The notes under the pieces are model-generated. The model was not told where the DNA came from. It saw only the letters and a program-made list of their open reading frames with translations, and searched no databases. This document shows, in pieces, positions 1 through 64,000 of a stretch of DNA of 64,000 nt. Where the stretch lies: NCBI RefSeq assembly GCF_002245215.1, contig NZ_NPMR01000002.1, forward strand, positions 1,157,557 through 1,221,556. The letters run 5' to 3'. Within the stretch, counting starts at the first letter, position 1; the number at the start of each line of letters is the position of its first letter. This stretch comes from Microbacterium sp. Yaish 1. Lineage in GTDB: Bacteria > Actinomycetota > Actinomycetes > Actinomycetales > Microbacteriaceae. The position numbers were made by a program, and so were the translations under genes.

Positions 1-135
1 CGCCCCGATCTCGAGCGAGACCCCGCGCAGGCCGAGAGTGCCGTTCGGGTAGCGCACCGAGACGTCGTGCAACCGGATGCCCGACGGCGATGCCGGGACC
101 GAGGCCTCGGCATCGCGCGCAGTGGTGTCGGTCAC
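1..135 (-). CDS. phnC: Phosphonate-type ABC transporter ATP-binding protein, N-terminus only
   Basis: The first 45 codons of an ABC ATPase are present; the rest lies outside the window. After a short Ala/Ser/Pro-rich lead, the peptide reads IRLHDVSVRYPNGTLGLRGV, the usual first beta strands of an importer ATPase. The GTG start at 135 overlaps the phnD stop by four bases (GTGA), so the two are translationally coupled. The PhnC call rests mainly on the adjacent phnD, because Walker A is not reached here. It would energise uptake of phosphonate, phosphite or a similar phosphorus compound at the inner face of the membrane. Confidence 0.75.
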   Translation of the reverse strand, partial: MTDTTARDAEASVPASPSGIRLHDVSVRYPNGTLGLRGVSLEIGA

Positions 136-1106
136 TGCAGTCCGAGCGCCTGCGCGGCGCGTGCGACGACGTCGAGCGACGAGGCGTCGGCGGGGGCGAG
201 CTTGGTGATCGAGTAGATGCTCTGGAGCACCTCCGAGCCCTCGGGGGTGTTCGAGAAGTCCTCCAGCGCGGTCGCGATGCGCTCGCGCAGCTCGGGCGAG
301 AGGTCTGAGCTCAGCGCGACACCGTCGTTGGGGATCTCCTCGGTCATCGCGAAGACGACGACCTTCTGCCCGACGTCCGGGGTGTCCTTCTTCACGATCG
401 TGCGCGCGTCCCAGAAGCTGAACCCGACCTCGGCGTCGCCGTTGTAGACGGCGAGCACGGACGCGTCGTTCGCGGTCACGGGCAGCTGATCGATGTCGGT
501 GTCGGTGTCGAGCCCGGCCTCCTGCAGCGCGAGGATCGGGTAGATGTAGCCGGCGGGCGACCCGGGTCCGAGCACGGCCACCTTCGCACCCTTCACCTTG
601 GTGATCGAGTCGAGGCCCGCGGGGCCCGTCATCGCGTCGGCGCCGTTGCAGAAGAGCATCCCGTCGCGCTCGACAGGAGCGTCGTCGCAGTACTTGTCGG
701 GGTTGTTCGTCATGAACTGCGCGGGGTAGCTGATGTTGCCGTTGCGCTCGGTCTGCAGCACGACGTCGGCGCCGTACATGTCGCCTGCCTGCCACAGCTG
801 CAGCGACGGGAGGAACCCGATCTGCGCCTGACCGGCGCCCATCGCCTCGACCGCGGCCTGGTAGTCCTTCGAGACCACACCCGTGACCTCGATGCCGAGC
901 TCGTCGCTCAGGTAGTCGGTGAGCGGGGCTGCGGTCTCGACGAGCCCGTTCTGGTCCTGCGAGGGGACGAGGGCGAGCACGAGCGACGTCGGGTCGGCGG
1001 CGGCTTCGGGGGTGTCGCCGGCGGCGGGTGAGCCCGCGCAGCCGGCGAGGGCGATCGCGGCGACCGCGCTGACGGCCGCGGCGGCGAGGAAACGGGTGGT
1101 GCGCAT
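132..1106 (-). CDS. phnD: Phosphonate/phosphite ABC transporter substrate-binding lipoprotein
   Basis: A 324-residue binding protein. The N-terminus has a basic MRTTR start, a hydrophobic segment and the lipobox LAGC, so it is probably a lipoprotein tethered outside the membrane. The mature part follows the PhnD/PtxB pattern: VPSQDQNGLVETAAPL near the N-terminus, the GAGQAQIGFLPS loop, and VAVLGPGSPAGYIYP in the middle. The ATG at 1106 was chosen because it begins the signal peptide and is preceded by GAAGGA. The gene runs into phnC with a four-base overlap, and a HAD phosphatase gene lies 38 bp upstream on the same strand. Binding specificity among phosphonate, phosphite and phosphate esters cannot be read from the sequence. 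Confidence 0.88.
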   Translation of the reverse strand: MRTTRFLAAAAVSAVAAIALAGCAGSPAAGDTPEAAADPTSLVLALVPSQDQNGLVETAAPLTDYLSDELGIEVTGVVSKDYQAAVEAMGAGQAQIGFLPSLQLWQAGDMYGADVVLQTERNGNISYPAQFMTNNPDKYCDDAPVERDGMLFCNGADAMTGPAGLDSITKVKGAKVAVLGPGSPAGYIYPILALQEAGLDTDTDIDQLPVTANDASVLAVYNGDAEVGFSFWDARTIVKKDTPDVGQKVVVFAMTEEIPNDGVALSSDLSPELRERIATALEDFSNTPEGSEVLQSIYSITKLAPADASSLDVVARAAQALGLQ

Positions 1107-1144
1107 GAGTGAGTGTCCTTCGGGTGAGGGGTGGATGTTCGGGG

Positions 1145-1843
1145 TCAGGGGGTGGATGCGGCCGCCCACGCCTCGATGCGCGGCAGCAGTTCGGTGAGCG
1201 TGTCGGCGTGGAAGGTCGGGGATGCCGCGGCATCCGTCCACGGGCCGACGAGCGCGGTGTCGTGTCCGCGCCGGTGCGCGGGCTCGAGGTCGTTCCGCCA
1301 GATGTCGCCGACCGCGAGCACCCGGCGGTCGCGGACGTCGGGCGCGTCGAGCAGTCGTTCGAGCCCCGCGGGCTTGCCCGCGTCGGTGACGATGCGCGCG
1401 AACGCTTCGCCGAGCCCGAGCGCGTCGAGGGTCTCCGCGACGCGGATCGCCGGGGCGTTGGTGACGAGCACGCACTCGGCCGGCAACCGCGTGGCCGCCG
1501 CTGCGAGACCGACCGGCGCCTCGACGGGGGCGAGATCGGTCCCCAGCAGCGCACGGCTGTCGAGGTAGGCACGCGACAGCGCCTCGGCCCCGACTCCCGC
1601 GTCCTCGGCGACGAGGCGGATCACGTCGTACGCGTCGAGCGGCGCCCCGTGTCCGGTGGGTCGGCCGCGGAGTCCGTCGTCGACCCGGGCGAGGAAGCGA
1701 TCCGGTGCGCCGGAGGCAGCGGCGGCGGCGCGCGCGTAGGCGAGCACCGGCCCGTCGCCGAGGGCGACGGTTCCGTCGAAATCGAAGATGATGAGAGCAG
1801 GGTTCGGCACGGATCGGACTTTCTGAGTGGACGCTTCGTCCAT
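1145..1843 (-). CDS. HAD-superfamily phosphohydrolase
   Basis: A 232-residue HAD hydrolase. Motif I is IIFDFDGTVALGDG near residue 20 (nucleophile Asp and acid/base Asp), motif II is the Thr in VLVTNAP, a Lys follows in DAGKPAGLE, and motif IV is VLAVGDIWRNDLEPA. The helical cap lies between motifs I and II, giving a PGP/phosphonatase-like arrangement. It is the first gene of the unit that continues into phnD and phnC, so a role in releasing phosphate from an imported phosphorus compound is reasonable but inferred. The ATG at 1843 lacks an obvious ribosome binding site; a GTG 33 bases inside is an alternative start just ahead of motif I. Confidence 0.8.
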   Translation of the reverse strand: MDEASTQKVRSVPNPALIIFDFDGTVALGDGPVLAYARAAAAASGAPDRFLARVDDGLRGRPTGHGAPLDAYDVIRLVAEDAGVGAEALSRAYLDSRALLGTDLAPVEAPVGLAAAATRLPAECVLVTNAPAIRVAETLDALGLGEAFARIVTDAGKPAGLERLLDAPDVRDRRVLAVGDIWRNDLEPAHRRGHDTALVGPWTDAAASPTFHADTLTELLPRIEAWAAASTP

Positions 1844-1857
1844 CGTTAGGTGAACAC

Positions 1858-2547
1858 GTGGACACAAATCCCACAGCCGATGAACTGCGGATGAACGAGA
1901 TCCGACGACTCGATGCGGCGGCCGCGGCCTCGGCACGCGGCGATGCCGGGCAGGCGTTCGACGCGGTCCCGTGGCTCTCGCGATCGATCGCCGCGGATGC
2001 GGCATCCGGTCGCTTCGCGCGCTGGTCGCGGTCGACGATCGTCGACGAGAACGTCGGTGCGCCCGTGCTCGACCGTGCGGTCTTCGACCGGCTGCACGAT
2101 CTCGCCGGCGAGCCGAGCGCCTGGCCGGTCGGGAACGCCGGGGTGCTCCACGTGTACGGCTACCTGCTCTCGCTGACGCCGACGCCGTACGGCCTGAAGC
2201 GCGAACGCTGGCTCGGCCCCGAGCTCGCCGACGCGTTCGGGCTCGCCGACGATGCGTTCGCGCCCTGGGCGGACGGGCCGACGCTTCTCGAACGGGTGAC
2301 GGATGCGGCGACGGGCCTGCTCCGCTCCCCCGCGGCGGCGCGGTCCGAGGCCGGCGGCGAGTACGTCACCGCCCTGTCGGCCTCCACCGGTCCCGCCGCG
2401 CTCGTGTACGCGCGTGTCGCCGACGACGACATCCGCCTGGTGACGACCTTTCCCGTCGCCGACGCCGCCGCCGTCCTGACCGCGATCGACACGGCCCCGC
2501 CCGCCCCCGGCACCCCCTACCGCCCCCGGTGGAACGCCGCCAGCTAG
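1858..2547 (+). CDS. Conserved hypothetical protein, 229 aa
   Basis: A soluble, Ala-rich and acidic protein with a GTG start. I do not recognise the family. It has no signal peptide or membrane segment. Visible landmarks are a Trp-rich N-terminal third (VPWLSRSIAADAA, ARWSRSTIVDEN), a central YGYLLSLTPTPYGLKRERWL segment and a C-terminal beta-rich part ending [10 protein letters not shown]. The gene starts 14 bp from the divergent HAD gene. It converges on ramB so tightly that the two stop codons share the palindrome CTAG. Codon use matches its neighbours, so it is probably a lineage-conserved gene, not an acquired one. Confidence 0.6.
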   Translation: MDTNPTADELRMNEIRRLDAAAAASARGDAGQAFDAVPWLSRSIAADAASGRFARWSRSTIVDENVGAPVLDRAVFDRLHDLAGEPSAWPVGNAGVLHVYGYLLSLTPTPYGLKRERWLGPELADAFGLADDAFAPWADGPTLLERVTDAATGLLRSPAAARSEAGGEYVTALSASTGPAALVYARVADDDIRLVTTFPVADAAAVLTAIDTAPPAPGTPYRPRWNAAS

Positions 2548-4028
2548 GAGGGCGCGTGGGACTCCAGGAACGCGTAGAGGTCGGTCGTGTCGACGCCGGG
2601 GAAGGCGCCGGTCGGCAGAGTCGCCAGCAGCGTGCGCGGGGTCTTGACGTTCGGCCACGCGGCGGCACGCCACCGCTCCTCGAGGTCGGCCGGCGCACGT
2701 CGGCAGCACACGTCGACCGAGTGCCGCGACACCCCGCGATGGGGTGTGTCGCGCCCGAGGAACCACTTCGTGTCATCGAACCGCACGCCGACGCTGACCG
2801 AGTGCGCGCCCTCGCTCGAATGCTCGACGCGAGCCGTGCACCAATAGGTCCCGTTGCCGGTGTCGGTGTACTGGTAGTACGGGTTGAAGCGGTCGTCGAC
2901 GTCGAAGACCGCCCGGCTCGTCCACTCCCGGCAGCACAGCTGCCCCTCGATGGCGCCGAGCCGGTCGGTCGGGAAGTCGACGTCGTCGTTCTCGTACGCC
3001 TTCGTGATCGTCCCCGACTCGTGAACCTTGAGGAAGTGCACCGCGATGCCCAGGTGCTCGGTCGCGAGGTTCGTGAAGCGGTGCGCGGCGGTCTCGTACG
3101 ACACCGAGTACGCGTCGCGCAGGTCTTCGATCGAGATGGCACGCCGCTCCTTCGCCTCGCGCAGGGCGGGCACGGCATCGGCCTCGGGGATCAGCAGCGC
3201 ACCGGTCAGGTAGTTCGTCTCCACCCGCTGCCGGAGGAACTCGTCGTAGCTGGCCGGCTCGGTGTGACCGAGGATGCGGCTCGACAGCGCCTGCAGCACG
3301 GCGGTCCGCGGATCGGCGGGGGTCGCAGCGGCGAGGCGGCTCGACAGGTACAGCCGCCCATGGGCGAGGTCGGCGACGCTTCTGGTCGTCTGCGGCAGAT
3401 CCGCGACGTAATGGATGCTGAAGCCGAGATGCCCCGCGATGTCGCTCGCGGTGCGCTGCGTCAACGGCCCGCCCGGGTGCCCGACCGCCGCCAGCAGCTC
3501 CCGCGCCTGCTGCTCCAGCTCGGGGAAGTAGTTGTTCTGGGTCCGCATCAGGCGCCGCAGGGCGACGTTGGCGCGGCGCGCCTCCTCGGGGGTCGCGGCG
3601 CGCTCGTCGTGCAGTCGCTCGATCTCGCCCTGCAGCGCGAGAAGGGCGCGCAGCACCTCGTCGGGCACGGCGCGCGGGATGCGGAAGGGCGTGATCCCCG
3701 CGCTCCGGAACGTCGGCCCCGTCATCGCCCGGGCGACCTCAATCTCCAGGGCCGCACGGGGATCGAGCTCCTCGGACTCGAGGAGCGCATCGAGCGAGGT
3801 ACCGAGGGCGCGCGCGATCGTGCGGAGCAGCGAGAGCTTCGGCTCGCGGCGTCCGTTCTCGATCATCGAGAGCTGGCTCGGCGCACGCCCGACGGCAGCG
3901 GCGAGGTCGTCGAGGGTCATCCCTCGGCCGGTGCGGATCTGCCGGATGCGCCGGCCGATCGTGAAGGCGTCCATGTCCTCATCGTCGAGCGCCACGCCCG
4001 CGGCGGCGACGGCATCCTTGCGCGTCAT
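2544..4028 (-). CDS. ramB: RamB-type transcriptional regulator of acetate/glyoxylate metabolism (XRE-ImmA/IrrE-DUF2083)
   Basis: A 494-residue member of the short-chain fatty-acyl regulator family. Residues 23-80 form a Cro/CI-type helix-turn-helix ([32 protein letters not shown]). The middle part matches the ImmA/IrrE-like region ([21 protein letters not shown], with the eroded protease motif [13 protein letters not shown]). The C-terminal DUF2083 part carries several cysteines ([14 protein letters not shown]). In Corynebacterium glutamicum RamB represses aceA and aceB, and here the gene is divergent from exactly those genes, which strongly supports the name. The ATG at 4028 has little ribosome binding site; ATG at 3974, preceded by GAGG, is a credible alternative. 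Confidence 0.88.
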
Positions 4029-4159
4029 GGCGGGATTCTGTCACGAAAGCAGAAGATCGAGCGATCTTCTCCTCGAACCCGGGCGTGCTGCGCCCGGTAG
4101 TTCGCCCACAGTGGTCTCCACGACGGGCAGAGCCGCCCGTTCCGACGAAGGAGACCGAG
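4029..4159. promoter_or_regulatory. ramB-aceA divergent control region with two perfect inverted repeats
   Basis: The 131-bp gap separating ramB from aceA must hold both promoters. At 4051-4070 there is a 9-bp perfect inverted repeat, AGAAGATCG-AG-CGATCTTCT. At 4079-4097 there is a second, CCGGGCG-TGCTG-CGCCCGG, with 7-bp arms. The first is AT-richer than its surroundings and looks like an operator; RamB or another regulator is the obvious candidate. The second could be an operator or a leader hairpin. The aceA ribosome binding site AAGGAG is at 4148-4153. No convincing -10/-35 pair could be picked by eye. Confidence 0.55.
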
Positions 4160-5467
4160 ATGACCACGATTCCCGCTCCGGGTCCGCTGCGGCCCGGCGA
4201 CCAGGTTCAGACCGCTGCCGAGCTCGAGGAGCTGTGGCAGACCGACCCCCGCTGGGACGGCATCGAGCGCACCTTCAGCGCCGATGACGTCATCCGGCTG
4301 CGTGGCTCGGTCCGCGAGGACGCCACGCTCGCCCGCCGTGGAGCCGAGTCGCTGTGGAACCTCCTCCACACCGAGGAGTACGTCCGCGCCCTCGGGGCTT
4401 ACACGGGCGGCCAGGCCGTCCAGCAGGTGCGCGCCGGCCTCAAGGCGATCTACCTGTCCGGGTGGCAGGTCGCCGCCGACGCCAACCTCGCGGGGCAGAC
4501 CTACCCCGACCAGAGCCTGTACCCGGCCAACTCCGTGCCCGCTGTCGTCCGGCGAATCACCAACGCGCTGCTGCGGCAGGACCAGATCGAGCACGCCGAG
4601 GGCGGCCGCACCCGCGACTGGCTCGCCCCGATCGTCGCCGACGGCGAGGCGGGGTTCGGCGGACCGTTGAACGCCTACGAGCTCGCGGCATCCCTCATCG
4701 CCGCCGGTGCCGCCGGCACGCACTGGGAGGATCAGCTCGCGAGTGAGAAGAAGTGCGGCCACCTCGGCGGCAAGGTGCTCGTGCCGACCGCCCAGCACAT
4801 CCGCACGCTCAACGCCGCGCGGCTCGCCGGGGATGTCGCGGGCGTGCCTGCGATCGTGATCGCGCGGACCGACGCGCTGGGCGCCGACCTCATCACGAGC
4901 GACGTCGACGAGCGCGATCGCCCCTTCCTCACCGGCGAGCGCACGAGCGAGGGCTTCTACCGCACCCGCGCCGGGATCGACCCTGTCATCGCGCGCGGCC
5001 TCGCGTTCGCGCCCTACGCCGACCTGCTGTGGGTCGAGACCGGCGAGCCCGACATCGAGCTGGCCCGCGAGTTCGCCGCAGCCGTCCACGCGGAGCACCC
5101 CGGCAAGCTGCTCGCGTACAACTGCTCGCCGAGCTTCAACTGGAAGCGGCACCTCAGCGATGCCCAGATCGCGACGTTCCAGGCGGAGCTGGCCGAGCTG
5201 GGCTACCGGTTCCAGTTCATCACTCTGGCCGGATTCCACGCCCTCAACCACTCGATGTTCGACCTCGCCCGTGGCTACGCCGACCGCGCGATGAGCGCGT
5301 ACGTCGAGCTGCAGCAGGCGGAGTTCGACGCCGAGGCGCACGGCTACACCGCCACCCGCCACCAGCGCGAAGCAGGCACCGGCTACTTCGACGCCCTCTC
5401 GACGGCGCTCAACCCCGACAGCGCCACCCTCGCCCTGGCCGGATCGACCGAGGCATCCCAGTTCTGA
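4160..5467 (+). CDS. aceA: Isocitrate lyase
   Basis: A 435-residue enzyme that splits isocitrate into glyoxylate and succinate, the first step of the glyoxylate shunt used on acetate or fatty acids. The catalytic signature [14 protein letters not shown] starts at residue 197, with Cys199 as the active-site base. [18 protein letters not shown] and the downstream [13 protein letters not shown] Mg-site region are also typical. Length matches the actinobacterial short-form ICL. The ATG at 4160 is set by a strong AAGGAG seven bases upstream and by the usual start [13 protein letters not shown]. aceB follows after 98 bp containing a repeat hairpin; ramB is divergent. Confidence 0.97.
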
Positions 5468-5475
5468 CCCCCTTG

Positions 5476-5543
5476 CCCGTCGACTCGCCAGGAAATGCCG
5501 GTCCGGAGCCCCCGGCATCCGCATTCTTCGGCGACTCGACCGC
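5476..5543. repeat. Intergenic palindromic repeat, copy A
   Basis: An imperfect hairpin in the aceA-aceB gap. The left end is CCCGTCGACTCGCCAGGAA and the right end is TTCGGCGACTCGACCG, which pair with a few mismatches. The interior contains TGCCGG and GGCATCCGC, which also pair. Three related copies lie at 7232-7301, 12247-12314 and 13321-13387. Being transcribed between two cooperating genes, it could act as an mRNA processing or attenuation element. Confidence 0.75.
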
Positions 5544-5565
5544 GAAAACCACAGGAGACGAGACC

Positions 5566-7221
5566 ATGACCATCACAGAGACTCAGAGCCGGCGACGCAC
5601 CTGGACGGGACCCGTCGCGGTGCAGACCCACGAACCCGCGATCGAGGTGCGCGGCGAGATGCACCCCCGCTTCGACGAGATCCTCACGCCCGACGCCCTC
5701 GACTTCGTCACGGCACTGCACGACCGGTTCGCGGGGCGACGGCACGACCGCCTCGCCGACCGGATGCGGCGCCGCTTCGAGATCGGGAACGGGGCCGACC
5801 CCTCGTTCCGCAGCGACACCGCGCACATCCGCGAGGACGACTCGTGGCGCGTCGCGGGCGCGGGCCCGGGCCTCGAGGACCGCCGCGTGGAGATCACGGG
5901 CCCCACCGATCCCAAGATGACGATCAACGCCCTGAACTCGGGCGCCCGCGTCTGGCTCGCCGATCAGGAGGACGCCACCTCGCCGACCTGGCGCAACGTC
6001 ATCGGCGGGCAGCTGTCGCTGCGCGACGCGATCCGCGGTGAGCTGGAGCACACCGGTCCCGACGGGCGGCGCTACACCGTCACCGCGGAGCGCACCCCGA
6101 CGATCGTGATGCGCCCGCGCGGCTGGCATCTCACCGAGAAGCACCTCGCCTACACCGACCGCACGGGGCGCACCCTCGACGCGTCGGGGTCACTCGTCGA
6201 CTTCGGGCTCTACGCGTTCCACAATGCCGTCCGGCTCGTCGAGAACGGCCGAGGACCGTACTTCTACCTCGCCAAGCTCGAGTCGAGCGAGGAGGCGCAG
6301 CTGTGGGACGACGTCTTCTCGTTCACGGAGCGCCGGCTCGGGCTGGCCCACGGCACCATCCGGGCCACCGTGCTGGTCGAGACGCTCCCCGCGGCGTTCG
6401 AGATGGACGAGATCCTCTTCGCCCTCCGCGACCACTGCGCGGGCCTGAACGCCGGACGGTGGGACTACATCTTCTCGATGATCAAGAACTACCGCGGGCG
6501 CGGAGCCCGGTTCGTGCTGCCCGACCGCAGCGCGGTCACGATGACGGTGCCGTTCATGCGGGCCTACACCGAGCTGCTCGTGAAGACCTGCCACCGCCGG
6601 GGCGCGCACGCGATCGGCGGGATGAGTGCCTTCATCCCCAACCGGCGGAACCCCGAGGTCACCCGGGCCGCGTTCGAGAAGGTCGCCGCCGACAAGCGTC
6701 GCGAGGCCGGCGACGGCTTCGACGGCACGTGGGTCGCGCACCCCGACCTCATCCCGATCGCTCGCGCAGAGTTCGACGCCGTGCTCGGCGACCGCCCGAA
6801 TCAGCTCGACCGGCAGCGCGACGACGTCGAGGTCGCGGCATCCGAACTGATCGACTGCCACATCGGGCTGCCGATCACGACCGCCGGTGTGCGCGCGAAC
6901 GTGTCGGTCGCCGTGCGCTACCTCGAGGCCTGGCTGCGCGGGATCGGCGCCGTCGCGATCGATGACCTGATGGAGGATGCCGCGACCGCCGAGATCAGCC
7001 GCTCGCAGATCTGGCAGTGGATCCACCAGGACCGCACCACGGATGACGGCACGCCGATCACCCGCGCCTGGGTCGACGGGCTGGTCGACGATGTTCTGGC
7101 CGAGGTCGAGCGCCGCGACGGCGACCGCTTCGACGACGCCGCGGCCCTGTTCCGCGAGGTCGCGCTCGGCTCCGACTTTCCCGCGTTCCTGACCCTCCCC
7201 GCCTACGCGAAGTACCTCTGA
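5566..7221 (+). CDS. aceB: Malate synthase A
   Basis: A 551-residue malate synthase that condenses glyoxylate and acetyl-CoA to malate, completing the shunt opened by aceA. Recognisable blocks are DPKMTINALNSGARVWLADQEDATSPTW, whose DQEDA loop belongs to the active site, the signature-region peptide YIFSMIKNYRGRG, and GMSAFIPNRRNPEV. The C-terminal ASELIDCHIGLPITTAGVRANVSVAVRYLEAWL with SRSQIWQWIH is the domain carrying the catalytic Asp. Length and layout fit form A rather than the longer form G. The ATG at 5566 has AGGAGA upstream. Transcribed in the same direction as aceA, probably under RamB. Confidence 0.96.
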   Translation: MTITETQSRRRTWTGPVAVQTHEPAIEVRGEMHPRFDEILTPDALDFVTALHDRFAGRRHDRLADRMRRRFEIGNGADPSFRSDTAHIREDDSWRVAGAGPGLEDRRVEITGPTDPKMTINALNSGARVWLADQEDATSPTWRNVIGGQLSLRDAIRGELEHTGPDGRRYTVTAERTPTIVMRPRGWHLTEKHLAYTDRTGRTLDASGSLVDFGLYAFHNAVRLVENGRGPYFYLAKLESSEEAQLWDDVFSFTERRLGLAHGTIRATVLVETLPAAFEMDEILFALRDHCAGLNAGRWDYIFSMIKNYRGRGARFVLPDRSAVTMTVPFMRAYTELLVKTCHRRGAHAIGGMSAFIPNRRNPEVTRAAFEKVAADKRREAGDGFDGTWVAHPDLIPIARAEFDAVLGDRPNQLDRQRDDVEVAASELIDCHIGLPITTAGVRANVSVAVRYLEAWLRGIGAVAIDDLMEDAATAEISRSQIWQWIHQDRTTDDGTPITRAWVDGLVDDVLAEVERRDGDRFDDAAALFREVALGSDFPAFLTLPAYAKYL

Positions 7222-7231
7222 GGTCCCTAGC

Positions 7232-7301
7232 CCCCGTCGACTCGCCACGAACTGCGGGTCCTGGCCCCGCCGGATCCACGTTTCGTGGCGAGTCGACGGG
7301 G
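7232..7301. repeat. Intergenic palindromic repeat, copy B
   Basis: Lies between the convergent ends of aceB and the response regulator gene. Its ends are perfectly complementary: CCCCGTCGACTCGCCACGAA on the left and the inverse, TTCGTGGCGAGTCGACGGGG, on the right. It is the best-paired of the four copies and at this place could serve as a bidirectional transcription terminator. Confidence 0.78.
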
Positions 7302-7317
7302 AGACAAGAGACTCGGG

Positions 7318-7953
7318 TCAGGGAAGCAGGCCGCGCTCGAGGGCCAGGGTCACGGCGCGGGTTCGGCTGTCGACGCCGAGCTTGTCGTAGACCCGCAACA
7401 GGTGCGTCTTGACGGTCGACTCGCCGATCCCGAGCTGCACTGCGATCTGCCTGTTGCCGTGCCCCGCGGCGACGAGGCGCAGCACGTCCGTCTCGCGCGG
7501 AGTGAGAGCGGATGCCGCGACCTCGGGCTGCCGCATCCGTTCCACCAGACGCACCGCGACGGCCGGCGAGAGAGCCGACTGGCCCGCGGCGACCGAGCGG
7601 ATGCCCGCCACGATCTCCTCGCGCGGGGCCGCCTTGAGCAGATACCCGCTGGCTCCGGCTTCGATGGCGGCGAGGATCTGGTCGTCGCTCTCGTAGGTCG
7701 TGAGGATGAGCACGCGCGGCCCCGCGGCCCCATCGCGCGCCGCCACGATACGAGCCGTGGCTGCGACGCCGTCGAGCACCGGCATCCGGAGGTCCATGAG
7801 GATGACGTCGGGACGCGTCTCGGCCGTGAGCCGGACGGCCTCGTCGCCGTCGGCTGCCTCAGCGATCACCTCGAACCCGGGCTCGTCGGCGAGCAGGCCG
7901 ACCAGCCCCGCCCGGACGATCGGGTGGTCGTCGGCGATGAGCAGACGGATCAT
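7318..7953 (-). CDS. NarL/FixJ-family response regulator
   Basis: A 211-residue two-domain regulator. The receiver domain is intact: acidic pair D8-D9 (LLIADDHP), phosphoacceptor D54 (VILMDLRMP), Thr in LTTYE and Lys107 (GYLLKAAP). The C-terminal LuxR-type helix-turn-helix runs from about residue 149 (LTPRETDVLRLVAAGHGNRQ, ESTVKTHLLRVYDKLGV). The start overlaps the histidine kinase stop by four bases (ATGA), so the two form a coupled pair, and an ABC exporter lies upstream in the same unit. By analogy with BceRS/LiaRS-like clusters it probably controls the exporter in response to a membrane-active compound; the signal is unknown. Confidence 0.92.
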   Translation of the reverse strand: MIRLLIADDHPIVRAGLVGLLADEPGFEVIAEAADGDEAVRLTAETRPDVILMDLRMPVLDGVAATARIVAARDGAAGPRVLILTTYESDDQILAAIEAGASGYLLKAAPREEIVAGIRSVAAGQSALSPAVAVRLVERMRQPEVAASALTPRETDVLRLVAAGHGNRQIAVQLGIGESTVKTHLLRVYDKLGVDSRTRAVTLALERGLLP

Positions 7954-9125
7954 GCGCCCACCGCCGCGCCAGCATTCCGCACAGGCGACCCGGGCAGCCG
8001 AACGGAGAGCGTCGTCCCCGACCCCGGGACGGCCGTGACCTCGACGGTCCCCCCGACGAGTGCGACTCGCTCGCTCATGCCGTCGAGGCCGTATCCGGTG
8101 CGCGGCGACGAGACGTCGAACCCGCGTCCGTCGTCCTCGACGACCAGTCGCAGGGCGCCGTCGTCCTCGCGCGTGAGCACCACCGTGACCCGCGCGGCTC
8201 CCGCGTGCTTGCGCACGTTCGCCAGCGCCTCCTGCAGGCAGCGCAGGGCGACGACCTGCGTCTCGCGATCGGCCCCGGATGCCGTGTCGACGACGGAGAT
8301 CTCGAGCCCGGTGTCGGCGCGGAAGCGTTCCGCGAGCCGCTCCACGGCGGCGCCGAGCACGGGGTCGTCGGGGACGGCGGCGGTGCGCGCGACGATCGCA
8401 CGGGCCTCGCCGAGCGCGTCGCGAGCGGCCACCTCGAGACGCTCGACAGCCGCGGCGGCGCCGTCGACGTCGCCCGTGCGCGATCGCCGCCCGGCCTGTT
8501 CGGCGAGCATGACGATGCCCGCGAGGGTCTGCGCGAGGGTGTCGTGGATCTCGCGGGCCAGGTGCTCCCGCTCGTCGGCCGCGCCCTTGTCGCGGCTGAG
8601 CGCCTCGACCTGCTGCTGCGCCCGCGAGAGCTCGTCGAGCAGGCGCGCGCGCTCGGTGCCGTATGCCGCGATCGCCGAGATCCACCACCCCATCGCGATC
8701 GAGAACGCGACCGAGAGCACCGCGACGGCAGCGGCCTCCAGCAGCGCGTCGGGAGCGAAACCGAAGCCGCCGGCATACCCGACGAGCATCCCGGCGCCGA
8801 CCGAAAGCGACCCCACGACCCCGTCACGGCGCAACGGCGCGAAGATCCACACCAGCGGATACACGATGACCTGCATCGTCGCGAGCGAGACCTCGCCGAA
8901 CGTCATCGCCGCGATCGAGACCGTCACGACGGCGAGGAACACCGCGAAGCGCCGGGGATCCTCCGCGCCGGCGGAGGGCCGCGCGATCAGATACGCCGCG
9001 AGCAGCAGCACCAGCCCCGCGATCGCCCACGGCAGCCGGTCCGCCTCACCCGCGGCTACCAGGATGCCGACGCCGAGGGCGAGCACGACACCGACGGCGA
9101 CATCCACCCAGCTGCGACTGATCAC
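7950..9125 (-). CDS. NarL-type sensor histidine kinase
   Basis: A 391-residue membrane kinase. About six hydrophobic segments fill the first 160 residues with little extracytoplasmic sequence, so it may sense inside the membrane or through the neighbouring transporter. A short coiled coil (ELSRAQQQVEALSRDKGA) leads to the HisKA_3 dimerisation helix with AREIHDTLAQTLAGIVML (phospho-His), then an HATPase with N box LQEALANVRKHAG, GRGFD and GYGLDGM. The GTG at 9125 was chosen because the hydrophobic N-terminus begins there, with GGAT upstream. It is the partner of the response regulator that overlaps its 3' end and lies 29 bp behind the ABC permease. Confidence 0.9.
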   Translation of the reverse strand: MISRSWVDVAVGVVLALGVGILVAAGEADRLPWAIAGLVLLLAAYLIARPSAGAEDPRRFAVFLAVVTVSIAAMTFGEVSLATMQVIVYPLVWIFAPLRRDGVVGSLSVGAGMLVGYAGGFGFAPDALLEAAAVAVLSVAFSIAMGWWISAIAAYGTERARLLDELSRAQQQVEALSRDKGAADEREHLAREIHDTLAQTLAGIVMLAEQAGRRSRTGDVDGAAAAVERLEVAARDALGEARAIVARTAAVPDDPVLGAAVERLAERFRADTGLEISVVDTASGADRETQVVALRCLQEALANVRKHAGAARVTVVLTREDDGALRLVVEDDGRGFDVSSPRTGYGLDGMSERVALVGGTVEVTAVPGSGTTLSVRLPGSPVRNAGAAVGA

Positions 9126-9154
9126 GAGACCATCCTGCCGCTCCGCGCTGCCGC

Positions 9155-10030
9155 TCAGCGGATGCGCGAGCGGATGCGAGCCGCCGCGAGCACCGTGAAC
9201 GCCACGGCCACGACGGCGAGCACGACCACCGCGACCCAGACCGGCACCGTCGCCGAGCCCACCTGCAGGTCGAGCCCGTAGATGCGGCTGAGCTCCTCGA
9301 CCGCGCCCGGCGCCCCGCCCGCGAGGCGATCGAGCGGATCGGCGGCGAACTCGCGCCGGACGAGCATCGCCGACTGCGCGAACGGGAGGATGCCGACGGC
9401 ATCCCGCACGGCGTCGGGGAACGAGCCGACCGGGATGTACGCGCCCGCGACGAAACCGGTCAGGGTTCCCACGAGCGTCGAGAGCCCCGAGTACGAGCCG
9501 CTCGTGCGGAGGAACGACACCACGAACGCCCAGAGCGCCGTGTAGGCGGCCACCGAGAGGACCGTCCACAGCACGATGCGGATGATCTGCCCGGCGTCGG
9601 GGAGCGTGCGCCCGGTGAGCCCGAGGTACGCCAGCGCGACGGCGAGCACGATCAGCGTGGTGATCAATCCGATGATGAACGCCGACCCGAGGTACCCGAG
9701 CACGAGCTGCGCGCGGCGCACCGGCGAGACGAGGAAGTCGCGGAACCGTCCGGTGGCGGCATCCTCGACGAACGTCGACAGCGCGCCGAGCGGCGTCGTG
9801 ACGGCGGCGACGGCCACGACCCCGGCGAACATCCACGAGTCGACGAAATCGCGGGCGGCATCGGCGTCGAACCCCGGAGTCGCGGCGAGCGAGTCCACCT
9901 GCATCTGGCCGAGGAACAGGGCGTAGAGGAGGAACACCACCAGGGCGCCGGTGAGCGAGAAGAACACCCCGAGCGGGTCCCGGTAGAACAGTCGGAGATT
10001 GCGCCCGACGTACGCCTGCACGGTCTTCAT
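9155..10030 (-). CDS. ABC-2 type exporter permease
   Basis: A 291-residue permease of the ABC-2/DrrB type, with six hydrophobic segments and a sizeable first loop (GQMQVDSLAATPGFDADAARDFVDS). DPLGVFFSLTGALVVF near the N-terminus and RFRDFLVSPVRRAQLVLGY before the core helices are characteristic. The start overlaps the ATPase stop by four bases. With the ATPase it forms a small exporter, probably for an antibiotic or another amphiphile, and the downstream kinase/regulator pair suggests inducible self-protection. The substrate cannot be told. Confidence 0.88.
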   Translation of the reverse strand: MKTVQAYVGRNLRLFYRDPLGVFFSLTGALVVFLLYALFLGQMQVDSLAATPGFDADAARDFVDSWMFAGVVAVAAVTTPLGALSTFVEDAATGRFRDFLVSPVRRAQLVLGYLGSAFIIGLITTLIVLAVALAYLGLTGRTLPDAGQIIRIVLWTVLSVAAYTALWAFVVSFLRTSGSYSGLSTLVGTLTGFVAGAYIPVGSFPDAVRDAVGILPFAQSAMLVRREFAADPLDRLAGGAPGAVEELSRIYGLDLQVGSATVPVWVAVVVLAVVAVAFTVLAAARIRSRIR

Positions 10031-10938
10031 CGCGCCGCCTCCCCTGTCGCTGTCTCCGCCGTCGCTGTCTCGCCAGTCGCCGCCTGTCCGGTGAGGGCCA
10101 GGAAGACGTCGTCCATGCGTCCATGTCGGAACTCGAAGTCGAGCACCGCGTCACCGCGTTCGGCGAGGATGCGGCGGGCCTCGGCGGCATCCGCCACCGC
10201 GATGCGCTCGTCGCCGTCGGCCGTGACGAGCGACAGGATGCTGGAGCTGTACCGCGCCCTTAGCTGCGCCGGAGTGCCGTCGGCGACGATCCGCCCGCGG
10301 TCGATGATGCAGACCTGGTCGGCCTCTTCCGTCTCCTCGAGGTAATGCGTCGTGAGGAACACGGTGAGACCGGCGCGCTCGCGCAGCTCGTGGATCGTCC
10401 GCCACACCATCTGCCGGCTCGCGGGATCGAGTCCCGTCGTCGGCTCGTCGAGGAAGACGATCTCCGGGTCGTGGAGCAGCGCGCGGGCGATGTCAGCGCG
10501 GCGACGCTGCCCGCCCGAGAGCCGGCCGTAGCGACGGTCGATGAACTCGCCCAGGTCGATGATCTCGGCGAGGCGGTCGATGCGGTCGCGGATCGCCGCC
10601 GTCGAGCCGAGGTACGGACGCGCCCGCACCGTCAGGTTCTCGCGCACGGTGAGCGCGGAATCGAGGAGCGAGTCCTGGAAGACGACGCCGATCGCGCGGC
10701 GCACGGCGTCACCGTCGGAGCGCACGTCGTGACCGGCGACCTCGAGCCGGCCGGCATCCGGCTCGATCACCGTGGTGAGCGCGCCGATCGTCGTGGACTT
10801 ACCGGCCCCGTTCGTCCCGAGGAACGCGAACACGCCCCCGGCGGGCACCTCGAAGCTCACGTCGTCGACGGCCGTCACATCGCCGTATCTCTTGGTCAGG
10901 CCGCGCACGACGGTCGGTGCGCTCGCTCTCGTGGTCAT
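10027..10938 (-). CDS. ABC exporter ATP-binding protein (DrrA-like)
   Basis: A 303-residue ATPase. Walker A is [11 protein letters not shown], the Q-loop is [10 protein letters not shown], the signature is [19 protein letters not shown], Walker B is [13 protein letters not shown], and the switch His is in LTTHYLEE. The C-terminal extension after the core is typical of DrrA-like proteins. It ends in a low-complexity run of TGETATAE-type repeats whose length may vary between strains. It is the first gene of the ATPase-permease-kinase-regulator unit and is divergent from the aminotransferase gene. Confidence 0.92.
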
Positions 10939-11032
10939 GCCTCCAGCGTGCCGGTTCCGCCGCCCGTGCGGCAGAGGTCATCCGGTCGATCCCCGTCCAC
11001 CATTCGGTGGACCACGCCGCTACTCTCGAAGG

Positions 11033-12232
11033 GTGACCGAACGCGCACCGCTGTCCCGCAAGCTCTCCGCCATCGCCGAGTCGGCGACCCTCAAGGTCGA
11101 CGCGAAGGCCAAGGCCCTGCAGGCCGCCGGCCGGCCGGTCATCTCGTACGCGGCGGGTGAGCCCGACTTCTCGACGCCGCAGTTCATCGTCGAGGCCGCT
11201 CAGCACGCCCTCGCCGACCCGGCCAACTACCGGTACACCCCGGCCGCGGGCCTCCCCGTGCTGCGCGAGGCGATCGCCGCCAAGACGCTGCGCGACTCGG
11301 GCCTCGAGGTCCAGCCCTCGCAGGTCATCGTGACCAACGGCGGCAAGCAGTCGGTGTACCAGGCCTTCCAGACGGTCGTGAACCCGGGTGACGAGGTGCT
11401 GCTGCCCGCGCCGTACTGGACCACCTATCCCGAAGCGATCGCCCTGGCCGACGGCATCCCGGTCGAGGTCTTCGCCGGCGCAGACCAGGAGTACAAGGTC
11501 ACCGTCGAGCAGCTCGAGGCTGCCCGCACCGAGCGCACCACCGTGCTCGTCTTCGTCTCGCCGTCGAACCCCACCGGCTCGGTGTACACGCCCGAGGAGA
11601 CCGCGGCGATCGGCCGGTGGGCGCTCGAGCACGGCATCTGGGTCATCAGCGACGAGATCTACCAGAACCTCGTCTACGAAGGCGCCCGCGCGGTCTCGAT
11701 CGTCGAGGCCGTGCCCGAGCTCGCCGGTCAGACGATCCTGGTCAATGGTGTCGCCAAGACCTACGCCATGACCGGATGGCGCGTGGGCTGGATGGTCGGC
11801 CCCGCCGACGCCATGAAGCTGGCCGGCAACCTGCAGTCGCACCTCAGCTCGAACGTGAACAACGTCGCGCAGCGCGCGGCCCTCGCCGCACTCACCGGCC
11901 CGCAGACCGAGGCCGAGGAGATGCGCCTGGCCTTCGACCGTCGGCGCCGCCTGATCGTCGAGGAGCTCGCGAAGATCCCCGGCGTCGAGGTCCCCAACCC
12001 CCTCGGGGCGTTCTACGTCTACCCCGACGTCACCGGACTCCTCGGACGCTCGTGGGGCGGGGTCGAGGCGAACACGAGCCTCGAGCTCGCCGACCTGATC
12101 CTCGAGCAGGCCGAGGTGGCCGTCGTACCCGGCGAGGCCTTCGGTCCGTCGGGCTACCTGCGCCTGTCGTACGCGCTCGGCGACGACCAGCTGCTCGAAG
12201 GCATCCAGCGCCTCCAGCGCCTCTTCTCCTGA
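11033..12232 (+). CDS. aspC: Pyridoxal-phosphate aminotransferase, aspartate aminotransferase type
   Basis: A 399-residue class I/II aminotransferase. [10 protein letters not shown], the NPTG loop at residues 179-182, the pyridine-binding Asp207 (WVISDEIYQ) and the Schiff-base Lys242 in [16 protein letters not shown] are all present. SGYLRLSYA near the C-terminus supplies the carboxylate-binding Arg. It most likely moves amino groups between aspartate or a related amino acid and 2-oxoglutarate in the cytoplasm; the exact acceptor is not certain in this subfamily. The GTG at 11033 is chosen from the usual N-terminus ahead of [20 protein letters not shown] and from the position of the divergent ABC gene. 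Confidence 0.92.
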
Positions 12233-12246
12233 CCCCCCCTTTTTCC

Positions 12247-12314
12247 CCCGTCGACTCGCCAAGAAACGCGGATCAGGGCACGCCCGCATCCGCCGTTTGT
12301 GGCGACTCGACGGG
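12247..12314. repeat. Intergenic palindromic repeat, copy C
   Basis: Follows aspC by 14 bp. The left end is CCCGTCGACTCGCCAAGAAA and the right end is GTTTGTGGCGACTCGACGGG. Interior halves GCGGAT and ATCCGC also pair. T-rich and C-rich runs precede it. Placed just behind a stop codon, it could work as a terminator for aspC. Confidence 0.78.
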
Positions 12315-12421
12315 CAGGGGGGCGGAGCCAGGGGTCCTGCACAGGGGGCTGAGGGGGCGAGATATCCCCGGGACTGGCAGCGGAACGTCGGCGCGAGCCC
12401 TCGGAGACGGATGCTGGTGCG

Positions 12422-13309
12422 ATGCGACGCGCTCCGCTTCCCGACGCGCTTCCCGCGGGCTTTCTCACCGAGACGGCGCGCGAGCACGGCGTCGCGGCCG
12501 GCCGCCTGCGGGCTCGTGATCTGACCCGGCCCCTCCACGGTGCGCGGGCCCGCGAGCCGCTGAACCATCTCGACCTGCTCAGGCTGATCCGCGAGCGGGT
12601 TCCGCCGCATGCATTCTTCTGCGGACCCACCGCCGCCGCGGCGCACCGGATGCCGCTACCCGCACCGCTCCGAGACGCCGCGGCGGACCGCCCGCACCTC
12701 GCCGTCGCCCTTCCGGCAAACCGGGTCAGGCGTCCCGAAGTGGTCGGCCGTGCGCTGGCCGTGGAGCCGGACGACGTCGTCGAGGTGGACGGCATCCGCC
12801 TCACGACGGTCGAGCGGACGTGGGTCGACCTCGCCGGGTCGGTGTCGCTGGGCGCTCTCGTGGCCGCGGGCGACGCGCTCATCGCTCGCGGTGGGCCGCG
12901 CACGACGATCGATGCGCTCGGCCTCGCTCACGAGAGAGCGGGCCGCAGCCGGGGCGCAGTCCGGCGCGCGGAGGCCCTGGCCCTGCTCGATGACGGTGCG
13001 GAATCGCCGCGCGAGTCGGAACTGCGGGTGCTCCTGATACGGGCCGGGCTCCCCCGGCCCGAGACGAATGTCGTCATCCGCGACGGCTGGCGCTTCGTCG
13101 CGCGGGTCGACCTGCTGTATCGCGAGGCCCGGCTCATCCTCGAGTACGACGGCGATTATCACCGCGACCTCTCGCAGTGGAGCCGCGACCAGTCACGACG
13201 TGCCGAGCTCGAGTCGCTGGGCTACCGCGTCACCGTCGTGACTGCGCGCGACTTCGACGATCCCGGCGCGCTCGTGCGCCGCATCCGCCGTCTCCTTCCC
13301 GCCCCGTGA
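12422..13309 (+). CDS. DUF559-type endonuclease-fold protein
   Basis: A 295-residue member of a family common in actinobacteria: an N-terminal winged-helix/AbiEi-like part followed by a C-terminal Vsr/PD-(D/E)xK-like domain. The C-terminal core has LLYREARLILEYDGDYHR, whose EYDG supplies the candidate metal-binding acidic residue, then a basic helix (SRDQSRRAELESLGYRV) and VVTARDF. No signal peptide or membrane helix is present. Despite the nuclease-like fold, activity has rarely been shown for these stand-alone proteins, so function is left open. It stands alone, bracketed by copies C and D of the palindromic repeat. Confidence 0.7.
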   Translation: MRRAPLPDALPAGFLTETAREHGVAAGRLRARDLTRPLHGARAREPLNHLDLLRLIRERVPPHAFFCGPTAAAAHRMPLPAPLRDAAADRPHLAVALPANRVRRPEVVGRALAVEPDDVVEVDGIRLTTVERTWVDLAGSVSLGALVAAGDALIARGGPRTTIDALGLAHERAGRSRGAVRRAEALALLDDGAESPRESELRVLLIRAGLPRPETNVVIRDGWRFVARVDLLYREARLILEYDGDYHRDLSQWSRDQSRRAELESLGYRVTVVTARDFDDPGALVRRIRRLLPAP

Positions 13310-13320
13310 CGCACCTCACT

Positions 13321-13387
13321 CCGTCGACTCGCCACGAACTGCGGATGCCGGCACCCGATCATCCGCATTCTCTGGCGACTCGACGGG
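13321..13387. repeat. Intergenic palindromic repeat, copy D
   Basis: Lies between the convergent DUF559 and murB stop codons. The left end is CCGTCGACTCGCCACGAACT and the right end is TCTGGCGACTCGACGG. Internal TGCGGATGC and CATCCGCA are complementary. As with copy B, it fills a convergent gap and could terminate transcription from both sides. Confidence 0.78.
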
Positions 13388-13400
13388 TGGGGCGGGGGGC

Positions 13401-14543
13401 TTAGAGCTCGACGCCGACGAGGACGGGCTCGGGCTGCAGGATGAGGCCGAACTCGGCCTGCACGCGCTGCTGGACGAAGCGTGCGAGGGCGGCGAGCTCC
13501 TCAGCGGTCGCTCCCCCGCGGTTCGTCAGCGCCAGGGCGTGCTTGGTCGACAGGCCGGCACGCGAACCCGGCAGTGAGAAGCCCTTGCCGATGCCCGCGT
13601 GCTCGATGAGCCAGGCCGCGCTGACCTTGACATCCGGCTCCGCCACCTCGCCCGTCGGCGAGACGCCGTAGTACTCGTTCAGCGGGATCACCCGGTCGGT
13701 CACGGGATCGGGTGCCACCGGCCAGCGCGGGCAGGCGTCGGGCAGCGTGCGGGCGAAGGCGGCGGTGACGACGGCGTTCTGGAAGAACGACCCGGCGCTC
13801 CACGTGTCGGGGTCGGCGTCGTCGAGCACCATCCCCTTGCTGGCCCGCACCGACAGCACGGTTTCGCGCACCCACCGCAGCGACACCGTCGCCTCGGGAT
13901 CGAGCCCGAGCGCGCCGCGCAGCTGCGGCCCGCGGATCGCGAACTCACCGTGTCCGACACGCTCCAGCTCGAGGGTGATCGAGAGGATGACGGCCGAACG
14001 CGCCGCGACCGATCCGTGATGATGCTTGAGGACCGAGGTGCGGAAGCCGAGTCCCAATTCGGATGCCGGGACGACGCTGACCTCGCCGGTCGACTCGTCG
14101 AGCAGCTCGACCTCGACGAGGGTCTGGACGACCTCCTGGCCGTAGGCGCCGATGTTCTGCACCGGTGCGGCCCCGGCGGTTCCGGGGATGCCCGACATCG
14201 CCGCGATCCCGCCGAGGCCGGCCGCGACGGCGTATTCCACGAGGTCGTCCCACGAGTGTCCGGCCTGAACCTTCAGACGCGCGTGATCCGGATGCGGCGA
14301 GGGAAGCTCCTCGATACCCGTCGTGCGGACGGCGACGACGGTGCCGTCGAACGGCTCGTCGCCCACGAGCAGGTTCGACCCGCCGCCGACGACGAGCCAG
14401 GGCTCACCGGCCGCCCACAGCTCGCGCATCGTGGCGACGAGCTCGTCGCTGGTACGTGCTTCGACCATGCGGTCGGGCACGGCGCCCGCGCGCAGCGTGG
14501 TCAGCTCCGCGAGGGGTCGCGGTTCGATCTCGGCCACGGTCAC
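13401..14543 (-). CDS. murB: UDP-N-acetylenolpyruvoylglucosamine reductase
   Basis: A 380-residue FAD enzyme that reduces UDP-GlcNAc-enolpyruvate to UDP-MurNAc in cytoplasmic peptidoglycan synthesis. The FAD-binding VVGGGSNLLVGD lies at about residue 50, GIPGTAGAAPVQNIGAYG at 118, and the catalytic Ser252 in AGSFFQNAVV. A C-terminal block (AAWLIEHAGIGKGF, KHALALTNRGGATAEEL) completes the fold, and the length fits the actinobacterial form. The GTG start overlaps the stop of the upstream MaoC-like gene by four bases. Coupling of murB to two dehydratase genes is common in actinobacteria and has no obvious metabolic reason. Confidence 0.96.
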   Translation of the reverse strand: MTVAEIEPRPLAELTTLRAGAVPDRMVEARTSDELVATMRELWAAGEPWLVVGGGSNLLVGDEPFDGTVVAVRTTGIEELPSPHPDHARLKVQAGHSWDDLVEYAVAAGLGGIAAMSGIPGTAGAAPVQNIGAYGQEVVQTLVEVELLDESTGEVSVVPASELGLGFRTSVLKHHHGSVAARSAVILSITLELERVGHGEFAIRGPQLRGALGLDPEATVSLRWVRETVLSVRASKGMVLDDADPDTWSAGSFFQNAVVTAAFARTLPDACPRWPVAPDPVTDRVIPLNEYYGVSPTGEVAEPDVKVSAAWLIEHAGIGKGFSLPGSRAGLSTKHALALTNRGGATAEELAALARFVQQRVQAEFGLILQPEPVLVGVEL

Positions 14544-14947
14544 GCGGCGGTGCGCACGCGCACCTGCGCCTTGCCGAGCACGACGGTGCCGTCGTGGCTG
14601 ACGGTCAGGTCGATGCGCGCGACGCCGTCATCGACCGCGCCGACCTTCGCGACGACGGTGAGAGTCGCGCCGGTCTCGGCGTCGACCACGACCGGCCGCG
14701 TGAAGCGCACGCCGTATTCGAGGATGCGGCCGCTGTCCCCGAGCCATTCGACGATCGTCTCGACGGCCAGCCCCATCGTCAGCATGCCGTGGGCGAGCAC
14801 CCCGGGCAGGCCCACGCGGGCGGCGACGTCGTCACGATAGTGGATGGGGTTGAAGTCGCCCGACGCGCCGGCATAGCGCACGAGCGACTCACGGGTCAGC
14901 TCGACGGTGCGCTCTGCGACGACGGTTCCGACAGTGAGATCGCTCAT
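14540..14947 (-). CDS. MaoC-like (R)-hydratase/dehydratase, HadB-like
   Basis: A 135-residue single hotdog domain. The hydratase motif is readable: the catalytic Asp and His lie in YAGASGDFNPIHYRDDVAARVG, followed by GVLAHGMLTMGL. It would dehydrate a 3-hydroxyacyl thioester and, with the gene just upstream, forms a HadAB-like heterodimer. In mycobacteria HadAB serves FAS-II, whereas in Microbacteriaceae the acyl substrate is unproven. It overlaps its neighbours by four bases at both ends, so hadA-like, hadB-like and murB form one coupled unit. Confidence 0.85.
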   Translation of the reverse strand: MSDLTVGTVVAERTVELTRESLVRYAGASGDFNPIHYRDDVAARVGLPGVLAHGMLTMGLAVETIVEWLGDSGRILEYGVRFTRPVVVDAETGATLTVVAKVGAVDDGVARIDLTVSHDGTVVLGKAQVRVRTAA

Positions 14948-15393
14948 GCGTCCTCTCCCCCGACCAGCAGCACGGAGACGGCGGTCACGACGTGATCACC
15001 GGAGACGTCACGGATGTCCGCCTCGCTCGTGACCATCGCCCCCTTGCCGAACGCGCGGATGCCGGTGACGGTGAGCTGCGCGGTGAGCTCATCGCCCGCC
15101 ACGATCGGTCGCGTGTAACGGAAGCGCTGCTCGGCGTGCACCGTCCGCTCGAGGGCGATGCCCGAGTCGGGCTCGCTCAGGAGCTGCTGCAGCGTGAGGT
15201 CCTGGATCACCATGGCGAAGGTCGGGGGCGCGACCACATCGGAGTAGCCCAGCGCGCGCGCCGCTTCGGGGTCGGTGTGCTGCGGATCGGTCGCGAAGAC
15301 GGCGCGAGCGAACTCGCGCACCTTCTCGCGACCCACGAGGTACGGGGCGGTCGGCGCGAAGGCGCGGTCGACCAGATCGGGGTTCACGGACAC
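14944..15393 (-). CDS. MaoC N-terminal-like dehydratase partner, HadA-like
   Basis: A 149-residue hotdog protein of the FAS1-type dehydratase domain family. It carries the usual opening SVNPDLVDRAFAPTAPYLVG and a central YSDVVAPPTFAMVIQ, and it lacks the Asp-His catalytic motif seen in its downstream neighbour. That matches mycobacterial HadA, which binds the acyl chain while HadB catalyses. GTG start at 15393, inferred from the family N-terminus. First gene of the hadA-hadB-murB unit. Confidence 0.83.
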   Translation of the reverse strand: MSVNPDLVDRAFAPTAPYLVGREKVREFARAVFATDPQHTDPEAARALGYSDVVAPPTFAMVIQDLTLQQLLSEPDSGIALERTVHAEQRFRYTRPIVAGDELTAQLTVTGIRAFGKGAMVTSEADIRDVSGDHVVTAVSVLLVGGEDA

Positions 15394-15402
15394 CGTCCGA
15401 TT

Positions 15403-16238
15403 CTACCGTCGGCCCTCTGCGGGCTGCGCAGCCCGCTTCGCCGCACGCGCCGCGCGGTGCGCCTTGACGGCGCGCACCGCCATCTGCGAGGCGATGAAGG
15501 TGAGGAAGACGGCGAACAGGATGTTGGCGGTCAGCGGGTTGAGCAGGGTCGCGATCCAGGCGCCCAACGCGGTGGTCGTGCAGGCGGCGAGTCCGACGAC
15601 GAGGGCCGCCAGGAGGTCGACGTTGCGCCGGCGGGCGTTGCCCACCGTGCCCGAGATCGCCGTCGGGATCATCATCAGGAGCGAGGTGCCCTTCGCGATG
15701 AGATCGCTCGTGCCGAAGAGGAACATCAGCGCGGGCACGACGATGACGCCGCCGCCCACGCCGAGCAGGCCCGCCATGATGCCGGTGAACAGGCCCAGCC
15801 CGGCGAGCCCGATGCCGACGCCCCAGCTCAGCTCCAGCACCGCGTCACGGGAGGGAACGACGATGAAGAGCATCACGATGACCACGACGAGGAACGCCAC
15901 GAAGCCCCAGCGCAGCGCGTTCTGCGGGATCTTCGCCAGCAGCCAGCTTCCGATCTGTGCGCCGATCACGGCGCCCGCGGCGAGGATGATGGCCGGGATC
16001 CAGGCGACCGATCCGGTGAGGGCGTAGGAGATGACGCCGACCGAGGCGGTCGGGACGATCGCGGCGAGAGAGGTTCCGGCGGCCAGCCGCTGATCGAACC
16101 CGAGCAGCAGCACCAGGAGCGGGACGATGACCGTTCCGCCGCCGACGCCGAACAGCCCCGACAGGAGGCCGGCCGCGAGCCCGACTCCGGCGCAGGCCAG
16201 GTAGAACCGCGCGCTCCGGCGCGCACCCCGCTCCCCCA

Positions 16239-16239
<1 letters not shown>
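15403..16239 (-). CDS. TauE/SafE-family sulfite or anion exporter
   Basis: A 278-residue membrane protein with about eight hydrophobic segments in two related halves. Each half contains the glycine-rich family motif (LSGLFGVGGGTVIVPLL and MAGLLGVGGGVIVVPAL). The ATG at 16239 overlaps the TGA of the upstream DUF2510 gene by one base, and the basic MGERGARRSARF start precedes the first helix. The family exports small anions or organosulfur compounds; the substrate here is unknown. The C-terminal tail is Arg/Ala-rich. Confidence 0.85.
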
Positions 16240-17114
<875 letters not shown>

Positions 17115-17157
17115 CTCTGCCTTCTCTCGCGTCGGGCGCAGATCCGCCTCGTTCAGA

Positions 17158-19212
17158 CTACCGATCGGCCGCGACCTGGCTGCCCGTCCCGCCGTCGGCC
17201 GCGCCGATCTCGGCGACCGCCTCCGCCTGCTCGGTCGCGGCCTGCTCGAACTGCGATCGGTAGAGGCGCCAGTAGGCGCCCTGAGCGGCGATCAGCTCGT
17301 CGTGCGAGCCCTTCTCGACGATGTCGCCGTGCTCCATCACGAGGATGAGGTCGGCGTCGCGGATGGTCGAGAGCCGGTGTGCGATGACGAACGAGGTGCG
17401 GCCCTCGCGCAGCGCCGACATCGCCTGCTGCAGCAGCAGCTCAGTGCGGGTGTCGACCGAGCTCGTCGCCTCGTCGAGGATGAGCACGGCCGGCTGCGCC
17501 ACGAAGGCCCGCGCGATCGTGATGAGCTGCTTCTCACCGGCCGAGACGTTCGCGGCATCCTCGTCGAGCACGGTGTCGTACCCGTCGGGCAGCGAATGCA
17601 CGAAGCGGTCGACGCGCGTCGCGATCGCCGCCTCGACGATCTCGTCGTCGGTCGCGCTCTCGCGGCCGTAGCGGATGTTGTCCCGGATGGTTCCGGCGAA
17701 CAGCCAGGGGTCTTGCAGCACCATCCCCGTGCGCGAGCGCACGTCGTCGCGCGACAGCTCGGAGATGTCCTGACCGTCGAGCAGGATGCGGCCGCCGTCG
17801 AGCTCGTAGAAGCGCATGAGCAGGTTCACGAGCGTGGTCTTGCCGGCCCCGGTCGGTCCGACGATCGCGACCGTCTGGCCCGGCTCGACCCGGAACGTCA
17901 GGTCGGTGATGAGGGGCTTGTCGGGTGAGTAGGCGAAGCGGACATGCTCGAACTCGATGACGCCGCGACCGCCGCGCACCGGCTCGGCGTCGGGGGCGTC
18001 GGGCTCCTGCTCGTCCTCGTCGAGCAGCTCGAACACGCGCTCGGCCGACGCGGTGCCGGACTGCACGACCGCGGCCATGCCGCCGAGCTCGGACAGCGGC
18101 TGGGTGAACTGCTGCGAGTACTGGATGAACGCCTGCACGTCGCCCAGTCGCAGCTGCCCCGAGGCGACCATCAGGCCGCCCAGCACCGCGATGCCGACGT
18201 ACGTGAGGTTCCCGATGAAGGTCATGCCCGGCATGATCAGGCCCGACAGGAACTGCGCCTTGAACGCCGCCTCGAACAGCTCGTCGTTCTCGGCCGCGAA
18301 CTTCTCGCGCGCATCGCGCTCGCGGCCGTACACCCGGACGAGCGCGTGCCCGGAGAACGACTCCTCGACGCGGGCGTTGAGGCGTCCGACCTTGCGCCAC
18401 TGCACGGCGAACGCCTTCTGCGAGCGTGGTCCGATCACGCCGAAGATCACGGCCATGAGCGGCAGCGACACGAGCGCCACGAGCGCGAGCTGCCACGAGA
18501 TCGAGAACATCATGAACAGCACGCCGACGACCGTCAGCACGCTCGTGAGGGCCGTCGAGAGCGACTGCTGCATCGTCTGGGTGATGTTGTCGATGTCGTT
18601 CGTGACCCGCGAGATCAGCTCACCACGCTGGACCCGGTCGAAGTACGACAGCGGCAGCCGGTTGATCTTCGCCTCGACCGACTCGCGCAGACGCCACATC
18701 GTGCGCACCATGATGATGTTGATGACGAAGCCCTGCAGCCAGGTGAGCACGGCCGAGCCGACGTAGATCGCGAGCACGGTGACGACGACCCACTTCAGCC
18801 GGTCGAAGTCGACGCCGGCGCCGACCTGGAAGTTCTGCATCGCACCGACGAGGTTGGCGATATCGGTCTGACCCGCCGCGTTGAGGGCCGCGACCACGTC
18901 CTCCTGGCTCGTGCCCGCGGGGAACTGCGAGCCGAGGTTCGCGGAGACGACGCCCTCGAAGATGAGGTTGGTCGCGTCGCCGAGCACCCGCGGGGCGAGG
19001 ACGGCGAGAACCACGCCGACCGCACCGAGAACCGTCATGAGGGCGAACACGACCGCGTAGGGCCGGAGCAGTCCGATCATCCGCAGGAAGCTCGGCCCGA
19101 ACTTCGCCGCCTTGCCCGGTGCCACACTGTCCCAGCTGCCCGAGTTCTGGCGGGCCTGCTCGGCCAGCTCGAGCTCGGTGCGCTCGTCGTCGGTGAGGTT
19201 GTCGGCGCTCAT
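17158..19212 (-). CDS. Heterodimeric ABC exporter, subunit with the complete catalytic site
   Basis: A 684-residue half transporter: cytoplasmic lead, six-helix exporter domain to about residue 390, then an ATPase domain. Walker A is GPTGAGKTTLVNL and Walker B is ILILDEATSSVD with the catalytic Glu. The signature is atypical (NVSAGEKQLITIARAF, not LSGGQ). Residues about 90-140 form an unusually long first external loop (ANLGSQFPAGTSQEDVVAAL). Together with the overlapping upstream gene it makes an asymmetric exporter of the TmrAB/BmrCD/TM287-288 kind. Likely substrates are drugs, lipids or peptides. The start overlaps the partner stop by four bases. Confidence 0.9.
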   Translation of the reverse strand: MSADNLTDDERTELELAEQARQNSGSWDSVAPGKAAKFGPSFLRMIGLLRPYAVVFALMTVLGAVGVVLAVLAPRVLGDATNLIFEGVVSANLGSQFPAGTSQEDVVAALNAAGQTDIANLVGAMQNFQVGAGVDFDRLKWVVVTVLAIYVGSAVLTWLQGFVINIIMVRTMWRLRESVEAKINRLPLSYFDRVQRGELISRVTNDIDNITQTMQQSLSTALTSVLTVVGVLFMMFSISWQLALVALVSLPLMAVIFGVIGPRSQKAFAVQWRKVGRLNARVEESFSGHALVRVYGRERDAREKFAAENDELFEAAFKAQFLSGLIMPGMTFIGNLTYVGIAVLGGLMVASGQLRLGDVQAFIQYSQQFTQPLSELGGMAAVVQSGTASAERVFELLDEDEQEPDAPDAEPVRGGRGVIEFEHVRFAYSPDKPLITDLTFRVEPGQTVAIVGPTGAGKTTLVNLLMRFYELDGGRILLDGQDISELSRDDVRSRTGMVLQDPWLFAGTIRDNIRYGRESATDDEIVEAAIATRVDRFVHSLPDGYDTVLDEDAANVSAGEKQLITIARAFVAQPAVLILDEATSSVDTRTELLLQQAMSALREGRTSFVIAHRLSTIRDADLILVMEHGDIVEKGSHDELIAAQGAYWRLYRSQFEQAATEQAEAVAEIGAADGGTGSQVAADR

Positions 19213-20936
19213 GCGTCCACTCCCAGCTGCGATTCGACGATCTCGCGATACGTCTCGTTGGACTCGAGCAGTTCGTCGTGCGTGCCGAGCCCCGCCATCC
19301 GCCCGTCATCGAGCACGAGGATGCGATCGGCACCCGTCACGGTGGAGATCCGCTGTGCGACGACGATCTTGGTGACCTCGGGCAGCTCGCGCCACAGCGC
19401 CTCGCGCAGGCGCGCGTCGGTGGTGAGGTCGAGCGCCGAGAAGGAGTCGTCGAAGACCAGGATGTCGGGGCGGCGCACGATCGCGCGTGCGATGGCGAGT
19501 CGCTGTCGCTGCCCGCCGGAGACGTTCGTGCCTCCCTGCGCGATGCGGGCGTCCAGCCCGCCCTCCATCTCGGCCACGAAATCGCGTCCCTGGGCGATCT
19601 CGAGGGCCTTCCACAGCTCTTCGTCGCTCGCGTCCTCCCGGCCGAACCGCAGATTGGAGGCGACGGTGCCGGTGAACAGGAAGGCGCGCTGCGGCACATA
19701 GCCGATGCCTCTCCACAGCAGGTCGAGGTCGGCCTGCCGCACGTCGACGCCGGCGACGGTGACCGCCCCACCCGTGACGTCGAACAGACGCGGTATGAGC
19801 GACACCAGGGTCGTCTTGCCCGATCCGGTCGACCCCACCACCGCGACCGTCTCGCCCGGAGCCGCGCGGAACGAGATTCCCTCGAGGACCGGCGCATCGG
19901 CGCCCGGGTAGGTGAACGAGACGTCGTCGAACGCGATGGCGCCGGGCTCGGGGAACTCACGTACCGGTGACGCGGGGCGCTCGAGAGCGTCGTGGGAGGA
20001 GAGCACCTCGCCGATGCGGTCGGCCGAGACCGCGGCGCGCGGAATCATGATCGTCATGAACGTCGCCATCAGCACGCCCATGAGGATCTGGCCCACGTAC
20101 TGCATGAACGCGAACAGCGTGCCGATCTGCACGTTGCCCTGATCGACCTGGATGCCGCCGAACCAGATGACCCCGACGACCGTGACGTTGAGCACGAGCA
20201 TGGCGAGCGGGAACATCAGGACGAACAGGGATCCGACCTTGCGACCGACGATCATGATGTCGGTGTTCGCACCGCGGAAGCGCTGCTCCTCGATGCGCTC
20301 GCGGACGAACGCCCGCACGACCCGGACACCGGTGAGCTGTTCGCGCATGATGCGGTTGACGTTGTCGAGCCGCGTCTGGAACTGCCGGAACAGCGGCACC
20401 ATGCGACCGATGATGAGCCCCGCGACCACGAGCAGGAGCGGCACCGCGACGCCGATGAGCCAGCTCAGCCCGACATCCTGCTGGAGCGCCATGATGACGC
20501 CGCCGATCGCGAGCATGGGCGCGGTGACCAGCATCGTCGCGCCCATCATCGCGAGCATCTGCACCTGCTGCACGTCGTTGGTGTTGCGGGTGATGAGCGT
20601 GCCCGGGCCGAACCTCGAGACCTCGCGTTCGGAGAAGCCGCTGACCTTCTCGAAGACGTCGCGTCGGATGTCGCGTCCCGCGGCCATGGCCGCGCGGGCG
20701 GCGCAGAGGGTCGCGATGACCGAGGCGACGATCTGCCCGAGCGCGATGACGAGCATGATCGCGCCGCGCGACCAGATGTAGGCGGTATCGCCGCGCGCGA
20801 CGCCGTTGTCGATGATGTCGGCGTTCAGACGAGGCAGGTAGAGCGAGGCCATCGCCGAGCCGAACTGGAACACCAGCACGCCCAGGAGCAGCCACCGATA
20901 GGTGCGCAGGTAGCGAAACAGGAGCTTGCCGAGCAT
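19209..20936 (-). CDS. Heterodimeric ABC exporter, subunit with the degenerate site
   Basis: A 575-residue half transporter with six hydrophobic segments in the first 300 residues, then an ATPase domain. Walker A is GSTGSGKTTLVSL and the signature is canonical (NVSGGQRQRLAIARAI). Walker B reads ILVFDDSFSALD, so Asp replaces the catalytic Glu. In the dimer this Walker B faces the odd SAGE signature of the partner, giving one degenerate and one complete site, as in known heterodimeric exporters. First gene of the pair, with a 112-bp gap to the divergent alarmone synthetase gene. Confidence 0.9.
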   Translation of the reverse strand: MLGKLLFRYLRTYRWLLLGVLVFQFGSAMASLYLPRLNADIIDNGVARGDTAYIWSRGAIMLVIALGQIVASVIATLCAARAAMAAGRDIRRDVFEKVSGFSEREVSRFGPGTLITRNTNDVQQVQMLAMMGATMLVTAPMLAIGGVIMALQQDVGLSWLIGVAVPLLLVVAGLIIGRMVPLFRQFQTRLDNVNRIMREQLTGVRVVRAFVRERIEEQRFRGANTDIMIVGRKVGSLFVLMFPLAMLVLNVTVVGVIWFGGIQVDQGNVQIGTLFAFMQYVGQILMGVLMATFMTIMIPRAAVSADRIGEVLSSHDALERPASPVREFPEPGAIAFDDVSFTYPGADAPVLEGISFRAAPGETVAVVGSTGSGKTTLVSLIPRLFDVTGGAVTVAGVDVRQADLDLLWRGIGYVPQRAFLFTGTVASNLRFGREDASDEELWKALEIAQGRDFVAEMEGGLDARIAQGGTNVSGGQRQRLAIARAIVRRPDILVFDDSFSALDLTTDARLREALWRELPEVTKIVVAQRISTVTGADRILVLDDGRMAGLGTHDELLESNETYREIVESQLGVDA

Positions 20937-21049
20937 GGGTCTCCTTGAGCGAGTCGGCCGGACGGTTCATGCTAGCGCCGGGGTCCGACACGCGATCGAC
21001 CGTCGATCCTCACAGCCGCCGCCGATGCCGCCTCGGTACCGTCGGTTCC

Positions 21050-21760
21050 ATGACGACCGGCAGCTCCGTGCCCCCGCTATCGATCACCGACGGTCTGCAG
21101 AACTTCTCACCCCAGGAGCTGCGGAGCCTGCGAGACGAGTTCCAGCAGTTCCTCCTGGAGTACCGGTTCGGGATGCAGGAGATCGAGACGAAGCTGCAGA
21201 TCCTGCGGGACGAGTTCCAGCAGCTGCACGACTACAACCCGATCGAGCATCTCTCCAGCCGGCTGAAGTCTCCCGACGGCATCGTCGAGAAGGTCGTGCG
21301 CAAGGGCGTCGAGCCCGAGTTCGCGTCGATCCGCGAGCACATCACCGATATCGCCGGCGTGCGCGTCACGTGCAGCTTCACGCAGGACGCCTACCGCCTG
21401 TTCGACCTGCTGACGGCCCAGGACGACATCGAGGTACGGACCGTCAAGGATTACATCGCCGAGCCCAAGCCCAACGGCTACAAGAGCCTGCACGCGATCG
21501 TGGAGGTGCCCGTCTTCCTCTCGACCGGACGCATCACCGTGCCCGTCGAGGTGCAGTTCCGCACCATTGCGATGGACTTCTGGGCGAGCCTCGAGCACAA
21601 GATCTACTACAAGTTCGCCGCGAACGTGCCGGCGGAGCTGACCGCGGAGCTGAAGGATGCCGCGGAGACGGCGGCCGAGCTCGACGCGAAGATGGAGCGG
21701 CTGCACCGCGAGGTGCGGCACCGCGAGGTGCGGCACCGTCCCCGCGTCGTGCGCATCTGA
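21050..21760 (+). CDS. Small alarmone synthetase (RelA/SpoT domain, RelQ-like)
   Basis: A 236-residue stand-alone (p)ppGpp synthetase. Synthetase motifs are DIAGVRVTCSFTQDAYRLFD, EPKPNGYKSLHAIVEVP and EVQFRTIAMDFWASLEHKIYYK; hydrolase and regulatory domains are absent. It would make ppGpp from ATP and GDP or GTP, probably under transcriptional rather than ribosomal control. The ATG at 21050 (MTTGSS) fits the family length. The C-terminus holds a 15-base tandem duplication encoding HREVR twice, and the stop codon sits in the loop of a long hairpin. Confidence 0.9.
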   Translation: MTTGSSVPPLSITDGLQNFSPQELRSLRDEFQQFLLEYRFGMQEIETKLQILRDEFQQLHDYNPIEHLSSRLKSPDGIVEKVVRKGVEPEFASIREHITDIAGVRVTCSFTQDAYRLFDLLTAQDDIEVRTVKDYIAEPKPNGYKSLHAIVEVPVFLSTGRITVPVEVQFRTIAMDFWASLEHKIYYKFAANVPAELTAELKDAAETAAELDAKMERLHREVRHREVRHRPRVVRI

Positions 21761-21778
21761 GCGCGCGACGCGGGGACG
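21737..21778. terminator. Hairpin spanning the alarmone synthetase stop codon
   Basis: An 18-bp stem with one G-U pair: CGTCCCCGCGTCGTGCGC at 21737-21754 and its partner at 21761-21778, with the loop ATCTGA containing the stop codon. It lies between convergent genes (ohr ends at 21785) and probably terminates both, though there is no U-tract. Confidence 0.65.
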
Positions 21779-21784
21779 CCGGGC

Positions 21785-22207
21785 TCAGTCCTCCGAGACC
21801 GTGATCTCGACGGGGATGTTGCCGCGGGTCGCGTTCGAGTACGGGCACACCTGGTGCGCGGCGTCCGCGAGCTCCTGGGCGACCTCGCGCTCGACGCCAG
21901 GCAGCACGACCTCGAGGACGACCGAGAGCGAGAACCCGCCGGCATCCGTGGGGTGGATCTGCACCTGGCCGCCGACGGCCGAGTCGGTCACGTCGATCTT
22001 CTTGGAGCGCGCCACCATCTGCAGGGCGGAGTGGAAGCAGGCGGCGTAGCCGGCGGCGAAGAGCTGCTCGGGGTTTGAGCCGTTGCCCGAGCCGCCCATC
22101 TCCTTCGGAATGGCCATCTCGAGGTCGACGCGGCCGTCCGTGGAGCGGACGTGCCCGTTGCGGCCGGCGCCCGTCGAGAGTGCTTCGGCGGTGTAGAGAG
22201 CGCTCAT
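21785..22207 (-). CDS. ohr: Organic hydroperoxide resistance protein Ohr
   Basis: A 140-residue OsmC-superfamily thiol peroxidase that reduces organic hydroperoxides in the cytoplasm, in known cases using lipoylated proteins as electron donors. Both catalytic cysteines are present: Cys57 in YAACFHSALQ and Cys121 in HQVCPYSNATRGN. The conserved Arg (NGHVRS) and Glu (NPEQLFAAGYA) around the active site are also there. The gene follows ohrR by 13 bp on the same strand, so the pair is one unit with the repressor first. Confidence 0.96.
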   Translation of the reverse strand: MSALYTAEALSTGAGRNGHVRSTDGRVDLEMAIPKEMGGSGNGSNPEQLFAAGYAACFHSALQMVARSKKIDVTDSAVGGQVQIHPTDAGGFSLSVVLEVVLPGVEREVAQELADAAHQVCPYSNATRGNIPVEITVSED

Positions 22208-22220
22208 GCGTGCTCCTCCT

Positions 22221-22697
22221 TCATTTCCTTTCGGGGGTGGTCTCGGTCGCGCGATGCGCGGAGCGCAGGTCGGCGGCGGTGTCGCGCATGCCGTCCGCCA
22301 GCTCGGTGAGGGCGGCGATCAGCTGACGGGCTCCGTCGACGGTGACGCCCATCCCCTGCGCGATGCAGGCGGGAACGTGGGCGAGCTCCGTGCGCAGCTC
22401 GCGGCCGCGGGCGGTGAGCGACACGGTCACGACGCGCTCGTCGACGCTGTCGCGGCCGCGCTCGACCAGGCCGTCGCGCGTCATCCGGCGCAGCAGCGGC
22501 GAGAGGGTGCCGGAGTCGAGGTCGAGCGCCTCGCCCAGGTCGCTCACGCTGCGCCCGTCGCGGTTCCACAGCAGCACGAGCACGAGGTACTGCGGATAGG
22601 TCAGCCCATGCGGCTCGAGCAGGGCGGCGTAGGCCTTCGTGGTCGCGCGCGACGCGGCGTAGAGCGAGAAGCAGACCATGTGCTGCGTCGGTTCCAT
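22221..22697 (-). CDS. ohrR: MarR-family peroxide-sensing repressor OhrR
   Basis: A MarR regulator of about 158 residues. The N-terminal HMVCFSLYAASRATTKAY holds the redox Cys9 (numbered from MEPTQ) that organic peroxides oxidise in OhrR proteins. The winged helix follows (SVSDLGEALDLDSGTLSPLL, GLVERGRDSVDERVVTV), and a second Cys lies near the C-terminal helix (PACIAQGM), as in two-Cys OhrR types. ATG at 22697 was preferred over in-frame ATGs at 22706 and 22715 because those fall next to or inside the palindrome that looks like the operator. No clear ribosome binding site is seen, so the mRNA may have a very short leader. Confidence 0.93.
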   Translation of the reverse strand: MEPTQHMVCFSLYAASRATTKAYAALLEPHGLTYPQYLVLVLLWNRDGRSVSDLGEALDLDSGTLSPLLRRMTRDGLVERGRDSVDERVVTVSLTARGRELRTELAHVPACIAQGMGVTVDGARQLIAALTELADGMRDTAADLRSAHRATETTPERK

Positions 22698-22710
22698 GTG
22701 ATGCATGGTA

Positions 22711-22730
22711 CACAACTAGGTTGTGCACAA
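22711..22730. promoter_or_regulatory. Probable OhrR operator
   Basis: CACAAC-TAG-GTTGTG at 22711-22725 is a perfect inverted repeat, and TTGTGCACAA at 22721-22730 is a second, overlapping palindrome. They lie 14 bp ahead of the chosen ohrR start in an AT-rich pocket, where an autoregulated MarR repressor is expected to bind. Assignment to OhrR is by position and symmetry. Confidence 0.6.
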
Positions 22731-22742
22731 TCAATATCGCCG

Positions 22743-22779
22743 AGAGAGACGCCGGCAGCCGAGGCCACCGGCGCTCTCT
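22743..22779 (-). terminator. Hairpin downstream of the SDR gene
   Basis: AGAGAGACGCCGG and CCGGCGCTCTCT pair over 12 bp with one bulged base, around a 12-base loop. It lies 11 bp past the SDR stop codon and before the ohrR promoter region, so it probably ends the SDR/SMP-30/GH15 transcripts. Confidence 0.6.
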
Positions 22780-22790
22780 GATCGCGGATG

Positions 22791-23687
22791 TCAGGGCGTG
22801 GGCATGCCGCCGTTGACGTTCAGGGTCTCCCCCGCGACGTAGCTCGACTCCGCCGATGCGAGGAAGACGTAGGCGGGCGCGAGCTCAGCCGGCTGGCCCA
22901 TGCGTCCGAGCGGAGTCTCCTCGCCGAAGCTGTCGATCTTCTCCTGCGGCTGGCCGTCGCTCGGCTGCAGCGGCGTCCAGATCGGCCCGGGCGCCACGGC
23001 GTTGACGCGGATGCCCTTCGGCGCGAGCTGCTGCGCCAGGGCTTTGGTGAAGGTGTTGATCGTCGCCTTCGTCGAGGCGTAGTCCACGAGCGTCTCCGAC
23101 GGCGAGTAGGCCTGGATCGACGTCGTGTTGATGATCGACGCGCCCGCCGGCAGGTGCGGGAGCGCGGCCTTGGTGATCCAGAACATCGCGTAGACGTTGG
23201 TCTTGAAGGTGTCGTCGAACTGCTCGTCGGAAAGATCGGCCAGCTCGTACTGGAAGATCTGCTTGCCGCCGTTGTTGACGAGGATGTCGATGCCGCCGAG
23301 CGCCGAGACGGTGTCGGCGACCAGCGAGCGGCAGTACTCCGGGTCGCGCAGGTCGCCCGGAAGCTGCGCCACCGTCACGCCCGCATCCTTCAGGATGCCG
23401 GCGATGCGCTGCGCGTCCTCTTCCTCCTCGGGCAGGTACGAGATGGCGACGTCGGCCCCCTCGCGAGCGAAGGCGATCGCAGTCGCGGCGCCGATGCCCG
23501 AGTCGCCGCCCGTGATGAGGGCCTTCCGCCCGGTGAGGCGGCCGCTGCCGCGGTAGCTCTCCTCGCCGAGGTCGGCCTTCGGCGTGAGGTCGGCGTCGAG
23601 GCCCGGCTCGTCCATGTGCTGCTTCTCGGGCTCGATGTCCGCGTACAGCTCGGCGGGGTTGACGAAGGTGTACTGGTCACGGGACAT
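22791..23687 (-). CDS. Short-chain dehydrogenase/reductase, YghA/general-stress type
   Basis: A 298-residue SDR with the N-terminal extension typical of the YghA/GS39 group (DQYTFVNPAELYADIEPEKQ). The Rossmann motif is ALITGGDSGIGAATAI, then NNGGKQ, and the catalytic pair is YASTK with the Ser in NTTSIQAYSP. The tail YVAGETLNVNGGMPTP is standard. It would oxidise or reduce a hydroxyl/carbonyl group with NAD(P); the substrate is unknown. The ATG at 23687 has AAGGAG upstream. Same direction as the SMP-30 gene 53 bp before it. Confidence 0.9.
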   Translation of the reverse strand: MSRDQYTFVNPAELYADIEPEKQHMDEPGLDADLTPKADLGEESYRGSGRLTGRKALITGGDSGIGAATAIAFAREGADVAISYLPEEEEDAQRIAGILKDAGVTVAQLPGDLRDPEYCRSLVADTVSALGGIDILVNNGGKQIFQYELADLSDEQFDDTFKTNVYAMFWITKAALPHLPAGASIINTTSIQAYSPSETLVDYASTKATINTFTKALAQQLAPKGIRVNAVAPGPIWTPLQPSDGQPQEKIDSFGEETPLGRMGQPAELAPAYVFLASAESSYVAGETLNVNGGMPTP

Positions 23688-23740
23688 GGTGTCTCCTTCC
23701 ATCGGTCTTCCTGGGGGTGGTCGTGACTCGGGTCCGTCGA

Positions 23741-24625
23741 TCAGGCGATCGACGCAGACCCGAACGTGTGGATGGGGCGCCCGGTCGCGCCGGGTTCGAG
23801 GCGGAGGATGCCGCCCGAGAGGGGATGCCGCTTCAGCTGCTCCTCGGTGAGGTTCTCGCGCGCCGAACCGACGAGGAGGACGTCGAGGTCGGGCCCCGCG
23901 AAGGCGACCGAGGTGATGTTGGGAACGGGCATCGTGATCTCCTCGACGAGGTCTCCGTCGGCGCTCCAGCGCGCCACCACGCCCTCGCCGTAGAGCCCGT
24001 TGAAGAACGAGCCGTCGGTCGCCTGCACCAGCCCGTCGCTCGACCGGCCGACGAGGTAGGGCTCGAGCTCTCCGAGCTCGCCGGCGGGGCCGTATGGCGC
24101 GCGGTAGACGGTCGAGGTCGCGGTGTCGGTGATGTACATCGTGCGCCCGTCGTCGGACCACTCCATACCGTTCGCGATTCCGTAACCGCCGCCGAGCACT
24201 CGGACGGCGCCGTCCGGGTCGACCGACCAGACCGTCGCATCGGGGTCGTCGCTCGTGAGCTCCATGGCCCCGACGACGAAGCGACCGAACGGGTCGACCT
24301 TGCCCTCGTTCAGGCGCATCCCGCCGTGGCGGTGGCGCAGCGACGCGAGGTCGCGCTCGATGCGCCCGTCCGCGTCGAGCAGGACGACCCGGTCCTTCAG
24401 AGCCGCGACGTAGCCGCCTCCGGCGGCAGGCTGAACCGCCGACAGCGGCGGGGGCAGCTCGACGACGCGGTCGTCGCTGCCGTCGGCCGCTCCGTCGAGC
24501 GGGCCGCGATGCAGCAGTCCCGCGGTGATGTCGACCCACACGACCTCGGCGGTGCGGTCGTCCCACCAGATGCTCTCGACGAGCACGCCACGAGTGTCGC
24601 GGAACACTCCGATCTCATCTGCCAC
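23741..24625 (-). CDS. SMP-30/gluconolactonase-family protein
   Basis: A 294-residue beta-propeller of the SMP-30/LRE group. Characteristic pieces are the metal-binding Glu in VLVESIWWDDRTAEVVWVDI, RLNEGKVDPFGRFVVGAM, GIANGMEWSDDGRTMYITDT and FNGLYGEGVVARW. These are usually metal-dependent lactonases acting on sugar lactones. The start overlaps the end of the GH15 gene by 11 bases, linking it to glucan or sugar metabolism. No signal peptide is seen. Confidence 0.85.
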   Translation of the reverse strand: MADEIGVFRDTRGVLVESIWWDDRTAEVVWVDITAGLLHRGPLDGAADGSDDRVVELPPPLSAVQPAAGGGYVAALKDRVVLLDADGRIERDLASLRHRHGGMRLNEGKVDPFGRFVVGAMELTSDDPDATVWSVDPDGAVRVLGGGYGIANGMEWSDDGRTMYITDTATSTVYRAPYGPAGELGELEPYLVGRSSDGLVQATDGSFFNGLYGEGVVARWSADGDLVEEITMPVPNITSVAFAGPDLDVLLVGSARENLTEEQLKRHPLSGGILRLEPGATGRPIHTFGSASIA

Positions 24626-26405
24626 GGAGGGCCTCCTCGGGGACGACGTCGCGGATGGTGAGCACGGTCGCGATGAACGCGAGGTGGCTGAGGGCCTGCG
24701 GCGTGTTGCCCCAGGCGGTGCCGTCGTCGGCGTCGATCATCTCGGCGTAGATGCCGACGTCGTTCGCGAGGGCGACGAGCTGGTCGACGAGGTCGAGCGC
24801 CTCGTCGTGCCTGCCGACGCACGCGAGCGCCTCGGCGCGCCAGAACGCGCAGGCGACGAAGGTCTTCTCCTCGGCCGACACCCCGCTGTAGCGATACAGC
24901 AGCGGCCCGGCGCCGAGTTCCCCGGTGAGGGCGTCGATCGTCGTCGACATGCGCTCGCCGCGATCGAAGCCGGTGGGTGCGTGCAGCAGCACGGAGGCGT
25001 CGAGCTCGTCGGAACCGGCGTAGAAGACGTACGCCGACTTCGCCTCCGACCAGCAGTTCTCGTCGATCCAGAGCCGGATGCGCTCGCGCTCGGCCTTCCA
25101 CCGCTCGGCGCTCCCCGGGATCGCGCCGTTCTCGGCGAGCGCGACGGCATCGTCGAGAGCTTTCCAGCACCCCATCTTCGACGAGGTGTAGTGCCGTTCC
25201 TCCGGCAGCTCCCACATGCCCGAGTCGGGGTTGCGCCACAGGTCGCAGGTGCGGTCGGCGACGCCCGCCAGCATCCGCCCCGTTCCGATGTCGAGGACGT
25301 TGCCCGCATCGACGTACGTCCGGCAGATGGCCATGAGGTCGCCGTAGACGCCGAGCTGGAGCTGCTCGCGTGCGGGGTTGCCCGTGACGACCGGGCCGAC
25401 CCCTCGCCAGCCGGGCACGGGGTAGTCCTGGGCATCGGGTACGAGCTCGCCGCCCAGCGTGTACATGACGTGCAGCTCGGGCCCGTGCTCGCGGATGGTG
25501 CGCAGCATCCACGACAGTGCCGCGTGCGTCTCCTCGCGCAGCCCGAAGCGCACGAGCGCGTGCGCGGTGTAGGCGAGGTCGCGCACCCAGGCGTAGCGGT
25601 AGTCCCAGTTCTTGCCGCCCTCGGGATCCTCGGGTAGCGAGGTGGTGGCTGCCGCGGCGATCGCGCCGGTGGGGCTGAAGATGAGCAGCTTGAGGGCGAG
25701 CGCGCTGCGCTGGATGCGTTCCTCCCAGGGCCCCTCGTACGAGAAGACCTCGGACCAGTGCCGCCAGTTGTCGATCGTCCGGTCGATGCCGACGTCGACG
25801 TTCCGCGGGTCGGGAAGGTGCAGGGGCTCGTCGTGGGTCGCGGCGAGCGCGATGAGGTGACGCGACCCCTCCGTGGCGGTGAACGAGCCGGTCAGGCGAG
25901 GGCCGCTCGTGCCGTCGGGATCGGGGGCGTCGGGGCCGTGCTCGAAGCCCACGACGACGAGCGCGGTCTTGCCGCTGCGGATGACGTCGCCGTGCTGGGT
26001 GCGCTCGATCCAGGGCGACGCCGTGCGCAGCGAGGTGCCGGGATGAATGCGCCACGCCATCGGCACGGTGCCCTCGAGCCCGTCGATCCGGCGGGCAAGC
26101 TCGGCCCACGGCATCCGCCCGGCGACTCCCGACACCATGGCGTCGGTGACCTTCACGGATCCGCGAGCGGTTGTGAACGTCGTCTCGAGGACGTTCGTGT
26201 CGGGGACGTACCGACGGGTGGTCTCGAACTCCTCGGTGGGGGCGAGCTCGAGACATCCGCCCGTCTCGCTGTCGAGCAGGCGCGCGAAGACGGGCGTGGA
26301 GGTCAGGTCGGGAAGCGGCAGCCAGTCGACGCTGCCGTCGAGACCGATCAGCGCGACGGTACGGCCGTCGCCGATCGGCGCATACGACTCGATCCCCGCG
26401 GTCAC
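24615..26405 (-). CDS. Glycoside hydrolase family 15 protein (glucoamylase/trehalase-like)
   Basis: A 596-residue cytoplasmic GH15 enzyme. The N-terminal beta domain (YAPIGDGRTVALIGLDGSVDWLPLPDL) leads to the alpha/alpha barrel with KNWDYRYAWVRDLAYTAHAL, the helix around GSMWEL-like DSGMWELPEERHYTSSK, and the late CAFWRAEALA. Actinobacterial members hydrolyse trehalose or alpha-glucan ends; which one is not decided by sequence. GTG start at 26405 overlaps the stop of the small acidic gene by four bases (GTGA). With the SMP-30 and SDR genes it looks like a stress-linked sugar cluster. Confidence 0.88.
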   Translation of the reverse strand: MTAGIESYAPIGDGRTVALIGLDGSVDWLPLPDLTSTPVFARLLDSETGGCLELAPTEEFETTRRYVPDTNVLETTFTTARGSVKVTDAMVSGVAGRMPWAELARRIDGLEGTVPMAWRIHPGTSLRTASPWIERTQHGDVIRSGKTALVVVGFEHGPDAPDPDGTSGPRLTGSFTATEGSRHLIALAATHDEPLHLPDPRNVDVGIDRTIDNWRHWSEVFSYEGPWEERIQRSALALKLLIFSPTGAIAAAATTSLPEDPEGGKNWDYRYAWVRDLAYTAHALVRFGLREETHAALSWMLRTIREHGPELHVMYTLGGELVPDAQDYPVPGWRGVGPVVTGNPAREQLQLGVYGDLMAICRTYVDAGNVLDIGTGRMLAGVADRTCDLWRNPDSGMWELPEERHYTSSKMGCWKALDDAVALAENGAIPGSAERWKAERERIRLWIDENCWSEAKSAYVFYAGSDELDASVLLHAPTGFDRGERMSTTIDALTGELGAGPLLYRYSGVSAEEKTFVACAFWRAEALACVGRHDEALDLVDQLVALANDVGIYAEMIDADDGTAWGNTPQALSHLAFIATVLTIRDVVPEEALRGR

Positions 26406-26761
26406 ATGCCCTCGTCGTTGATGTCGCCTTCGCCGTCTTCACCGAGCTCGGCGATGACCGGGTCGTCTCCCTGGGTCTCGGGCTGGGCGTACCCCGTGGG
26501 CAGGTCCTCCGCCGGGATCTCGTCGTCGTCCGAGGGGATGTGCGCGGGGTCGTCGCTCGTGGCGGTGGCGGTGTCGAGATCGGCGGGGTCGACGCCGGAA
26601 TCGAGCGCCTCGTCGATCGCGTCGGTGCGCTCCCACTCGCGCTGCGCGGGGTCGAGGTCGGGATCGGCCACGCTGGTCGCATCGCCGTCGCGCAGCGGCT
26701 GGATGCCGGCATCCTCGGCTGCGGCGGGGCGGGCGAGGTCGTCGTTGAATGCGTTGGACAT
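26402..26761 (-). CDS. Small, strongly acidic hypothetical protein
   Basis: A 119-residue protein rich in Asp, Glu, Ala and Pro, with no Cys, no hydrophobic core and no membrane segment, so it is probably intrinsically disordered. Fragments such as WERTDAIDEALDSGVDPADL and SDDDEIPAEDLPTGYA recall acidic actinobacterial hypothetical families, but I cannot name it with confidence. ATG at 26761 has GGAG upstream. It is translationally coupled to the GH15 gene through a GTGA overlap and is the first gene of that unit. Confidence 0.7.
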   Translation of the reverse strand: MSNAFNDDLARPAAAEDAGIQPLRDGDATSVADPDLDPAQREWERTDAIDEALDSGVDPADLDTATATSDDPAHIPSDDDEIPAEDLPTGYAQPETQGDDPVIAELGEDGEGDINDEGM

Positions 26762-26902
26762 GACTCCACGATGCGCGGCAGCGGTGAATCCGTCGAGCCA
26801 CTTGCACCGGACCCGGGGGCGCGATAACGGGACTACCACGGGTCGCTCAGGCGATCACCGGTAGCGTGGAACGCTCCGTCGTCGTCATCCCGGAGGTCGC
26901 CC

Positions 26903-27823
26903 ATGCCCGTCGCCCGAATGCTGTTGGATGCCGGTCGCGGCGCTCTCATCGGGACCGTCGAGATCATCCCCGGAGTCAGCGGCGGCACCGTCGCGCTGAT
27001 CGTCGGGGTGTACGAGACGCTCATCGACTCAGCCGGCCACCTCGCCCGCGGGGTGGCTCGCGCCGCCGCCGACGGCGTCCGAGGCCGCGGTCTCACTCGT
27101 GCGTGCGCGGAGTTCGCCGCCGTGCGCTGGTCGGTCGTCCTGCCCGTCGGCTTCGGCATGATCGCCGCGGTTCTCGCGGCGTCTGCGGTTCTCGCGCCGA
27201 TCATCGAGGCCGAACCCGTCGCCTCACGCGCGCTCTTCGCAGGACTCATCCTGGCCTCGCTCGTCGTCCCGATCCGGATGGTCGGCGGTCGGTGGCGGAT
27301 ACGCGAGTACGCCATCGCGGCCGTCGGCGCCGTCGCCGGGTTCGCCCTCACGAGCCTGCCCCAGGTCGACCCTCTCGAACCGCCCCTTCCGGTCGTCGCG
27401 CTCGCGGCGGCGTTCGCCGTGTGCGCGCTCGTCGTCCCGGGCGTCTCGGGTTCGTTCATCCTGCTGGCCGTCGGGATGTACGCGCCGACGCTGGCCGCGG
27501 TGAACGAGCGCGATCTGGTCTACCTCGGCGTCTTCATCCTCGGCGCGATGATCGGGCTCGGACTGTTCGTGTCGGTGCTGCAGTGGCTGCTGGTTCACCG
27601 GCGGCGCGTCATGCTGGCGATGATGACGGGCCTGATGGTCGGTTCGCTCCGCGCCCTGTGGCCGTGGCAGGAGGGCGGCACCGTGCAGCCTCCCGGGCCG
27701 GATGCCGTGCCGGTGCTGCTCCTCGTGCTCCTCGGCGCCGCGGCCGTGGGCGGCGTGCTCCTCATCGAATCGGCTGTTCTGCGCAGGGCTGCTCGTCGCC
27801 TCGAAGCGGGCGCCGCGGGCTAG
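26903..27823 (+). CDS. DUF368 polyprenyl-phosphate translocase (PopT-like)
   Basis: A 306-residue integral membrane protein with about eight to ten helices and two family repeats: IEIIPGVSGGT-like TVEIIPGVSGGTVALIVGVY near residue 18 and ALVVPGVSGSFILLAVGMY near 178. DUF368 proteins have been identified as undecaprenyl-phosphate recycling translocases that return the lipid carrier to the cytoplasmic face for wall synthesis. The GGAGG ribosome binding site sits seven bases ahead of ATG 26903. Stand-alone gene between divergent and same-strand neighbours. Confidence 0.87.
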   Translation: MPVARMLLDAGRGALIGTVEIIPGVSGGTVALIVGVYETLIDSAGHLARGVARAAADGVRGRGLTRACAEFAAVRWSVVLPVGFGMIAAVLAASAVLAPIIEAEPVASRALFAGLILASLVVPIRMVGGRWRIREYAIAAVGAVAGFALTSLPQVDPLEPPLPVVALAAAFAVCALVVPGVSGSFILLAVGMYAPTLAAVNERDLVYLGVFILGAMIGLGLFVSVLQWLLVHRRRVMLAMMTGLMVGSLRALWPWQEGGTVQPPGPDAVPVLLLVLLGAAAVGGVLLIESAVLRRAARRLEAGAAG

Positions 27824-27885
27824 CACACGTCAGCCTGATCCGCCTCCCCCTCGGCTCATCGGGGCCGGCGTGTGAGCGTGGAATC

Positions 27886-29205
27886 ATGATGTCTTCGATC
27901 ACCGCCGCTGCACGCACGCTGACCGACGACTCCCCTCAGCTTCTGCTGCGCGGATACGGGTTCGGCGATCGGATCTGGAGGCGGGTGCGAGCCGGTGCAC
28001 GCTCGGCGCCGATGGGCCTTCTCGGCGATCCGACGATCTTCGTCCGGGGCGCCGAGGGCGTCGAGGTGTTCTACGACGAGGATCGGGTGCGCCGCCACGG
28101 GGCGATGCCGGGGATCGTGCAGGAGACCCTCTTCGGGCACGGTTCGGTTCACAGCCTCGACGGTGAGGACCACCGGCACCGCAAAGCGACGTTCCTCGAC
28201 GTCGCCTACGAGGACGAGCAGGTCGAGCGCCTGCGCCCCCTCCTCGCCGCCGAGTGGCAGCGCGAGCTCGACGACTGGTTCGCCGGCGGTGAGCGCTCCG
28301 CCTATGACGCGGCGGTGGGCGCCTTCGGGCGTGCCGTCATGCGGTGGGCGGGGCTTCCGGGAACCGCCGCGGCGAAGACGCGATGGGCGGGACGTCTCGC
28401 GCAGATCGTGGACGGCTTCGGCGTCCCCTACTCGCCCGAGTACCTCCTCGCGTGGATCAATCGCCGCTGGTCCGACCGCCACTCTCAGCACCTCATCGAG
28501 GCGGTGCGCGACGGCGACCTCCAGCCGGAGCCCGGAACAGCCCTCCACGCATGGGCCTGGCACCGCGATCGCGCCGGCGTGCTGCTGTCCGCACGACTGG
28601 CCGGGATCGAGCTGCAGAACAGCATGCGACCCATGATCGCCGTCGCGCGGTTCGTGGCCTTCGCCGCGAAGGAGCTGCACGACCGTCCGGAGTGGCGCGA
28701 GCGCATCGCCGCCGAGGCGGCAGAGCGCGAGACCCTCGACGGCGGACCGCTCGCTGTCGCGTTCGCCCAGGAGATCCGGCGCACCGCCCCGTTCGTCCCG
28801 ATGCTCCCCGCGCGTGCGGTCGCCGACATCGAGCTCGACGGCCAGCGCGTTGCGGCGGGTGGCCGCGTCGTGCTCGACATCCTCGGCACCAACATCGATG
28901 AGAGCTCGTGGGAGCGCGCCGACTCGTTCGCACCCGAGCGCTTCATCGGCGTCGACGACTACGAGGCTCTGTCCGCATTCGTCCCGCACGGCGGGGCGGA
29001 TGTCGCCACGGGCCACCGGTGCCCGGGAGAGAAGCTCGCGATCGCCGGGCTCGCGACCGCGATCACGGCACTGAGCCACCGGGATGTCGCGATCCTCGGC
29101 TCCGCTCTCGACGTCGACATGCGCCGGTTGCCGACGAAGCCCGCGTCGGGCGGCCGCGTCCGCGCGACCGGCACTGGCGGCGGTTGCCCGTTCCACCGGC
29201 GCTGA
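27886..29205 (+). CDS. CYP152-family cytochrome P450 peroxygenase (fatty-acid hydroxylase or decarboxylase)
   Basis: A 439-residue P450. The heme ligand is Cys379 in FVPHGGADVATGHRCPGEK, and the ExxR motif is E296-R299. In place of the I-helix acid-alcohol pair it has Arg248-Pro249 (LQNSMRPMIAVARF), the mark of H2O2-driven CYP152 enzymes that bind the fatty-acid carboxylate through this Arg. The position matching Gln85 of P450-BSbeta and His85 of OleT appears to be His89 (GSVHSLDGEDHRHRK), so terminal-alkene formation as well as alpha/beta hydroxylation is possible. Start is the first of two adjacent ATGs, preceded by weak GGAA. The tail is GTGGGCPFHRR. Soluble, no electron-transfer partner nearby, as expected for a peroxygenase. 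Confidence 0.9.
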   Translation: MMSSITAAARTLTDDSPQLLLRGYGFGDRIWRRVRAGARSAPMGLLGDPTIFVRGAEGVEVFYDEDRVRRHGAMPGIVQETLFGHGSVHSLDGEDHRHRKATFLDVAYEDEQVERLRPLLAAEWQRELDDWFAGGERSAYDAAVGAFGRAVMRWAGLPGTAAAKTRWAGRLAQIVDGFGVPYSPEYLLAWINRRWSDRHSQHLIEAVRDGDLQPEPGTALHAWAWHRDRAGVLLSARLAGIELQNSMRPMIAVARFVAFAAKELHDRPEWRERIAAEAAERETLDGGPLAVAFAQEIRRTAPFVPMLPARAVADIELDGQRVAAGGRVVLDILGTNIDESSWERADSFAPERFIGVDDYEALSAFVPHGGADVATGHRCPGEKLAIAGLATAITALSHRDVAILGSALDVDMRRLPTKPASGGRVRATGTGGGCPFHRR

Positions 29206-29316
29206 CCCGACGCGAACCCGTACTCGGCGTCGTGTCCCCCGAAAGGCCGACTCGACGGACCGGCCGGAAACCCCTAGCGTCGATGACGTCGACGATCTTC
29301 CCCCCGGATCGTGGAG

Positions 29317-29343
29317 CGCCCCGCATCCTCGGATGTCGGGGCG
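29317..29343 (+). terminator. Hairpin downstream of the P450 gene
   Basis: CGCCCCGCATCC and GGATGTCGGGGCG pair over 12 bp with one bulge and a two-base TC loop, followed by TTCTGGTTT. It lies 112 bp behind the P450 stop codon and fits an intrinsic terminator. Confidence 0.6.
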
Positions 29344-29728
29344 TTCTGGTTTCCGCGACGCGGGAGAACGCCCGGCATCATCCGATCGGATGAAATCTTG
29401 CGCGGAACATCAGCGGATACAGAGCCCCGCAGGCCCCACGCCACGGAACTTTTAAGTCGCTTGACCGGCTTTTTTGAGGCCGGCCGGCGGCGCAACCGGC
29501 CTGCACGCGCCGTCTGCCACCCGAGGCATGATCATCACGTCGGGTGCGATCCAGCGCTGATGGGGAGCAGGGCGGGCCTGCTCGATCCCTCGGCCGCGAG
29601 TTAGGTCCTCGTCTCGCGTCCGACCTGCGCCCGGGACTCTGGAGGGGTCCCGGGCGCCTTCTCGTTCCCGCATGCGGAGATTCTCTCGGCGTCTCAGCCG
29701 CGGCGTCGGCACCGTTCCCGCATACGAC
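29344..29728. other. Non-coding stretch between the P450 gene and the tRNA pair
   Basis: About 380 bp with no ORF that looks coding by codon use or by a ribosome binding site. It contains the perfect palindrome at 29378-29393, an AT-rich patch (CTTTTAAG, then GGCTTTTTTGAGGCC near 29465-29480) and several short GC hairpins, including CCCGGGACTCTGGAGGGGTCCCGGG near 29627-29653. A small RNA is possible but not demonstrable. Confidence 0.5.
29378..29393. repeat. 16-bp palindrome TCATCC-GATC-GGATGA, copy 1
   Basis: A perfect palindrome followed by AAATCTTG. Related copies with the same TCATCC-N4-GGATGA design and a following AAA/AAT-TT lie at 35298 and 38799. It probably binds a dimeric regulator; here no protein gene starts downstream on the + strand. 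Confidence 0.55.
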
Positions 29729-29755
29729 AAAACCCCCGGACGAACCGGGGGTTTT
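29729..29755 (-). terminator. Intrinsic terminator of the tRNA unit
   Basis: AAAACCCCCGG-ACGAA-CCGGGGGTTTT: perfect 11-bp arms with A and T tracts at both sides. It lies seven bases downstream of the tRNA-Met 3' end on the minus strand, so it ends the tRNA transcript. Confidence 0.9.
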
Positions 29756-29761
29756 CATCTG

Positions 29762-29835
29762 TAGCAGGAGCGGGGCTTGAACCCGCGACCTCACGATTAT
29801 GAGTCGTGCGCTCTCACCAGCTGAGCTACCCTGCC
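29762..29835 (-). tRNA. tRNA-Met (CAT), elongator type
   Basis: A 74-base cloverleaf. The acceptor GGCAGGG pairs with TCCTGCT (G-U at the ends), the D arm is GCTCAGCTGGTGAGAGC, and the anticodon stem-loop is CACGA-CTCATAA-TCGTG with anticodon CAT. The T arm is GCGGGTTCAAGCCCCGC and the discriminator is A. CCA is not encoded. The first acceptor pair is not the C-A mismatch of the initiator, and the sequence resembles actinobacterial elongator tRNA-Met more than tRNA-Ile2. Confidence 0.93.
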
Positions 29836-29858
29836 GCAACGCATCCGAGGATGCTGCG

Positions 29859-29930
29859 AGCCCCGAGTCAGGATTGAACTGACGACCCCTTCCTTACCAT
29901 GGAAGTGCTCTGCCACTGAGCTATCGGGGC
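29859..29930 (-). tRNA. tRNA-Thr (GGT)
   Basis: A 72-base cloverleaf with acceptor GCCCCGA/TCGGGGC, D arm GCTCAGTGGCAGAGC, anticodon stem-loop CTTCC-ATGGTAA-GGAAG (anticodon GGT) and T arm GTCAGTTCAATCCTGAC. The discriminator is T; CCA is not encoded. It is 23 bp upstream of tRNA-Met and probably in one transcript. Confidence 0.94.
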
Positions 29931-29993
29931 GTGCCACCCGCAAGCGGGCAACTAGAAGAGGATACCATCTCGGCGGCCTCACTTCGAATCAGG

Positions 29994-31394
29994 TCAGCGC
30001 TTCGTGTGCTCCTCGAGCCAGGCGATGGGATCGGTCTGCGTGGTGCCGCCGAGGAGGACCTCGAGGTGCAGGTGAGCCCCCGTCGACTTGCCGGTGCTGC
30101 CGACCTTGCCGATGATCTGTCCGGGCTCGACCGTGTCGCCGACCTTGACCTTGAGCGAGCCGTACTGCATGTGGCCGTAGCGGGTCGAGACGAGCTCGCC
30201 GTCGATGTTGTGGTCGATGACGACCGTCACCCCGTAGTCGCCGCCCGCCTCGGTCGCGATGCGCACGGTGCCACCGGCAACGGCGTGGATGTCGGCGCCC
30301 GCGCCCGGAGTGAGGTCGACGCCGCGGTGCGGACGCGAGAACTCGGACAGGTAGGAGACGGAGCCGAACTGCGCCGAGATCGGCACACCCACCGGGAAGG
30401 GCCACTGGATCGCGGCGTTCGGGTCGTTGACCCACGTGCCGGCGAAGTTGGTCACACCCGAGTCTGCGGCGATCTTCGAGACCGAGGTGACGTCGAAGGT
30501 GTCGCTGCGGTCGAACGTCACGCCCGTGCTGGATGAGGAGACGTACGCCTGGATCTCCTCGGGCTCGATCGAGGCCGACGTGCGCGGCGCTTCCGCCGTG
30601 ATGTCACGGCCGGTGTCACCGGACGCGAAGACCGCAGCGGCAGGGCTCGTCAGGCCGACCGCGAGGAGACCGACGGCCGCGACGGCGCTCATCGAGACGG
30701 ATGCCGCCGCGACGCGCTTGCCGACGCGACGCAGGCGTCCCGGGCGGGCGACCGCGACCTCGCGCGTGCGCTGCTGGTGCTCGGCGATCGACTCCTCGGC
30801 CACCTGCACCGGCGTCTGGGCCGTGAAGGAGAACAGGCGCGCGGCGAACTCGAACTCGTCGACGTCGTGCGCGTCCGAAGGCTTGCGGGTCTCGTCCCCG
30901 GCGCTCGAGTCGCCGGCCGAGCTCGTCTCGGCGGCATCCGCCGTGTCGGCCTTCGCGGAGTCGACGGCGGCAGGGCCGAACGACTCCCCCTGCGGGGCAG
31001 CGTGCTCGGCGGCCGGACGCGAGCGGCGGCGGCGGGAGGGCGTGACGAGATCCGGACCGGCGTAGGCGTCGCCGTCGAGGACCGTGAGGACCATCTCGTC
31101 GGTCTCGGCGTTGGCCTCGGCCTGAGGCTCCACGACGGGAGGAACCGTGCTCGCGTCGTCGCTCGACGCCGCGCGGGGCTCGTCGGGCGTCGAGGGCGCC
31201 TCGTCGATCGTCGCGACGTCGTCGGTCGGAACGGCGGCGACCTTCGCGGCGAGCTCGGCTTCGGCGGCCAGACGCCGCCACTGCGCTCGCGTCAGACCCG
31301 CGGCCCGCGTGAGACCCGCCGCCGCAGCGGACGAGGGTTCCCCTGCCGAGGGTCGCGAGGACGCGGCCTCAGTGGGGGTGGTCTCAGAAGTCAA
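29994..31394 (-). CDS. M23-family peptidoglycan metallopeptidase, membrane-anchored
   Basis: A 466-residue protein with a long disordered cytoplasmic N-terminus (about 220 residues, Ala/Asp/Glu-rich). One transmembrane segment lies near residue 235 (ASVSMSAVAAVGLLAVGLT), then a linker, and the LytM/M23 domain begins around residue 345. Zinc ligands are in RPHRGVDLTPG and STGAHLHLEV. It should cut peptide cross-bridges in the wall or, through the missing-ligand route of related proteins, regulate amidases; all ligands look intact here. The upstream region contains a GC-alternating palindrome GCGCGCGCTCGCGCGC. Transcribed behind the phosphatase gene with a 136-bp gap. Confidence 0.88.
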   Translation of the reverse strand: MTSETTPTEAASSRPSAGEPSSAAAAGLTRAAGLTRAQWRRLAAEAELAAKVAAVPTDDVATIDEAPSTPDEPRAASSDDASTVPPVVEPQAEANAETDEMVLTVLDGDAYAGPDLVTPSRRRRSRPAAEHAAPQGESFGPAAVDSAKADTADAAETSSAGDSSAGDETRKPSDAHDVDEFEFAARLFSFTAQTPVQVAEESIAEHQQRTREVAVARPGRLRRVGKRVAAASVSMSAVAAVGLLAVGLTSPAAAVFASGDTGRDITAEAPRTSASIEPEEIQAYVSSSSTGVTFDRSDTFDVTSVSKIAADSGVTNFAGTWVNDPNAAIQWPFPVGVPISAQFGSVSYLSEFSRPHRGVDLTPGAGADIHAVAGGTVRIATEAGGDYGVTVVIDHNIDGELVSTRYGHMQYGSLKVKVGDTVEPGQIIGKVGSTGKSTGAHLHLEVLLGGTTQTDPIAWLEEHTKR

Positions 31395-31530
31395 ATCGCA
31401 GGCTCTCGAAAACAGCGCGCGCTCGCGCGCGGCACAAACTATCCGGGTGGTGTCCGCCCTCCGGATCGGGTTCCGAAGATAACGAACGGGTAAACACTAA
31501 CGACTTGCGGCTGGGAATGCGATCCACGCG

Positions 31531-32328
31531 TCAGCTTTCGTGGAAAACCCGTTCCGCCAGACGGCTGTGGAGCGACGGGGACGCGGCGATCGTCATGGTT
31601 CGCCCGGGGCGTTCGCCGGGCATCCCGGTCACCACTCCCCCGGCCTCGGCGACCAGCAGCGCCCCGGCGGCGTGGTCCCAGGGCTGCAGTCCGCGCTCGA
31701 CGTAGCCGTCGAGGCGGCCGGCGGCGACGTACGCCAGATCGAGGGATGCCGCTCCGGCGCGGCGGATGTCGCGCGCGACGGGCATGATGCGGCCCAGCCG
31801 CGCGAGATCGCCCGCGTGCGTCGCCGGGTCGTAGCCGAAACCGGTCGCCAGGAGGGCGCCGGCATCGGTCGGCTCGGAGACCGCGAGACGGACGTCGCCG
31901 AGCCAGGCGCCGTCACCCGCGGTCGCGCGGAACATCTCGTCGACGGCCGGCGAGAAGACCGCCGCGGCGACCGCCTCCCACCGCTGCGGATCGGGCTCGC
32001 CGTCGACGACGGCGATGCTCACCGCGTAGTGCGGGATGCCGTAGGCGTAGTTGACCGTTCCGTCGATGGGGTCCACGACCCAGGTCAAGCCGCTCGCACC
32101 GCGCTCGGCTCCGGACTCCTCGCCGAGGAACCCGTCGTCGGGACGCGCCTGGGCGATGCGATCGCGGATGAGGAGCTCGACCTCGCGGTCGGCCTCGGTG
32201 ACGATGTCGGCGAGCGCCGACTTGGTCGCGGCGATCGCGACTCCCTCGCCCCGGCGTCGGCGCGCGAGCGCACCCGCCTCGCGCGCGATCTCGACGGCCA
32301 GGTCTGCGAGCTCTCGGGCATCCACCAT
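31531..32328 (-). CDS. Inositol monophosphatase-family phosphatase
   Basis: A 265-residue Mg-dependent phosphatase. Metal-binding motifs are FLGEESGAERG, WVVDPIDGTVNYAYG and QPWDHAAGALLVAEAGG. The family covers inositol-1-phosphatase, histidinol-phosphatase (HisN) and fructose-1,6-bisphosphatase-like members. Which substrate applies here is not settled by motifs or context, although actinobacterial HisN is a serious alternative. ATG at 32328 is preferred; a GTG nine bases upstream is also in frame. Confidence 0.88.
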   Translation of the reverse strand: MVDARELADLAVEIAREAGALARRRRGEGVAIAATKSALADIVTEADREVELLIRDRIAQARPDDGFLGEESGAERGASGLTWVVDPIDGTVNYAYGIPHYAVSIAVVDGEPDPQRWEAVAAAVFSPAVDEMFRATAGDGAWLGDVRLAVSEPTDAGALLATGFGYDPATHAGDLARLGRIMPVARDIRRAGAASLDLAYVAAGRLDGYVERGLQPWDHAAGALLVAEAGGVVTGMPGERPGRTMTIAASPSLHSRLAERVFHES

Positions 32329-32373
32329 GCGACCCACGCTACGGGGTTCGCGGCCCCCGGAAGGCCGAGACCG

Positions 32374-33255
32374 TCAGCGCGGAGCGATCGGCTGGTCGGG
32401 CAGGGGCGGGGGCGGCGGGTAGTCCTGGTAGCCCGGCTGCTGCTGTGCCGGCGCCGGCGGGGTCGCCTGAGCAGGCGCCGGCTGTGCCGGAGCCTGCTGG
32501 GCGGGGGCGTACGCCTGCGGATAGGTGGGACGGCCGGTGTAGTAGGCCTGCCAGTCGGGCGACCCATCGCCGAGCACGGGCAGCGGCGTGCGGCCGTCGG
32601 CGTAGGTCGGCCATGGTGCCGCTGCCGGCGGATGCGGCGGGCGGGGCATCAGCAGCGCGTTGACGAGCGGGACCAGCGCGGTGCCGACCGCCGCGAGGAT
32701 GGTGAGCGCGACCACGACGCGCCAGTAGATCGGCAGGAAGTCGAACCACTCCCCGCCGACGAGCGGCACGATCAGCATGACGGCGACGATCCCGACGAAG
32801 GCGATGGTGACGTAGGTCACGATCGAGAGGAACGTCGTGGGATTGCGCAGATAGGCCTTCGTGAACAGGCGCAGGTGCAGCAGGGCCAGCTGCAGGATCA
32901 GCACGACCAGGAGGAAGCGCATGAAGCGCTCGTACCCCCACCCGAAGCTCTCGGTCGGGGACGGCAGCCAGATCATGACAGCGCCGACCAGCAGCGCGAT
33001 GACCCAGCTGCCCATGCTCGTGAGCGCGAACCAGGCGGGACGACGACCGGCGAGGTGCGACTCGAGGATCGCGATGCCCGCGAAGCCCGCGAGCAGCAGC
33101 ACCGTCATGAAGGCGCGCGCGACGATGCCGGTGCCCGAGCCGATCAGCACCCAGACGACGCACACGATCGCCGCGGCGATGAGTGCGCCGATCGCGACCC
33201 AGATCGCGGCTCGCAGCAGCCTGCTCGATTCCGGAGATGTGATGGGCTTGCTCAT
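32374..33255 (-). CDS. Multi-pass membrane protein with Pro/Ala/Gln-rich tail
   Basis: A 293-residue protein with about six hydrophobic segments in the first 205 residues (for example VAIGALIAAAIVCVVWVLIG and IVAVMLIVPLVGG). A cytoplasmic tail of about 85 residues follows, rich in Pro, Ala, Gln and Tyr and ending in YQDYPPPPPLPDQPIAPR. No family recognised. The tail is low complexity and may vary in length. The upstream neighbour is a divergent histidine kinase gene. Confidence 0.75.
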   Translation of the reverse strand: MSKPITSPESSRLLRAAIWVAIGALIAAAIVCVVWVLIGSGTGIVARAFMTVLLLAGFAGIAILESHLAGRRPAWFALTSMGSWVIALLVGAVMIWLPSPTESFGWGYERFMRFLLVVLILQLALLHLRLFTKAYLRNPTTFLSIVTYVTIAFVGIVAVMLIVPLVGGEWFDFLPIYWRVVVALTILAAVGTALVPLVNALLMPRPPHPPAAAPWPTYADGRTPLPVLGDGSPDWQAYYTGRPTYPQAYAPAQQAPAQPAPAQATPPAPAQQQPGYQDYPPPPPLPDQPIAPR

Positions 33256-33330
33256 CGACAGGTTCCCTTCCGCGCTGACTCCTCACATCCTGGCATGCAC
33301 GGGGCTTCCGTGCGGGGCTGAGAGGATTCT

Positions 33331-34608
33331 GTGGTGAAGCCACCCCGAGAGCCCGGCGTCGACTTCGACGCGTCCGCGACGCAGACCTTCTTCCGCACGC
33401 GTCGCGCGTCGGCGATCCTGGTTGCGATCGTCTCGGTGAGCACGACCGTCCAGGTGCTGGCGACACCGATCACCGCGATGATCGCCGGTCCCGTCGACTG
33501 GCCCTTCGACGTATCCATATCGGTCCTGTGCGTCATCCTCGCCCTGGCGTGCGTGGCCCAGGCCTCGGCTGTCCTCCTGAGCGAGCGATGGCCCCGCACG
33601 GCGGTCTTCGCGACGGTCGCCGTCTATCTCCTCCTCCTCGGCGCCTTCGACATACCGAACTGGCTCATCGGCATGTACCTCGTCGTGGCACTCGCGCAGT
33701 TCCTTCTGGCCCGCCGGGTCTCGGCCGGTTCGGCCGTCGTGTGCTTGCTCGGCGTCGTGATCGCCGGAATGGGCGGGCTCTTCACCTGGGCCGTCTTCTA
33801 CTCGGGCGACGTCAGTACCGCCCTGAGCTTCATGGCGAACGAGTTCTTCCGCTTCTCCGCTCCTGCCCTCGGGGCGACCGCTCTCGGGATCTGGTGGCGC
33901 GCCCAGGTGCGTCAGGTGACACTCGCCCGCGAACAGGCCGAGCTCGCCCGCCAGGAGCACGACGCGCGCGTGAACGACGCACGGGAGCGCGAGCGCGCCC
34001 GCATCGCGCAGGAGCTGCACGACGTCGCGGGCCAGCACCTCGCGGGCCTCGTGACCCTCGCCGACGCCGCCATCTCTCTCGCCCCGGCCCGCCCCGACGA
34101 GGCGATCCGCCTGGTCGGCGAGGTGAGGAACGAGGGCCGGTTCGCCGCCGCGAGCCTCGCGGGTGCACTGAGCGACCTGCACGCCGAGGCGGCGGCCCCG
34201 GCCGAGACGACGCGTGACCTGCGCCGGGCGGGCGAACTCGTGCAGTTCTGGTCGCAGCGCGGCATGCCGGTGTCGTTCGAGCAGTCCGGCGGTGTGTCCG
34301 ATCTGCCCGCCGTCGTCTCGACCACGGCGTACCGCGCCCTGCAGGAGGCGCTGACCAATGCGGCCAAGCATGCTCCCGGCGCACCCGTGAGCGTCTCGGT
34401 GACCGCCGCCGAGGAGGAGCTCCTGGTCCGGGTCGTCAATCGGGCGCCGAACAGTGATTCGACGCCGGTTCCGGGCCTCGATCTGGGCTGGGGCCTGCGC
34501 GGGATGCGCGAGCGCGTGGAGCTGTTGCGGGGCACACTGTTCGCAGGGCCGTCGCCGACCGGCGGATGGGAAGTGCGGATCACGATCCCGATCGACCCGA
34601 TCACCTGA
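33331..34608 (+). CDS. NarL-type sensor histidine kinase
   Basis: A 425-residue kinase. Five or six hydrophobic segments form the N-terminal 190 residues, followed by a coiled coil (VTLAREQAELARQEHDARVN). The HisKA_3 helix RIAQELHDVAGQHLAGLV carries the phosphoacceptor His. The HATPase part shows LQEALTNAAKHAPG and LGWGLRGMRERVELL, but the usual DxGxG glycine box is weak (VVNRAPNSDSTP), as in some members of this family. GTG start at 33331, with AGAGG upstream and a second GTG in frame three bases later. Directly followed by its response regulator. Confidence 0.88.
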   Translation: MVKPPREPGVDFDASATQTFFRTRRASAILVAIVSVSTTVQVLATPITAMIAGPVDWPFDVSISVLCVILALACVAQASAVLLSERWPRTAVFATVAVYLLLLGAFDIPNWLIGMYLVVALAQFLLARRVSAGSAVVCLLGVVIAGMGGLFTWAVFYSGDVSTALSFMANEFFRFSAPALGATALGIWWRAQVRQVTLAREQAELARQEHDARVNDARERERARIAQELHDVAGQHLAGLVTLADAAISLAPARPDEAIRLVGEVRNEGRFAAASLAGALSDLHAEAAAPAETTRDLRRAGELVQFWSQRGMPVSFEQSGGVSDLPAVVSTTAYRALQEALTNAAKHAPGAPVSVSVTAAEEELLVRVVNRAPNSDSTPVPGLDLGWGLRGMRERVELLRGTLFAGPSPTGGWEVRITIPIDPIT

Positions 34609-34621
34609 CAAGGAGAACGGT

Positions 34622-35290
34622 ATGACTCGTGGGGCCGAGCGCATCCGCGTTCTGATCGCCGACGACAATCGTGCTGTGCGCCGCGGGCTGCGGCTGCAGC
34701 TCGAAGGCGCTCCCGGCATCCAGGTCGTCGGCGAGGTCTCGAACGGCATCGACGCCGTCCACGTCGCGCGCGCCGAACGCGCCGACGTCGTGCTCATGGA
34801 CATCCAGATGCCCCAGATGTCGGGGCTGTCCGCGACCCGCCTCCTCGCGCGTCCCGACGACGGGGGCGCACCCATCGCCGTCATCGTCATGACGAGCTTC
34901 GCCGTCGACGGGTACGTCAGCGAGGCCCTGGATTCCGGCGCCGTCGGATACCTGCTGAAGAGTCATGACTCGGACCAGCTCGTCGGCGCGATCTACGCCG
35001 CGGCGCGGGGCGAGGCTCTCGTGTCATCGCGAGTGACGGCGCCGCTGATCCGTGAGTTCGTCCGCCGCGGCGGCGCTCCCGAAGACCCTGAGGCGAGCGC
35101 TCTGCTGACCTCCGCCGAGCGCCGGGTGATCTCCGTTCTCGCCGGCGGCGTCACGAGCAACGAGGGCATCGCCGAGACGCTGCAGGTCTCGGTCCACACC
35201 GTGCGGTCGCAGCTGCACTCCGCGCTCAAGAAACTCGATCTCGCGGATCGCACCCAGCTCGCGCTGTGGGGAGCACGCAACCGGGTCTGA
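34622..35290 (+). CDS. NarL/FixJ-family response regulator
   Basis: A 222-residue regulator with a complete receiver: D14-D15, phosphoacceptor D60 (VVLMDIQMP), Thr/Ser in VMTSFA and Lys113 (GYLLKSHD). The LuxR-type DNA-binding domain occupies the last 65 residues (LTSAERRVISVLAGGVTSNE, VSVHTVRSQLHSALKKLDL). AAGGAG precedes the ATG by seven bases; 13 bp separate it from the kinase gene, so they form one operon. Targets unknown. A 16-bp palindrome lies just behind its stop codon, and the thioester-adhesin gene converges on it. Confidence 0.92.
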   Translation: MTRGAERIRVLIADDNRAVRRGLRLQLEGAPGIQVVGEVSNGIDAVHVARAERADVVLMDIQMPQMSGLSATRLLARPDDGGAPIAVIVMTSFAVDGYVSEALDSGAVGYLLKSHDSDQLVGAIYAAARGEALVSSRVTAPLIREFVRRGGAPEDPEASALLTSAERRVISVLAGGVTSNEGIAETLQVSVHTVRSQLHSALKKLDLADRTQLALWGARNRV

Positions 35291-35297
35291 GTTCTCG

Positions 35298-35313
35298 TCA
35301 TCCATCCGGGTGA
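35298..35313. repeat. 16-bp palindrome-like element, copy 2
   Basis: TCATCC-ATCC-GGGTGA, a degenerate version of the perfect copy at 29378 and close to the copy at 38799; it too is followed by AAACTT. It lies eight bases after the response regulator stop and 30 bp before a strong terminator, so it might drive or control only a very short RNA. Confidence 0.5.
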
Positions 35314-35342
35314 AACTTCGGCACCGGTTTCTGCCACGCACG

Positions 35343-35380
35343 ACCGTCCCCCTCCCGCTGGTATGCGAGAGGGGGACGGT
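35343..35380. terminator. Bidirectional terminator hairpin
   Basis: ACCGTCCCCCTC and GAGGGGGACGGT form a perfect 12-bp stem around a 14-base loop. It sits between the convergent response regulator and LPXTG-protein genes and probably stops both transcripts. Confidence 0.8.
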
Positions 35381-35385
35381 AGGTG

Positions 35386-37800
35386 TCAGGCCGCCCGCGC
35401 TGCGCGCTGAGCGTGGACCCGGAGGCCGCCCACCAGCACGAGCAGACCCACCATCATGCTGCCCAGACCGAGCATGAGGCCCAGGTATGGCGCTCCGCCG
35501 CCTGTCGCGGGAAGAGCACTGTGCCCGGGAACCACCGGCTCGCCACCGCGGACGTCGTTGACGAGGCCCGCGTCGACGGTGTCACCCGGGAGGATCTCCA
35601 CGGTGACCGGGTCGGCGGTCGCCACCTGCACGAGTGCGGTCGTGCCGGACTGAGTCTCTGTCACGACGCACTCCGACCCGGCGGGCAGGTCGCTGTACAC
35701 CTGCTCGTAGTCGCCTGCGCCGCTCCTCGCGGAGATGGCGAAGATCTCATCCAGCACGGTCCCGTCGTCGCAACGGATGCTGAGCTCGATGTCGCCCTGC
35801 AGGCCGGCTCCGCCGCCCGTGATCGACTTCACGACTCGCAGCGACCCGGGCAGGTACGTGACGTCGTTGGCCAGGGCGGCATCCACCGTCCCGCCGGGCT
35901 CGATCGCCACGGTGACCGGACCGTCGGTCGTGACGTCGACACGCGTCGTCGCTCCCGACGCCGACTCCGTGACGGTGCACTCCGTGCCGGCCGGGATGTC
36001 GGTGAAGACCTGCTCGTACTCCCCCGCCGCAGCGCCCGCGGGGATCGCGAACGTGTCCTCGAGGACACCGCCGCAGACGATGGCGAGCTCGATCGCCCCC
36101 TGTTCACCGGCGGCGACTCCATCGATCGACTTGACCACCCGCAGCGAACCGGGACGGTAGGTCACGGTGTTCGCGAGCGCGGCATCCGTCGTGGCACCCG
36201 GCTGGATCTCCACCGTCACGGGATCGCCCGTCGACACCTGCACCTGCGCGGTCTCGCCGGACTCGGCCTCGGTCGCCGTGCACTCCGTGCCGGCAGCCAG
36301 GTCGGAGTAGACCTGCTCGTACTGACCGGCCGCACTCCCCGCGGGGATCTCGAACGTGTCGTCGAGCACGTCTCCGCACACCACCCGCAGCGCGATGGCG
36401 CCCTGCTGACCTGCCGCGTCGCCGTCGATGCTCTTGACGACGCGCAGCCCGCCCGGCAGGTAGGTCACCGTGTTGGTGATGGTCACGGCCGCGCCCTCCG
36501 AGGTGATCTCCGCATCCTGTCCGGCATCGGTCGTGACGTCGACGACGGTGTTCGCGCCCGTGACCGGCTCGGTCACGGTGCAGGTCGTCCCCACCGGTAT
36601 GTCCCCGTAGGTGAAGGTCTGCGTGGTCGCGGTGCCGGCCGGGATGTCGGCGGTGAAGGTGTATCCCTCGCCGCAGTCGATGGCCAGCTGGATGTCGCCC
36701 TGCAGACCGAGCGCCTCGCCGGCGAACGCCTTGCTGACCGTGAGCGAACCCACCGCCAGGAACTCCGCCAGCGCGGAGTCGACCGCGTCGAGTTCGGCGG
36801 TGTCGGCCAGGATGAGCCGCTGGGCGTCGTCCAGGTCCGGCGTGTTGCCGTCGTACAGGTAGACCTGGCCGCGTTGGACGGTCACCGTCGCGCGCGCGTT
36901 GATCACGGCCTCCCCCGGTGAACCGTCGGGAACCCTGACCCAGATCTCCGTCCCCGACGGGACGGTCGCCGGGTTCGCCAGGGGCTGCGTGCCTGCTTCA
37001 TCCGTGAACATGGCGTAGCCGCTCGGAACGGAGACGGTCACGTCGCTCGTCCCCTCGGCGGTGACCGTGTACGGCCCCGCACTCGACGTCGCTGCGACCG
37101 AGTCCGACTCGGGCGTGATGCTCACTTCAGGCGCGGGCGGCTCTACGACGGGTCCTGCGGCCTGCGCGGCCGCGACGATCGCCGCCGTGGCCTCACGAAC
37201 CGTGGCACTGGCCGCCGTGCTGAGCACATATCCGTCGGTGAAGTACCAGATGGCCGACTGCACGGCGGCAGCCTGCTGATTCGGGGACAGCCCGGCGGGC
37301 TCGGCGACGGTCGGATAGAAGTTGTTCAGGATGTAGGTCACGTACCCGATGTTCGGAACGTTCGACTCCTCCCACGAACCGGACTCGTACCCGATCCCGA
37401 CGTATGTCGAGACGCGCAGGTTGATGCAGTACATCTCGGCGGTCAGCGACGGATCCGAGACGCTCGACGCGATGATCGTGCCGGCGAACGTCGAGACCGA
37501 CGCGTATCCCGCGGGGTTGGTGTCGGGATACGGCGCCTGCGGGTCCTGAGTGATGGGTGAGGGCGGTTGGAGACCCGGAAGCGTCGCGCCGGGGCCGAGA
37601 CTCGTGATCTGGATCTCGGTGTTCGGCCCGATCTGAGCGTCGACGATCGGCGTCGCATCATCGATGCGCGCGTGCGCGGCCTGTCCGAGCGGCGACAGGA
37701 TGAGCGCGGCGACGACGAGGCTGCTCAGTCCGGCGACGATGCCGCGGATGCGGGCGCCCGCTCGGGGCTCCCGTCGGAGACTGTCCGATCGTGTCTTCAC
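35386..37800 (-). CDS. LPXTG-anchored surface protein with thioester domain and four DUF5979-like repeats
   Basis: An 804-residue wall protein. Residues 1-43 are a signal peptide with a twin-basic start. Residues about 95-215 match a thioester domain: Cys125 (AEMYCINLRV) and Gln181 (AAAVQSAIWYFTDG) are the pair expected to form the Cys-Gln thioester that lets such adhesins bind host or surface nucleophiles. Four repeats of about 98 residues follow (GSLTVSKAFAG, GGLRVVKSIDGD, GSLRVVKSIDGV, GSLRVVKSITGG), each with two Cys. The sortase signal LPATG at 763 precedes a hydrophobic segment and the tail RVHAQRAARAA. GTG start at 37800 with AGGG upstream. Stand-alone gene; no sortase nearby. Confidence 0.9.
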   Translation of the reverse strand: MKTRSDSLRREPRAGARIRGIVAGLSSLVVAALILSPLGQAAHARIDDATPIVDAQIGPNTEIQITSLGPGATLPGLQPPSPITQDPQAPYPDTNPAGYASVSTFAGTIIASSVSDPSLTAEMYCINLRVSTYVGIGYESGSWEESNVPNIGYVTYILNNFYPTVAEPAGLSPNQQAAAVQSAIWYFTDGYVLSTAASATVREATAAIVAAAQAAGPVVEPPAPEVSITPESDSVAATSSAGPYTVTAEGTSDVTVSVPSGYAMFTDEAGTQPLANPATVPSGTEIWVRVPDGSPGEAVINARATVTVQRGQVYLYDGNTPDLDDAQRLILADTAELDAVDSALAEFLAVGSLTVSKAFAGEALGLQGDIQLAIDCGEGYTFTADIPAGTATTQTFTYGDIPVGTTCTVTEPVTGANTVVDVTTDAGQDAEITSEGAAVTITNTVTYLPGGLRVVKSIDGDAAGQQGAIALRVVCGDVLDDTFEIPAGSAAGQYEQVYSDLAAGTECTATEAESGETAQVQVSTGDPVTVEIQPGATTDAALANTVTYRPGSLRVVKSIDGVAAGEQGAIELAIVCGGVLEDTFAIPAGAAAGEYEQVFTDIPAGTECTVTESASGATTRVDVTTDGPVTVAIEPGGTVDAALANDVTYLPGSLRVVKSITGGGAGLQGDIELSIRCDDGTVLDEIFAISARSGAGDYEQVYSDLPAGSECVVTETQSGTTALVQVATADPVTVEILPGDTVDAGLVNDVRGGEPVVPGHSALPATGGGAPYLGLMLGLGSMMVGLLVLVGGLRVHAQRAARAA

Positions 37801-37997
37801 GCCCGACCCTGCCGATCTCTCGCCTGATGCCGTGTGCCGTTGTCTCTGGTGCGAATCATGACCTCTTCCTCTCGACGCGGCGGAATACGGACGCTCCCGC
37901 TCATGGGGTGCTCAAGGTCACCCTTGACCACGAACTCAGGCGATCGGCAGTGCCGATGGTCCTGCCGCGCTTGCGGATGACGCGAAATGACGGGCGC

Positions 37998-38663
37998 TCA
38001 TGAACTGCCGCCCGGCGCGGCGTCGTCGTGGGTTATCCGATAAACGGCCGCTTGCGTGCGGCTCTCCAAATGCAGCTTCGCGAGCAGTCCGGAAACGTAA
38101 TTCTTGATCGTCTTCTCGGCCAGTCCGAGTCGGTTCCCGATTTGCCGGTTGGTCATTCCCGCGGCGATGAACCGGAGCACCTGCCGTTCACGCAGGGTGA
38201 GGTCGGGGGCGACGGGCCCGCTCGGCGGTGCACCCGCGGCACGCACGGCCTGCAGGGTGTGCGGGTTCCCGCCGCGCGCGATCCGGCGCACCAGCCGGAG
38301 AACGTCCTGTTCATCGGCGTCGTCGAGGAGGTATCCGTCTGCCCCGGCGGCCCACGCGACGCGTTTCGCCTCCTCGGCGTCGCTGCGACCGTGCACGAGT
38401 ACCGGAACGTCGGCCTGCGCGCGCCGGATCCGGTCCACCGCGTTCACGATGCGCTCCGGCGGTTCGGTCGCGTCGAGGATCGCCACATCCGGGTCGGTGA
38501 GGTCGATCATGTGTCCTGCCTCGTCGAGACGGGCGACCTCTCCCACGACGACGAGGTCTTCGGAATCCTCGATGAGCGCGCGCAGCCCTCGCCGCACGAC
38601 GTCCCGACGGTTGATGAGGAAGACCTTCACCTCGTCACCCGTGTCCACCGCTTCTTCGTGCAT
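37998..38663 (-). CDS. DevR-like orphan response regulator with degenerate receiver (RamR-like by context)
   Basis: A 221-residue NarL/FixJ protein close to DevR/DosR in its DNA-binding half (LTLRERQVLRFIAAGMTNRQ, LAEKTIKNYVSGLLAKLHLE). In the receiver the acidic pair is replaced by Asn18-Arg19 (VFLINRRDVVRRGL), the switch Thr is lost (VLVHGRS) and the conserved Lys is Asp114 (GYLLDDAD). Only the acceptor Asp64 (AILDATEPP) remains, so normal phosphorylation is unlikely. No kinase gene is adjacent. It is divergent from the lanthipeptide synthetase gene, as orphan LuxR-type activators are in ram/amf-type clusters, and probably controls it. Confidence 0.85.
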   Translation of the reverse strand: MHEEAVDTGDEVKVFLINRRDVVRRGLRALIEDSEDLVVVGEVARLDEAGHMIDLTDPDVAILDATEPPERIVNAVDRIRRAQADVPVLVHGRSDAEEAKRVAWAAGADGYLLDDADEQDVLRLVRRIARGGNPHTLQAVRAAGAPPSGPVAPDLTLRERQVLRFIAAGMTNRQIGNRLGLAEKTIKNYVSGLLAKLHLESRTQAAVYRITHDDAAPGGSS

Positions 38664-38978
38664 CTCTTTTGCGCCTCCCCCGGGTTCGCTCAGTCAAACA
38701 CCCGGGGGTCGGCGCGACCAGGGGGGTCGCGGTTTCCGGGCTTTTCGGGTCTTTCGTCCCGTTCGACCCGCACAGCTGGCGCATCACCGACTGCGCCATC
38801 ATCCATTCGGATGAATTTTCCCGACCGATTCCGACACGTCCCGGACTTCTCGCCCGGTTCCGTTACGGCACAACCGGCGCCGAAGGGGGCTTTTCTCCGG
38901 TCCTCGCACGCTGAGCCCGACGTCCGGCCCGACCGATGATGACCCTGGGCCCGCCGTACCGGGCCGTGGGGGAAGCAG
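38664..38978. promoter_or_regulatory. Divergent control region of the regulator and lanthipeptide synthetase genes
   Basis: A 315-bp non-coding gap. It holds an inverted repeat CCCCCGGGT/ACCCGGGGG near 38677-38706, the TCATCC-ATTC-GGATGA element at 38799-38814, an AT-richer patch after it (AATTTTCCCG), and CGGGCCC-type repeats near 38946-38967. The ribosome binding site for lanKC is GGGGGAAG at 38967-38974. Promoters were not identified with confidence. Confidence 0.5.
38799..38814. repeat. 16-bp palindrome-like element, copy 3
   Basis: TCATCC-ATTC-GGATGA, 14 of 16 positions symmetric, followed by ATTTTC. Of the three copies this is the one in a real promoter region, 136 bp from the regulator start and 165 bp from the lanKC start, so it is the best candidate operator for the adjacent LuxR-type regulator. 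Confidence 0.6.
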
Positions 38979-41600
38979 ATGGATCCGATCTTCGGGCGTT
39001 TCGCGATACCGGATCGGGTGTTCTACGACTCACCCGACTCGGATGCCGCACGTGCCGGCGCACCGGAAGGCGCGGACGTCTACGCGCCGTCGACGACGGC
39101 CTCGTGGGACGGCTGGCGGCGGAGCCGGCGGCATCCATGGTCCGTCTGGATGCCGCACGGGATGCGCCTCGCCGATCAGGGGTGGAAGGTGCATGTCACG
39201 GCTCTTCCCAACGGCGCTCGCGATGTGCTCGACATCGTGTCGGCGTACTGCCACCGGCACGGCATCCCGTTCAAGCATCTGATCGACGAACGGGCGCTCG
39301 ACGCCGTGCTGGCGAAGGATGCCGAGCGGTCGGGTGCCGGGAAGTTCATCACGCTCTATCCCCCCTCGGAGGAGAGCCTGGAGGAGTGCCTCGTCACCCT
39401 CGACGAGGCACTCGGCTCCCGGCCCGGCCCGTACATCCTGTCGGACCTGCGCTGGAACGCGGGGCCGCTCTTCGTCCGGTACGGCGCCTTCACCGACCAT
39501 GAGGTGCTCGTCGACGGCGAGTCCCTGCCGGCGGTGCGCGACCTGCGGAGCGGGCAGTGGGAGCCCGACCGCCGCGAAGCCGGGTTCCACGTTCCGCCCT
39601 GGGTCAAGCTGCCGGCCTTCCTCCGGCGTCAGCTCGACGCCCTCGGAGACCAGCCGCCGGCAGGATTCCCCGAGATCACCGGGGCGCTGCACTACTCCAA
39701 CGCCGGCGGTGTCTACCGCGGCGTTCTCGACGGCTCTCCCGTCATCGTGAAAGAGGCCCGGCCGTTCGCCGGCTGGACCCCGGATGGACGCGATGCCGTC
39801 GCGCGGCTCCGTGACGAGGAACGGACCCTGCGGGCCATCGCCGGCGCAGTGCGCGTGCCGGAGGTACGAACATCTCTCGACGCGCACGGTCATCGCTTCC
39901 TCGTCCTGGAACAGCTGCCGGGCGAGCCGCTCGACCGGGTGGTGTCGACCAGCAGCCCGCTGACCGCCGCGGTCTCCACCGCCGCGGAACGCCACGCCTA
40001 TCGCGACCGGATGCTGCGCGTCCTCGGTGCCCTGCGGCGGGAGATCTCGTGTCTCCACGCCGCCGGCCTCACCCACGGTGATCTGCATCCCGCGAACGTC
40101 CTGGTCGATACGGACGGGTCGGTCGGTCTCATCGACTTCGAGATGTCGTTGCCCGTCGGCTCGCGTGCCGCCGCCGTACTCGGCGCGGCGGGGTTCGCGC
40201 TGCCCGATGAGCCCGACCCCGTGCGGCGCGACGCTCACGCACTGGCGTGCATCGAGCTGTACGTCTTCCTGCCGCTCACGAGCGTGCTCGCCCTTCAGCC
40301 GGCGAAGGCCGGCGCTCTCGTCGCTGAAGCCGCGGCGACCTTCGACCTGCCTCGCGCGTGGTCGGAGCGCGTGGCCGCCGCGCTGCGGCTCGGGTACCGC
40401 GAGGACGGCGCGACCGGCCAGACGGGCCGGCATCCGCTGCCCGTTCCGACGATCGAGCGGATCGCCGCCCAGCTGATCGCCGATGCGACGCCGCATCGCC
40501 GCGACCGGCTGTGGGCGGGCGATCCCCGCCAGTTCGCGGAGCCCGCGTTCTCCCTCGCCCACGGCGCACTGGGGGTCGCCCTCGCGCTCGACGCCGCCGG
40601 TGTCGCTCTGCCGTCCGAGATGCGGGCGTGGGTGTCGAAGTCGATCTCCGCCGTGCGGGACGACCGCCCTCGCGTCGGCCTGATGGACGGCCTCGCGGGC
40701 GCGATGTGGGCGTGCCGCCGCCTCGGGTTCACCGGCGAGGCCACGACGCTCGGCGAACGCCTGCGGAGCGTCGAGCTCGACGTCGGGGCATGGGGCTCCG
40801 ACCTCGCCTCGGGCCTCGCCGGTGTCGGCATCGCCCTCCTCGGCGCCTCCGGCTCGCCCAGCGACCTCGCGCGCGCGATCGACATCGTCGACCGCCTCAG
40901 CGAGCGATCGGGGCTCGACGAGCGGACTGCGCCGGCGACGACGCCTCCCGCATCACGACGGCGCGGCGGCCTCATGGGCGGTGCGAGCGGAACCGCGCTC
41001 CTGGCCGTTCGGCTGTTCGAGCACACCCGAGACCGGCGCTTCCTCGAGATCGCCCGCCGCGCTCTCGCCATCGACCTCGGCTCGCTGCGGCGGGACGGGG
41101 ACGGCTCGCTGCACGTGGACCAGGGCTGGCGGCTGCTTCCCTATCTCGCCCACGGGTCGGCTGGCATCGGCCTCGTGATCGCGCAGTACCTGGCACACGA
41201 TCCGGACGACGAGCTGGACGACGCACTGCGCGGCATCATCCGAGCAGCGTCGGCCCCCTTCGTCGTGCAGTCGGGCATCTTCGCCGGCCGAGCGGGGCTG
41301 GCGCTCTTCCTGCACTCGCTGCACGCGACCGGGCACGCGACGCCCGAGACCGTCCGCGCCCGCGACCACCATCTGTCGCGGATGACCCTCCACGCTCTCG
41401 ATGCCCCGGCCGGCGTCCGCATCGTCGGCGACGGGATGCTGCGCGCCTCGTGCGACCTCGCCACCGGGGCCGCGGGCGTGCTGCTCACCCTCGTCGCGGC
41501 GTCCGGTCGCGGTCCGATGACCGACCGGCCGCTCCTCCCCATACTCCCCCCGGTGCTCGCACCCGTCGGTTCTCCGGCGGCGATCGAACGAAGGAGGTGA
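38979..41600 (+). CDS. lanKC: Class III lanthipeptide synthetase (lyase-kinase-cyclase)
   Basis: An 873-residue three-domain RiPP enzyme. Residues 1-200 are the phosphoSer/Thr lyase, with KFITLYPPSEES typical of LanKC. The kinase runs from about 235 to 480, with Lys258 (VIVKEA), HGDLHPANVL at 366 and DFE at 386. The cyclase from about 520 has seven GxxG-type helical-barrel repeats (AHGALGVALAL, MDGLAGAMWA, ASGLAGVGIAL, MGGASGTALLA, AHGSAGIGLVI, FAGRAGLALFL, ATGAAGVLLTL). The Cys-Cys-His zinc ligands of class I/II/IV cyclases are absent, which points to class III. It should phosphorylate, eliminate and cyclise Ser/Thr/Cys in the peptide encoded four bases downstream, giving lanthionine and/or labionin rings. 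Confidence 0.95.
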   Translation: MDPIFGRFAIPDRVFYDSPDSDAARAGAPEGADVYAPSTTASWDGWRRSRRHPWSVWMPHGMRLADQGWKVHVTALPNGARDVLDIVSAYCHRHGIPFKHLIDERALDAVLAKDAERSGAGKFITLYPPSEESLEECLVTLDEALGSRPGPYILSDLRWNAGPLFVRYGAFTDHEVLVDGESLPAVRDLRSGQWEPDRREAGFHVPPWVKLPAFLRRQLDALGDQPPAGFPEITGALHYSNAGGVYRGVLDGSPVIVKEARPFAGWTPDGRDAVARLRDEERTLRAIAGAVRVPEVRTSLDAHGHRFLVLEQLPGEPLDRVVSTSSPLTAAVSTAAERHAYRDRMLRVLGALRREISCLHAAGLTHGDLHPANVLVDTDGSVGLIDFEMSLPVGSRAAAVLGAAGFALPDEPDPVRRDAHALACIELYVFLPLTSVLALQPAKAGALVAEAAATFDLPRAWSERVAAALRLGYREDGATGQTGRHPLPVPTIERIAAQLIADATPHRRDRLWAGDPRQFAEPAFSLAHGALGVALALDAAGVALPSEMRAWVSKSISAVRDDRPRVGLMDGLAGAMWACRRLGFTGEATTLGERLRSVELDVGAWGSDLASGLAGVGIALLGASGSPSDLARAIDIVDRLSERSGLDERTAPATTPPASRRRGGLMGGASGTALLAVRLFEHTRDRRFLEIARRALAIDLGSLRRDGDGSLHVDQGWRLLPYLAHGSAGIGLVIAQYLAHDPDDELDDALRGIIRAASAPFVVQSGIFAGRAGLALFLHSLHATGHATPETVRARDHHLSRMTLHALDAPAGVRIVGDGMLRASCDLATGAAGVLLTLVAASGRGPMTDRPLLPILPPVLAPVGSPAAIERRR

Positions 41601-41604
41601 GGAA

Positions 41605-41721
41605 ATGGGCTTCATCCTGTCGCTGCAGACGCTCGAGAAGAGCGAGGACGAGCACCGCACGGTCCTGGCCAGCACACTGAGCATCGGCCTGTGCCGGAGC
41701 ACCGTGTCGACCGCCTGCTGA
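41605..41721 (+). CDS. lanA: Class III lanthipeptide precursor peptide
   Basis: A 38-residue peptide starting four bases after the lanKC stop, with AAGGAGG (41591-41597) inside the end of lanKC as its ribosome binding site. The leader begins MGFILSLQTLEKSEDEH and contains ILSLQ, the ILxLQ-type helix that class III synthetases recognise. The C-terminal part holds two ring motifs: Ser23-x-x-Ser26-xxx-Cys30 and Ser32-x-x-Ser35-xx-Cys38, the second ending the peptide. Both fit the S-x-x-S-(x)n-C labionin/lanthionine pattern of SapB, AmfS and labyrinthopeptins. The leader cleavage site is not known; the core probably starts between residues 18 and 23. Confidence 0.92.
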   Translation: MGFILSLQTLEKSEDEHRTVLASTLSIGLCRSTVSTAC

Positions 41722-41765
41722 CCCGGAGCACCGCGCTCGACGGAGCGCGACCAAGGCGCAAGCGA

Positions 41766-41792
41766 AAGGGCCCCCGCTCAGCGGGGGCCCTT
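41766..41792 (+). terminator. Intrinsic terminator behind lanA
   Basis: AAGGGCCCCCGC-TCA-GCGGGGGCCCTT, perfect 12-bp arms and a three-base loop, 44 bp after the lanA stop. It closes the lanKC-lanA transcript with no further gene in it, and on the other strand ends the tRNA-Tyr transcript eight bases after its 3' end. Confidence 0.88.
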
Positions 41793-41799
41793 CTCGATG

Positions 41800-41881
41800 T
41801 GGCGAGTGAGGGATTCGAACCCCCGAATGCAATGCAGTCTGATTTACAGTCAGATCCCTTTGGCCGCTTGGGTAACTCGCC
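41800..41881 (-). tRNA. tRNA-Tyr (GTA)
   Basis: An 82-base class II tRNA: acceptor GGCGAGT/ACTCGCC, anticodon stem-loop TCTGA-CTGTAAA-TCAGA with anticodon GTA, a variable arm (CTGCATTGCA) and T arm CGGGGGTTCGAATCCCTC. Discriminator A; CCA not encoded. No duplicated 3' end was noticed nearby, so there is no sign that it served as an attachment site for the lanthipeptide locus. Confidence 0.94.
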
Positions 41882-41974
41882 AGTGCGCACCCGCCCGGCT
41901 TGTGCAGTCGACCGGAGGCGCGAGAACCCATATTACCCCCTGTGACCGCGTGCTCCGAACCACGGCGAGGGCCG

Positions 41975-42466
41975 TCAGTCGTCCTCGCCGATGACCCGTT
42001 CGACGAAGGCCTCGGTGCGGTGGCGCGTGCCGTCGATCCGGCGATCGACGCTCGCGCGGATCTCGCTGGGCGCGAGCGGCCCGGCGATCCGCACGTTGTC
42101 GTGACATCCGAGGTCGGCGCAGATGTACGTGCCGATCGTGTCACCGGCATCGCCGGCCGGTCCGGCCTTGCGCGCGCTGAAGAGGGTGACCTGGTCGCCG
42201 GGCTGCATGGTGTGGCAGAGGTTGCACAGCGCGGAGCGCGCACGCGAGCTTCCGGATGCTGCACGCAGCACGACCCCGACCGGGCCGCCCTCGCGTTGCG
42301 TGATGACGTATCCCCGCTCGCGCGAGTTCGGATCCCGCCAGGCGAGGAAGTCGAGGTGGTCCCAGTCGAGCAGCATGAAGTCGATCGGCATCGCCATGAT
42401 CCGGCGGTCATCGACCGTCGCGTTCACGAACGAAGCGCGGACTTGGTCCTCGGTCAGAGCTTGCAC
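41975..42466 (-). CDS. FBP-domain protein (FusB/EF-G-binding-like zinc protein)
   Basis: A 163-residue protein of the actinobacterial FBP group. The C-terminal treble-clef zinc finger is visible as CNLCHTMQPGD and CADLGCHDN (C-x2-C and C-x4-C). The N-terminal half carries MPIDFMLLDWDHLDFLAWRD. FusB-type relatives bind EF-G and relieve fusidic-acid inhibition; whether this one touches translation is unknown. GTG start at 42466, chosen because the family opens with a short segment before TEDQVRASF. Confidence 0.8.
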   Translation of the reverse strand: MQALTEDQVRASFVNATVDDRRIMAMPIDFMLLDWDHLDFLAWRDPNSRERGYVITQREGGPVGVVLRAASGSSRARSALCNLCHTMQPGDQVTLFSARKAGPAGDAGDTIGTYICADLGCHDNVRIAGPLAPSEIRASVDRRIDGTRHRTEAFVERVIGEDD

Positions 42467-42527
42467 GCGTTCCAGCCTACGAAGCGCACGGCATCCGCGG
42501 GCCGCGTGCGCGGACGCCCTCCCGCGG

Positions 42528-43910
42528 TCACTGCGATGCGACCCATGCCTGCCAGTCGGCCTCGGTGAAGTCCGTGCTGTCGACGAAGAATCCGCCGCCG
42601 AGGACCGAATCCACTGCCATCGTCCAGGCCGACCCGTCATAGGCATCGGCGTAGGCGTAGAACGAGCCCGCGGCGTCGTAGGCCAGATACGCGTCCTTGC
42701 TGCGCAGCGCCTCATCGCTGAAAGCACCCATCCCCTGTGCGGCGATGGCGGCCTTCACCTCGGGTCGGAGGTAACCGGGCTCGGCGAGGCCCGATTTCCA
42801 TTCGACGAAGCGGGCGAACCCCTCGTGGACCGCGACGGGCGGTGCGATGAACGACCCGGGCGCGGCCGTGTTGTGGAGGGCGTGTGCGAACTCGTGGACG
42901 AACACCTTGTCGCGACCCGACGCGCTGCCCGGGCCCATCACGATGAGCGTTCCGGACGTATCGGATCCCGTCGCGATCGCGGGATCGAGGAAGCGCTGCG
43001 CGATCTGCGGGCGCAGGGTCGGACGGGCATAACCGGCGACATCCATGTCCCACGGCGTGCCCTTGCCGTACTGCCAGCGCTGGAAGCGGTCATCGTCGTC
43101 GGTGATCGCCGATACGAAGCCGTCCTGCGTCGGCTCGCCGCCGAGGGCGCGGATCGTGTCGAGCGCGATGACGGCCGATCGCTCGGCCGCATCCGCGTTC
43201 TGATCGACCAGTTCGGCCTCGTCGCTCATCCCGAACAGGACGACGTGGTCGCGCTTGGCCACGTGGATCTCACCCTCGTCCCACGGGTTCGGCTCGCGCG
43301 CGGGGACGATGGACGTGATCGTGGCGGGCTCGGGCGGTTCCGTCTGCTCGTACCGGTCGAACGACCGGCTGGGGACGGTACCGGGCTCGAACGTCACGGT
43401 GTAGGCGAAGCCCTGAATGAGGTCGAGACCGGCGTCACGGTCACCGTCGCCTCGCTGCGGCTGCGCCGCGAAAGCATACTGAGCGCCGAGGATGACCTCG
43501 ATGGTGCCGGTCTCGTCGACGTCGAAGTCCGACGGCGCGATCGCCGCGACATCCCACCCGATCTTGCTGGAGTTGTCCCACCACAGCGCGAGCTGCGTCG
43601 CCGCGTCACCCGTGGCGTGAGCGAGGAACCGCTCACGGTCTTTGTCGCGCATGGCGGCGTTCATCTCGGCGAATGTGGCACTGGTGGGAGTCGCGAGGTC
43701 GTTGTCGGCCCACGGTGCCCACCCGACCGGAACATCGGCCGTCGGGCCGGTCTCGGGCGTCCGCGGCCACAGCACGACGCCCGCGGCGGCGGTCATCAGC
43801 AGCGCGCCGACGCCGAGGGAGGCGATGACGATCTGCATCGTGCGCGCCGCACGGTTGCGGGGCTTGCGCTCCGGTGCCTCGGTGGCCGGCGCTGAGGTCG
43901 TGTCGGTCAT
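42528..43910 (-). CDS. Membrane-anchored gluzincin-type metallopeptidase
   Basis: A 460-residue protein with a cytoplasmic lead, one transmembrane helix at about residues 27-47, and a large extracytoplasmic part. The zinc site is HEFAH at 339-343 (KVFVHEFAHALHN) with the likely third ligand Glu363 in VHEGFARFVEW. This is the peptidase-MA-like gluzincin layout. The region between helix and peptidase (residues 70-200) looks like an NTF2/DUF4878-type domain (FAEMNAAMRDKDRERFLAHA). Substrate unknown. Its start overlaps the stop of the DUF2510 gene by four bases, so the two are made together. Confidence 0.82.
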   Translation of the reverse strand: MTDTTSAPATEAPERKPRNRAARTMQIVIASLGVGALLMTAAAGVVLWPRTPETGPTADVPVGWAPWADNDLATPTSATFAEMNAAMRDKDRERFLAHATGDAATQLALWWDNSSKIGWDVAAIAPSDFDVDETGTIEVILGAQYAFAAQPQRGDGDRDAGLDLIQGFAYTVTFEPGTVPSRSFDRYEQTEPPEPATITSIVPAREPNPWDEGEIHVAKRDHVVLFGMSDEAELVDQNADAAERSAVIALDTIRALGGEPTQDGFVSAITDDDDRFQRWQYGKGTPWDMDVAGYARPTLRPQIAQRFLDPAIATGSDTSGTLIVMGPGSASGRDKVFVHEFAHALHNTAAPGSFIAPPVAVHEGFARFVEWKSGLAEPGYLRPEVKAAIAAQGMGAFSDEALRSKDAYLAYDAAGSFYAYADAYDGSAWTMAVDSVLGGGFFVDSTDFTEADWQAWVASQ

Positions 43911-45064
43911 CGGGTGTCCGCCTTCGAGATGAGGATGATGCGGCGTTCGGAGTCGGTCGTCAGCTCGCCGCCGACGCCCGTCGAGGCGAGAACGAAGACG
44001 TAGTCGGTGCCGCCCGAAGAGATGAGGTACTGCTCGAGGGGTGCCGGGGTGTTGGGGTCGTTGTGCCACCCCATCAGATCGGTGAGGGGCGCAGCCTGGC
44101 CGATGACGGGGAACCCGGCGGCGAGGGCGTCGATGTCGATGCCGTCGTCGAAGGAGGTCGAGGTGCCGCCGCTCAGGCAGACCGCGGCCAGCACGCCCTC
44201 GGTGCGCGCGATCTCGGACAGCTGCGACAGCACGACGTCGGAGGTGTAACAGGCCTGATCGATACGGGCGGGCTCGAAGCTCGTCGTCGCGACGACCGCT
44301 CCGTCGTACGCCGACGCCGAGGCGGCGCCCGTCACCCGCCAGGGACCGATGGCCGTCGGCGTCTCTCCCTGACGCGCGCCGGAAGGCACGTCGTCGCCGT
44401 AGTAATAGGGACGGGTCAGCCAGATCTCGCGGGTCGAGGTCGCCGTCTGCGGCGTGCCGTCGACGGTGAAGGTATAGGTCATGTCGACCAGTGCTTTGGC
44501 GGTGTCTGCGCCGCTGGGCGACTCGTAGCCGGCGGTGCCGTTGGTTCCATAGAGGATGCCGCGCCTGTCGTACTCGATGGAGAGGTCGAGCACCTCCGCG
44601 GCGCGCGCATCGCCGAACAGGGGCGTCGCCGACCCCGAGATCGCGATGTAGCCGGGCGAGGCGTACTGCGTCCAGCCGGGATCGTCGGCTGTGGCAGCGG
44701 CGAGGAAGCCGTCGACGACATCCGGCGCCTCCGAGGTCGCGGCGGCGTTGGCCGAGACGACGGTCCAGCCGACGTACCCGGCTGCGCCGCCGACGATGAG
44801 GAGCGTGGCCGCCAGCACGATCCAGGTCGCTCGCGTCATCACCTTCCGCCCGGGGTTTCTGGGCGCGGGACCGGGCGCGGGATCGGGCGCGGGATCGGGG
44901 GCCGTCGCCGGTGCGGCATCCGGCGCCGACTGCTCCGCAGTGGGGTACGGCGAGACGTGATCGGTCCATCGCTGGCCGTCCCAGTACCTCAGCTGCTGCT
45001 GTCCCGATGGGTCGGGATGCCAGCCGGCCGGCGCGGTCGGAACAGAGTCCGGCACGTCGTTCAC
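43907..45064 (-). CDS. DUF2510 membrane protein paired with the metallopeptidase
   Basis: A 385-residue protein with DUF2510 at the N-terminus (PAGWHPDPSGQQQLRYWDGQRW), a Pro/Ala/Asp repeat linker (PDPAPDPAPGPAP), a transmembrane helix near residue 82 (TWIVLAATLLIVGGAAGYVGW) and an external domain of about 290 residues. Visible pieces include LYGTNGTAGYESP and AVCLSGGTSTSFDDGID. The external part has no catalytic motif I recognise. GTG start at 45064. It precedes the metallopeptidase gene with an ATGA overlap and may be its partner, regulator or substrate. Confidence 0.75.
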   Translation of the reverse strand: MNDVPDSVPTAPAGWHPDPSGQQQLRYWDGQRWTDHVSPYPTAEQSAPDAAPATAPDPAPDPAPGPAPRNPGRKVMTRATWIVLAATLLIVGGAAGYVGWTVVSANAAATSEAPDVVDGFLAAATADDPGWTQYASPGYIAISGSATPLFGDARAAEVLDLSIEYDRRGILYGTNGTAGYESPSGADTAKALVDMTYTFTVDGTPQTATSTREIWLTRPYYYGDDVPSGARQGETPTAIGPWRVTGAASASAYDGAVVATTSFEPARIDQACYTSDVVLSQLSEIARTEGVLAAVCLSGGTSTSFDDGIDIDALAAGFPVIGQAAPLTDLMGWHNDPNTPAPLEQYLISSGGTDYVFVLASTGVGGELTTDSERRIILISKADTR

Positions 45065-45187
45065 ACGTCCCCCTTGCCCCGGCCGCGAGCACCGCCGGTT
45101 CGAGACGATGCTATTGGCATGCGCGAAGTGGCTCGTACACCTGCTTTTCCGCGCCGGATCTGCTAGTCGTGACAGACGCCCCCGGCG

Positions 45188-45511
45188 TCAGATGAACCAG
45201 CCGTTCAGGAATCCGGTCCCCAGCAGCACCTGCCCCCAGCCGAGGACCAGTGCCACCACGGGCCACCCGTATCCTCCGCGGTCACCGCGCGCCGCGATCA
45301 GCCCGATGATGCCGAGCACGCCGCCGAGGGCGCCTGCCGCGATCGAGATCGGCAGGGCGATGAACAGCATCCATCCCCAGAGCGGATCCACGGTGTACCC
45401 GAGGATGACCACGACAACGACCGGGAGGATGCCGATGCCCGCGAGGATCGTCGCGGCGATTCCCCACCCGCGGCCGCGGCGCCGGGGCCGGTCGGCGGGC
45501 TCACTCGTCAT
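45188..45511 (-). CDS. Small membrane protein, 107 aa
   Basis: An Arg-rich start (SEPADRPRRRGRGW) is followed by three hydrophobic segments: GIAATILAGIGILPVVVVVI, WMLFIALPISIAAGALGGVL and YGWPVVALVLGWGQVLLGTG. Resembles DUF4190-like small membrane proteins, but the match is by general layout only. Monocistronic between the DUF2510 and GNAT genes. Confidence 0.7.
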   Translation of the reverse strand: MTSEPADRPRRRGRGWGIAATILAGIGILPVVVVVILGYTVDPLWGWMLFIALPISIAAGALGGVLGIIGLIAARGDRGGYGWPVVALVLGWGQVLLGTGFLNGWFI

Positions 45512-45559
45512 GGCGCGAGCCTAGCGTCCCCCGGCGCGAGACTACGGGCGCGGCTGAGG

Positions 45560-46054
45560 TCAGCGGACCATGCGGGCTTCCGTGATAGCGGGAGCCATCG
45601 GGTCGACCTTCTCCATACCGTCGAAGGCGAATCCGTTCCGAAGGTAGAAGGCGATCGCTCGCGGATTCTGCTTGGCGACCCACAGAGTCGCGGATGCTGC
45701 GCCGAGCGCCGAGTCCAGGAGCGCCTGGCCCGCCCCCGTGCCGTGATGAGCAGCGGAGACATAGATCGCGTAGAGGTGGGTGTCACACCCTGGCTTCTCG
45801 ACACGGTCGGCAGAGCTCGGACCCGCGAGAGCGAATCCCACGAGGTGACCGCCATGCTCGGCGACTCGCACCGTGACGGTGGGCGCGGGATCGTTGAGGA
45901 TCTGATTCCACATCCGATGTCGCGAGGCGACGTGTTCTGCGTCGAAGAACCCAGCCGGCAGGAGGTGCTCGTACGCCTCTTGCCAGGTGGCGACATGGAG
46001 TTCGGCGAGCAGCGCTGCCTCACCGGCGGCGGGCTCTCGGATCACGAAGCTCAT
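45560..46054 (-). CDS. GNAT-family N-acetyltransferase
   Basis: A 164-residue GNAT. The acetyl-CoA-binding motif A is HLYAIYVSAAHHGTGAGQALLDSAL (the V-x-x-x-x-x-G-x-G/A pattern), preceded by GHLVGFALAGPS and followed by WVAKQNPRAIAFYLRNGF, the usual motif B. WQEAYEHLLPAGF near the N-terminus is common in this subgroup. ATG at 46054 starts the family core and has AGGGTGGGG upstream; longer in-frame extensions lack support. Substrate unknown. Confidence 0.88.
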   Translation of the reverse strand: MSFVIREPAAGEAALLAELHVATWQEAYEHLLPAGFFDAEHVASRHRMWNQILNDPAPTVTVRVAEHGGHLVGFALAGPSSADRVEKPGCDTHLYAIYVSAAHHGTGAGQALLDSALGAASATLWVAKQNPRAIAFYLRNGFAFDGMEKVDPMAPAITEARMVR

Positions 46055-46122
46055 GTACCCCACCCTGACAGGGATGCCCGCCGTCGTGGCAGGGCGCACG
46101 GCGGCTCGGTAGGCTGAGCGGC

Positions 46123-46611
46123 ATGGCAGATTCCTCGTTCGACATCGTCAGCAAGATCGATCGCCAGGAGGCCGACAACGCGCTGAACCAGGCCCGCAAG
46201 GAGGTCGAGCAGCGCTACGACTTCAAGGGCACCGATGCCTCCATCGAGTGGTCGGGCGAGTCGATCCTCATCAAGGCGAACTCCGAAGAGCGCGCCAAGG
46301 CCGTGCTCGACGTCTTCCAGACGAAGCTCATCAAGCGGGGCATCTCGCTCAAGAGCCTCGACTCGGGCGAGCCCACCGCTTCCGGCCGCGAGTACCGCAT
46401 CGTCTCGACGCTGAAGGAGGGCATCTCGTCGGAGGATGCCAAGAAGATCAGCAAGATGATCCGCGACGAGGGCCCGAAGTCGGTCAAGTCGCAGATCCAG
46501 GGCGATGAGCTGCGCGTGCAGTCGAAGTCGCGCGACGACCTGCAGGAAGTGCAGCGGATGCTGAAGGCCGCCGACCTCGACGTCGACCTCCAGTTCGTCA
46601 ACTACCGCTAG
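46123..46611 (+). CDS. YajQ-family nucleotide-binding protein
   Basis: A 162-residue UPF0234/YajQ protein with the standard opening [33 protein letters not shown], and the closing LQFVNYR. Two ferredoxin-like halves are expected. Some homologues bind cyclic di-GMP and act as cofactors of LysR regulators; in others binding of tRNA or nucleotides has been suggested. Nothing in this context says which applies. Stand-alone gene, length typical. Confidence 0.94.
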
Positions 46612-46783
46612 GACGCCCACCTCACCACCCAGCCGACTGAGCTAGCGGATCAGCTCCCCTCGTAGAAATCACGCCATCCCCCGGGTGATTCCGCCATGCG
46701 CGGGATCAAGAGGACGTCGTGAAGGGCCGACCCATGTCGGAGGTTGCTGGTCTACTATCCGTACAAGGGATGAGGAGATGACC
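46612..46783. other. Boundary stretch upstream of an unknown two-gene module
   Basis: 172 bp without a gene. Base composition falls towards its right end (TCTACTATCCGTACAAGG near 46751-46768), where the promoter of the module must lie. TCCCCCGGGTGATT near 46677-46690 and the sequence GAGCTAGCGG on the left show no clear repeat or attachment core. Confidence 0.4.
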
Positions 46784-46981
46784 ATGGCACCTGTTATCCA
46801 GATCTCGGAGTCGGACCTGCGAGACCGGCTCTCATCGATCCTTGGGTCGCTCGGGTTGAGTTCATACCAAGAGTTCCGGTCCAGGGCAGAAGCGAACATG
46901 TTGGAAGACCGGGAATGGGCCGCCCGAGACGAACTTGATTCGATCGCATACCTGCTGGGCGAGAACCACCTCACCGATTGA
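46784..46981 (+). CDS. Small protein of unknown family, first gene of a two-gene module
   Basis: A 65-residue, mostly helical acidic protein (ISESDLRDRLSSILGSLGLS, RAEANMLEDREWAARDELDS). ATG at 46784 is preferred because GAGGAG ends six bases before it; an in-frame ATG at 46778 has no spacing. Its stop TGA is immediately followed by the ATG of the next gene, so the pair is coupled. Lower GC and different codon use from the neighbouring genes suggest transfer. The small-then-large layout resembles toxin-antitoxin or immunity pairs, but I recognise neither family. Confidence 0.65.
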   Translation: MAPVIQISESDLRDRLSSILGSLGLSSYQEFRSRAEANMLEDREWAARDELDSIAYLLGENHLTD

Positions 46982-47692
46982 ATGAACGTTCTCGGGCAGG
47001 CCCAAGAGCTCGCCGCTCGCCTCGAAGAAACTATCCGTTGCTCCCTTCCGGGCGATACTCCGATACGTGCGCAGCAAGTTCCCTCGACGGGAAGAGTCCG
47101 AGTATCGGCAGTTGACGCCCTCGGATCTATTGAGCCGGCCCGTCTGCCTCTCTTCGTGGCCGGCGAGCATCTGGCCAATTGGACGTTCTACTTTTTCACC
47201 GACGTGTCCTCCGAGGGTTTCCTGCGCGTCGACCAGATGCGAATCGCTCTGTACTCGGTTTTCGAGCCGCCTCCTATTGCTCGGCTCGAGTACGAGTCGA
47301 GCACTACCGGTCCACCCGTCAGCCACTGGCAGTTTCACGGGGAGCGCGGCGCGTTATCGTTTGTGCTTGCCCGAGCACATCAGAAAGGAAAGAAGGGGAG
47401 CGCCCCGATGTCGCTCTCATCGCTACACTTTCCGACTGGCGGCCGACGCTTCAGGCCTGGTGTAGAAGACTTCATTCAGTTCCTCATCGATGACTGTGGC
47501 TTCGACCGTCAGCCTGCCTGGCGACGAGCGATTGAGGATGGGCGCGAGATCGCACGCCGGTTCCAAGTTCGCACCATCGCTCGCGACTACCAAGCCGAGG
47601 TCGCGCAGGTCCTCCGCGACCGGGGCTGGCATGTGGAGCCACCCAACGAGTTCGACGAGCATGAGAGTGTCGAAGCGCTGCGAGAATACTAA
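46982..47692 (+). CDS. Hypothetical protein, 236 aa, second gene of the two-gene module
   Basis: A soluble protein without recognised motifs. The N-terminal two thirds look beta-rich (RVRVSAVDALGSIEPARLPL, ANWTFYFFTDVSSEGFLRVD, PPVSHWQFHGERGALSF). The C-terminal third is helical and charged (GFDRQPAWRRAIEDGREIAR, DYQAEVAQVLRDRGW). The DNA is visibly less GC-rich than the flanks and uses rarer codons such as TTG, ATA and CAA. Start ATG abuts the upstream stop. Could be the effector of a small defence, toxin or restriction-related pair; no function is claimed. Confidence 0.62.
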   Translation: MNVLGQAQELAARLEETIRCSLPGDTPIRAQQVPSTGRVRVSAVDALGSIEPARLPLFVAGEHLANWTFYFFTDVSSEGFLRVDQMRIALYSVFEPPPIARLEYESSTTGPPVSHWQFHGERGALSFVLARAHQKGKKGSAPMSLSSLHFPTGGRRFRPGVEDFIQFLIDDCGFDRQPAWRRAIEDGREIARRFQVRTIARDYQAEVAQVLRDRGWHVEPPNEFDEHESVEALREY

Positions 47693-48122
47693 GCCCGAAG
47701 CCGAACCGCCCAAACCGCGTGAGGCTGATGAGGCTGAGCTCAGCGCATCGCAGCCCTGGTGCGCGCCTCTCGCACCGTGCCCCACCATCTGCGTGCTTGC
47801 TCACTGGCACTATCAAGCCCGTAGGGTGTGCACCCCCGAGCCCCGACACCCGTGACGCGACAGATCGACGCTCCGCGGCGCCGACCCGCAGCAGCGGCGA
47901 GGCGCCGTCGAGGCGCGGAATGAGAGTGGGAAGCGCGCGCACGACTCGCGGCGCCGCGGGATCCGTCGTTAGCAGAATGTCGAGAGCCGACGTCGCGATC
48001 TGATCGAACGGCGTTCGCACGGAGGTCAATCGCATGGCCGGGTTTCCTGCCTTCGGCCAAGAGGAAGCCATCGTACGACGCCCGGCGGACACGCCTCGGT
48101 GACGGACCGATACCGTGTGCGC
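47693..48122. other. 430-bp stretch without an intact gene
   Basis: Codon patterns on both strands are poor and no ribosome binding site leads an ORF. The only recognisable content is a LacI C-terminal remnant (47895-48035). The part from 47693 to 47890 shows nothing I can identify. Together with the module to its left it looks like a scar of past insertion and deletion. Confidence 0.55.
47895..48035 (-). pseudogene. Remnant of a LacI-family regulator (C-terminal end only)
   Basis: On the minus strand, 48032 down to 47913 encodes LTSVRTPFDQIATSALDI and onwards to ALPTLIPR. Over 39 residues this differs from the end of the intact LacI gene at 48356-49375 at only four positions. Upstream of the fragment the similarity stops abruptly and there is no helix-turn-helix, and downstream it runs on without the matching stop codon. 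It is therefore a broken paralogue or a partial duplication, in the same orientation as the intact gene and about 320 bp from its end. Confidence 0.82.
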
Positions 48123-48278
48123 ATGGCAAACTTCGACCTCGTTTGGGTCATCTCGATCACCGCGGGACTGCTCGGCCTCATCATCACCCTGCTGGTCGCG
48201 TACTGGGTGATCCGGCTCGCCGTCACACACGCCCTCCGCTCGCATGCACTGTGGGCGCAAAACGGCGGCGACCGCTGA
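48123..48278 (+). CDS. 51-residue single-pass membrane peptide
   Basis: ATG at 48123 opens a 51-codon ORF with one clear transmembrane helix (VWVISITAGLLGLIITLLVA, then YWVIRLAV) and a polar tail (SHALWAQNGGDR). Codon use is like the host. No strong ribosome binding site precedes it. Many actinobacteria carry such small membrane peptides; its reality is moderately supported by the hydrophobic design in a GC-rich frame. Confidence 0.5.
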   Translation: MANFDLVWVISITAGLLGLIITLLVAYWVIRLAVTHALRSHALWAQNGGDR

Positions 48279-48355
48279 CGTCCGTGATCCGCGTACAGCT
48301 TCGACTGAGTAGGCACCAGACCTCGGGTCGGACCTGAAGCACCCCAATCCGCAAC

Positions 48356-49375
48356 TCAGCGGCGCGGGGCCGTCGACGCGCGCGGAATGAGGGTGGGCAG
48401 CGCGCGTACGATCTGCGGCGTCGCGGGATCGGTCGTCAGCAGGATGTCGAGCGCCGACGAGGCGATCTGGTCGAATGGCGTCCGCACCGACGTCAGCGGC
48501 ACGGGCAGGCGTGACACGAGCGGGATGTCGTTGTACCCGACGATCGAGAGGTCCTTCCCCGTCTCGAGCCCCATGGATCGCGCGACGCTGAGCACTCCGA
48601 TCGCGAGATTGTCGTTGGCCGCGAAGACAGCGGTCGGACGAGAGCGACCGGCCAGGAGTGTCTCAGCGGCCTCCATCCCGTGGTCGAGGCCGTAGCCGAC
48701 CGCCATCACCCGCTCCTCGGGCAGGTCGACGCCGGCTTCAGCGAGAGCACGGTTCGCGCCACTGCGCCGGTCGCGCCCGCTCGAGGTGAACCAGGGGCCC
48801 GTGACGACGGCGATGTCGCGGTGTCCGAGGTCGAGCAGGTGCCGCATCGCGAGATAGCCGCCGGTCTCGTCGTCGCCGAGCGAGGCGGGGCTGACCCCGT
48901 CGGTCCGCAGCGCGAGCACGTGGGGAATGCCGCGCTCGCGCAGCGACGCCGGCAGCGAGTCGTCGATGCGGGCGGTCGCGAGCACGAGCCCGTCGACGTT
49001 CCGGTCGAGCAGAGTCTCGGTCGCGCGGCGCTCCTCGTCGCCGTCGTCGCCGCACGTCGCGACGACCGCGAAGTAGCCCCGCTGTCGCGCGGCCCGCTCG
49101 ACCGCCTCGAACATGAGCGCCATGACCGCGTCGGTGAGTCTCGGCACCAGGACGCCGATCGTTCCCGTGGCGCCACGGCGGAGCCCCGAGGCGAAGACAT
49201 TCCGGCGATAGCCGAGCTCCTCCGCGATTGCGCGAACACGTTCGGCCGTCGCCGACCGAGAGGGCGGAGTGCGGTCGTCGAGGATGCGGCTCACAGTCGA
49301 GATGCTGACGCCCGAGGCCGTCGCGACGTCTTTGAGCGTCACGACGTGTCTGACGTTCCGGTCACCCTCGGCCAT
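48356..49375 (-). CDS. LacI-family transcriptional repressor
   Basis: A 339-residue regulator. The helix-turn-helix and hinge are at the N-terminus (VTLKDVATASGVSISTVSRI, AEELGYRRNVFASGLRRG), followed by a periplasmic-binding-protein-like sensor domain (IGVLVPRLTDAVMALMFEAV, DGLVLATARID, VFAANDNLAIGVL, DLSIVGYNDIPLVS). Divergent from the aldolase and transporter genes, with three AACGTT-centred sites in the gap, so it most likely represses them until a sugar acid or similar inducer binds. Start ATG 49375; the domain itself begins 12 codons later. Confidence 0.93.
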   Translation of the reverse strand: MAEGDRNVRHVVTLKDVATASGVSISTVSRILDDRTPPSRSATAERVRAIAEELGYRRNVFASGLRRGATGTIGVLVPRLTDAVMALMFEAVERAARQRGYFAVVATCGDDGDEERRATETLLDRNVDGLVLATARIDDSLPASLRERGIPHVLALRTDGVSPASLGDDETGGYLAMRHLLDLGHRDIAVVTGPWFTSSGRDRRSGANRALAEAGVDLPEERVMAVGYGLDHGMEAAETLLAGRSRPTAVFAANDNLAIGVLSVARSMGLETGKDLSIVGYNDIPLVSRLPVPLTSVRTPFDQIASSALDILLTTDPATPQIVRALPTLIPRASTAPRR

Positions 49376-49431
49376 GTCCTGCCTCCCTCGCCGAGCCTAC
49401 CCGTGACCCACCCAGCCGCGAGAACCTTCCC

Positions 49432-49503
49432 GAGAACGTTCCCGAATCGCTTGACATCGATCGCGAGCGGGTCCAAACTGCAAACGTTCCCGCAAACGTT
49501 ATT
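49432..49503 (+). promoter_or_regulatory. Promoter with three LacI-type operator sites
   Basis: A -35 box TTGACA at 49451-49456 and -10 CAAACT at 49474-49479 are 17 bp apart. AACGTT-centred sites occur at 49432-49443 (GAGAACGTTCCC), 49480-49491 (GCAAACGTTCCC) and 49492-49503 (GCAAACGTTATT). Two sit at or just after the transcription start and one lies upstream of the -35. This is a classical repressor layout for the divergent LacI protein. Confidence 0.75.
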
Positions 49504-49568
49504 GGTTTCGGGATCAGCCAACCGGCACCTCCCGATCTCGACGACGAGACCTCACTCAAGGAGACGAC

Positions 49569-50504
49569 ATGGTCCTCGACCTCCGCGGACTCAACCCCGC
49601 CCCCGTCACCCCGTTCACCGTCGACGGCGACGTCGACTACGCCGCCATCTCGCGGCTCGGCTCGTGGCTCGGTTCGATCGAGGGGGTGAAGAGCCTGGTC
49701 GTGCTCGGCCACGCCGGCGAGGGAACATTCCTCACCGAGAAGGAGCAGCTCGACGTCATCCGGGCCTTCCGCGACTCGGTCGAAGACCGGCTGCCGATCA
49801 TCGCCGGCATCACGAAGGAGGGCAACGCCACCGCCGCGCTCGAGGCGAAGGATGCCGCCGCCGCCGGAGCTCGCGGCGCTCTGGTCTACCCCTCGCACGG
49901 CTGGCTGCGCTTCGGATTCCAGCCCGGCGCGCCGCAGACGCGCTACCGCGCGATCTGGGAGGAGTCGGGGCTCGAGGAGATCCTCTTCCAGTACCCCGAC
50001 AACACCAAGGCCTCGTACGACCTCGACACTCAGCTCGAGATCGCGGGACAGGAGGGCGTGAACCACACCAAGAACGGCGTGCGGAACATGCGCCGGTGGT
50101 ACACCGAGATCCCGGCGCTGCGCGCGGCGTACCCCGAGCTGCAGATCCTGTCGTGCCACGACGAGTACCTCCTGCCGACGATGTTCGACGTCGACGGCCT
50201 GCTGGTCGGCTACGGGAACATCGCGCCCGAGCTGCTCGTCGACCTGATCGCCGCGGGCAAGGCACGCGACTACGCCGCTGCCCACGCCATTCACGAGCGC
50301 CTGCTCCCGGTGACGAAGGCCGTCTACCACCGCGGCTCGCACATGGAGGGCACCGTCGCCCTGAAGTGGGGCCTGGTCAACCGTGGCATCCTGGACCACG
50401 CGACGGTCCGGGAGCCGCTCCTGCCCCTCCCCGCCGGCGCAGACGCCGAGATCGCCGCGGCCTTCGCCTCGGCCGAGCTCGGCAGCGTCACCGTTCCCGC
50501 GTAA
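49569..50504 (+). CDS. DapA-family aldolase/lyase
   Basis: A 311-residue TIM-barrel protein of the dihydrodipicolinate synthase superfamily. The opening NPAPVTPFTVDGDVDYAAI and LPIIAGITKEGNATAAL are familiar. The catalytic Tyr is likely Tyr142 (ILFQYPDN) and the Schiff-base Lys is Lys168 (GVNHTKNGVRN). The GTTGE loop of true DapA is GHAGEGTFLT here, so it is a different aldolase or hydro-lyase, perhaps for a 2-keto sugar acid or a pyruvate adduct. AAGGAG precedes ATG 49569. First gene behind the LacI-controlled promoter. Confidence 0.85.
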   Translation: MVLDLRGLNPAPVTPFTVDGDVDYAAISRLGSWLGSIEGVKSLVVLGHAGEGTFLTEKEQLDVIRAFRDSVEDRLPIIAGITKEGNATAALEAKDAAAAGARGALVYPSHGWLRFGFQPGAPQTRYRAIWEESGLEEILFQYPDNTKASYDLDTQLEIAGQEGVNHTKNGVRNMRRWYTEIPALRAAYPELQILSCHDEYLLPTMFDVDGLLVGYGNIAPELLVDLIAAGKARDYAAAHAIHERLLPVTKAVYHRGSHMEGTVALKWGLVNRGILDHATVREPLLPLPAGADAEIAAAFASAELGSVTVPA

Positions 50505-50636
50505 ACCACCACGGGCGGCCGGACCCCGCATCCGGCCGCCCTCCCTCCACCCCGTTCCGCTCCCCGACGCGTCGCAGCGCCGGCTCGAAGTCAATGACGA
50601 CTGCGCGGCATCCCGCCGCCCTCCGAAGGAGTCTCC

Positions 50637-51953
50637 ATGAGCGACCGCATCACCTCACGTCCCCCCGCCACTCCCGCGACCGGCCACGGCCGGATCTCGA
50701 CCGAAACGGTGCGGAGCATCGTCGGCAAGAACCCCGTGCGACGAACCTTCTGGCGTCGCCTCGCCCTCATCGGCCCGGCATTCGTGGCGGGAGCCTGGCA
50801 GTTCGGCCCGGGGAACCTCACCACCGCGATGAACGCGGGAGCAGGATACGGCTACGCCCTGATCTGGGTGATCATCGTGTCCACGCTGCTCATGGTCTTC
50901 CTGACCGACATGAGCGTGCGGCTCGGCATCCGAACGCCCGTCTCGCTCATCTCCTCCATCAAGGACAGCCTCGGGCGTCCGACCGGCGTCGCAGCGGGCG
51001 TCGGCGTCTTCCTCATCGCCCTCTGCTTCTCGGTGGGCAACGCCGTCGGGTCGGGCGTGGGGCTCGCGATGCTCATCCCGGGCAGCTCGCCCGTCATGTG
51101 GACGGTGATCTGCACGGTCGCCGTCGCGACCATCCTCCTCATGAAGGGCATCTACGGCATCGTCGAAAAGGCCCTGATCGTCATCGTGGCGATCATGGCG
51201 TTCTGCTTCATCGTCTCGGCGTTCGTGTCGAACCCCGACTGGGCCGCTGCCGGCCTCGGTCTGATCCCCGTCGTCCCCGACGGCGCCTGGCTGCTCATCA
51301 TCGGGCTCGTGGGGACCAACTTCTCCATCAACGCCGCCTTCTTCGCGTCGTACGGGACCAGGGCCCGGGCACGGACCGAATCGGAGTACCGCGACATCAC
51401 GATCGTCGACACGATTCCCGGCATCGTCGCCCCGGGGATCATGACCGCCCTCGTCATCGTCGTGTCCGCGTCGGTGCTGTTCGACACGGGCACCCCGGCT
51501 CCGGGAGCGTTCGTCGGCCTCGCGCGCATCTTCGAGCCGGTTGCGGGACCCGTGGGCACCTGGATCTTCGCGCTGGGCTTCTTCGGTTCGGCGTTCTCGT
51601 CGATGATCCCCAATTGCATCGCCGGCGGCACCCTGCTCTCGGACGCGCTCGGACGCGGGGCATCGGCCGAAACCATCACCGCTCGGCTGGGCAGCGCGTT
51701 CATCCTCGCCTTCGGCATCGCGATCACCGTGGCATTCGCCGGGTCGTCGCCGATCGAGCTGATCGTGCTCGCTCAGGCCCTCACGGTCCTGTTCGCTCCC
51801 CTGCTGGCCGCTCTCATCATCGTGATGGCCAACAATCGCGCACTGATGGGCCCGCTCCGAAACCGCTGGTGGCAGAACGTGCTGGGTGTCGTCGGCTTCG
51901 TCTCGGTGCTCGCCCTCTCGATCCGATTGCTGATCAGCATCGTCGCGGGCTGA
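50637..51953 (+). CDS. Nramp-fold transporter lacking the metal-binding motifs
   Basis: A 438-residue membrane protein with about eleven hydrophobic segments and Nramp similarity. In helix 1, canonical DPGN is GPGN at residues 57-60 (AWQFGPGNLTTAMNAGAGYG). In helix 6 the MPH metal motif is missing (GTNFSINAAFFASYGTRA). These residues bind Mn/Fe in true Nramps, so another substrate is likely. It follows the DapA-like aldolase by 132 bp in the same LacI-controlled unit, which suggests it imports the organic acid that the aldolase processes. GAAGGAG lies six bases ahead of the ATG. Confidence 0.83.
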   Translation: MSDRITSRPPATPATGHGRISTETVRSIVGKNPVRRTFWRRLALIGPAFVAGAWQFGPGNLTTAMNAGAGYGYALIWVIIVSTLLMVFLTDMSVRLGIRTPVSLISSIKDSLGRPTGVAAGVGVFLIALCFSVGNAVGSGVGLAMLIPGSSPVMWTVICTVAVATILLMKGIYGIVEKALIVIVAIMAFCFIVSAFVSNPDWAAAGLGLIPVVPDGAWLLIIGLVGTNFSINAAFFASYGTRARARTESEYRDITIVDTIPGIVAPGIMTALVIVVSASVLFDTGTPAPGAFVGLARIFEPVAGPVGTWIFALGFFGSAFSSMIPNCIAGGTLLSDALGRGASAETITARLGSAFILAFGIAITVAFAGSSPIELIVLAQALTVLFAPLLAALIIVMANNRALMGPLRNRWWQNVLGVVGFVSVLALSIRLLISIVAG

Positions 51954-51957
51954 GTGC

Positions 51958-52935
51958 TCACCGGTCGAGGCCGCTGACGAACGACACCAGTCGGTCAGCG
52001 GCCTCGGAGCGTGCGGGCGCAGCCGAGAGGAAGACATCGTGCAGGGCGCCGTCGATGCGGGCGATCGTGACGGTGGCGGCGATGCGGGTGGCCGCGCGCG
52101 CGATGTCGTCGACGACGAGCACGGAGTCGGTCGAGGTCATCGTGTCGTTCCACCGCAGCGGCGAGGTCGACCGCGCCGAGAGCAGCACGAGAGCCGGGGC
52201 GCCGACGTCGACCCCGGCCGCGACACGCGCGTGCCCTGCGATGACGGCGGCGAGCCATGCCGGATGCGTCGGGAAGCCCTGCTCGGGTCGCCAGCCGTCG
52301 GGAGCGTCGGGAAGGCTGCCGACCTCGCGCTGGGCCCGCGTGTAGAACCCGAGATCGACCACGGGGTGGGCGCCGCGCGGGTCGAATCGGGCCCGGACCT
52401 CGACGAGCGGCGCGACCGCCTGCCGCCCGAGGGGGCCGAGCTGCAGCTCGAGCCAGGGGCTGTTCAGCACCACGGCCGCGGCGCGTCCCGGGTGACGTGC
52501 CGCCCACAGGGTGAGCGTCAGGCCGCCGGTGCTGTGCCCGAGGAGCACGAGCCGCCGCCCCTGACGCTCGGTGTCCATCACGGTGAGCGCGGCCTCGATG
52601 TCGTCGTCGTACACGTCGAGCGACGTGACGTATCCGCGCGCCTGACCAGGACGGATGCTGCGCCCGTACTTCCGCAGGTCGAGAGCATGGAAGCGCGCGC
52701 CGCGATCGGTGAAGATCCGCGCGAGGTCGGTCTGGAAGAAGTAGTCCGACCAGCCGTGGACGTACAGCACGTCGATGTCGCGCCACGCGCCGAAGAGGCG
52801 GAGGCCCGGATGCGGCATCGCCCGCACGAGCGTCGCGACGACGTCGCCCTCGTCATCCGAGCCGAGCGGAAGTGTCGTCTGCTCGAAGCCGGGGCCCAGC
52901 AGGTCGGGGCCCCACGTCACGTCATCCGCCCGCAT
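51958..52935 (-). CDS. Alpha/beta hydrolase (lysophospholipase/esterase-like)
   Basis: A 325-residue serine hydrolase with nucleophile elbow GHSTGG (LVLLGHSTGGLTLTLWAARH) and the preceding VLYVHGWSDYFFQTDLARIF and FHALDLRKYGRSIR. The catalytic His is probably in DGALHDVFLS near the C-terminus. Actinobacterial relatives are annotated as lysophospholipases or monoacylglycerol lipases. No signal peptide. Converges on the Nramp-like gene with four bases between stop codons and is 40 bp past the ABC ATPase start side, transcribed in the same direction as the ABC operon's genes. Confidence 0.83.
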   Translation of the reverse strand: MRADDVTWGPDLLGPGFEQTTLPLGSDDEGDVVATLVRAMPHPGLRLFGAWRDIDVLYVHGWSDYFFQTDLARIFTDRGARFHALDLRKYGRSIRPGQARGYVTSLDVYDDDIEAALTVMDTERQGRRLVLLGHSTGGLTLTLWAARHPGRAAAVVLNSPWLELQLGPLGRQAVAPLVEVRARFDPRGAHPVVDLGFYTRAQREVGSLPDAPDGWRPEQGFPTHPAWLAAVIAGHARVAAGVDVGAPALVLLSARSTSPLRWNDTMTSTDSVLVVDDIARAATRIAATVTIARIDGALHDVFLSAAPARSEAADRLVSFVSGLDR

Positions 52936-52975
52936 GTCCCCACCCTAGGTCGTGGAGATCCGCGGGTGCTGGGCG

Positions 52976-54283
52976 TCAGGCGGCGGAACTCTGCTGCGAG
53001 CCCGAGCCCGAGCCCGAGCCCGCACCGGAACCGGTGCGACGGGCCTCGCGCTCCTGAGCGCGCTGGAGCGCGCGCTTGCGCTGCTCGCGGGCGTCGTCCT
53101 CAAGCTTCGCCGCACGCTGCTCGTCGCGCGTGAGGTTCTCGCCCGTCTCGGGGTCGAACACGTGCAGCGAGTCGGGTGAGAACCACAGCGTCGCCGGATC
53201 CCCCGCGCGGATGTTGCTGAGCGAGTCGAGCGCCACGACGAGCTCGGTGCGCAGCCCCTCTCCGTCGAGATCGCGGTCGAGCTCGGCGAGCTTCTCGCGC
53301 ACCGACTCCTCGACCTCGAACGGGATGTAGGCGTACAGCACCTCGCCGAGCCACTCGGTCATCTCGACGTCGACGTCGGCGCGCACACCGCCCTCGAGCG
53401 GACGGTCGGACGTCTCGGCATCCTCGAACGCGTCGGGACGCACTCCCACGATGACGAGCTCGCGGTCGCCGATCGCGCGGCGCAACCGGTCGTCCAGCGG
53501 AACGTCGAACATCGGCAGCTTGAGCGTGTCGCCCTCGACCGTGCCGTGCAGGAAGTTCATCGGAGGCGACCCGATGAAACCGGCGACGAAGAGGTTGACC
53601 GGCTGCTCGTACAGGCCGCGCGGGCTCGCGACCTGCTGCAGCTCGCCGCGGCGGAGCACCGCCACCCGGTCGCCGAGCGTCATGGCTTCGGTCTGATCGT
53701 GCGTGACGTAGACGGTCGTCGTGCCCAGCGAACGCTGCAGCCGCGCGATCTCGGTGCGCATCTGGCCGCGCAGCTTGGCGTCGAGGTTCGACAGCGGCTC
53801 GTCGAAGAGGAACGCCCGAGCGTTGCGCACGATCGCGCGCCCCATCGCCACCCGCTGACGCTGACCGCCGGAGAGGTTGGCGGGCTTGCGGTCGAGGTGC
53901 TCGTCGAGCTCCAGAAGGCTCGACGCGCGCCGGACGCGCTCGTCGATCTCGTCGTCGGGCACGTTGCTCGACTTCAATCGCATCGGGAAGGCGATGTTCT
54001 CGTACACCGTGAGGTGCGGGTACAGGGCGTAGTTCTGGAACACCATCGCGAGGTCGCGGTCCTTGGGCGCCTTGTCGTTCACAACGTCGCCGTCGATCAG
54101 CATCTCGCCGCTGGTGATGTCCTCGAGCCCCACGATCATCCGCAGGAGCGTCGACTTGCCGCATCCGGAGGGTCCGACGAGGATGACGAACTCGCCGTCG
54201 GCGATGTCGAGGTCGACACCCTTGACCGCCGTGAAGCCGTCGTCGTACGTCTTCACGATGTTCTTCAGCGTGATGGAGGCCAT
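52976..54283 (-). CDS. Sugar ABC importer ATPase (MsmK/UgpC/SugC type)
   Basis: A 435-residue ATPase for carbohydrate import. Walker A is VGPSGCGKSTLLR, the signature is NLSGGQRQRVAMGRAIV, Walker B is FLFDEPLSNLDAKLR and the switch is VYVTHDQTEAMTLG. The C-terminal TOBE/OB regulatory part (GSPPMNFLHGTVEG, LVIVGVRPDAFED) is complete. A non-conserved tail of about 45 residues follows, with a charged helix (EDDAREQRKRALQRAQERE) and a GSGSGSGS run. Last gene of the binding-protein/permease/permease/ATPase operon, 43 bp after the second permease. Confidence 0.93.
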   Translation of the reverse strand: MASITLKNIVKTYDDGFTAVKGVDLDIADGEFVILVGPSGCGKSTLLRMIVGLEDITSGEMLIDGDVVNDKAPKDRDLAMVFQNYALYPHLTVYENIAFPMRLKSSNVPDDEIDERVRRASSLLELDEHLDRKPANLSGGQRQRVAMGRAIVRNARAFLFDEPLSNLDAKLRGQMRTEIARLQRSLGTTTVYVTHDQTEAMTLGDRVAVLRRGELQQVASPRGLYEQPVNLFVAGFIGSPPMNFLHGTVEGDTLKLPMFDVPLDDRLRRAIGDRELVIVGVRPDAFEDAETSDRPLEGGVRADVDVEMTEWLGEVLYAYIPFEVEESVREKLAELDRDLDGEGLRTELVVALDSLSNIRAGDPATLWFSPDSLHVFDPETGENLTRDEQRAAKLEDDAREQRKRALQRAQEREARRTGSGAGSGSGSGSQQSSAA

Positions 54284-54326
54284 GACGTTCCCTTCGAGGT
54301 GGACGCGGCGGCGAGGATGCTGGAGG

Positions 54327-55175
54327 TCATCCCTTGACCGCGCCCTGCGTGAGGCCGGAGACGATCCGGCGCTGGAAGATGACGACGACCACCACGATCG
54401 GGATCGTCACGATGATGGCGGCTGCCGAGATCGCGCCGGTGGGCTGCTCGAACTGCGAGGCTCCGGTGAAGAACGACAGGGCCGCCGGCACGGGGCGCGC
54501 AGCGCTGGTCGAGGTGAGCGAGATGCCGTAGACGAAGTCGTTCCACGCGATGAAGAACGCGATGATCGCGGTCGTGAAGACCCCGGGCGCCGCGAGCGGC
54601 ACCACGGTCTTGCGGAAGGCCTCGAACGGCGTCGCGCCGTCGACCTGCGCCGCCTGCTCCAGCTCCCACGGGATCTGGCGGAAGAAGGCGGCGAGGGTCC
54701 AGATCGCGATCGGCAGCGTCAGCGAGAGATACGGGATGATGAGGCCGAGCCAGGTGTCGTAGAGACCGATGACCCGCCACAGGTTGAACAGCGGCGTCAC
54801 GATCGACACGATCGGGAAGACCGACACCGCGAGCGCGGTGACGAGGATGATGCGCTTGCCGCGGAACTCGAGCCGCGCGATCGCGTAGGCGCACAGCGTC
54901 GCGAGGACGACGGCGACGAAGGTGGCGATGAGCGAGATGCCGACGGAGTTGCGCAGCGCGGGCAGGAACAGGTCTTGCGCCCCGCCGCCCGGCGCGAGGA
55001 TCTCGGTGTAGTTCTCGAGGGTCCATTCCTGCGGGAGCAGGGTGCCCGAGAACAGACCCGACGGCGTCTTGAACGACGTCATGAGGATCGAGAAGACGGG
55101 GAAGAGCGACCACACGAGCACCGCGATGATGATCGCGGCCCATCCGATCCGCTGCGGCCAGGTGAGAGTGCGCAT
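54327..55175 (-). CDS. Sugar ABC importer permease (MalG/SugB type)
   Basis: A 282-residue permease with six helices. The EAA loop is LEQAAQVDGATPFEAFRKTV, followed by APGVFTTAIIAFFIAWNDF, as in MalG-like subunits. The start ATG overlaps the stop of the first permease by one base (TGATG). It should pair with that permease and the two copies of the ATPase to import an oligosaccharide or sugar derivative. Confidence 0.93.
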   Translation of the reverse strand: MRTLTWPQRIGWAAIIIAVLVWSLFPVFSILMTSFKTPSGLFSGTLLPQEWTLENYTEILAPGGGAQDLFLPALRNSVGISLIATFVAVVLATLCAYAIARLEFRGKRIILVTALAVSVFPIVSIVTPLFNLWRVIGLYDTWLGLIIPYLSLTLPIAIWTLAAFFRQIPWELEQAAQVDGATPFEAFRKTVVPLAAPGVFTTAIIAFFIAWNDFVYGISLTSTSAARPVPAALSFFTGASQFEQPTGAISAAAIIVTIPIVVVVVIFQRRIVSGLTQGAVKG

Positions 55176-56110
55176 CAGGAGTTCCGTCCCGTCGCGAGGT
55201 CGACCTTGAAGCCCTTGATGAAGATCGCGGCGATGATCAGGACGCTGAGGAACAGCAGCACCGAGATCGCCGAGCCGAGCCCGATCTCGAGGCGCCCGAT
55301 CGAGGTGTTGTACGCGAGCAGCGACAGCGCCTCGGTGTCGTTGGCGCCGCCGGTCATGATGTAGATGTTGTCGAAGATGCGGAACGCCTCGAGGGTGCGG
55401 AAGAGCACCGCGACCATGATGGCGGCCTTCATGTTCGGCAGGATGACGCGACGCATGACCTCCCACCCGGTGGCCCCGTCGACCTTCGCGGCCTCCTCCA
55501 GATCGCCGGGCACCTGGGCGAGCCCCGACAGCAGCAGCAGCGAGATGAACGGCGTCGTCTTCCACACCTCGGAGAAGATGATCACCACGAGGGAGGTGCC
55601 CTGCTCGGCGAACCAGTTGAGCTCGGGGTCGAACCCCGGGATCCAGCTGAGCCAGTTGTTGACGTACCCGCCCGAGTTGATGTCGAACGCGTAGAACCAG
55701 GCGAAGGCCGCCACGACCGTGATGATGCCGTAGGGCACGAGGATCGCGGTCCGCGCGAGACCGCGGAGCTTCCTGATCGCCCGGTGCATGACGAGCGCGA
55801 GGAGGAAGCCGAGGATCAGCTCGAACAGCACGGTGACGACCGTGATGAAGAGGGTGACCCCCATCGACCGCCAGAACGCGGGGTCGCTCAGCACCACCCG
55901 GTAGTTCTCGAACAGGACGAACGACCGCTCGTCGGGCGCCGTCAGCCGCAGGCTGAACAGTGAATCGAACAGCGCCTGCCCGATGGGATACATCGTGACC
56001 AGCAGCATGATGACGAACGCCGGGCCCGCCAGCATCCAGCCCAGTCGCCCCTCCGCACGCGCCCGGGCGGAGCGCCGGGGCCGCGCCGCCGCGCTTTCCC
56101 GCGTGCTCAC
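55175..56110 (-). CDS. Sugar ABC importer permease (MalF/SugA type)
   Basis: A 311-residue permease with an Arg-rich N-terminus (ARPRRSARARAEGRLG) and six helices. The EAA motif is LEEAAKVDGATGWEVMRRVI, and a large external loop follows the third helix (FAWFYAFDINSGGYVNNWLS). GTG start at 56110 overlaps the binding-protein stop by four bases. This matches SugA/ThuF-like partners of LpqY-type binding proteins. Confidence 0.93.
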   Translation of the reverse strand: MSTRESAAARPRRSARARAEGRLGWMLAGPAFVIMLLVTMYPIGQALFDSLFSLRLTAPDERSFVLFENYRVVLSDPAFWRSMGVTLFITVVTVLFELILGFLLALVMHRAIRKLRGLARTAILVPYGIITVVAAFAWFYAFDINSGGYVNNWLSWIPGFDPELNWFAEQGTSLVVIIFSEVWKTTPFISLLLLSGLAQVPGDLEEAAKVDGATGWEVMRRVILPNMKAAIMVAVLFRTLEAFRIFDNIYIMTGGANDTEALSLLAYNTSIGRLEIGLGSAISVLLFLSVLIIAAIFIKGFKVDLATGRNS

Positions 56111-57369
56111 AGCAGACGCTCCCCGCGCAGGACGGCGAGGATGAACTCGCTCGACGTTCTCGGCGTGGTCTCGGGGTTCACCGCTGCCGGCGGGTGCCAC
56201 GTGCGCTGGAGCCCGATGGAGATCTCGTTGTAGTACGGCGTCTGCGGACGCGGCACACCGAGGTCGAGCGACTCGCGGATGGTGTCGGCCATCGGGAACT
56301 CCTCCTGCACGCGAGGGTCGTCGTAGGCGGCGGCGTTGGACGGCGGGTTGCCGTCGGTGACGAAGTACTCCGACTGGTTCTCGGGCTGGACGATGCACTC
56401 GACGGCCTGCCAGGCGAGGTCGGGGTTCTTGCTGAAGGCACCGACCCCGAGGTTGATGCCGCCCACGGGAGGCGCCGCCGGCTTGTCGGCGTCGACGCGC
56501 GGGTAGACGGCCCAGCCCAGGTCATCGGCGATGGCGGGGTCGGCGCCGGTCATCGCCGGCCACACGAACGGCCAGTTGACCATGAACGAGCCCTGCTCGC
56601 CCTGGAACAGGTTCATATTGGCGTTCTCGTCGGCGGTCGGAAGACCCGGCCCGCCGAGCCCGTCGGCCCCGATGCGGTGGATGATCTCGGCCGCAGCCCG
56701 GCCCGCCTCGCTGTCGAGTCCGAGCTCGAGCTCGTCGGCGGGCGCCTCGGGGTTCTTCAAGATCTCGCCGCCGGCCGACGCGACGAGGGCGTTGATCCAG
56801 ACGGTCAGCGACTCGGCCAGCGCGCCCTGGACGCCCAGCCGCAGATCCTGCTCCTCGGCGACGGCGATGATGTCGTCCCAGGTGACCGGCTGCGACATGT
56901 CGAGACCGGCCGCGTCGACGACCGACTGCCGATACCAGAGCAGCTGCGTGTTGGCCCAGAAGGGCACGGTCACCAGCTCGCCACCCCAGCTCGCGGAGTC
57001 GACCGCGCCCTGGACGATGCCGTCGGTGTTCTGCAGGTCGGCCGGCACCTCGTCGAGGAAGCCGGGCTCGGCGAGTTCGGGGATGAACGGCGGGTCGAGG
57101 CTCATGATGTCGAGCGAGGTGTCGCCGGCGGCCAGACGCCGGGCCAGCTGCTCGCGCTGCGACGCCGCATCACGCGGCAGAAGCGACGTCTCGATGCGAT
57201 AGGCGCCGTCAGCGGCATCCGTGCAGGCCGCGGCGATCCGCGCCTGCCCGCCGTCGTCGGGGTTGATGTACCAGGTGAGCGTGGGCACTCCGTCATCGGG
57301 GGCGCAGGCGCCGAGCGTCGCTGCGAGCGCGACCACCGATGCGGCTGCCAGGACCCGGGTCGTGCGCAT
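56107..57369 (-). CDS. Sugar-binding lipoprotein of the ABC importer (LpqY/ThuE-like)
   Basis: A 420-residue family 1 solute-binding protein. The signal sequence ends in the lipobox LGAC. Typical features are LTWYINPDDGGQARIAAACT, SLDIMSLDPPFIPELAEPG, VPFWANTQLLWYRQSVVDAAG and FQGEQGSFMVNWPFVW. The overall pattern is near actinobacterial trehalose-binding proteins (LpqY), so an alpha-glucoside such as trehalose is a good guess, but not more. ATG at 57369 with AGGAGG nine bases upstream. First gene of the operon. Confidence 0.9.
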   Translation of the reverse strand: MRTTRVLAAASVVALAATLGACAPDDGVPTLTWYINPDDGGQARIAAACTDAADGAYRIETSLLPRDAASQREQLARRLAAGDTSLDIMSLDPPFIPELAEPGFLDEVPADLQNTDGIVQGAVDSASWGGELVTVPFWANTQLLWYRQSVVDAAGLDMSQPVTWDDIIAVAEEQDLRLGVQGALAESLTVWINALVASAGGEILKNPEAPADELELGLDSEAGRAAAEIIHRIGADGLGGPGLPTADENANMNLFQGEQGSFMVNWPFVWPAMTGADPAIADDLGWAVYPRVDADKPAAPPVGGINLGVGAFSKNPDLAWQAVECIVQPENQSEYFVTDGNPPSNAAAYDDPRVQEEFPMADTIRESLDLGVPRPQTPYYNEISIGLQRTWHPPAAVNPETTPRTSSEFILAVLRGERLL

Positions 57370-57458
57370 CGGGCCTCCTCGTTCCGTATCGTCGCGACCC
57401 GGCGCGCTCACGGCACCGGGCGTTCCCCCATCATGGCGTCGGAGGAACGCCGCGACCA

Positions 57459-57474
57459 CGGGTTGCCCAACCCG
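57459..57474. terminator. Short hairpin between the hypothetical gene and the ABC operon
   Basis: CGGGTTG-CC-CAACCCG has perfect 7-bp arms with a minimal loop, 37 bp after the stop of the upstream hypothetical gene on the minus strand. It is without a T tract, so terminator function is only plausible. Confidence 0.4.
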
Positions 57475-57510
57475 ATGCGCTGTAGTACACCGGGCGGGCG
57501 AGGCGGACGG

Positions 57511-57876
57511 TCAGTCCTCGGCGACCGGGCTCTCGATCTCGGTCGGGTCGTCGCCCGCGAACGCGTGCGACTTCGTCTCGAGGAACGCGCAGAGGGTCGA
57601 CACCATCGCGAGCTCGGTCGACAGGGCGAGCGCCCCGCCCGCGCCGAGACGCAGCTCGGTCTCGCGCGCCTCGAACGTGATGCGCCAGGTGTTGCCGCCG
57701 GGGACATCGGGCTCGATGTAGGTGACGGTCTGCGCGTTCATCATGGTGATCGCGACGAGTCCGGTGTCGCGGCCGAGGCTGCCGTCCTGCGGGATGACCT
57801 TCACCGCGAGCGGGTAGCCGAACCGCTGGAACTCCTCGATCCACGCGTCGAGGGTCTGCTTGCTCCGAAAGGTCAT
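57511..57876 (-). CDS. Hypothetical protein, 121 aa, coupled to the reductase gene
   Basis: A soluble alpha/beta protein (FRSKQTLDAWIEEFQRFGYP, VTYIEPDVPGGNTWRITFEA) with no motif I recognise. Its start overlaps the stop of the FprA-like gene by four bases, so it is translated with it and might help or follow that reductase. Codon use is normal for the region. Confidence 0.68.
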   Translation of the reverse strand: MTFRSKQTLDAWIEEFQRFGYPLAVKVIPQDGSLGRDTGLVAITMMNAQTVTYIEPDVPGGNTWRITFEARETELRLGAGGALALSTELAMVSTLCAFLETKSHAFAGDDPTEIESPVAED

Positions 57877-59258
57877 CGCCCGGCCTCTTCGCCGCGCGAG
57901 ATGCTGACCATCTCGTCGCGGTCGACGACCTTCACGCGCGCGCGTTCAGCCGGGGCGCCGAGCGCGATCTCGTGCTCGTCGAGGCGGTGCCAGCCGTCGA
58001 GGTCGGTCCAGGCGACGCCGCGCTCGGTCAGCAGGTCGAGCACGCCCTGCTCGGACGGGTCGACCGGCTGCCACCACGACCCCTGGTCGTTGATGACGTG
58101 GCGCACGGTCTCCATCGCGTCCGACTTGGTGTGGCCGATGAGGCCGACGGGCCCGCGCTTGATCCACCCCGTCGCGTAGACGCCCGGCACGCGCTCGTTC
58201 GAGTCCTCGTGCAGCACCTGACCCTCGTGGTTCGGGATGACCCCGTGCGTCGCATCGAACGGCACACCCGGCAGCGGCGATCCGAAGTAGCCGACCGCGC
58301 GGTAGAGCCCCTGGAGCGCGACCTCGCGCAGCTCGCCGGTGCCCTCGACCCCGCCCTGGCCATCGGGACGCGTCCGCTCGTAGACGAGCGCGGCGACACG
58401 GCCGTCGGCATCCTTCTTGACCTCGACGGGCTTGGCGTAGAAGTGCAGGTGCAGACGGCGCGAGGCCTCTCCCCCGATGCCGTTCGCGCCCGGCCGCTGG
58501 CGCCAGGACTGCAGCACGCGGTCGATGACCATCACCTGCTTGTTCGACGCGATCGCCGCCTTCGACGCCTCGTCGTAGTCGAAGTCCTCGTCGTAGACGA
58601 CCAGGTCGACGTCGCGCAGGTCGCCGAGCTCGCGCAGCTCGAGGGGGGTGAACTTCACCTGCGCCGGTCCGCGACGGCCGAAGATGTGGACATCGGTCAC
58701 CGCCGATGAGCGCAGCCCCTGGTAGACGTTGTCGGGGATCTCGGTCACGAGAAGGTCGTCGGCGTGCTTGGCGAGCAGTCGAGCCACGTCGAGCGCGACG
58801 TTGCCGTTGCCGATGACACCGACGGATGCGGCATCCAGCGGCCATTCGCGCGGGAAGTCGGGGTGACCGTCGTACCAGCTGACGAAGTCGGCCGCGCCGT
58901 AGGAGCCCGCAGCGTCGATGCCGGGGATGTCGAGGGCTGCGTCGCGGACGGCGCCGGTGGCGAAGATGACGGCGTTGTAGTGGTGCTTGAGGTCGTCGAG
59001 GGTGATGTCCTCACCGAAGCGCACGTTGCCGAACAGGCGGATGTCGCCGCTGTCGATGACGTCGCGGAGCGCGTTGATGATGCCCTTGATCCGGGGGTGG
59101 TCGGGCGCGACGCCGTACCGGACGAGCCCGTAGGGTGCGGGCAGGTGATCGAACAGGTCGATCGAGACGTCGAACTTGCGCTCGGCCTTCAGCAGCAGAT
59201 CCGCGGCGTAGATGCCGGCGGGCCCGGCTCCGACGATGGCCAGCCTCAGCTTGGTCAT
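57873..59258 (-). CDS. FprA-type ferredoxin/flavodoxin NADP reductase
   Basis: A 461-residue FAD enzyme of the adrenodoxin-reductase group. The FAD Rossmann motif is RLAIVGAGPAGIYAADLLLK, then YGLVRYGVAPDHP, the NADP-binding GVIGNGNVALDVARLL, and the late GVYATGWIKRGPVGLIGHTK that contacts both cofactors. It passes electrons between NADPH and ferredoxins, as M. tuberculosis FprA does. The C-terminal 60 residues (WWQPVDPSEQGVLDLLTERG) are usual for the family. It lies 52 bp behind the polyprenyl synthase gene. Confidence 0.93.
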   Translation of the reverse strand: MTKLRLAIVGAGPAGIYAADLLLKAERKFDVSIDLFDHLPAPYGLVRYGVAPDHPRIKGIINALRDVIDSGDIRLFGNVRFGEDITLDDLKHHYNAVIFATGAVRDAALDIPGIDAAGSYGAADFVSWYDGHPDFPREWPLDAASVGVIGNGNVALDVARLLAKHADDLLVTEIPDNVYQGLRSSAVTDVHIFGRRGPAQVKFTPLELRELGDLRDVDLVVYDEDFDYDEASKAAIASNKQVMVIDRVLQSWRQRPGANGIGGEASRRLHLHFYAKPVEVKKDADGRVAALVYERTRPDGQGGVEGTGELREVALQGLYRAVGYFGSPLPGVPFDATHGVIPNHEGQVLHEDSNERVPGVYATGWIKRGPVGLIGHTKSDAMETVRHVINDQGSWWQPVDPSEQGVLDLLTERGVAWTDLDGWHRLDEHEIALGAPAERARVKVVDRDEMVSISRGEEAGR

Positions 59259-59310
59259 GGGTGTTCCTCGTTCCTGGTGGCACCCGAGCGCGGGCGCAGC
59301 GGGGTCTGTG

Positions 59311-60366
59311 TCAGCTGGCGCGGTCGACGACGACCTCGGCGAACCGGGTCAGTGCGTCGCGCACGGCGCCGGAGGGCAGCGGCGCGAGAGCCGCGACGGC
59401 GTCGTCGGCCCACTTCTCGGCGAGCCGGCGCGTCTGGGCCGTCACGTCGTGGTCTCGCAGGCGGGCGAGCGGCTCGTCGAGGATCGCGGGATCGGCTCCC
59501 TCGGCGATCTCGGCGACGCCGCGGTCGATCGTGGCGGCGAGCTCGCGCGAGGCGTCGTCGCCGGCGCGGGTCAGCAGCAGGTACGGCATCGTCGGCACGC
59601 CGGCGCGCAGGTCGGTGCCCGGCACCTTTCCCGTCGCCTCGGGGTCGGCCGAGAGGTCGATGACGTCGTCGAGCAGCTGGAAGGCGACGCCGGCCTTCTC
59701 GCCGAACGCGAGCAGCGGCTCGGCGAGCTCTTCCGGTCCGCCGGAGAAGAGCACGCCCACCTGCGCCGCAGCGGCGATGAGCGATCCGGTCTTGTCGGCG
59801 AGCACCTGGATGTAGAACTCGACGGGATCGTCGCCGGGCTGGGCGCCGATGGTCTCGTGCATCTGACCGAGCACGAGACGCTCGAAGGTGTCGGCCTGCA
59901 CGCGGATCGCCCGCTCGCCGATGCGAGCCATGAGCTGGCTCGCCCGGGAGAAGAGCAGGTCACCGGTGAGGATCGCGACGTTGTTGCCCCACACCTCGTG
60001 TGCGCTGGGCACGCCGCGTCGCTTGTCGGCGCCGTCCATGACGTCGTCGTGGTAGAGCGAACCGAGGTGGGTGAGCTCGAGCGCTGCGGCTCCGGCGATG
60101 ACGTCCTCGGTCGCACCGTCGCCGAGCTGGGCGGTCAGCAGCGCCAGCATGGGCCGCAGCCGCTTGCCGCCGGCTTCGTAGAGGTAGCGCGTCTTGGCGT
60201 CGACGAGCGCGTCGCTGACGGTGAGTTCATCGCCGAGGCGCGTCTCGACGCGCTCGAGCCCGGCTTCGACGGTCGCGAGCAGCTTGCGGGTGCGGGGTCC
60301 GGCGAAGATCCGCTCGGTCATCCCGAGGTGCTTCGCCAGCCGCGGCGCGGATGGGCTCGATGTCAC
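59311..60366 (-). CDS. Long-chain polyprenyl diphosphate synthase
   Basis: A 351-residue trans-prenyltransferase. The first aspartate-rich motif is LGSLYHDDVMDGADKRRG and the second is FQLLDDVIDLSADPE, with GGKRLRP upstream for substrate binding. It extends farnesyl- or geranylgeranyl-PP with IPP, and the neighbouring menG, menF and menD genes indicate that it makes the menaquinone side chain. Small residues (Ser, Leu) just ahead of the first motif fit a long product, but chain length is not predicted. ATG at 60366. Confidence 0.92.
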   Translation of the reverse strand: MTSSPSAPRLAKHLGMTERIFAGPRTRKLLATVEAGLERVETRLGDELTVSDALVDAKTRYLYEAGGKRLRPMLALLTAQLGDGATEDVIAGAAALELTHLGSLYHDDVMDGADKRRGVPSAHEVWGNNVAILTGDLLFSRASQLMARIGERAIRVQADTFERLVLGQMHETIGAQPGDDPVEFYIQVLADKTGSLIAAAAQVGVLFSGGPEELAEPLLAFGEKAGVAFQLLDDVIDLSADPEATGKVPGTDLRAGVPTMPYLLLTRAGDDASRELAATIDRGVAEIAEGADPAILDEPLARLRDHDVTAQTRRLAEKWADDAVAALAPLPSGAVRDALTRFAEVVVDRAS

Positions 60367-60414
60367 CTCTCCAGCCTACCGGCCGGGCGACGACGCCGAT
60401 CCGCGCGAGCCGGT

Positions 60415-61152
60415 TCAGACGGCGGGCTTGACAGCGCGATGCAGCGCGACGATGCCGAACGACAGATCGCGGTGCGCGACCTCGTCCCACCCGGCCTCGC
60501 GGATCCACCCGGCAAGGGTGCGCTGGTCGGGCCAGTCGCGGATCGACTCGTTGAGGTAGTCGTAGGCCTCGGCGTTGGAGCTCACCACGCGCGCGACCAG
60601 CGGCAGCACCCGGTCGTTGTAGAAGCGGTAGAGCCCCGCGAACGCACGGGACGGCGGCTGCGAGAACTCGCTGATGAGCAGGCGCCCACCGGGCTTGGTG
60701 ACGCGCAGCATCTCGGCGAGCGCCTTCTTCGGCTCGTTGACGTTGCGGAGTCCGAACGAGATCGTCACGACGTCGAACTCGGCATCCCCGAACGGCAGGT
60801 TCGTGGCGTCCGCTTCGACGAACGACAGATTCGGGATGCCGCCGCCCGGCGCCTGCGGTCCGTAGCGGCGGACGCCCTCGGCGATCATGCCCGGCGAGAA
60901 GTCCGCGGCGACCACCTCGGCGCCGCTGCGCGCGAGCGAGACGGAGCTCGCACCCGTTCCCGCGGCGAGATCGAGGATGCGCTCCCCCGGCTTCGGGTCG
61001 ATCGCACGGGTGGCCGCGATCCGCCAGAGGCGGTCCTGGCCGAGGCTGAGGACGTCGTTGGTGCGGTCGTATGCGCCGGCCACCTGGTCGAACATGCCGC
61101 TGACGCGCGACGGATCCTTACCGAGGTCGGCGCGGTTGGGCTCGCTGGTCAC
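60415..61152 (-). CDS. menG: Demethylmenaquinone methyltransferase
   Basis: A 245-residue SAM-dependent methyltransferase of the UbiE/MenG family. The opening [20 protein letters not shown] and [10 protein letters not shown] are family marks, the SAM site is [19 protein letters not shown], and the later [20 protein letters not shown] is highly typical. It adds the C-methyl group to demethylmenaquinol in the last step of menaquinone synthesis. GTG start at 61152. It lies 48 bp upstream of the polyprenyl synthase gene in the same direction. Confidence 0.94.
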
Positions 61153-61197
61153 GCCCTCGAGTCTAGGCGCGGCGGCGGGCCGCGAGCCCCGCCCCGC

Positions 61198-61252
61198 GAG
61201 GTCCCCGTCCGGCCGGGTATGAGCCGGGCTTTCCCGGCCGAAGTGGGACCTC
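61198..61252. terminator. Long two-tier hairpin between the DUF402 and menG genes
   Basis: Outer arms GAGGTCCC (61198-61205) and GGGACCTC (61245-61252) and inner arms CGGCCGGG and CCCGGCCG (61210-61217 and 61233-61240) are each perfectly paired. The centre is TATGAGCCGGGCTTT. It ends 17 bp past the DUF402 stop and probably terminates that gene; it could also be a copy of a dispersed palindrome family. Confidence 0.6.
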
Positions 61253-61269
61253 GGCGGGTGAGAGGAGAG

Positions 61270-61812
61270 TCAGGGGGCCGTGGGGGCGGGGAGGGATGCC
61301 AGGATGCCGAGCCAGTGGGCTGCCGTGGGTGCATCGAAGGGCGGGCGGTGGGCGGTGACCGCCGTCTCGAGGTCGACGGCGAGGGCCTCGAGCTCGGCGA
61401 CGATCTCCCGCGGGTACCCGTAGGCGACGCGATGCTCCTCCCACTCGTCGCGGTCATCGATCCAGATGCCGCGGGTGGCGGAGTCGACGACATCGAGGTC
61501 CATGTCGATCGCGGTGGGCTCGCCGCCCTCGTCCCACCGGGCATCCCAGGCGATGTCGATGTACACGCGGGTGGGATGCGGCGGCGCGTTCATCGTGAGG
61601 ACCCACTCCCCGACCGGCGGAAGGAGCATGACGCACGGGTGCGTGGCGACGAAGTCGCGTCCGGGCCGGTTGCTGCGGTCGCCCGGCCGCTGGCCGAACC
61701 AGTCGCCGTGCTCGTCGCTGCCGAGGTAGGTGCAGGCATGCACCCAGTGGGTTCCGCCGTTCCACTTGCGCCAGCGGAAGGTCACCGGGGTTCCCGGCAC
61801 GGGGCGGAGCAT
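61270..61812 (-). CDS. DUF402-family protein
   Basis: A 180-residue beta-barrel protein of the DUF402 group (FRWRKWNGGTHWVHACTYLG, RVYIDIAWDARWDEG, AIDMDLDVVDSATRGIWIDD). The conserved Asp/Glu cluster in IDMDLDVV and the following DEWEEHRVAYGYP match relatives that act as nucleoside tri/diphosphatases or RNase-associated proteins. Function here is unproven. ATG at 61812 is used; GTG three bases upstream is also possible. Divergent from menF with 25 bp between starts. Confidence 0.8.
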   Translation of the reverse strand: MLRPVPGTPVTFRWRKWNGGTHWVHACTYLGSDEHGDWFGQRPGDRSNRPGRDFVATHPCVMLLPPVGEWVLTMNAPPHPTRVYIDIAWDARWDEGGEPTAIDMDLDVVDSATRGIWIDDRDEWEEHRVAYGYPREIVAELEALAVDLETAVTAHRPPFDAPTAAHWLGILASLPAPTAP

Positions 61813-61837
61813 CACGCGCCGAGTCTAGGCTGGTCGG

Positions 61838-63130
61838 GTGAACGATTCTGCGCCCGCCGCCCGGCTGCGCGTGGTCACTCGCGAGATCGAGGCACCCGAC
61901 GAGCTACTGGTGTTCGCCGACCCGCGGAACCCGACGGTGTGGTCGCGACGCGGCGACATCCTCGTCGCACGCGGCACCGCCGCAGCCTTCGGTTCGGCCG
62001 ACGCGACCCCCGGTCCGCGCGAAGCCGCCGACTGGTGGCGCAGAACGGTCGCCGCCGCCGAGATCGACGATCCGGTCGGATTGCCCGGTTCGGGCCTCGT
62101 CGCCTTCGGCGCCCTGCCGTTCGATCCCCGCCCCGATGACCGCGCCGACGCGACGACCCCGGCGCTGCACTTCGCGGTGCCCCGGGCCGTCGTGGGCCGC
62201 CGCGGGTCGCGCGCGTGGGTGACCTCGATCACCACCGACGGGTCGGATCCCGTCGCCGCCCTCCCCGCCGCGACCGGCTTCGGTCCGCACTGGTCGGCGA
62301 CGACCGGCCCCGGGGCACTGACCCCCGACGGCTACCAGGAGATCGTGCGCGCGGGCGTCGACGCGATCCTGCAGGGCGACCTGCAGAAGGTCGTCCTCGC
62401 TCGCGACCTCGCCGGCACCGTTCCCGCGGAGGCCGACCTCCGTCGGCTCGTCCGCGCGCTGTCGTCGGCCTACCCCGACACATGGGCGTTCGCCGTCGAC
62501 GGTCTCATCGGAGCGAGCCCCGAGACGCTCGTGACGGTGTCGGGCGGAACCGTGACCGCGCGCGTCCTCGCCGGGACGATCGCGCGCGGGGCAGACGCCG
62601 ACGCCGACACCGCGGCATCCCTGCGCCTCGCCACGAGCACGAAGGATCTCGACGAGCACGGCTACGCGGTGCGCAGCGTCCTCGAGGCGCTCCGCGCCTC
62701 GACCTCGTCGCTCGTCGCCGGCGAACAGCCGTTCATGCTGAAGCTGCCGAACGTCTGGCACCTGGCAACCGACGTGGAGGGCGAGCTCGCGGGGGATGCG
62801 TCGGCCCTCGACCTCGTCGCGGTGCTGCACCCGACCGCGGCGGTCGCCGGCACACCGACGCCGAACGCGCTCGACGAGATCCGCCGCCTCGAACCCTTCA
62901 GCCGCGGGCGGTACGCAGGTCCCGTCGGCTGGATCGACGCGAAGGGCGACGGAGAGTGGGCCATCGCCCTGCGATGCGCGCAGTTCCGTCCGGGCGAACG
63001 AACCGACGACGGCACCTCGATGCCCTTCACCGCCTATGCCGGCGCGGGCATCGTGGGCGCGAGCGACCCCGAATCCGAGATGCTCGAGACGCGGGTGAAG
63101 TTCCGCCCGATCATCGACGCGCTCGCCTGA
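61838..63130 (+). CDS. menF: Isochorismate synthase
   Basis: A 430-residue chorismate-binding enzyme. The C-terminal half carries the family core: LQGDLQKVVLARDL with the catalytic-base Lys, FAVDGLIGASPETLVTV, the ARVLAGTIARG loop, ATSTKDLDEHGYAV, and VLHPTAAVAGTPTPNALDEI with the Mg-binding region ending YAGAGIVGASDPESEMLET. The presence of isochorismate- rather than anthranilate-type residues plus the menD neighbour supports menF; a siderophore EntC role is not suggested by context. GTG start at 61838. Confidence 0.92.
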   Translation: MNDSAPAARLRVVTREIEAPDELLVFADPRNPTVWSRRGDILVARGTAAAFGSADATPGPREAADWWRRTVAAAEIDDPVGLPGSGLVAFGALPFDPRPDDRADATTPALHFAVPRAVVGRRGSRAWVTSITTDGSDPVAALPAATGFGPHWSATTGPGALTPDGYQEIVRAGVDAILQGDLQKVVLARDLAGTVPAEADLRRLVRALSSAYPDTWAFAVDGLIGASPETLVTVSGGTVTARVLAGTIARGADADADTAASLRLATSTKDLDEHGYAVRSVLEALRASTSSLVAGEQPFMLKLPNVWHLATDVEGELAGDASALDLVAVLHPTAAVAGTPTPNALDEIRRLEPFSRGRYAGPVGWIDAKGDGEWAIALRCAQFRPGERTDDGTSMPFTAYAGAGIVGASDPESEMLETRVKFRPIIDALA

Positions 63131-63166
63131 GCGGGCGAGCACGGACCGTCCACCCCGCGGCGGTGC

Positions 63167-64000
63167 TCAGCGGGCCAGCGGGACTTCGATCAGCTGGCGA
63201 CCGCCGACGGGCGAGGTGAGCGCCTGATCGAGCGCCGAGCGCGTCGTGATGCGCCGGTACTCCCACCCGTAGGCGAGCGCGAGCTGCTCGAGCCGTACCT
63301 CGTGGGGGGTGAACAGCACCCGTTCAGCAGCCGCCGGCGGTGCGGTGCCGGCGACCTCGAGACCGTCGAAGATCGTGCCTCCGCCATCGTTGCCGACGAT
63401 GACCTGAATGCGCGGTTCGTCCTCGGCGCCGGGAAGCAGCAGCGCGCCGACGTCGTGCAGCAGAGACAGGTCGCCGGTGAGCACCCGGGTCACGCCGGCC
63501 CGCGCGTCGTCCTGGCTCGCGACCGCGATGCCCACCCCGGTCGCGACAATGCCGTCGATGCCCGCGAGCCCGCGATTGGCGTGCACCGGCACCTTCTTGC
63601 CCCCGAGCACCGTGTCGGCCACCCGGACGAGTCTCGACGAGGCGAACAGCAGACGATCGTGCGGCCAGCTCGCCCGCCAGACCGCGTCGACGAGCGACTC
63701 GCGGTCGAGCGGAGCCTTGAGAACGGCCATCTCCGCCGAGATGGCGCCGAGGCGCTCCTGCGGCACCGTCGATGCCAGCCCGTCGACGTCGGGGGCCGCA
63801 GGGCTCAGGTCGACCGCCTCGTCGCGCGAGGCGCGCATCCAGGCGCCGAGCCAGGCACGGTCGGCCACCCCGGGCGAGACGGACACCGCGGACACCGCGG
63901 TCGTCGTGCCGTTGAGGTTGAGGTCCTCCCCCGGCCCGCGAACGGCCCACACCTCGATCTCCGGGCGCGACAGCAGCCCGGCCACCTCGCGGCTGAGCGT
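63167..64000 (-). CDS. menD: SEPHCHC synthase, C-terminal part (5' end outside window)
   Basis: About 277 codons of a ThDP enzyme are present; the N-terminus continues beyond 64000. Recognisable MenD features are LLFASSRLVRVADTVL, VHANRGLAGIDGIVATGVGI, the ThDP/Mg loop TGDLSLLHDVGALLLPG with VIVGNDGGGTIFD, and the closing RQLIEVPLAR. It condenses 2-oxoglutarate with isochorismate, the step after MenF. It converges on menF with 36 bp between the stops. Confidence 0.92.
   Translation of the reverse strand, partial: TLSREVAGLLSRPEIEVWAVRGPGEDLNLNGTTTAVSAVSVSPGVADRAWLGAWMRASRDEAVDLSPAAPDVDGLASTVPQERLGAISAEMAVLKAPLDRESLVDAVWRASWPHDRLLFASSRLVRVADTVLGGKKVPVHANRGLAGIDGIVATGVGIAVASQDDARAGVTRVLTGDLSLLHDVGALLLPGAEDEPRIQVIVGNDGGGTIFDGLEVAGTAPPAAAERVLFTPHEVRLEQLALAYGWEYRRITTRSALDQALTSPVGGRQLIEVPLAR

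What the first reader, a model, noticed from the sequence alone, without database searches (positions are those of the whole stretch)
41605..41721. Unmarked 38-codon lanthipeptide precursor gene with two S-x-x-S-(x)n-C motifs
The ORF is too short for usual gene callers, yet it has a strong AAGGAGG site, sits four bases behind lanKC, starts with an ILxLQ-type leader (MGFILSLQTLE) and ends in two ring motifs, STLSIGLC and STVSTAC. The pattern is that of class III lanthipeptides (SapB, AmfS, labyrinthopeptin). The core sequence is not one I recall, so the product may be an undescribed compact peptide with two adjacent rings or labionins, separated by a single Arg.
Basis: partly seen in the sequence, partly recalled or inferred. 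Interest (0 to 1): 0.9.

Follow-up and report, generated by a model that had tools for sequence, protein, structure and literature searches.

The report
Sensor-linked class III lanthipeptide gene
The tiny gene is a real precursor for a ring-forming peptide of the SapB/AmfS kind, made in a Microbacterium next to its ring-forming enzyme; the newer part is that in this genus the pair sits with a sensor-regulator pair instead of an export pump, and the sensor pair is often found without it.

Summary
The ORF at 41605-41721 is real. It encodes a 38-aa class III lanthipeptide precursor directly behind a complete LanKC synthetase (38979-41600). It passes NCBIfam's curated SapB/AmfS model and Pfam's RamS model. 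Such an ORF stands at the end of lanKC in 26 of 28 sensor-linked loci of the genus, and the peptide is identical in two species whose LanKC is only 79% identical (three silent changes). As a peptide it is a new member of a large known family.

Less expected is the setting. The conserved unit is histidine kinase - response regulator - lanKC - lanA, without the ABC exporter pair seen after LanKC in 39 of 61 other fetched loci. An inverted repeat TCATCC-N4-GGATGA lies 180-281 bp before lanKC in 22 of 27 loci and is found beside the sensor pair where lanKC is absent. 32 genomes have the sensor pair but no LanKC match; one keeps a precursor beside a LanKC remnant. In the window's clade the repeat also precedes a MacB-type ABC operon elsewhere. 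Likely reading: a lanthipeptide under two-component control, possibly sensed by that pair. Ring chemistry, export route, ligand and function are untested.

The parts
33331..34608 (+). NarL-type sensor histidine kinase with a hydrophobic N-terminal half (HisKA_3, HATPase_c); conserved partner of lanKC
   Evidence: Pfam; hydrophobic segments; relatives at LanKC loci
34622..35290 (+). Response regulator RR1, 222 aa, NarL/LuxR type, the likely partner of the kinase
   Evidence: Translation, NCBIfam hits below equivalog cut-offs, conserved behind the kinase
35298..35313 (.). Copy of the inverted repeat with one mismatch, directly behind RR1
   Evidence: same copy kept in Microbacterium arborescens DSM 20754
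35386..37800 (-). Surface protein with thioester domain, TQXA and DUF5979 domains (four stretches), C-terminal LPATGG and hydrophobic tail; seen between RR1 and lanKC only in the window's clade
   Evidence: Pfam and NCBIfam, sequence, synteny
37998..38663 (-). Second response regulator RR2, LuxR type, atypical receiver; stands with the surface protein
   Evidence: Pfam, sequence, synteny
38799..38814 (.). Exact inverted repeat TCATCC-ATTC-GGATGA, 180 bp before lanKC: candidate RR1 operator
38979..41600 (+). lanKC, class III lanthipeptide synthetase, 873 aa (RamC_N lyase, kinase-like, LanC-like cyclase)
   Evidence: NF038151 853.8 bits, Pfam, solved LanKC relatives
41591..41597 (+). Ribosome-binding site AAGGAGG of lanA, abutting the lanKC stop codon
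   Evidence: sequence
41605..41721 (+). lanA, 38-aa precursor; motif 1 = 41671-41694 (S23-C30), motif 2 = 41698-41718 (S32-C38)
41766..41792 (.). G+C-rich inverted repeat behind lanA, possible end of the transcript
   Evidence: sequence; not reported by the terminator scan, which wants a T run
41799..41881 (-). tRNA-Tyr downstream; neighbour of the locus

Best explanation
lanA (41605-41721) is the substrate of the LanKC encoded just before it. LanKC binds the LSLQ-type leader, phosphorylates and eliminates Ser/Thr in the C-terminal part and adds Cys30 and Cys38 to the dehydro residues, giving a small peptide with two neighbouring thioether (lanthionine or labionin) rings. A sensor kinase and response regulator (33331-35290) switch lanKC-lanA on: RR1 binds the inverted repeat TCATCC-N4-GGATGA 180 bp before lanKC. 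The peptide leaves the cell through an exporter that is not at the locus; in this clade the best candidate is a MacB-type ABC operon on another contig that carries the same repeat. Identity of precursor and synthetase is shown by sequence and conservation (about 0.97). Control by RR1 is inferred from conserved sites (about 0.7). Export route (about 0.3), leader removal and biological role are inferred only.
For: Curated model hits; 26 of 28 sensor-linked LanKC loci carry lanA; silent-only changes in two relatives; 1 of 475 frames. Residues invariant over 18 aligned LanKCs include kinase ones: K258 to P262 (KEARP), H366, G367, D368, N373, D386 and E388; D386 and E388 belong to a DFE motif reported for labionin-forming class III enzymes (PMC10604976, passages). 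Linkage to kinase and RR1. The repeat has at most 2 mismatches 180-281 bp before lanKC in 22 of 27 loci, against 0-3% of control windows in those 22, and lies beside the sensor pair in 26 of 36 further kinase loci against 10 of 384 control windows. Exact sites per genome: 4-5 in 7 clade genomes, 0-3 in 12 genomes without the kinase. Sites at the MacB-type operon conserved in the clade.
Against: No expression, mass or binding data. 5 of 27 loci lack a site within 2 mismatches (3-4 mismatches; two of them have a different perfect palindrome at the same place). Six more distant genomes with the kinase have only 0-1 exact sites, so the genome count separates the clade, not kinase carriers as such. 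32 genomes have the sensor pair without a LanKC match, so the peptide cannot be its only business. Three of 12 genomes without the kinase have a close MacB operon, so that operon is not tied to the peptide; one of the three has a one-mismatch copy of the repeat at the start of its first gene. The second MacB site is missing in two of seven clade genomes. A site at window 29378 lies between convergent units with no obvious protein gene to control.
Confidence: 0.65

Rival explanations
1. The peptide is the ligand of the neighbouring kinase: an autoinducing or neighbour-sensed signal. Producers make and sense it; strains without lanKC-lanA still listen.
For: Kinase, regulator, synthetase and precursor form one conserved unit. 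Presence of lanKC changes 12 times on the kinase+regulator tree, 11 of them forced by well-supported branches. The sister rows G077 and G355 differ by presence of lanKC, and both have the exact repeat behind RR1. G326 keeps lanA beside a LanKC remnant.
Against: No ligand data; a kinase of this type may sense membrane stress; the exporter a signal needs is not at the locus; the pattern could include gains as well as losses, and retention can have other reasons.
Confidence: 0.27
2. The peptide is an antibacterial, and the sensor pair is a cell-envelope alarm that switches on peptide and self-protection (ABC pump, envelope enzymes). Non-producers keep the alarm as defence.
For: Repeats at a MacB-type ABC operon divergent from a DD-carboxypeptidase gene and beside an acyltransferase-SGNH gene; weak similarity of the kinase to LiaS (42.2 bits, cut-off 450).
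Against: The characterised relatives SapB and AmfS are morphogens (PMC13380574, passages); no immunity gene recognised at the locus.
Confidence: 0.3
3. The peptide is a SapB-like surface-active peptide that changes how cells spread or stick to surfaces.
For: Family membership; a thioester-domain surface protein stands in the same locus.
Against: Microbacterium are non-sporing rods without aerial hyphae (general knowledge); the surface protein is not at the LanKC locus of the relatives outside the clade and only a remnant is left in M. arborescens DSM 20754.
Confidence: 0.25
4. The repeat is not the RR1 operator but the site of another regulator, or a conserved RNA hairpin at the end of the RR1 message.
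For: In L150 and L151 it stands right behind RR1 with no co-directed gene close after it.
Against: It also stands before the kinase gene and before lanKC, is found where RR2 is absent, and is more frequent in clade genomes than in genomes without the kinase.
Confidence: 0.25
5. The ORF is a chance frame and is not translated.
For: It is short; no expression data.
Confidence: 0.01

Closest known systems
SapB/AmfS family (ramCSAB-ramR and amfTSAB-amfR of Streptomyces)
   Same: RamC-type synthetase followed by a small precursor with LxLQ leader and two S-x2-S-xn-C motifs; passes NF033212 and PF19402.
   Different: No adjacent pair of ABC exporter genes; a linked kinase-regulator pair instead of the single regulator gene ramR, which one survey found only in streptomycetes (PMC4255298, passages).
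Labyrinthopeptin-type class III peptides (labionin)
   Same: Two neighbouring S-x2-S-xn-C motifs (labyrinthopeptin recalled); DFE motif in the synthetase.
   Different: Whether labionin forms cannot be told; second motif is S-x2-S-x2-C; single Arg linker.
Microvionin/lipolanthine from Microbacterium arborescens
   Same: Same genus; class III synthetase (microvionin recalled, and mentioned in PMC10604976, passages); the closest named LanKC (93%) is from M. arborescens DSM 20754.
   Different: No decarboxylase or PKS/fatty-acid domain among the neighbouring frames scanned; two S-x2-S-xn-C motifs instead of one avionin ring (recalled).

Membership tests
Class III lanthipeptide | LanKC with lyase, kinase and LanC-like cyclase parts, scoring as class III rather than IV | tested here: met
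   NF038151 853.8 (cut-off 575) against NF038150 307.9 (cut-off 650); Pfam RamC_N, APH/kinase-like and LANC_like hits; solved LanKC relatives
Class III lanthipeptide | Precursor with LxLQ-type leader and S-x2-S-xn-C core motifs beside LanKC | tested here: met
Class III lanthipeptide | Dehydration and thioether ring formation in the product | not testable with these tools
   needs co-expression and mass spectrometry
SapB/AmfS family lanthipeptide (NCBIfam NF033212, Pfam RamS) | Curated model score of the precursor above cut-off | tested here: met
   28.3 against 25; 26.2 against 24.3
ram/amf-type gene cluster | Two adjacent ABC exporter genes after the precursor | tested here: not met
   none of 19 sensor-linked loci shows a co-directed downstream pair, 39 of the other 61 do (counted by me from its table; 80 loci are the best 80 of 410)
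ram/amf-type gene cluster | Adjacent RamR-like regulator without its own kinase | tested here: not met
   a linked kinase-regulator pair is conserved; RR2 is an extra regulator gene of the window's clade only; similarity to RamR itself was not tested
Labionin-containing peptide | Labionin cross-link | not testable with these tools
   motif and synthetase sequence do not decide it (PMC7268733, PMC13380574, passages)
Lipolanthine | Decarboxylase and acyl-chain genes in the cluster | tested here: not met
   no such domain among 16 neighbouring frames scanned (one of the 16, 33283-34890, is the mirror frame of the kinase)

The most novel reading that the evidence does not exclude
A class III lanthipeptide that is the ligand of the two-component system encoded beside it: a lanthipeptide signalling unit in rod-shaped, non-mycelial bacteria, with a common operator before the biosynthetic genes and, in this clade, before an ABC pump and a small-RNA-like locus, and with many listener-only strains that lack the synthetase and precursor but have the sensor.
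Probability: 0.25. Interest if true: 0.72.

Novelty: new variant of a known kind. Interest (0 to 1): 0.42.

Why it matters
The peptide alone adds one product to a large family. The arrangement makes an open point testable: what SapB/AmfS-type peptides do in bacteria without aerial hyphae, and whether such a peptide can be sensed by a dedicated kinase. Close relatives with and without lanKC-lanA but with the same sensor pair (G077 and G355) are ready-made controls. In six searches of the open library I noticed no listed paper on this arrangement, from titles, abstract starts and some passages; subscription papers and supplements were not seen, so I do not claim that it is absent from print.

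Tried and rejected
Rejected: chance ORF. Class IV synthetase. Window ORF 27856-29196 (-) as target of the site at 29378: the + strand frame has the codon bias of a real gene and a P450 hit. The pcaIJ-thiolase-IclR-like genes beside some sensor loci as part of the system: they look like catabolic neighbours (my reading of the sequences printed, no family search). ABC pair 17158-20936 as the dedicated exporter: not syntenic with lanKC in the relatives fetched. Rfam match for the conserved region beside 29378: none at gathering score, six hits far below it; its fold is little better than shuffles (z -1.34). A conserved short gene in place of lanA in kinase loci without LanKC: none convincing. My codon-score gene caller missed RR1 in the window; corrected by hand. 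A first lanA count (16 of 28) searched too narrow a stretch; the wider one is. An earlier count said about 66 kinase matches; the listing gives 64. Promoter scan before lanKC: no sigma-70-type match.

Full report
What was checked. The ORF at 41605-41721 (+) translates to MGFILSLQTLEKSEDEHRTVLASTLSIGLCRSTVSTAC. AAGGAGG lies at 41591-41597, directly before the lanKC stop TGA, and the ATG follows that stop after four bases. Among 475 stop-defined frames of the window that can give 25-70 aa, 4 have such a leader, 12 have one core motif, 1 has two, and only this one has leader and two motifs.

Synthetase. 38979-41600 is a complete class III synthetase: NF038151 853.8 bits (cut-off 575), class IV model 307.9 (cut-off 650); RamC_N, APH/kinase-like and LANC_like domains; solved LanKCs match it. 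In the 18 genus LanKCs that I aligned K258, H366-G367-D368, N373, D386 and E388 are invariant; the Phe between the last two is not in the invariant list. A DFE motif there is reported for class III enzymes that make labionin peptides (PMC10604976, passages); I did not map the lyase residues of that paper. The same passages give an LELQL leader motif as critical for binding.

Family. The peptide passes NF033212 SapB_AmfS_lanti (28.3 against 25) and Pfam RamS (26.2 against 24.3). It stays under the cut-offs of the other three class III precursor models that it hits. The SapB/AmfS family is said to hold more than 4,000 sequences (PMC13380574, passages). [quoted passage not shown]

Conservation. 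LanKC occurs in 36 of 366 searched genomes of the genus at E <= 1e-40. In 28 loci where it is linked to the sensor pair (the window, L032-L056, L065, L066), 26 have a precursor ORF with leader and two motifs at the end of lanKC, starting from 47 bases before to 17 bases after its stop. The misses: L055 has the frame but no start codon giving that peptide, and L066 has a LanKC cut to about 330 residues. Motif spacing, as matched, is Sx2Sx3C in 22 and Sx2Sx2C in 4 for the first, Sx2Sx2C in 20 and Sx2Sx3C in 6 for the second; extra Ser residues make some assignments ambiguous. Across 23 aligned precursors M1, L5, L7, Q8, S23, S26 and C38 are invariant. Two species with LanKC at 79% identity have the identical peptide with three silent changes each; the next two relatives (LanKC 74% and 65%) have 4 and 10 replaced codons against 8 and 6 silent ones. 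Over 37 equal-length pairs among 16 precursors, codon position 3 differs more often (634) than positions 1 and 2 (459, 448), with 299 silent and 608 replaced codons, so outside the motifs the peptide changes readily. The closest named genome is M. arborescens DSM 20754 (LanKC 93%), with the identical peptide.

The locus. Upstream lie a sensor kinase (33331-34608) and response regulator RR1 (34622-35290). In most relatives the order is kinase - RR1 - lanKC - lanA; in a few, lanKC comes first and the kinase follows (L043/L091, L065, L066, L185). In the window and its nearest relatives (L032-L034) a thioester-domain surface protein (35386-37800) and a second regulator, RR2 (37998-38663), stand between RR1 and lanKC. 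M. arborescens DSM 20754 has only a remnant of the surface protein there. RR2 has an atypical receiver: no acidic pair and no Lys where RR1 has them (sequences compared by eye).

No exporter at the locus. 80 loci were fetched with names, the best 80 of 410. By my count from the table, 19 of them have kinase and RR1 co-directed with LanKC; none of the 19 shows a co-directed pair of ABC genes downstream, and 3 have some ABC hit within 6 kb. Of the other 61, 39 show two co-directed ABC hits downstream. The ABC queries came from this genus, so misses are possible. In Streptomyces two adjacent transporter genes and ramR belong to the SapB cluster (PMC4255298, passages). So I file the peptide in the SapB/AmfS family but not the locus as a ram/amf cluster. 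7 of the 36 LanKC genomes of the genus have only other, more distant LanKC types, several of them with ABC genes.

The sensor pair without the peptide. The kinase search over 366 genomes gave 64 matches at 254.8 bits or more in 62 genomes; the next match has 129.1 bits (counted from its listing). 32 of these 62 have no LanKC match, and all 32 have an RR1 relative at the kinase locus (133 bits or more). On a tree of 63 kinase+regulator rows (28 counted as with lanKC; L052 fell out for its weak kinase match; two rows with LanKC remnants counted as without) the label needs 12 changes, 11 forced by well-supported branches. G077 (with lanKC) and G355 (without) are sister rows with short branches; G355 has the exact repeat right behind RR1, followed by a hairpin and a sequence like the tRNA-Tyr of the window. 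G326 and G105 have a LanKC remnant, and G326 keeps a precursor ORF before the kinase. Repeated loss of the producing half with the sensing half kept is the simplest reading, but gains are not excluded by the counts.

An operator-like repeat. TCATCC-N4-GGATGA occurs exactly at window 38799 (180 bp before lanKC) and 29378, and with one mismatch at 35298; 3 matches against 0.23 expected. In the stretch 120-300 bp before lanKC, 22 of 27 loci have it with at most two mismatches; in those 22, 0-3% of same-size control windows do as well. L040 and L041 instead have the perfect palindromes TCACTC-N4-GAGTGA there; L039, L042 and L052 have only matches with 3-4 mismatches. In 36 further kinase loci (L150-L185: the 32 genomes without LanKC, G254, G255 and second kinase copies of G320 and G329) 26 have it just before the kinase or just behind RR1, against 10 of 384 control windows. 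M. arborescens DSM 20754 lacks the copy next to lanKC but keeps the one behind RR1. Exact sites per genome: 4-5 in the seven genomes of the window's clade, 0-1 in six more distant genomes with the kinase, 12 in total in twelve genomes without the kinase; reversed-pattern control 0 in all 25. The seven are close relatives, so they are not independent. RR1 is the best candidate because the repeat is present where RR2 is absent.

Other sites in this genome. Two lie in one operon on another contig: one starts 68 bp before a lipoprotein-like gene, the other about 30 bp before a MacB-type ATPase gene that is followed by a MacB/FtsX permease; a DD-carboxypeptidase gene is divergent. The first is kept with at most one mismatch in all seven clade genomes, the second exactly in five of seven. 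The same operon in three genomes without the kinase has no exact site; one of them (L223) has a one-mismatch and a two-mismatch copy near the first gene, another (L221) a two-mismatch copy. A further site lies behind an acyltransferase-SGNH gene and before a 284-aa gene without Pfam hit. The site at 29378 stands before a conserved stretch with a strong hairpin, between convergent units.

Mechanism and limits. Shown: precursor, synthetase, linkage, conservation, repeat. Inferred: RR1 binds the repeat and drives lanKC-lanA; the peptide has two thioether rings; export by a pump elsewhere; leader removal by a protease elsewhere. Open: lanthionine or labionin, and whether the peptide is signal, antibacterial or surface agent. 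I rate signal, antibacterial and surface roles about equally, and the ligand reading is the most novel not excluded.

Literature. Six searches for lanthipeptides with Microbacterium, Microbacteriaceae or two-component terms listed no paper that I noticed as describing this arrangement. One search found none; some searches listed 5 of 6, 25 of 33 and 12 of 15 papers, all 18, set to three of four terms, listed 20 of 3,856. Beyond listings I saw passages only, of PMC7268733, PMC5719810, PMC4255298, PMC13380574, PMC10604976, PMC10456417 and PMC12187853. PMC5719810 describes Brevibacterium class III clusters, which there contain ABC components. Supplements and subscription papers were not seen.

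Noticed in passing
L148 (own genome C2:862000-881999), about 6269-18210: A second lanthipeptide region: a class II LanM (638 bits, cut-off 304), an MsbA-like ABC gene, and a synthetase closest to class III but below its cut-off (311 against 575). Precursors not looked for.
   Followed up: partly
window 29400-29760: Stretch between a P450-like gene and tRNA-Met, partly conserved in the seven clade sequences aligned, with an exact inverted repeat at its start and a strong hairpin (GCGCCCGGGAC...GTCCCGGGCGC); no Rfam hit at gathering score. Possible RR1-controlled small RNA.
   Followed up: partly
window 35386-37800: Thioester-domain surface adhesin with DUF5979 domains standing, with an atypical response regulator, inside the lanthipeptide locus of this clade; in M. 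arborescens DSM 20754 most of it is missing.
   Followed up: partly
L078 and L079: The same kinase-regulator-LanKC order in a Cellulomonas metagenome bin and in Xylanimicrobium pachnodae. L078 has a precursor MGFLLRLQTLEEDINSIQHAASASSYSQTTCFSTTSQVIC but no repeat; for L079 my scan found no precursor and a two-mismatch repeat.
   Followed up: partly
L057/L058, about 2.4-2.6 kb before LanKC: Another lanthipeptide type in the genus: two 30-aa LxLQ precursors with one short motif each, upstream of a divergent LanKC followed by ABC-like genes.
   Followed up: no
L061/L062: Another divergent LanKC type with a 43-aa precursor MSALLSLQGLSNES..., ABC-like genes downstream and a kinase-regulator pair on the opposite strand upstream.
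   Followed up: no
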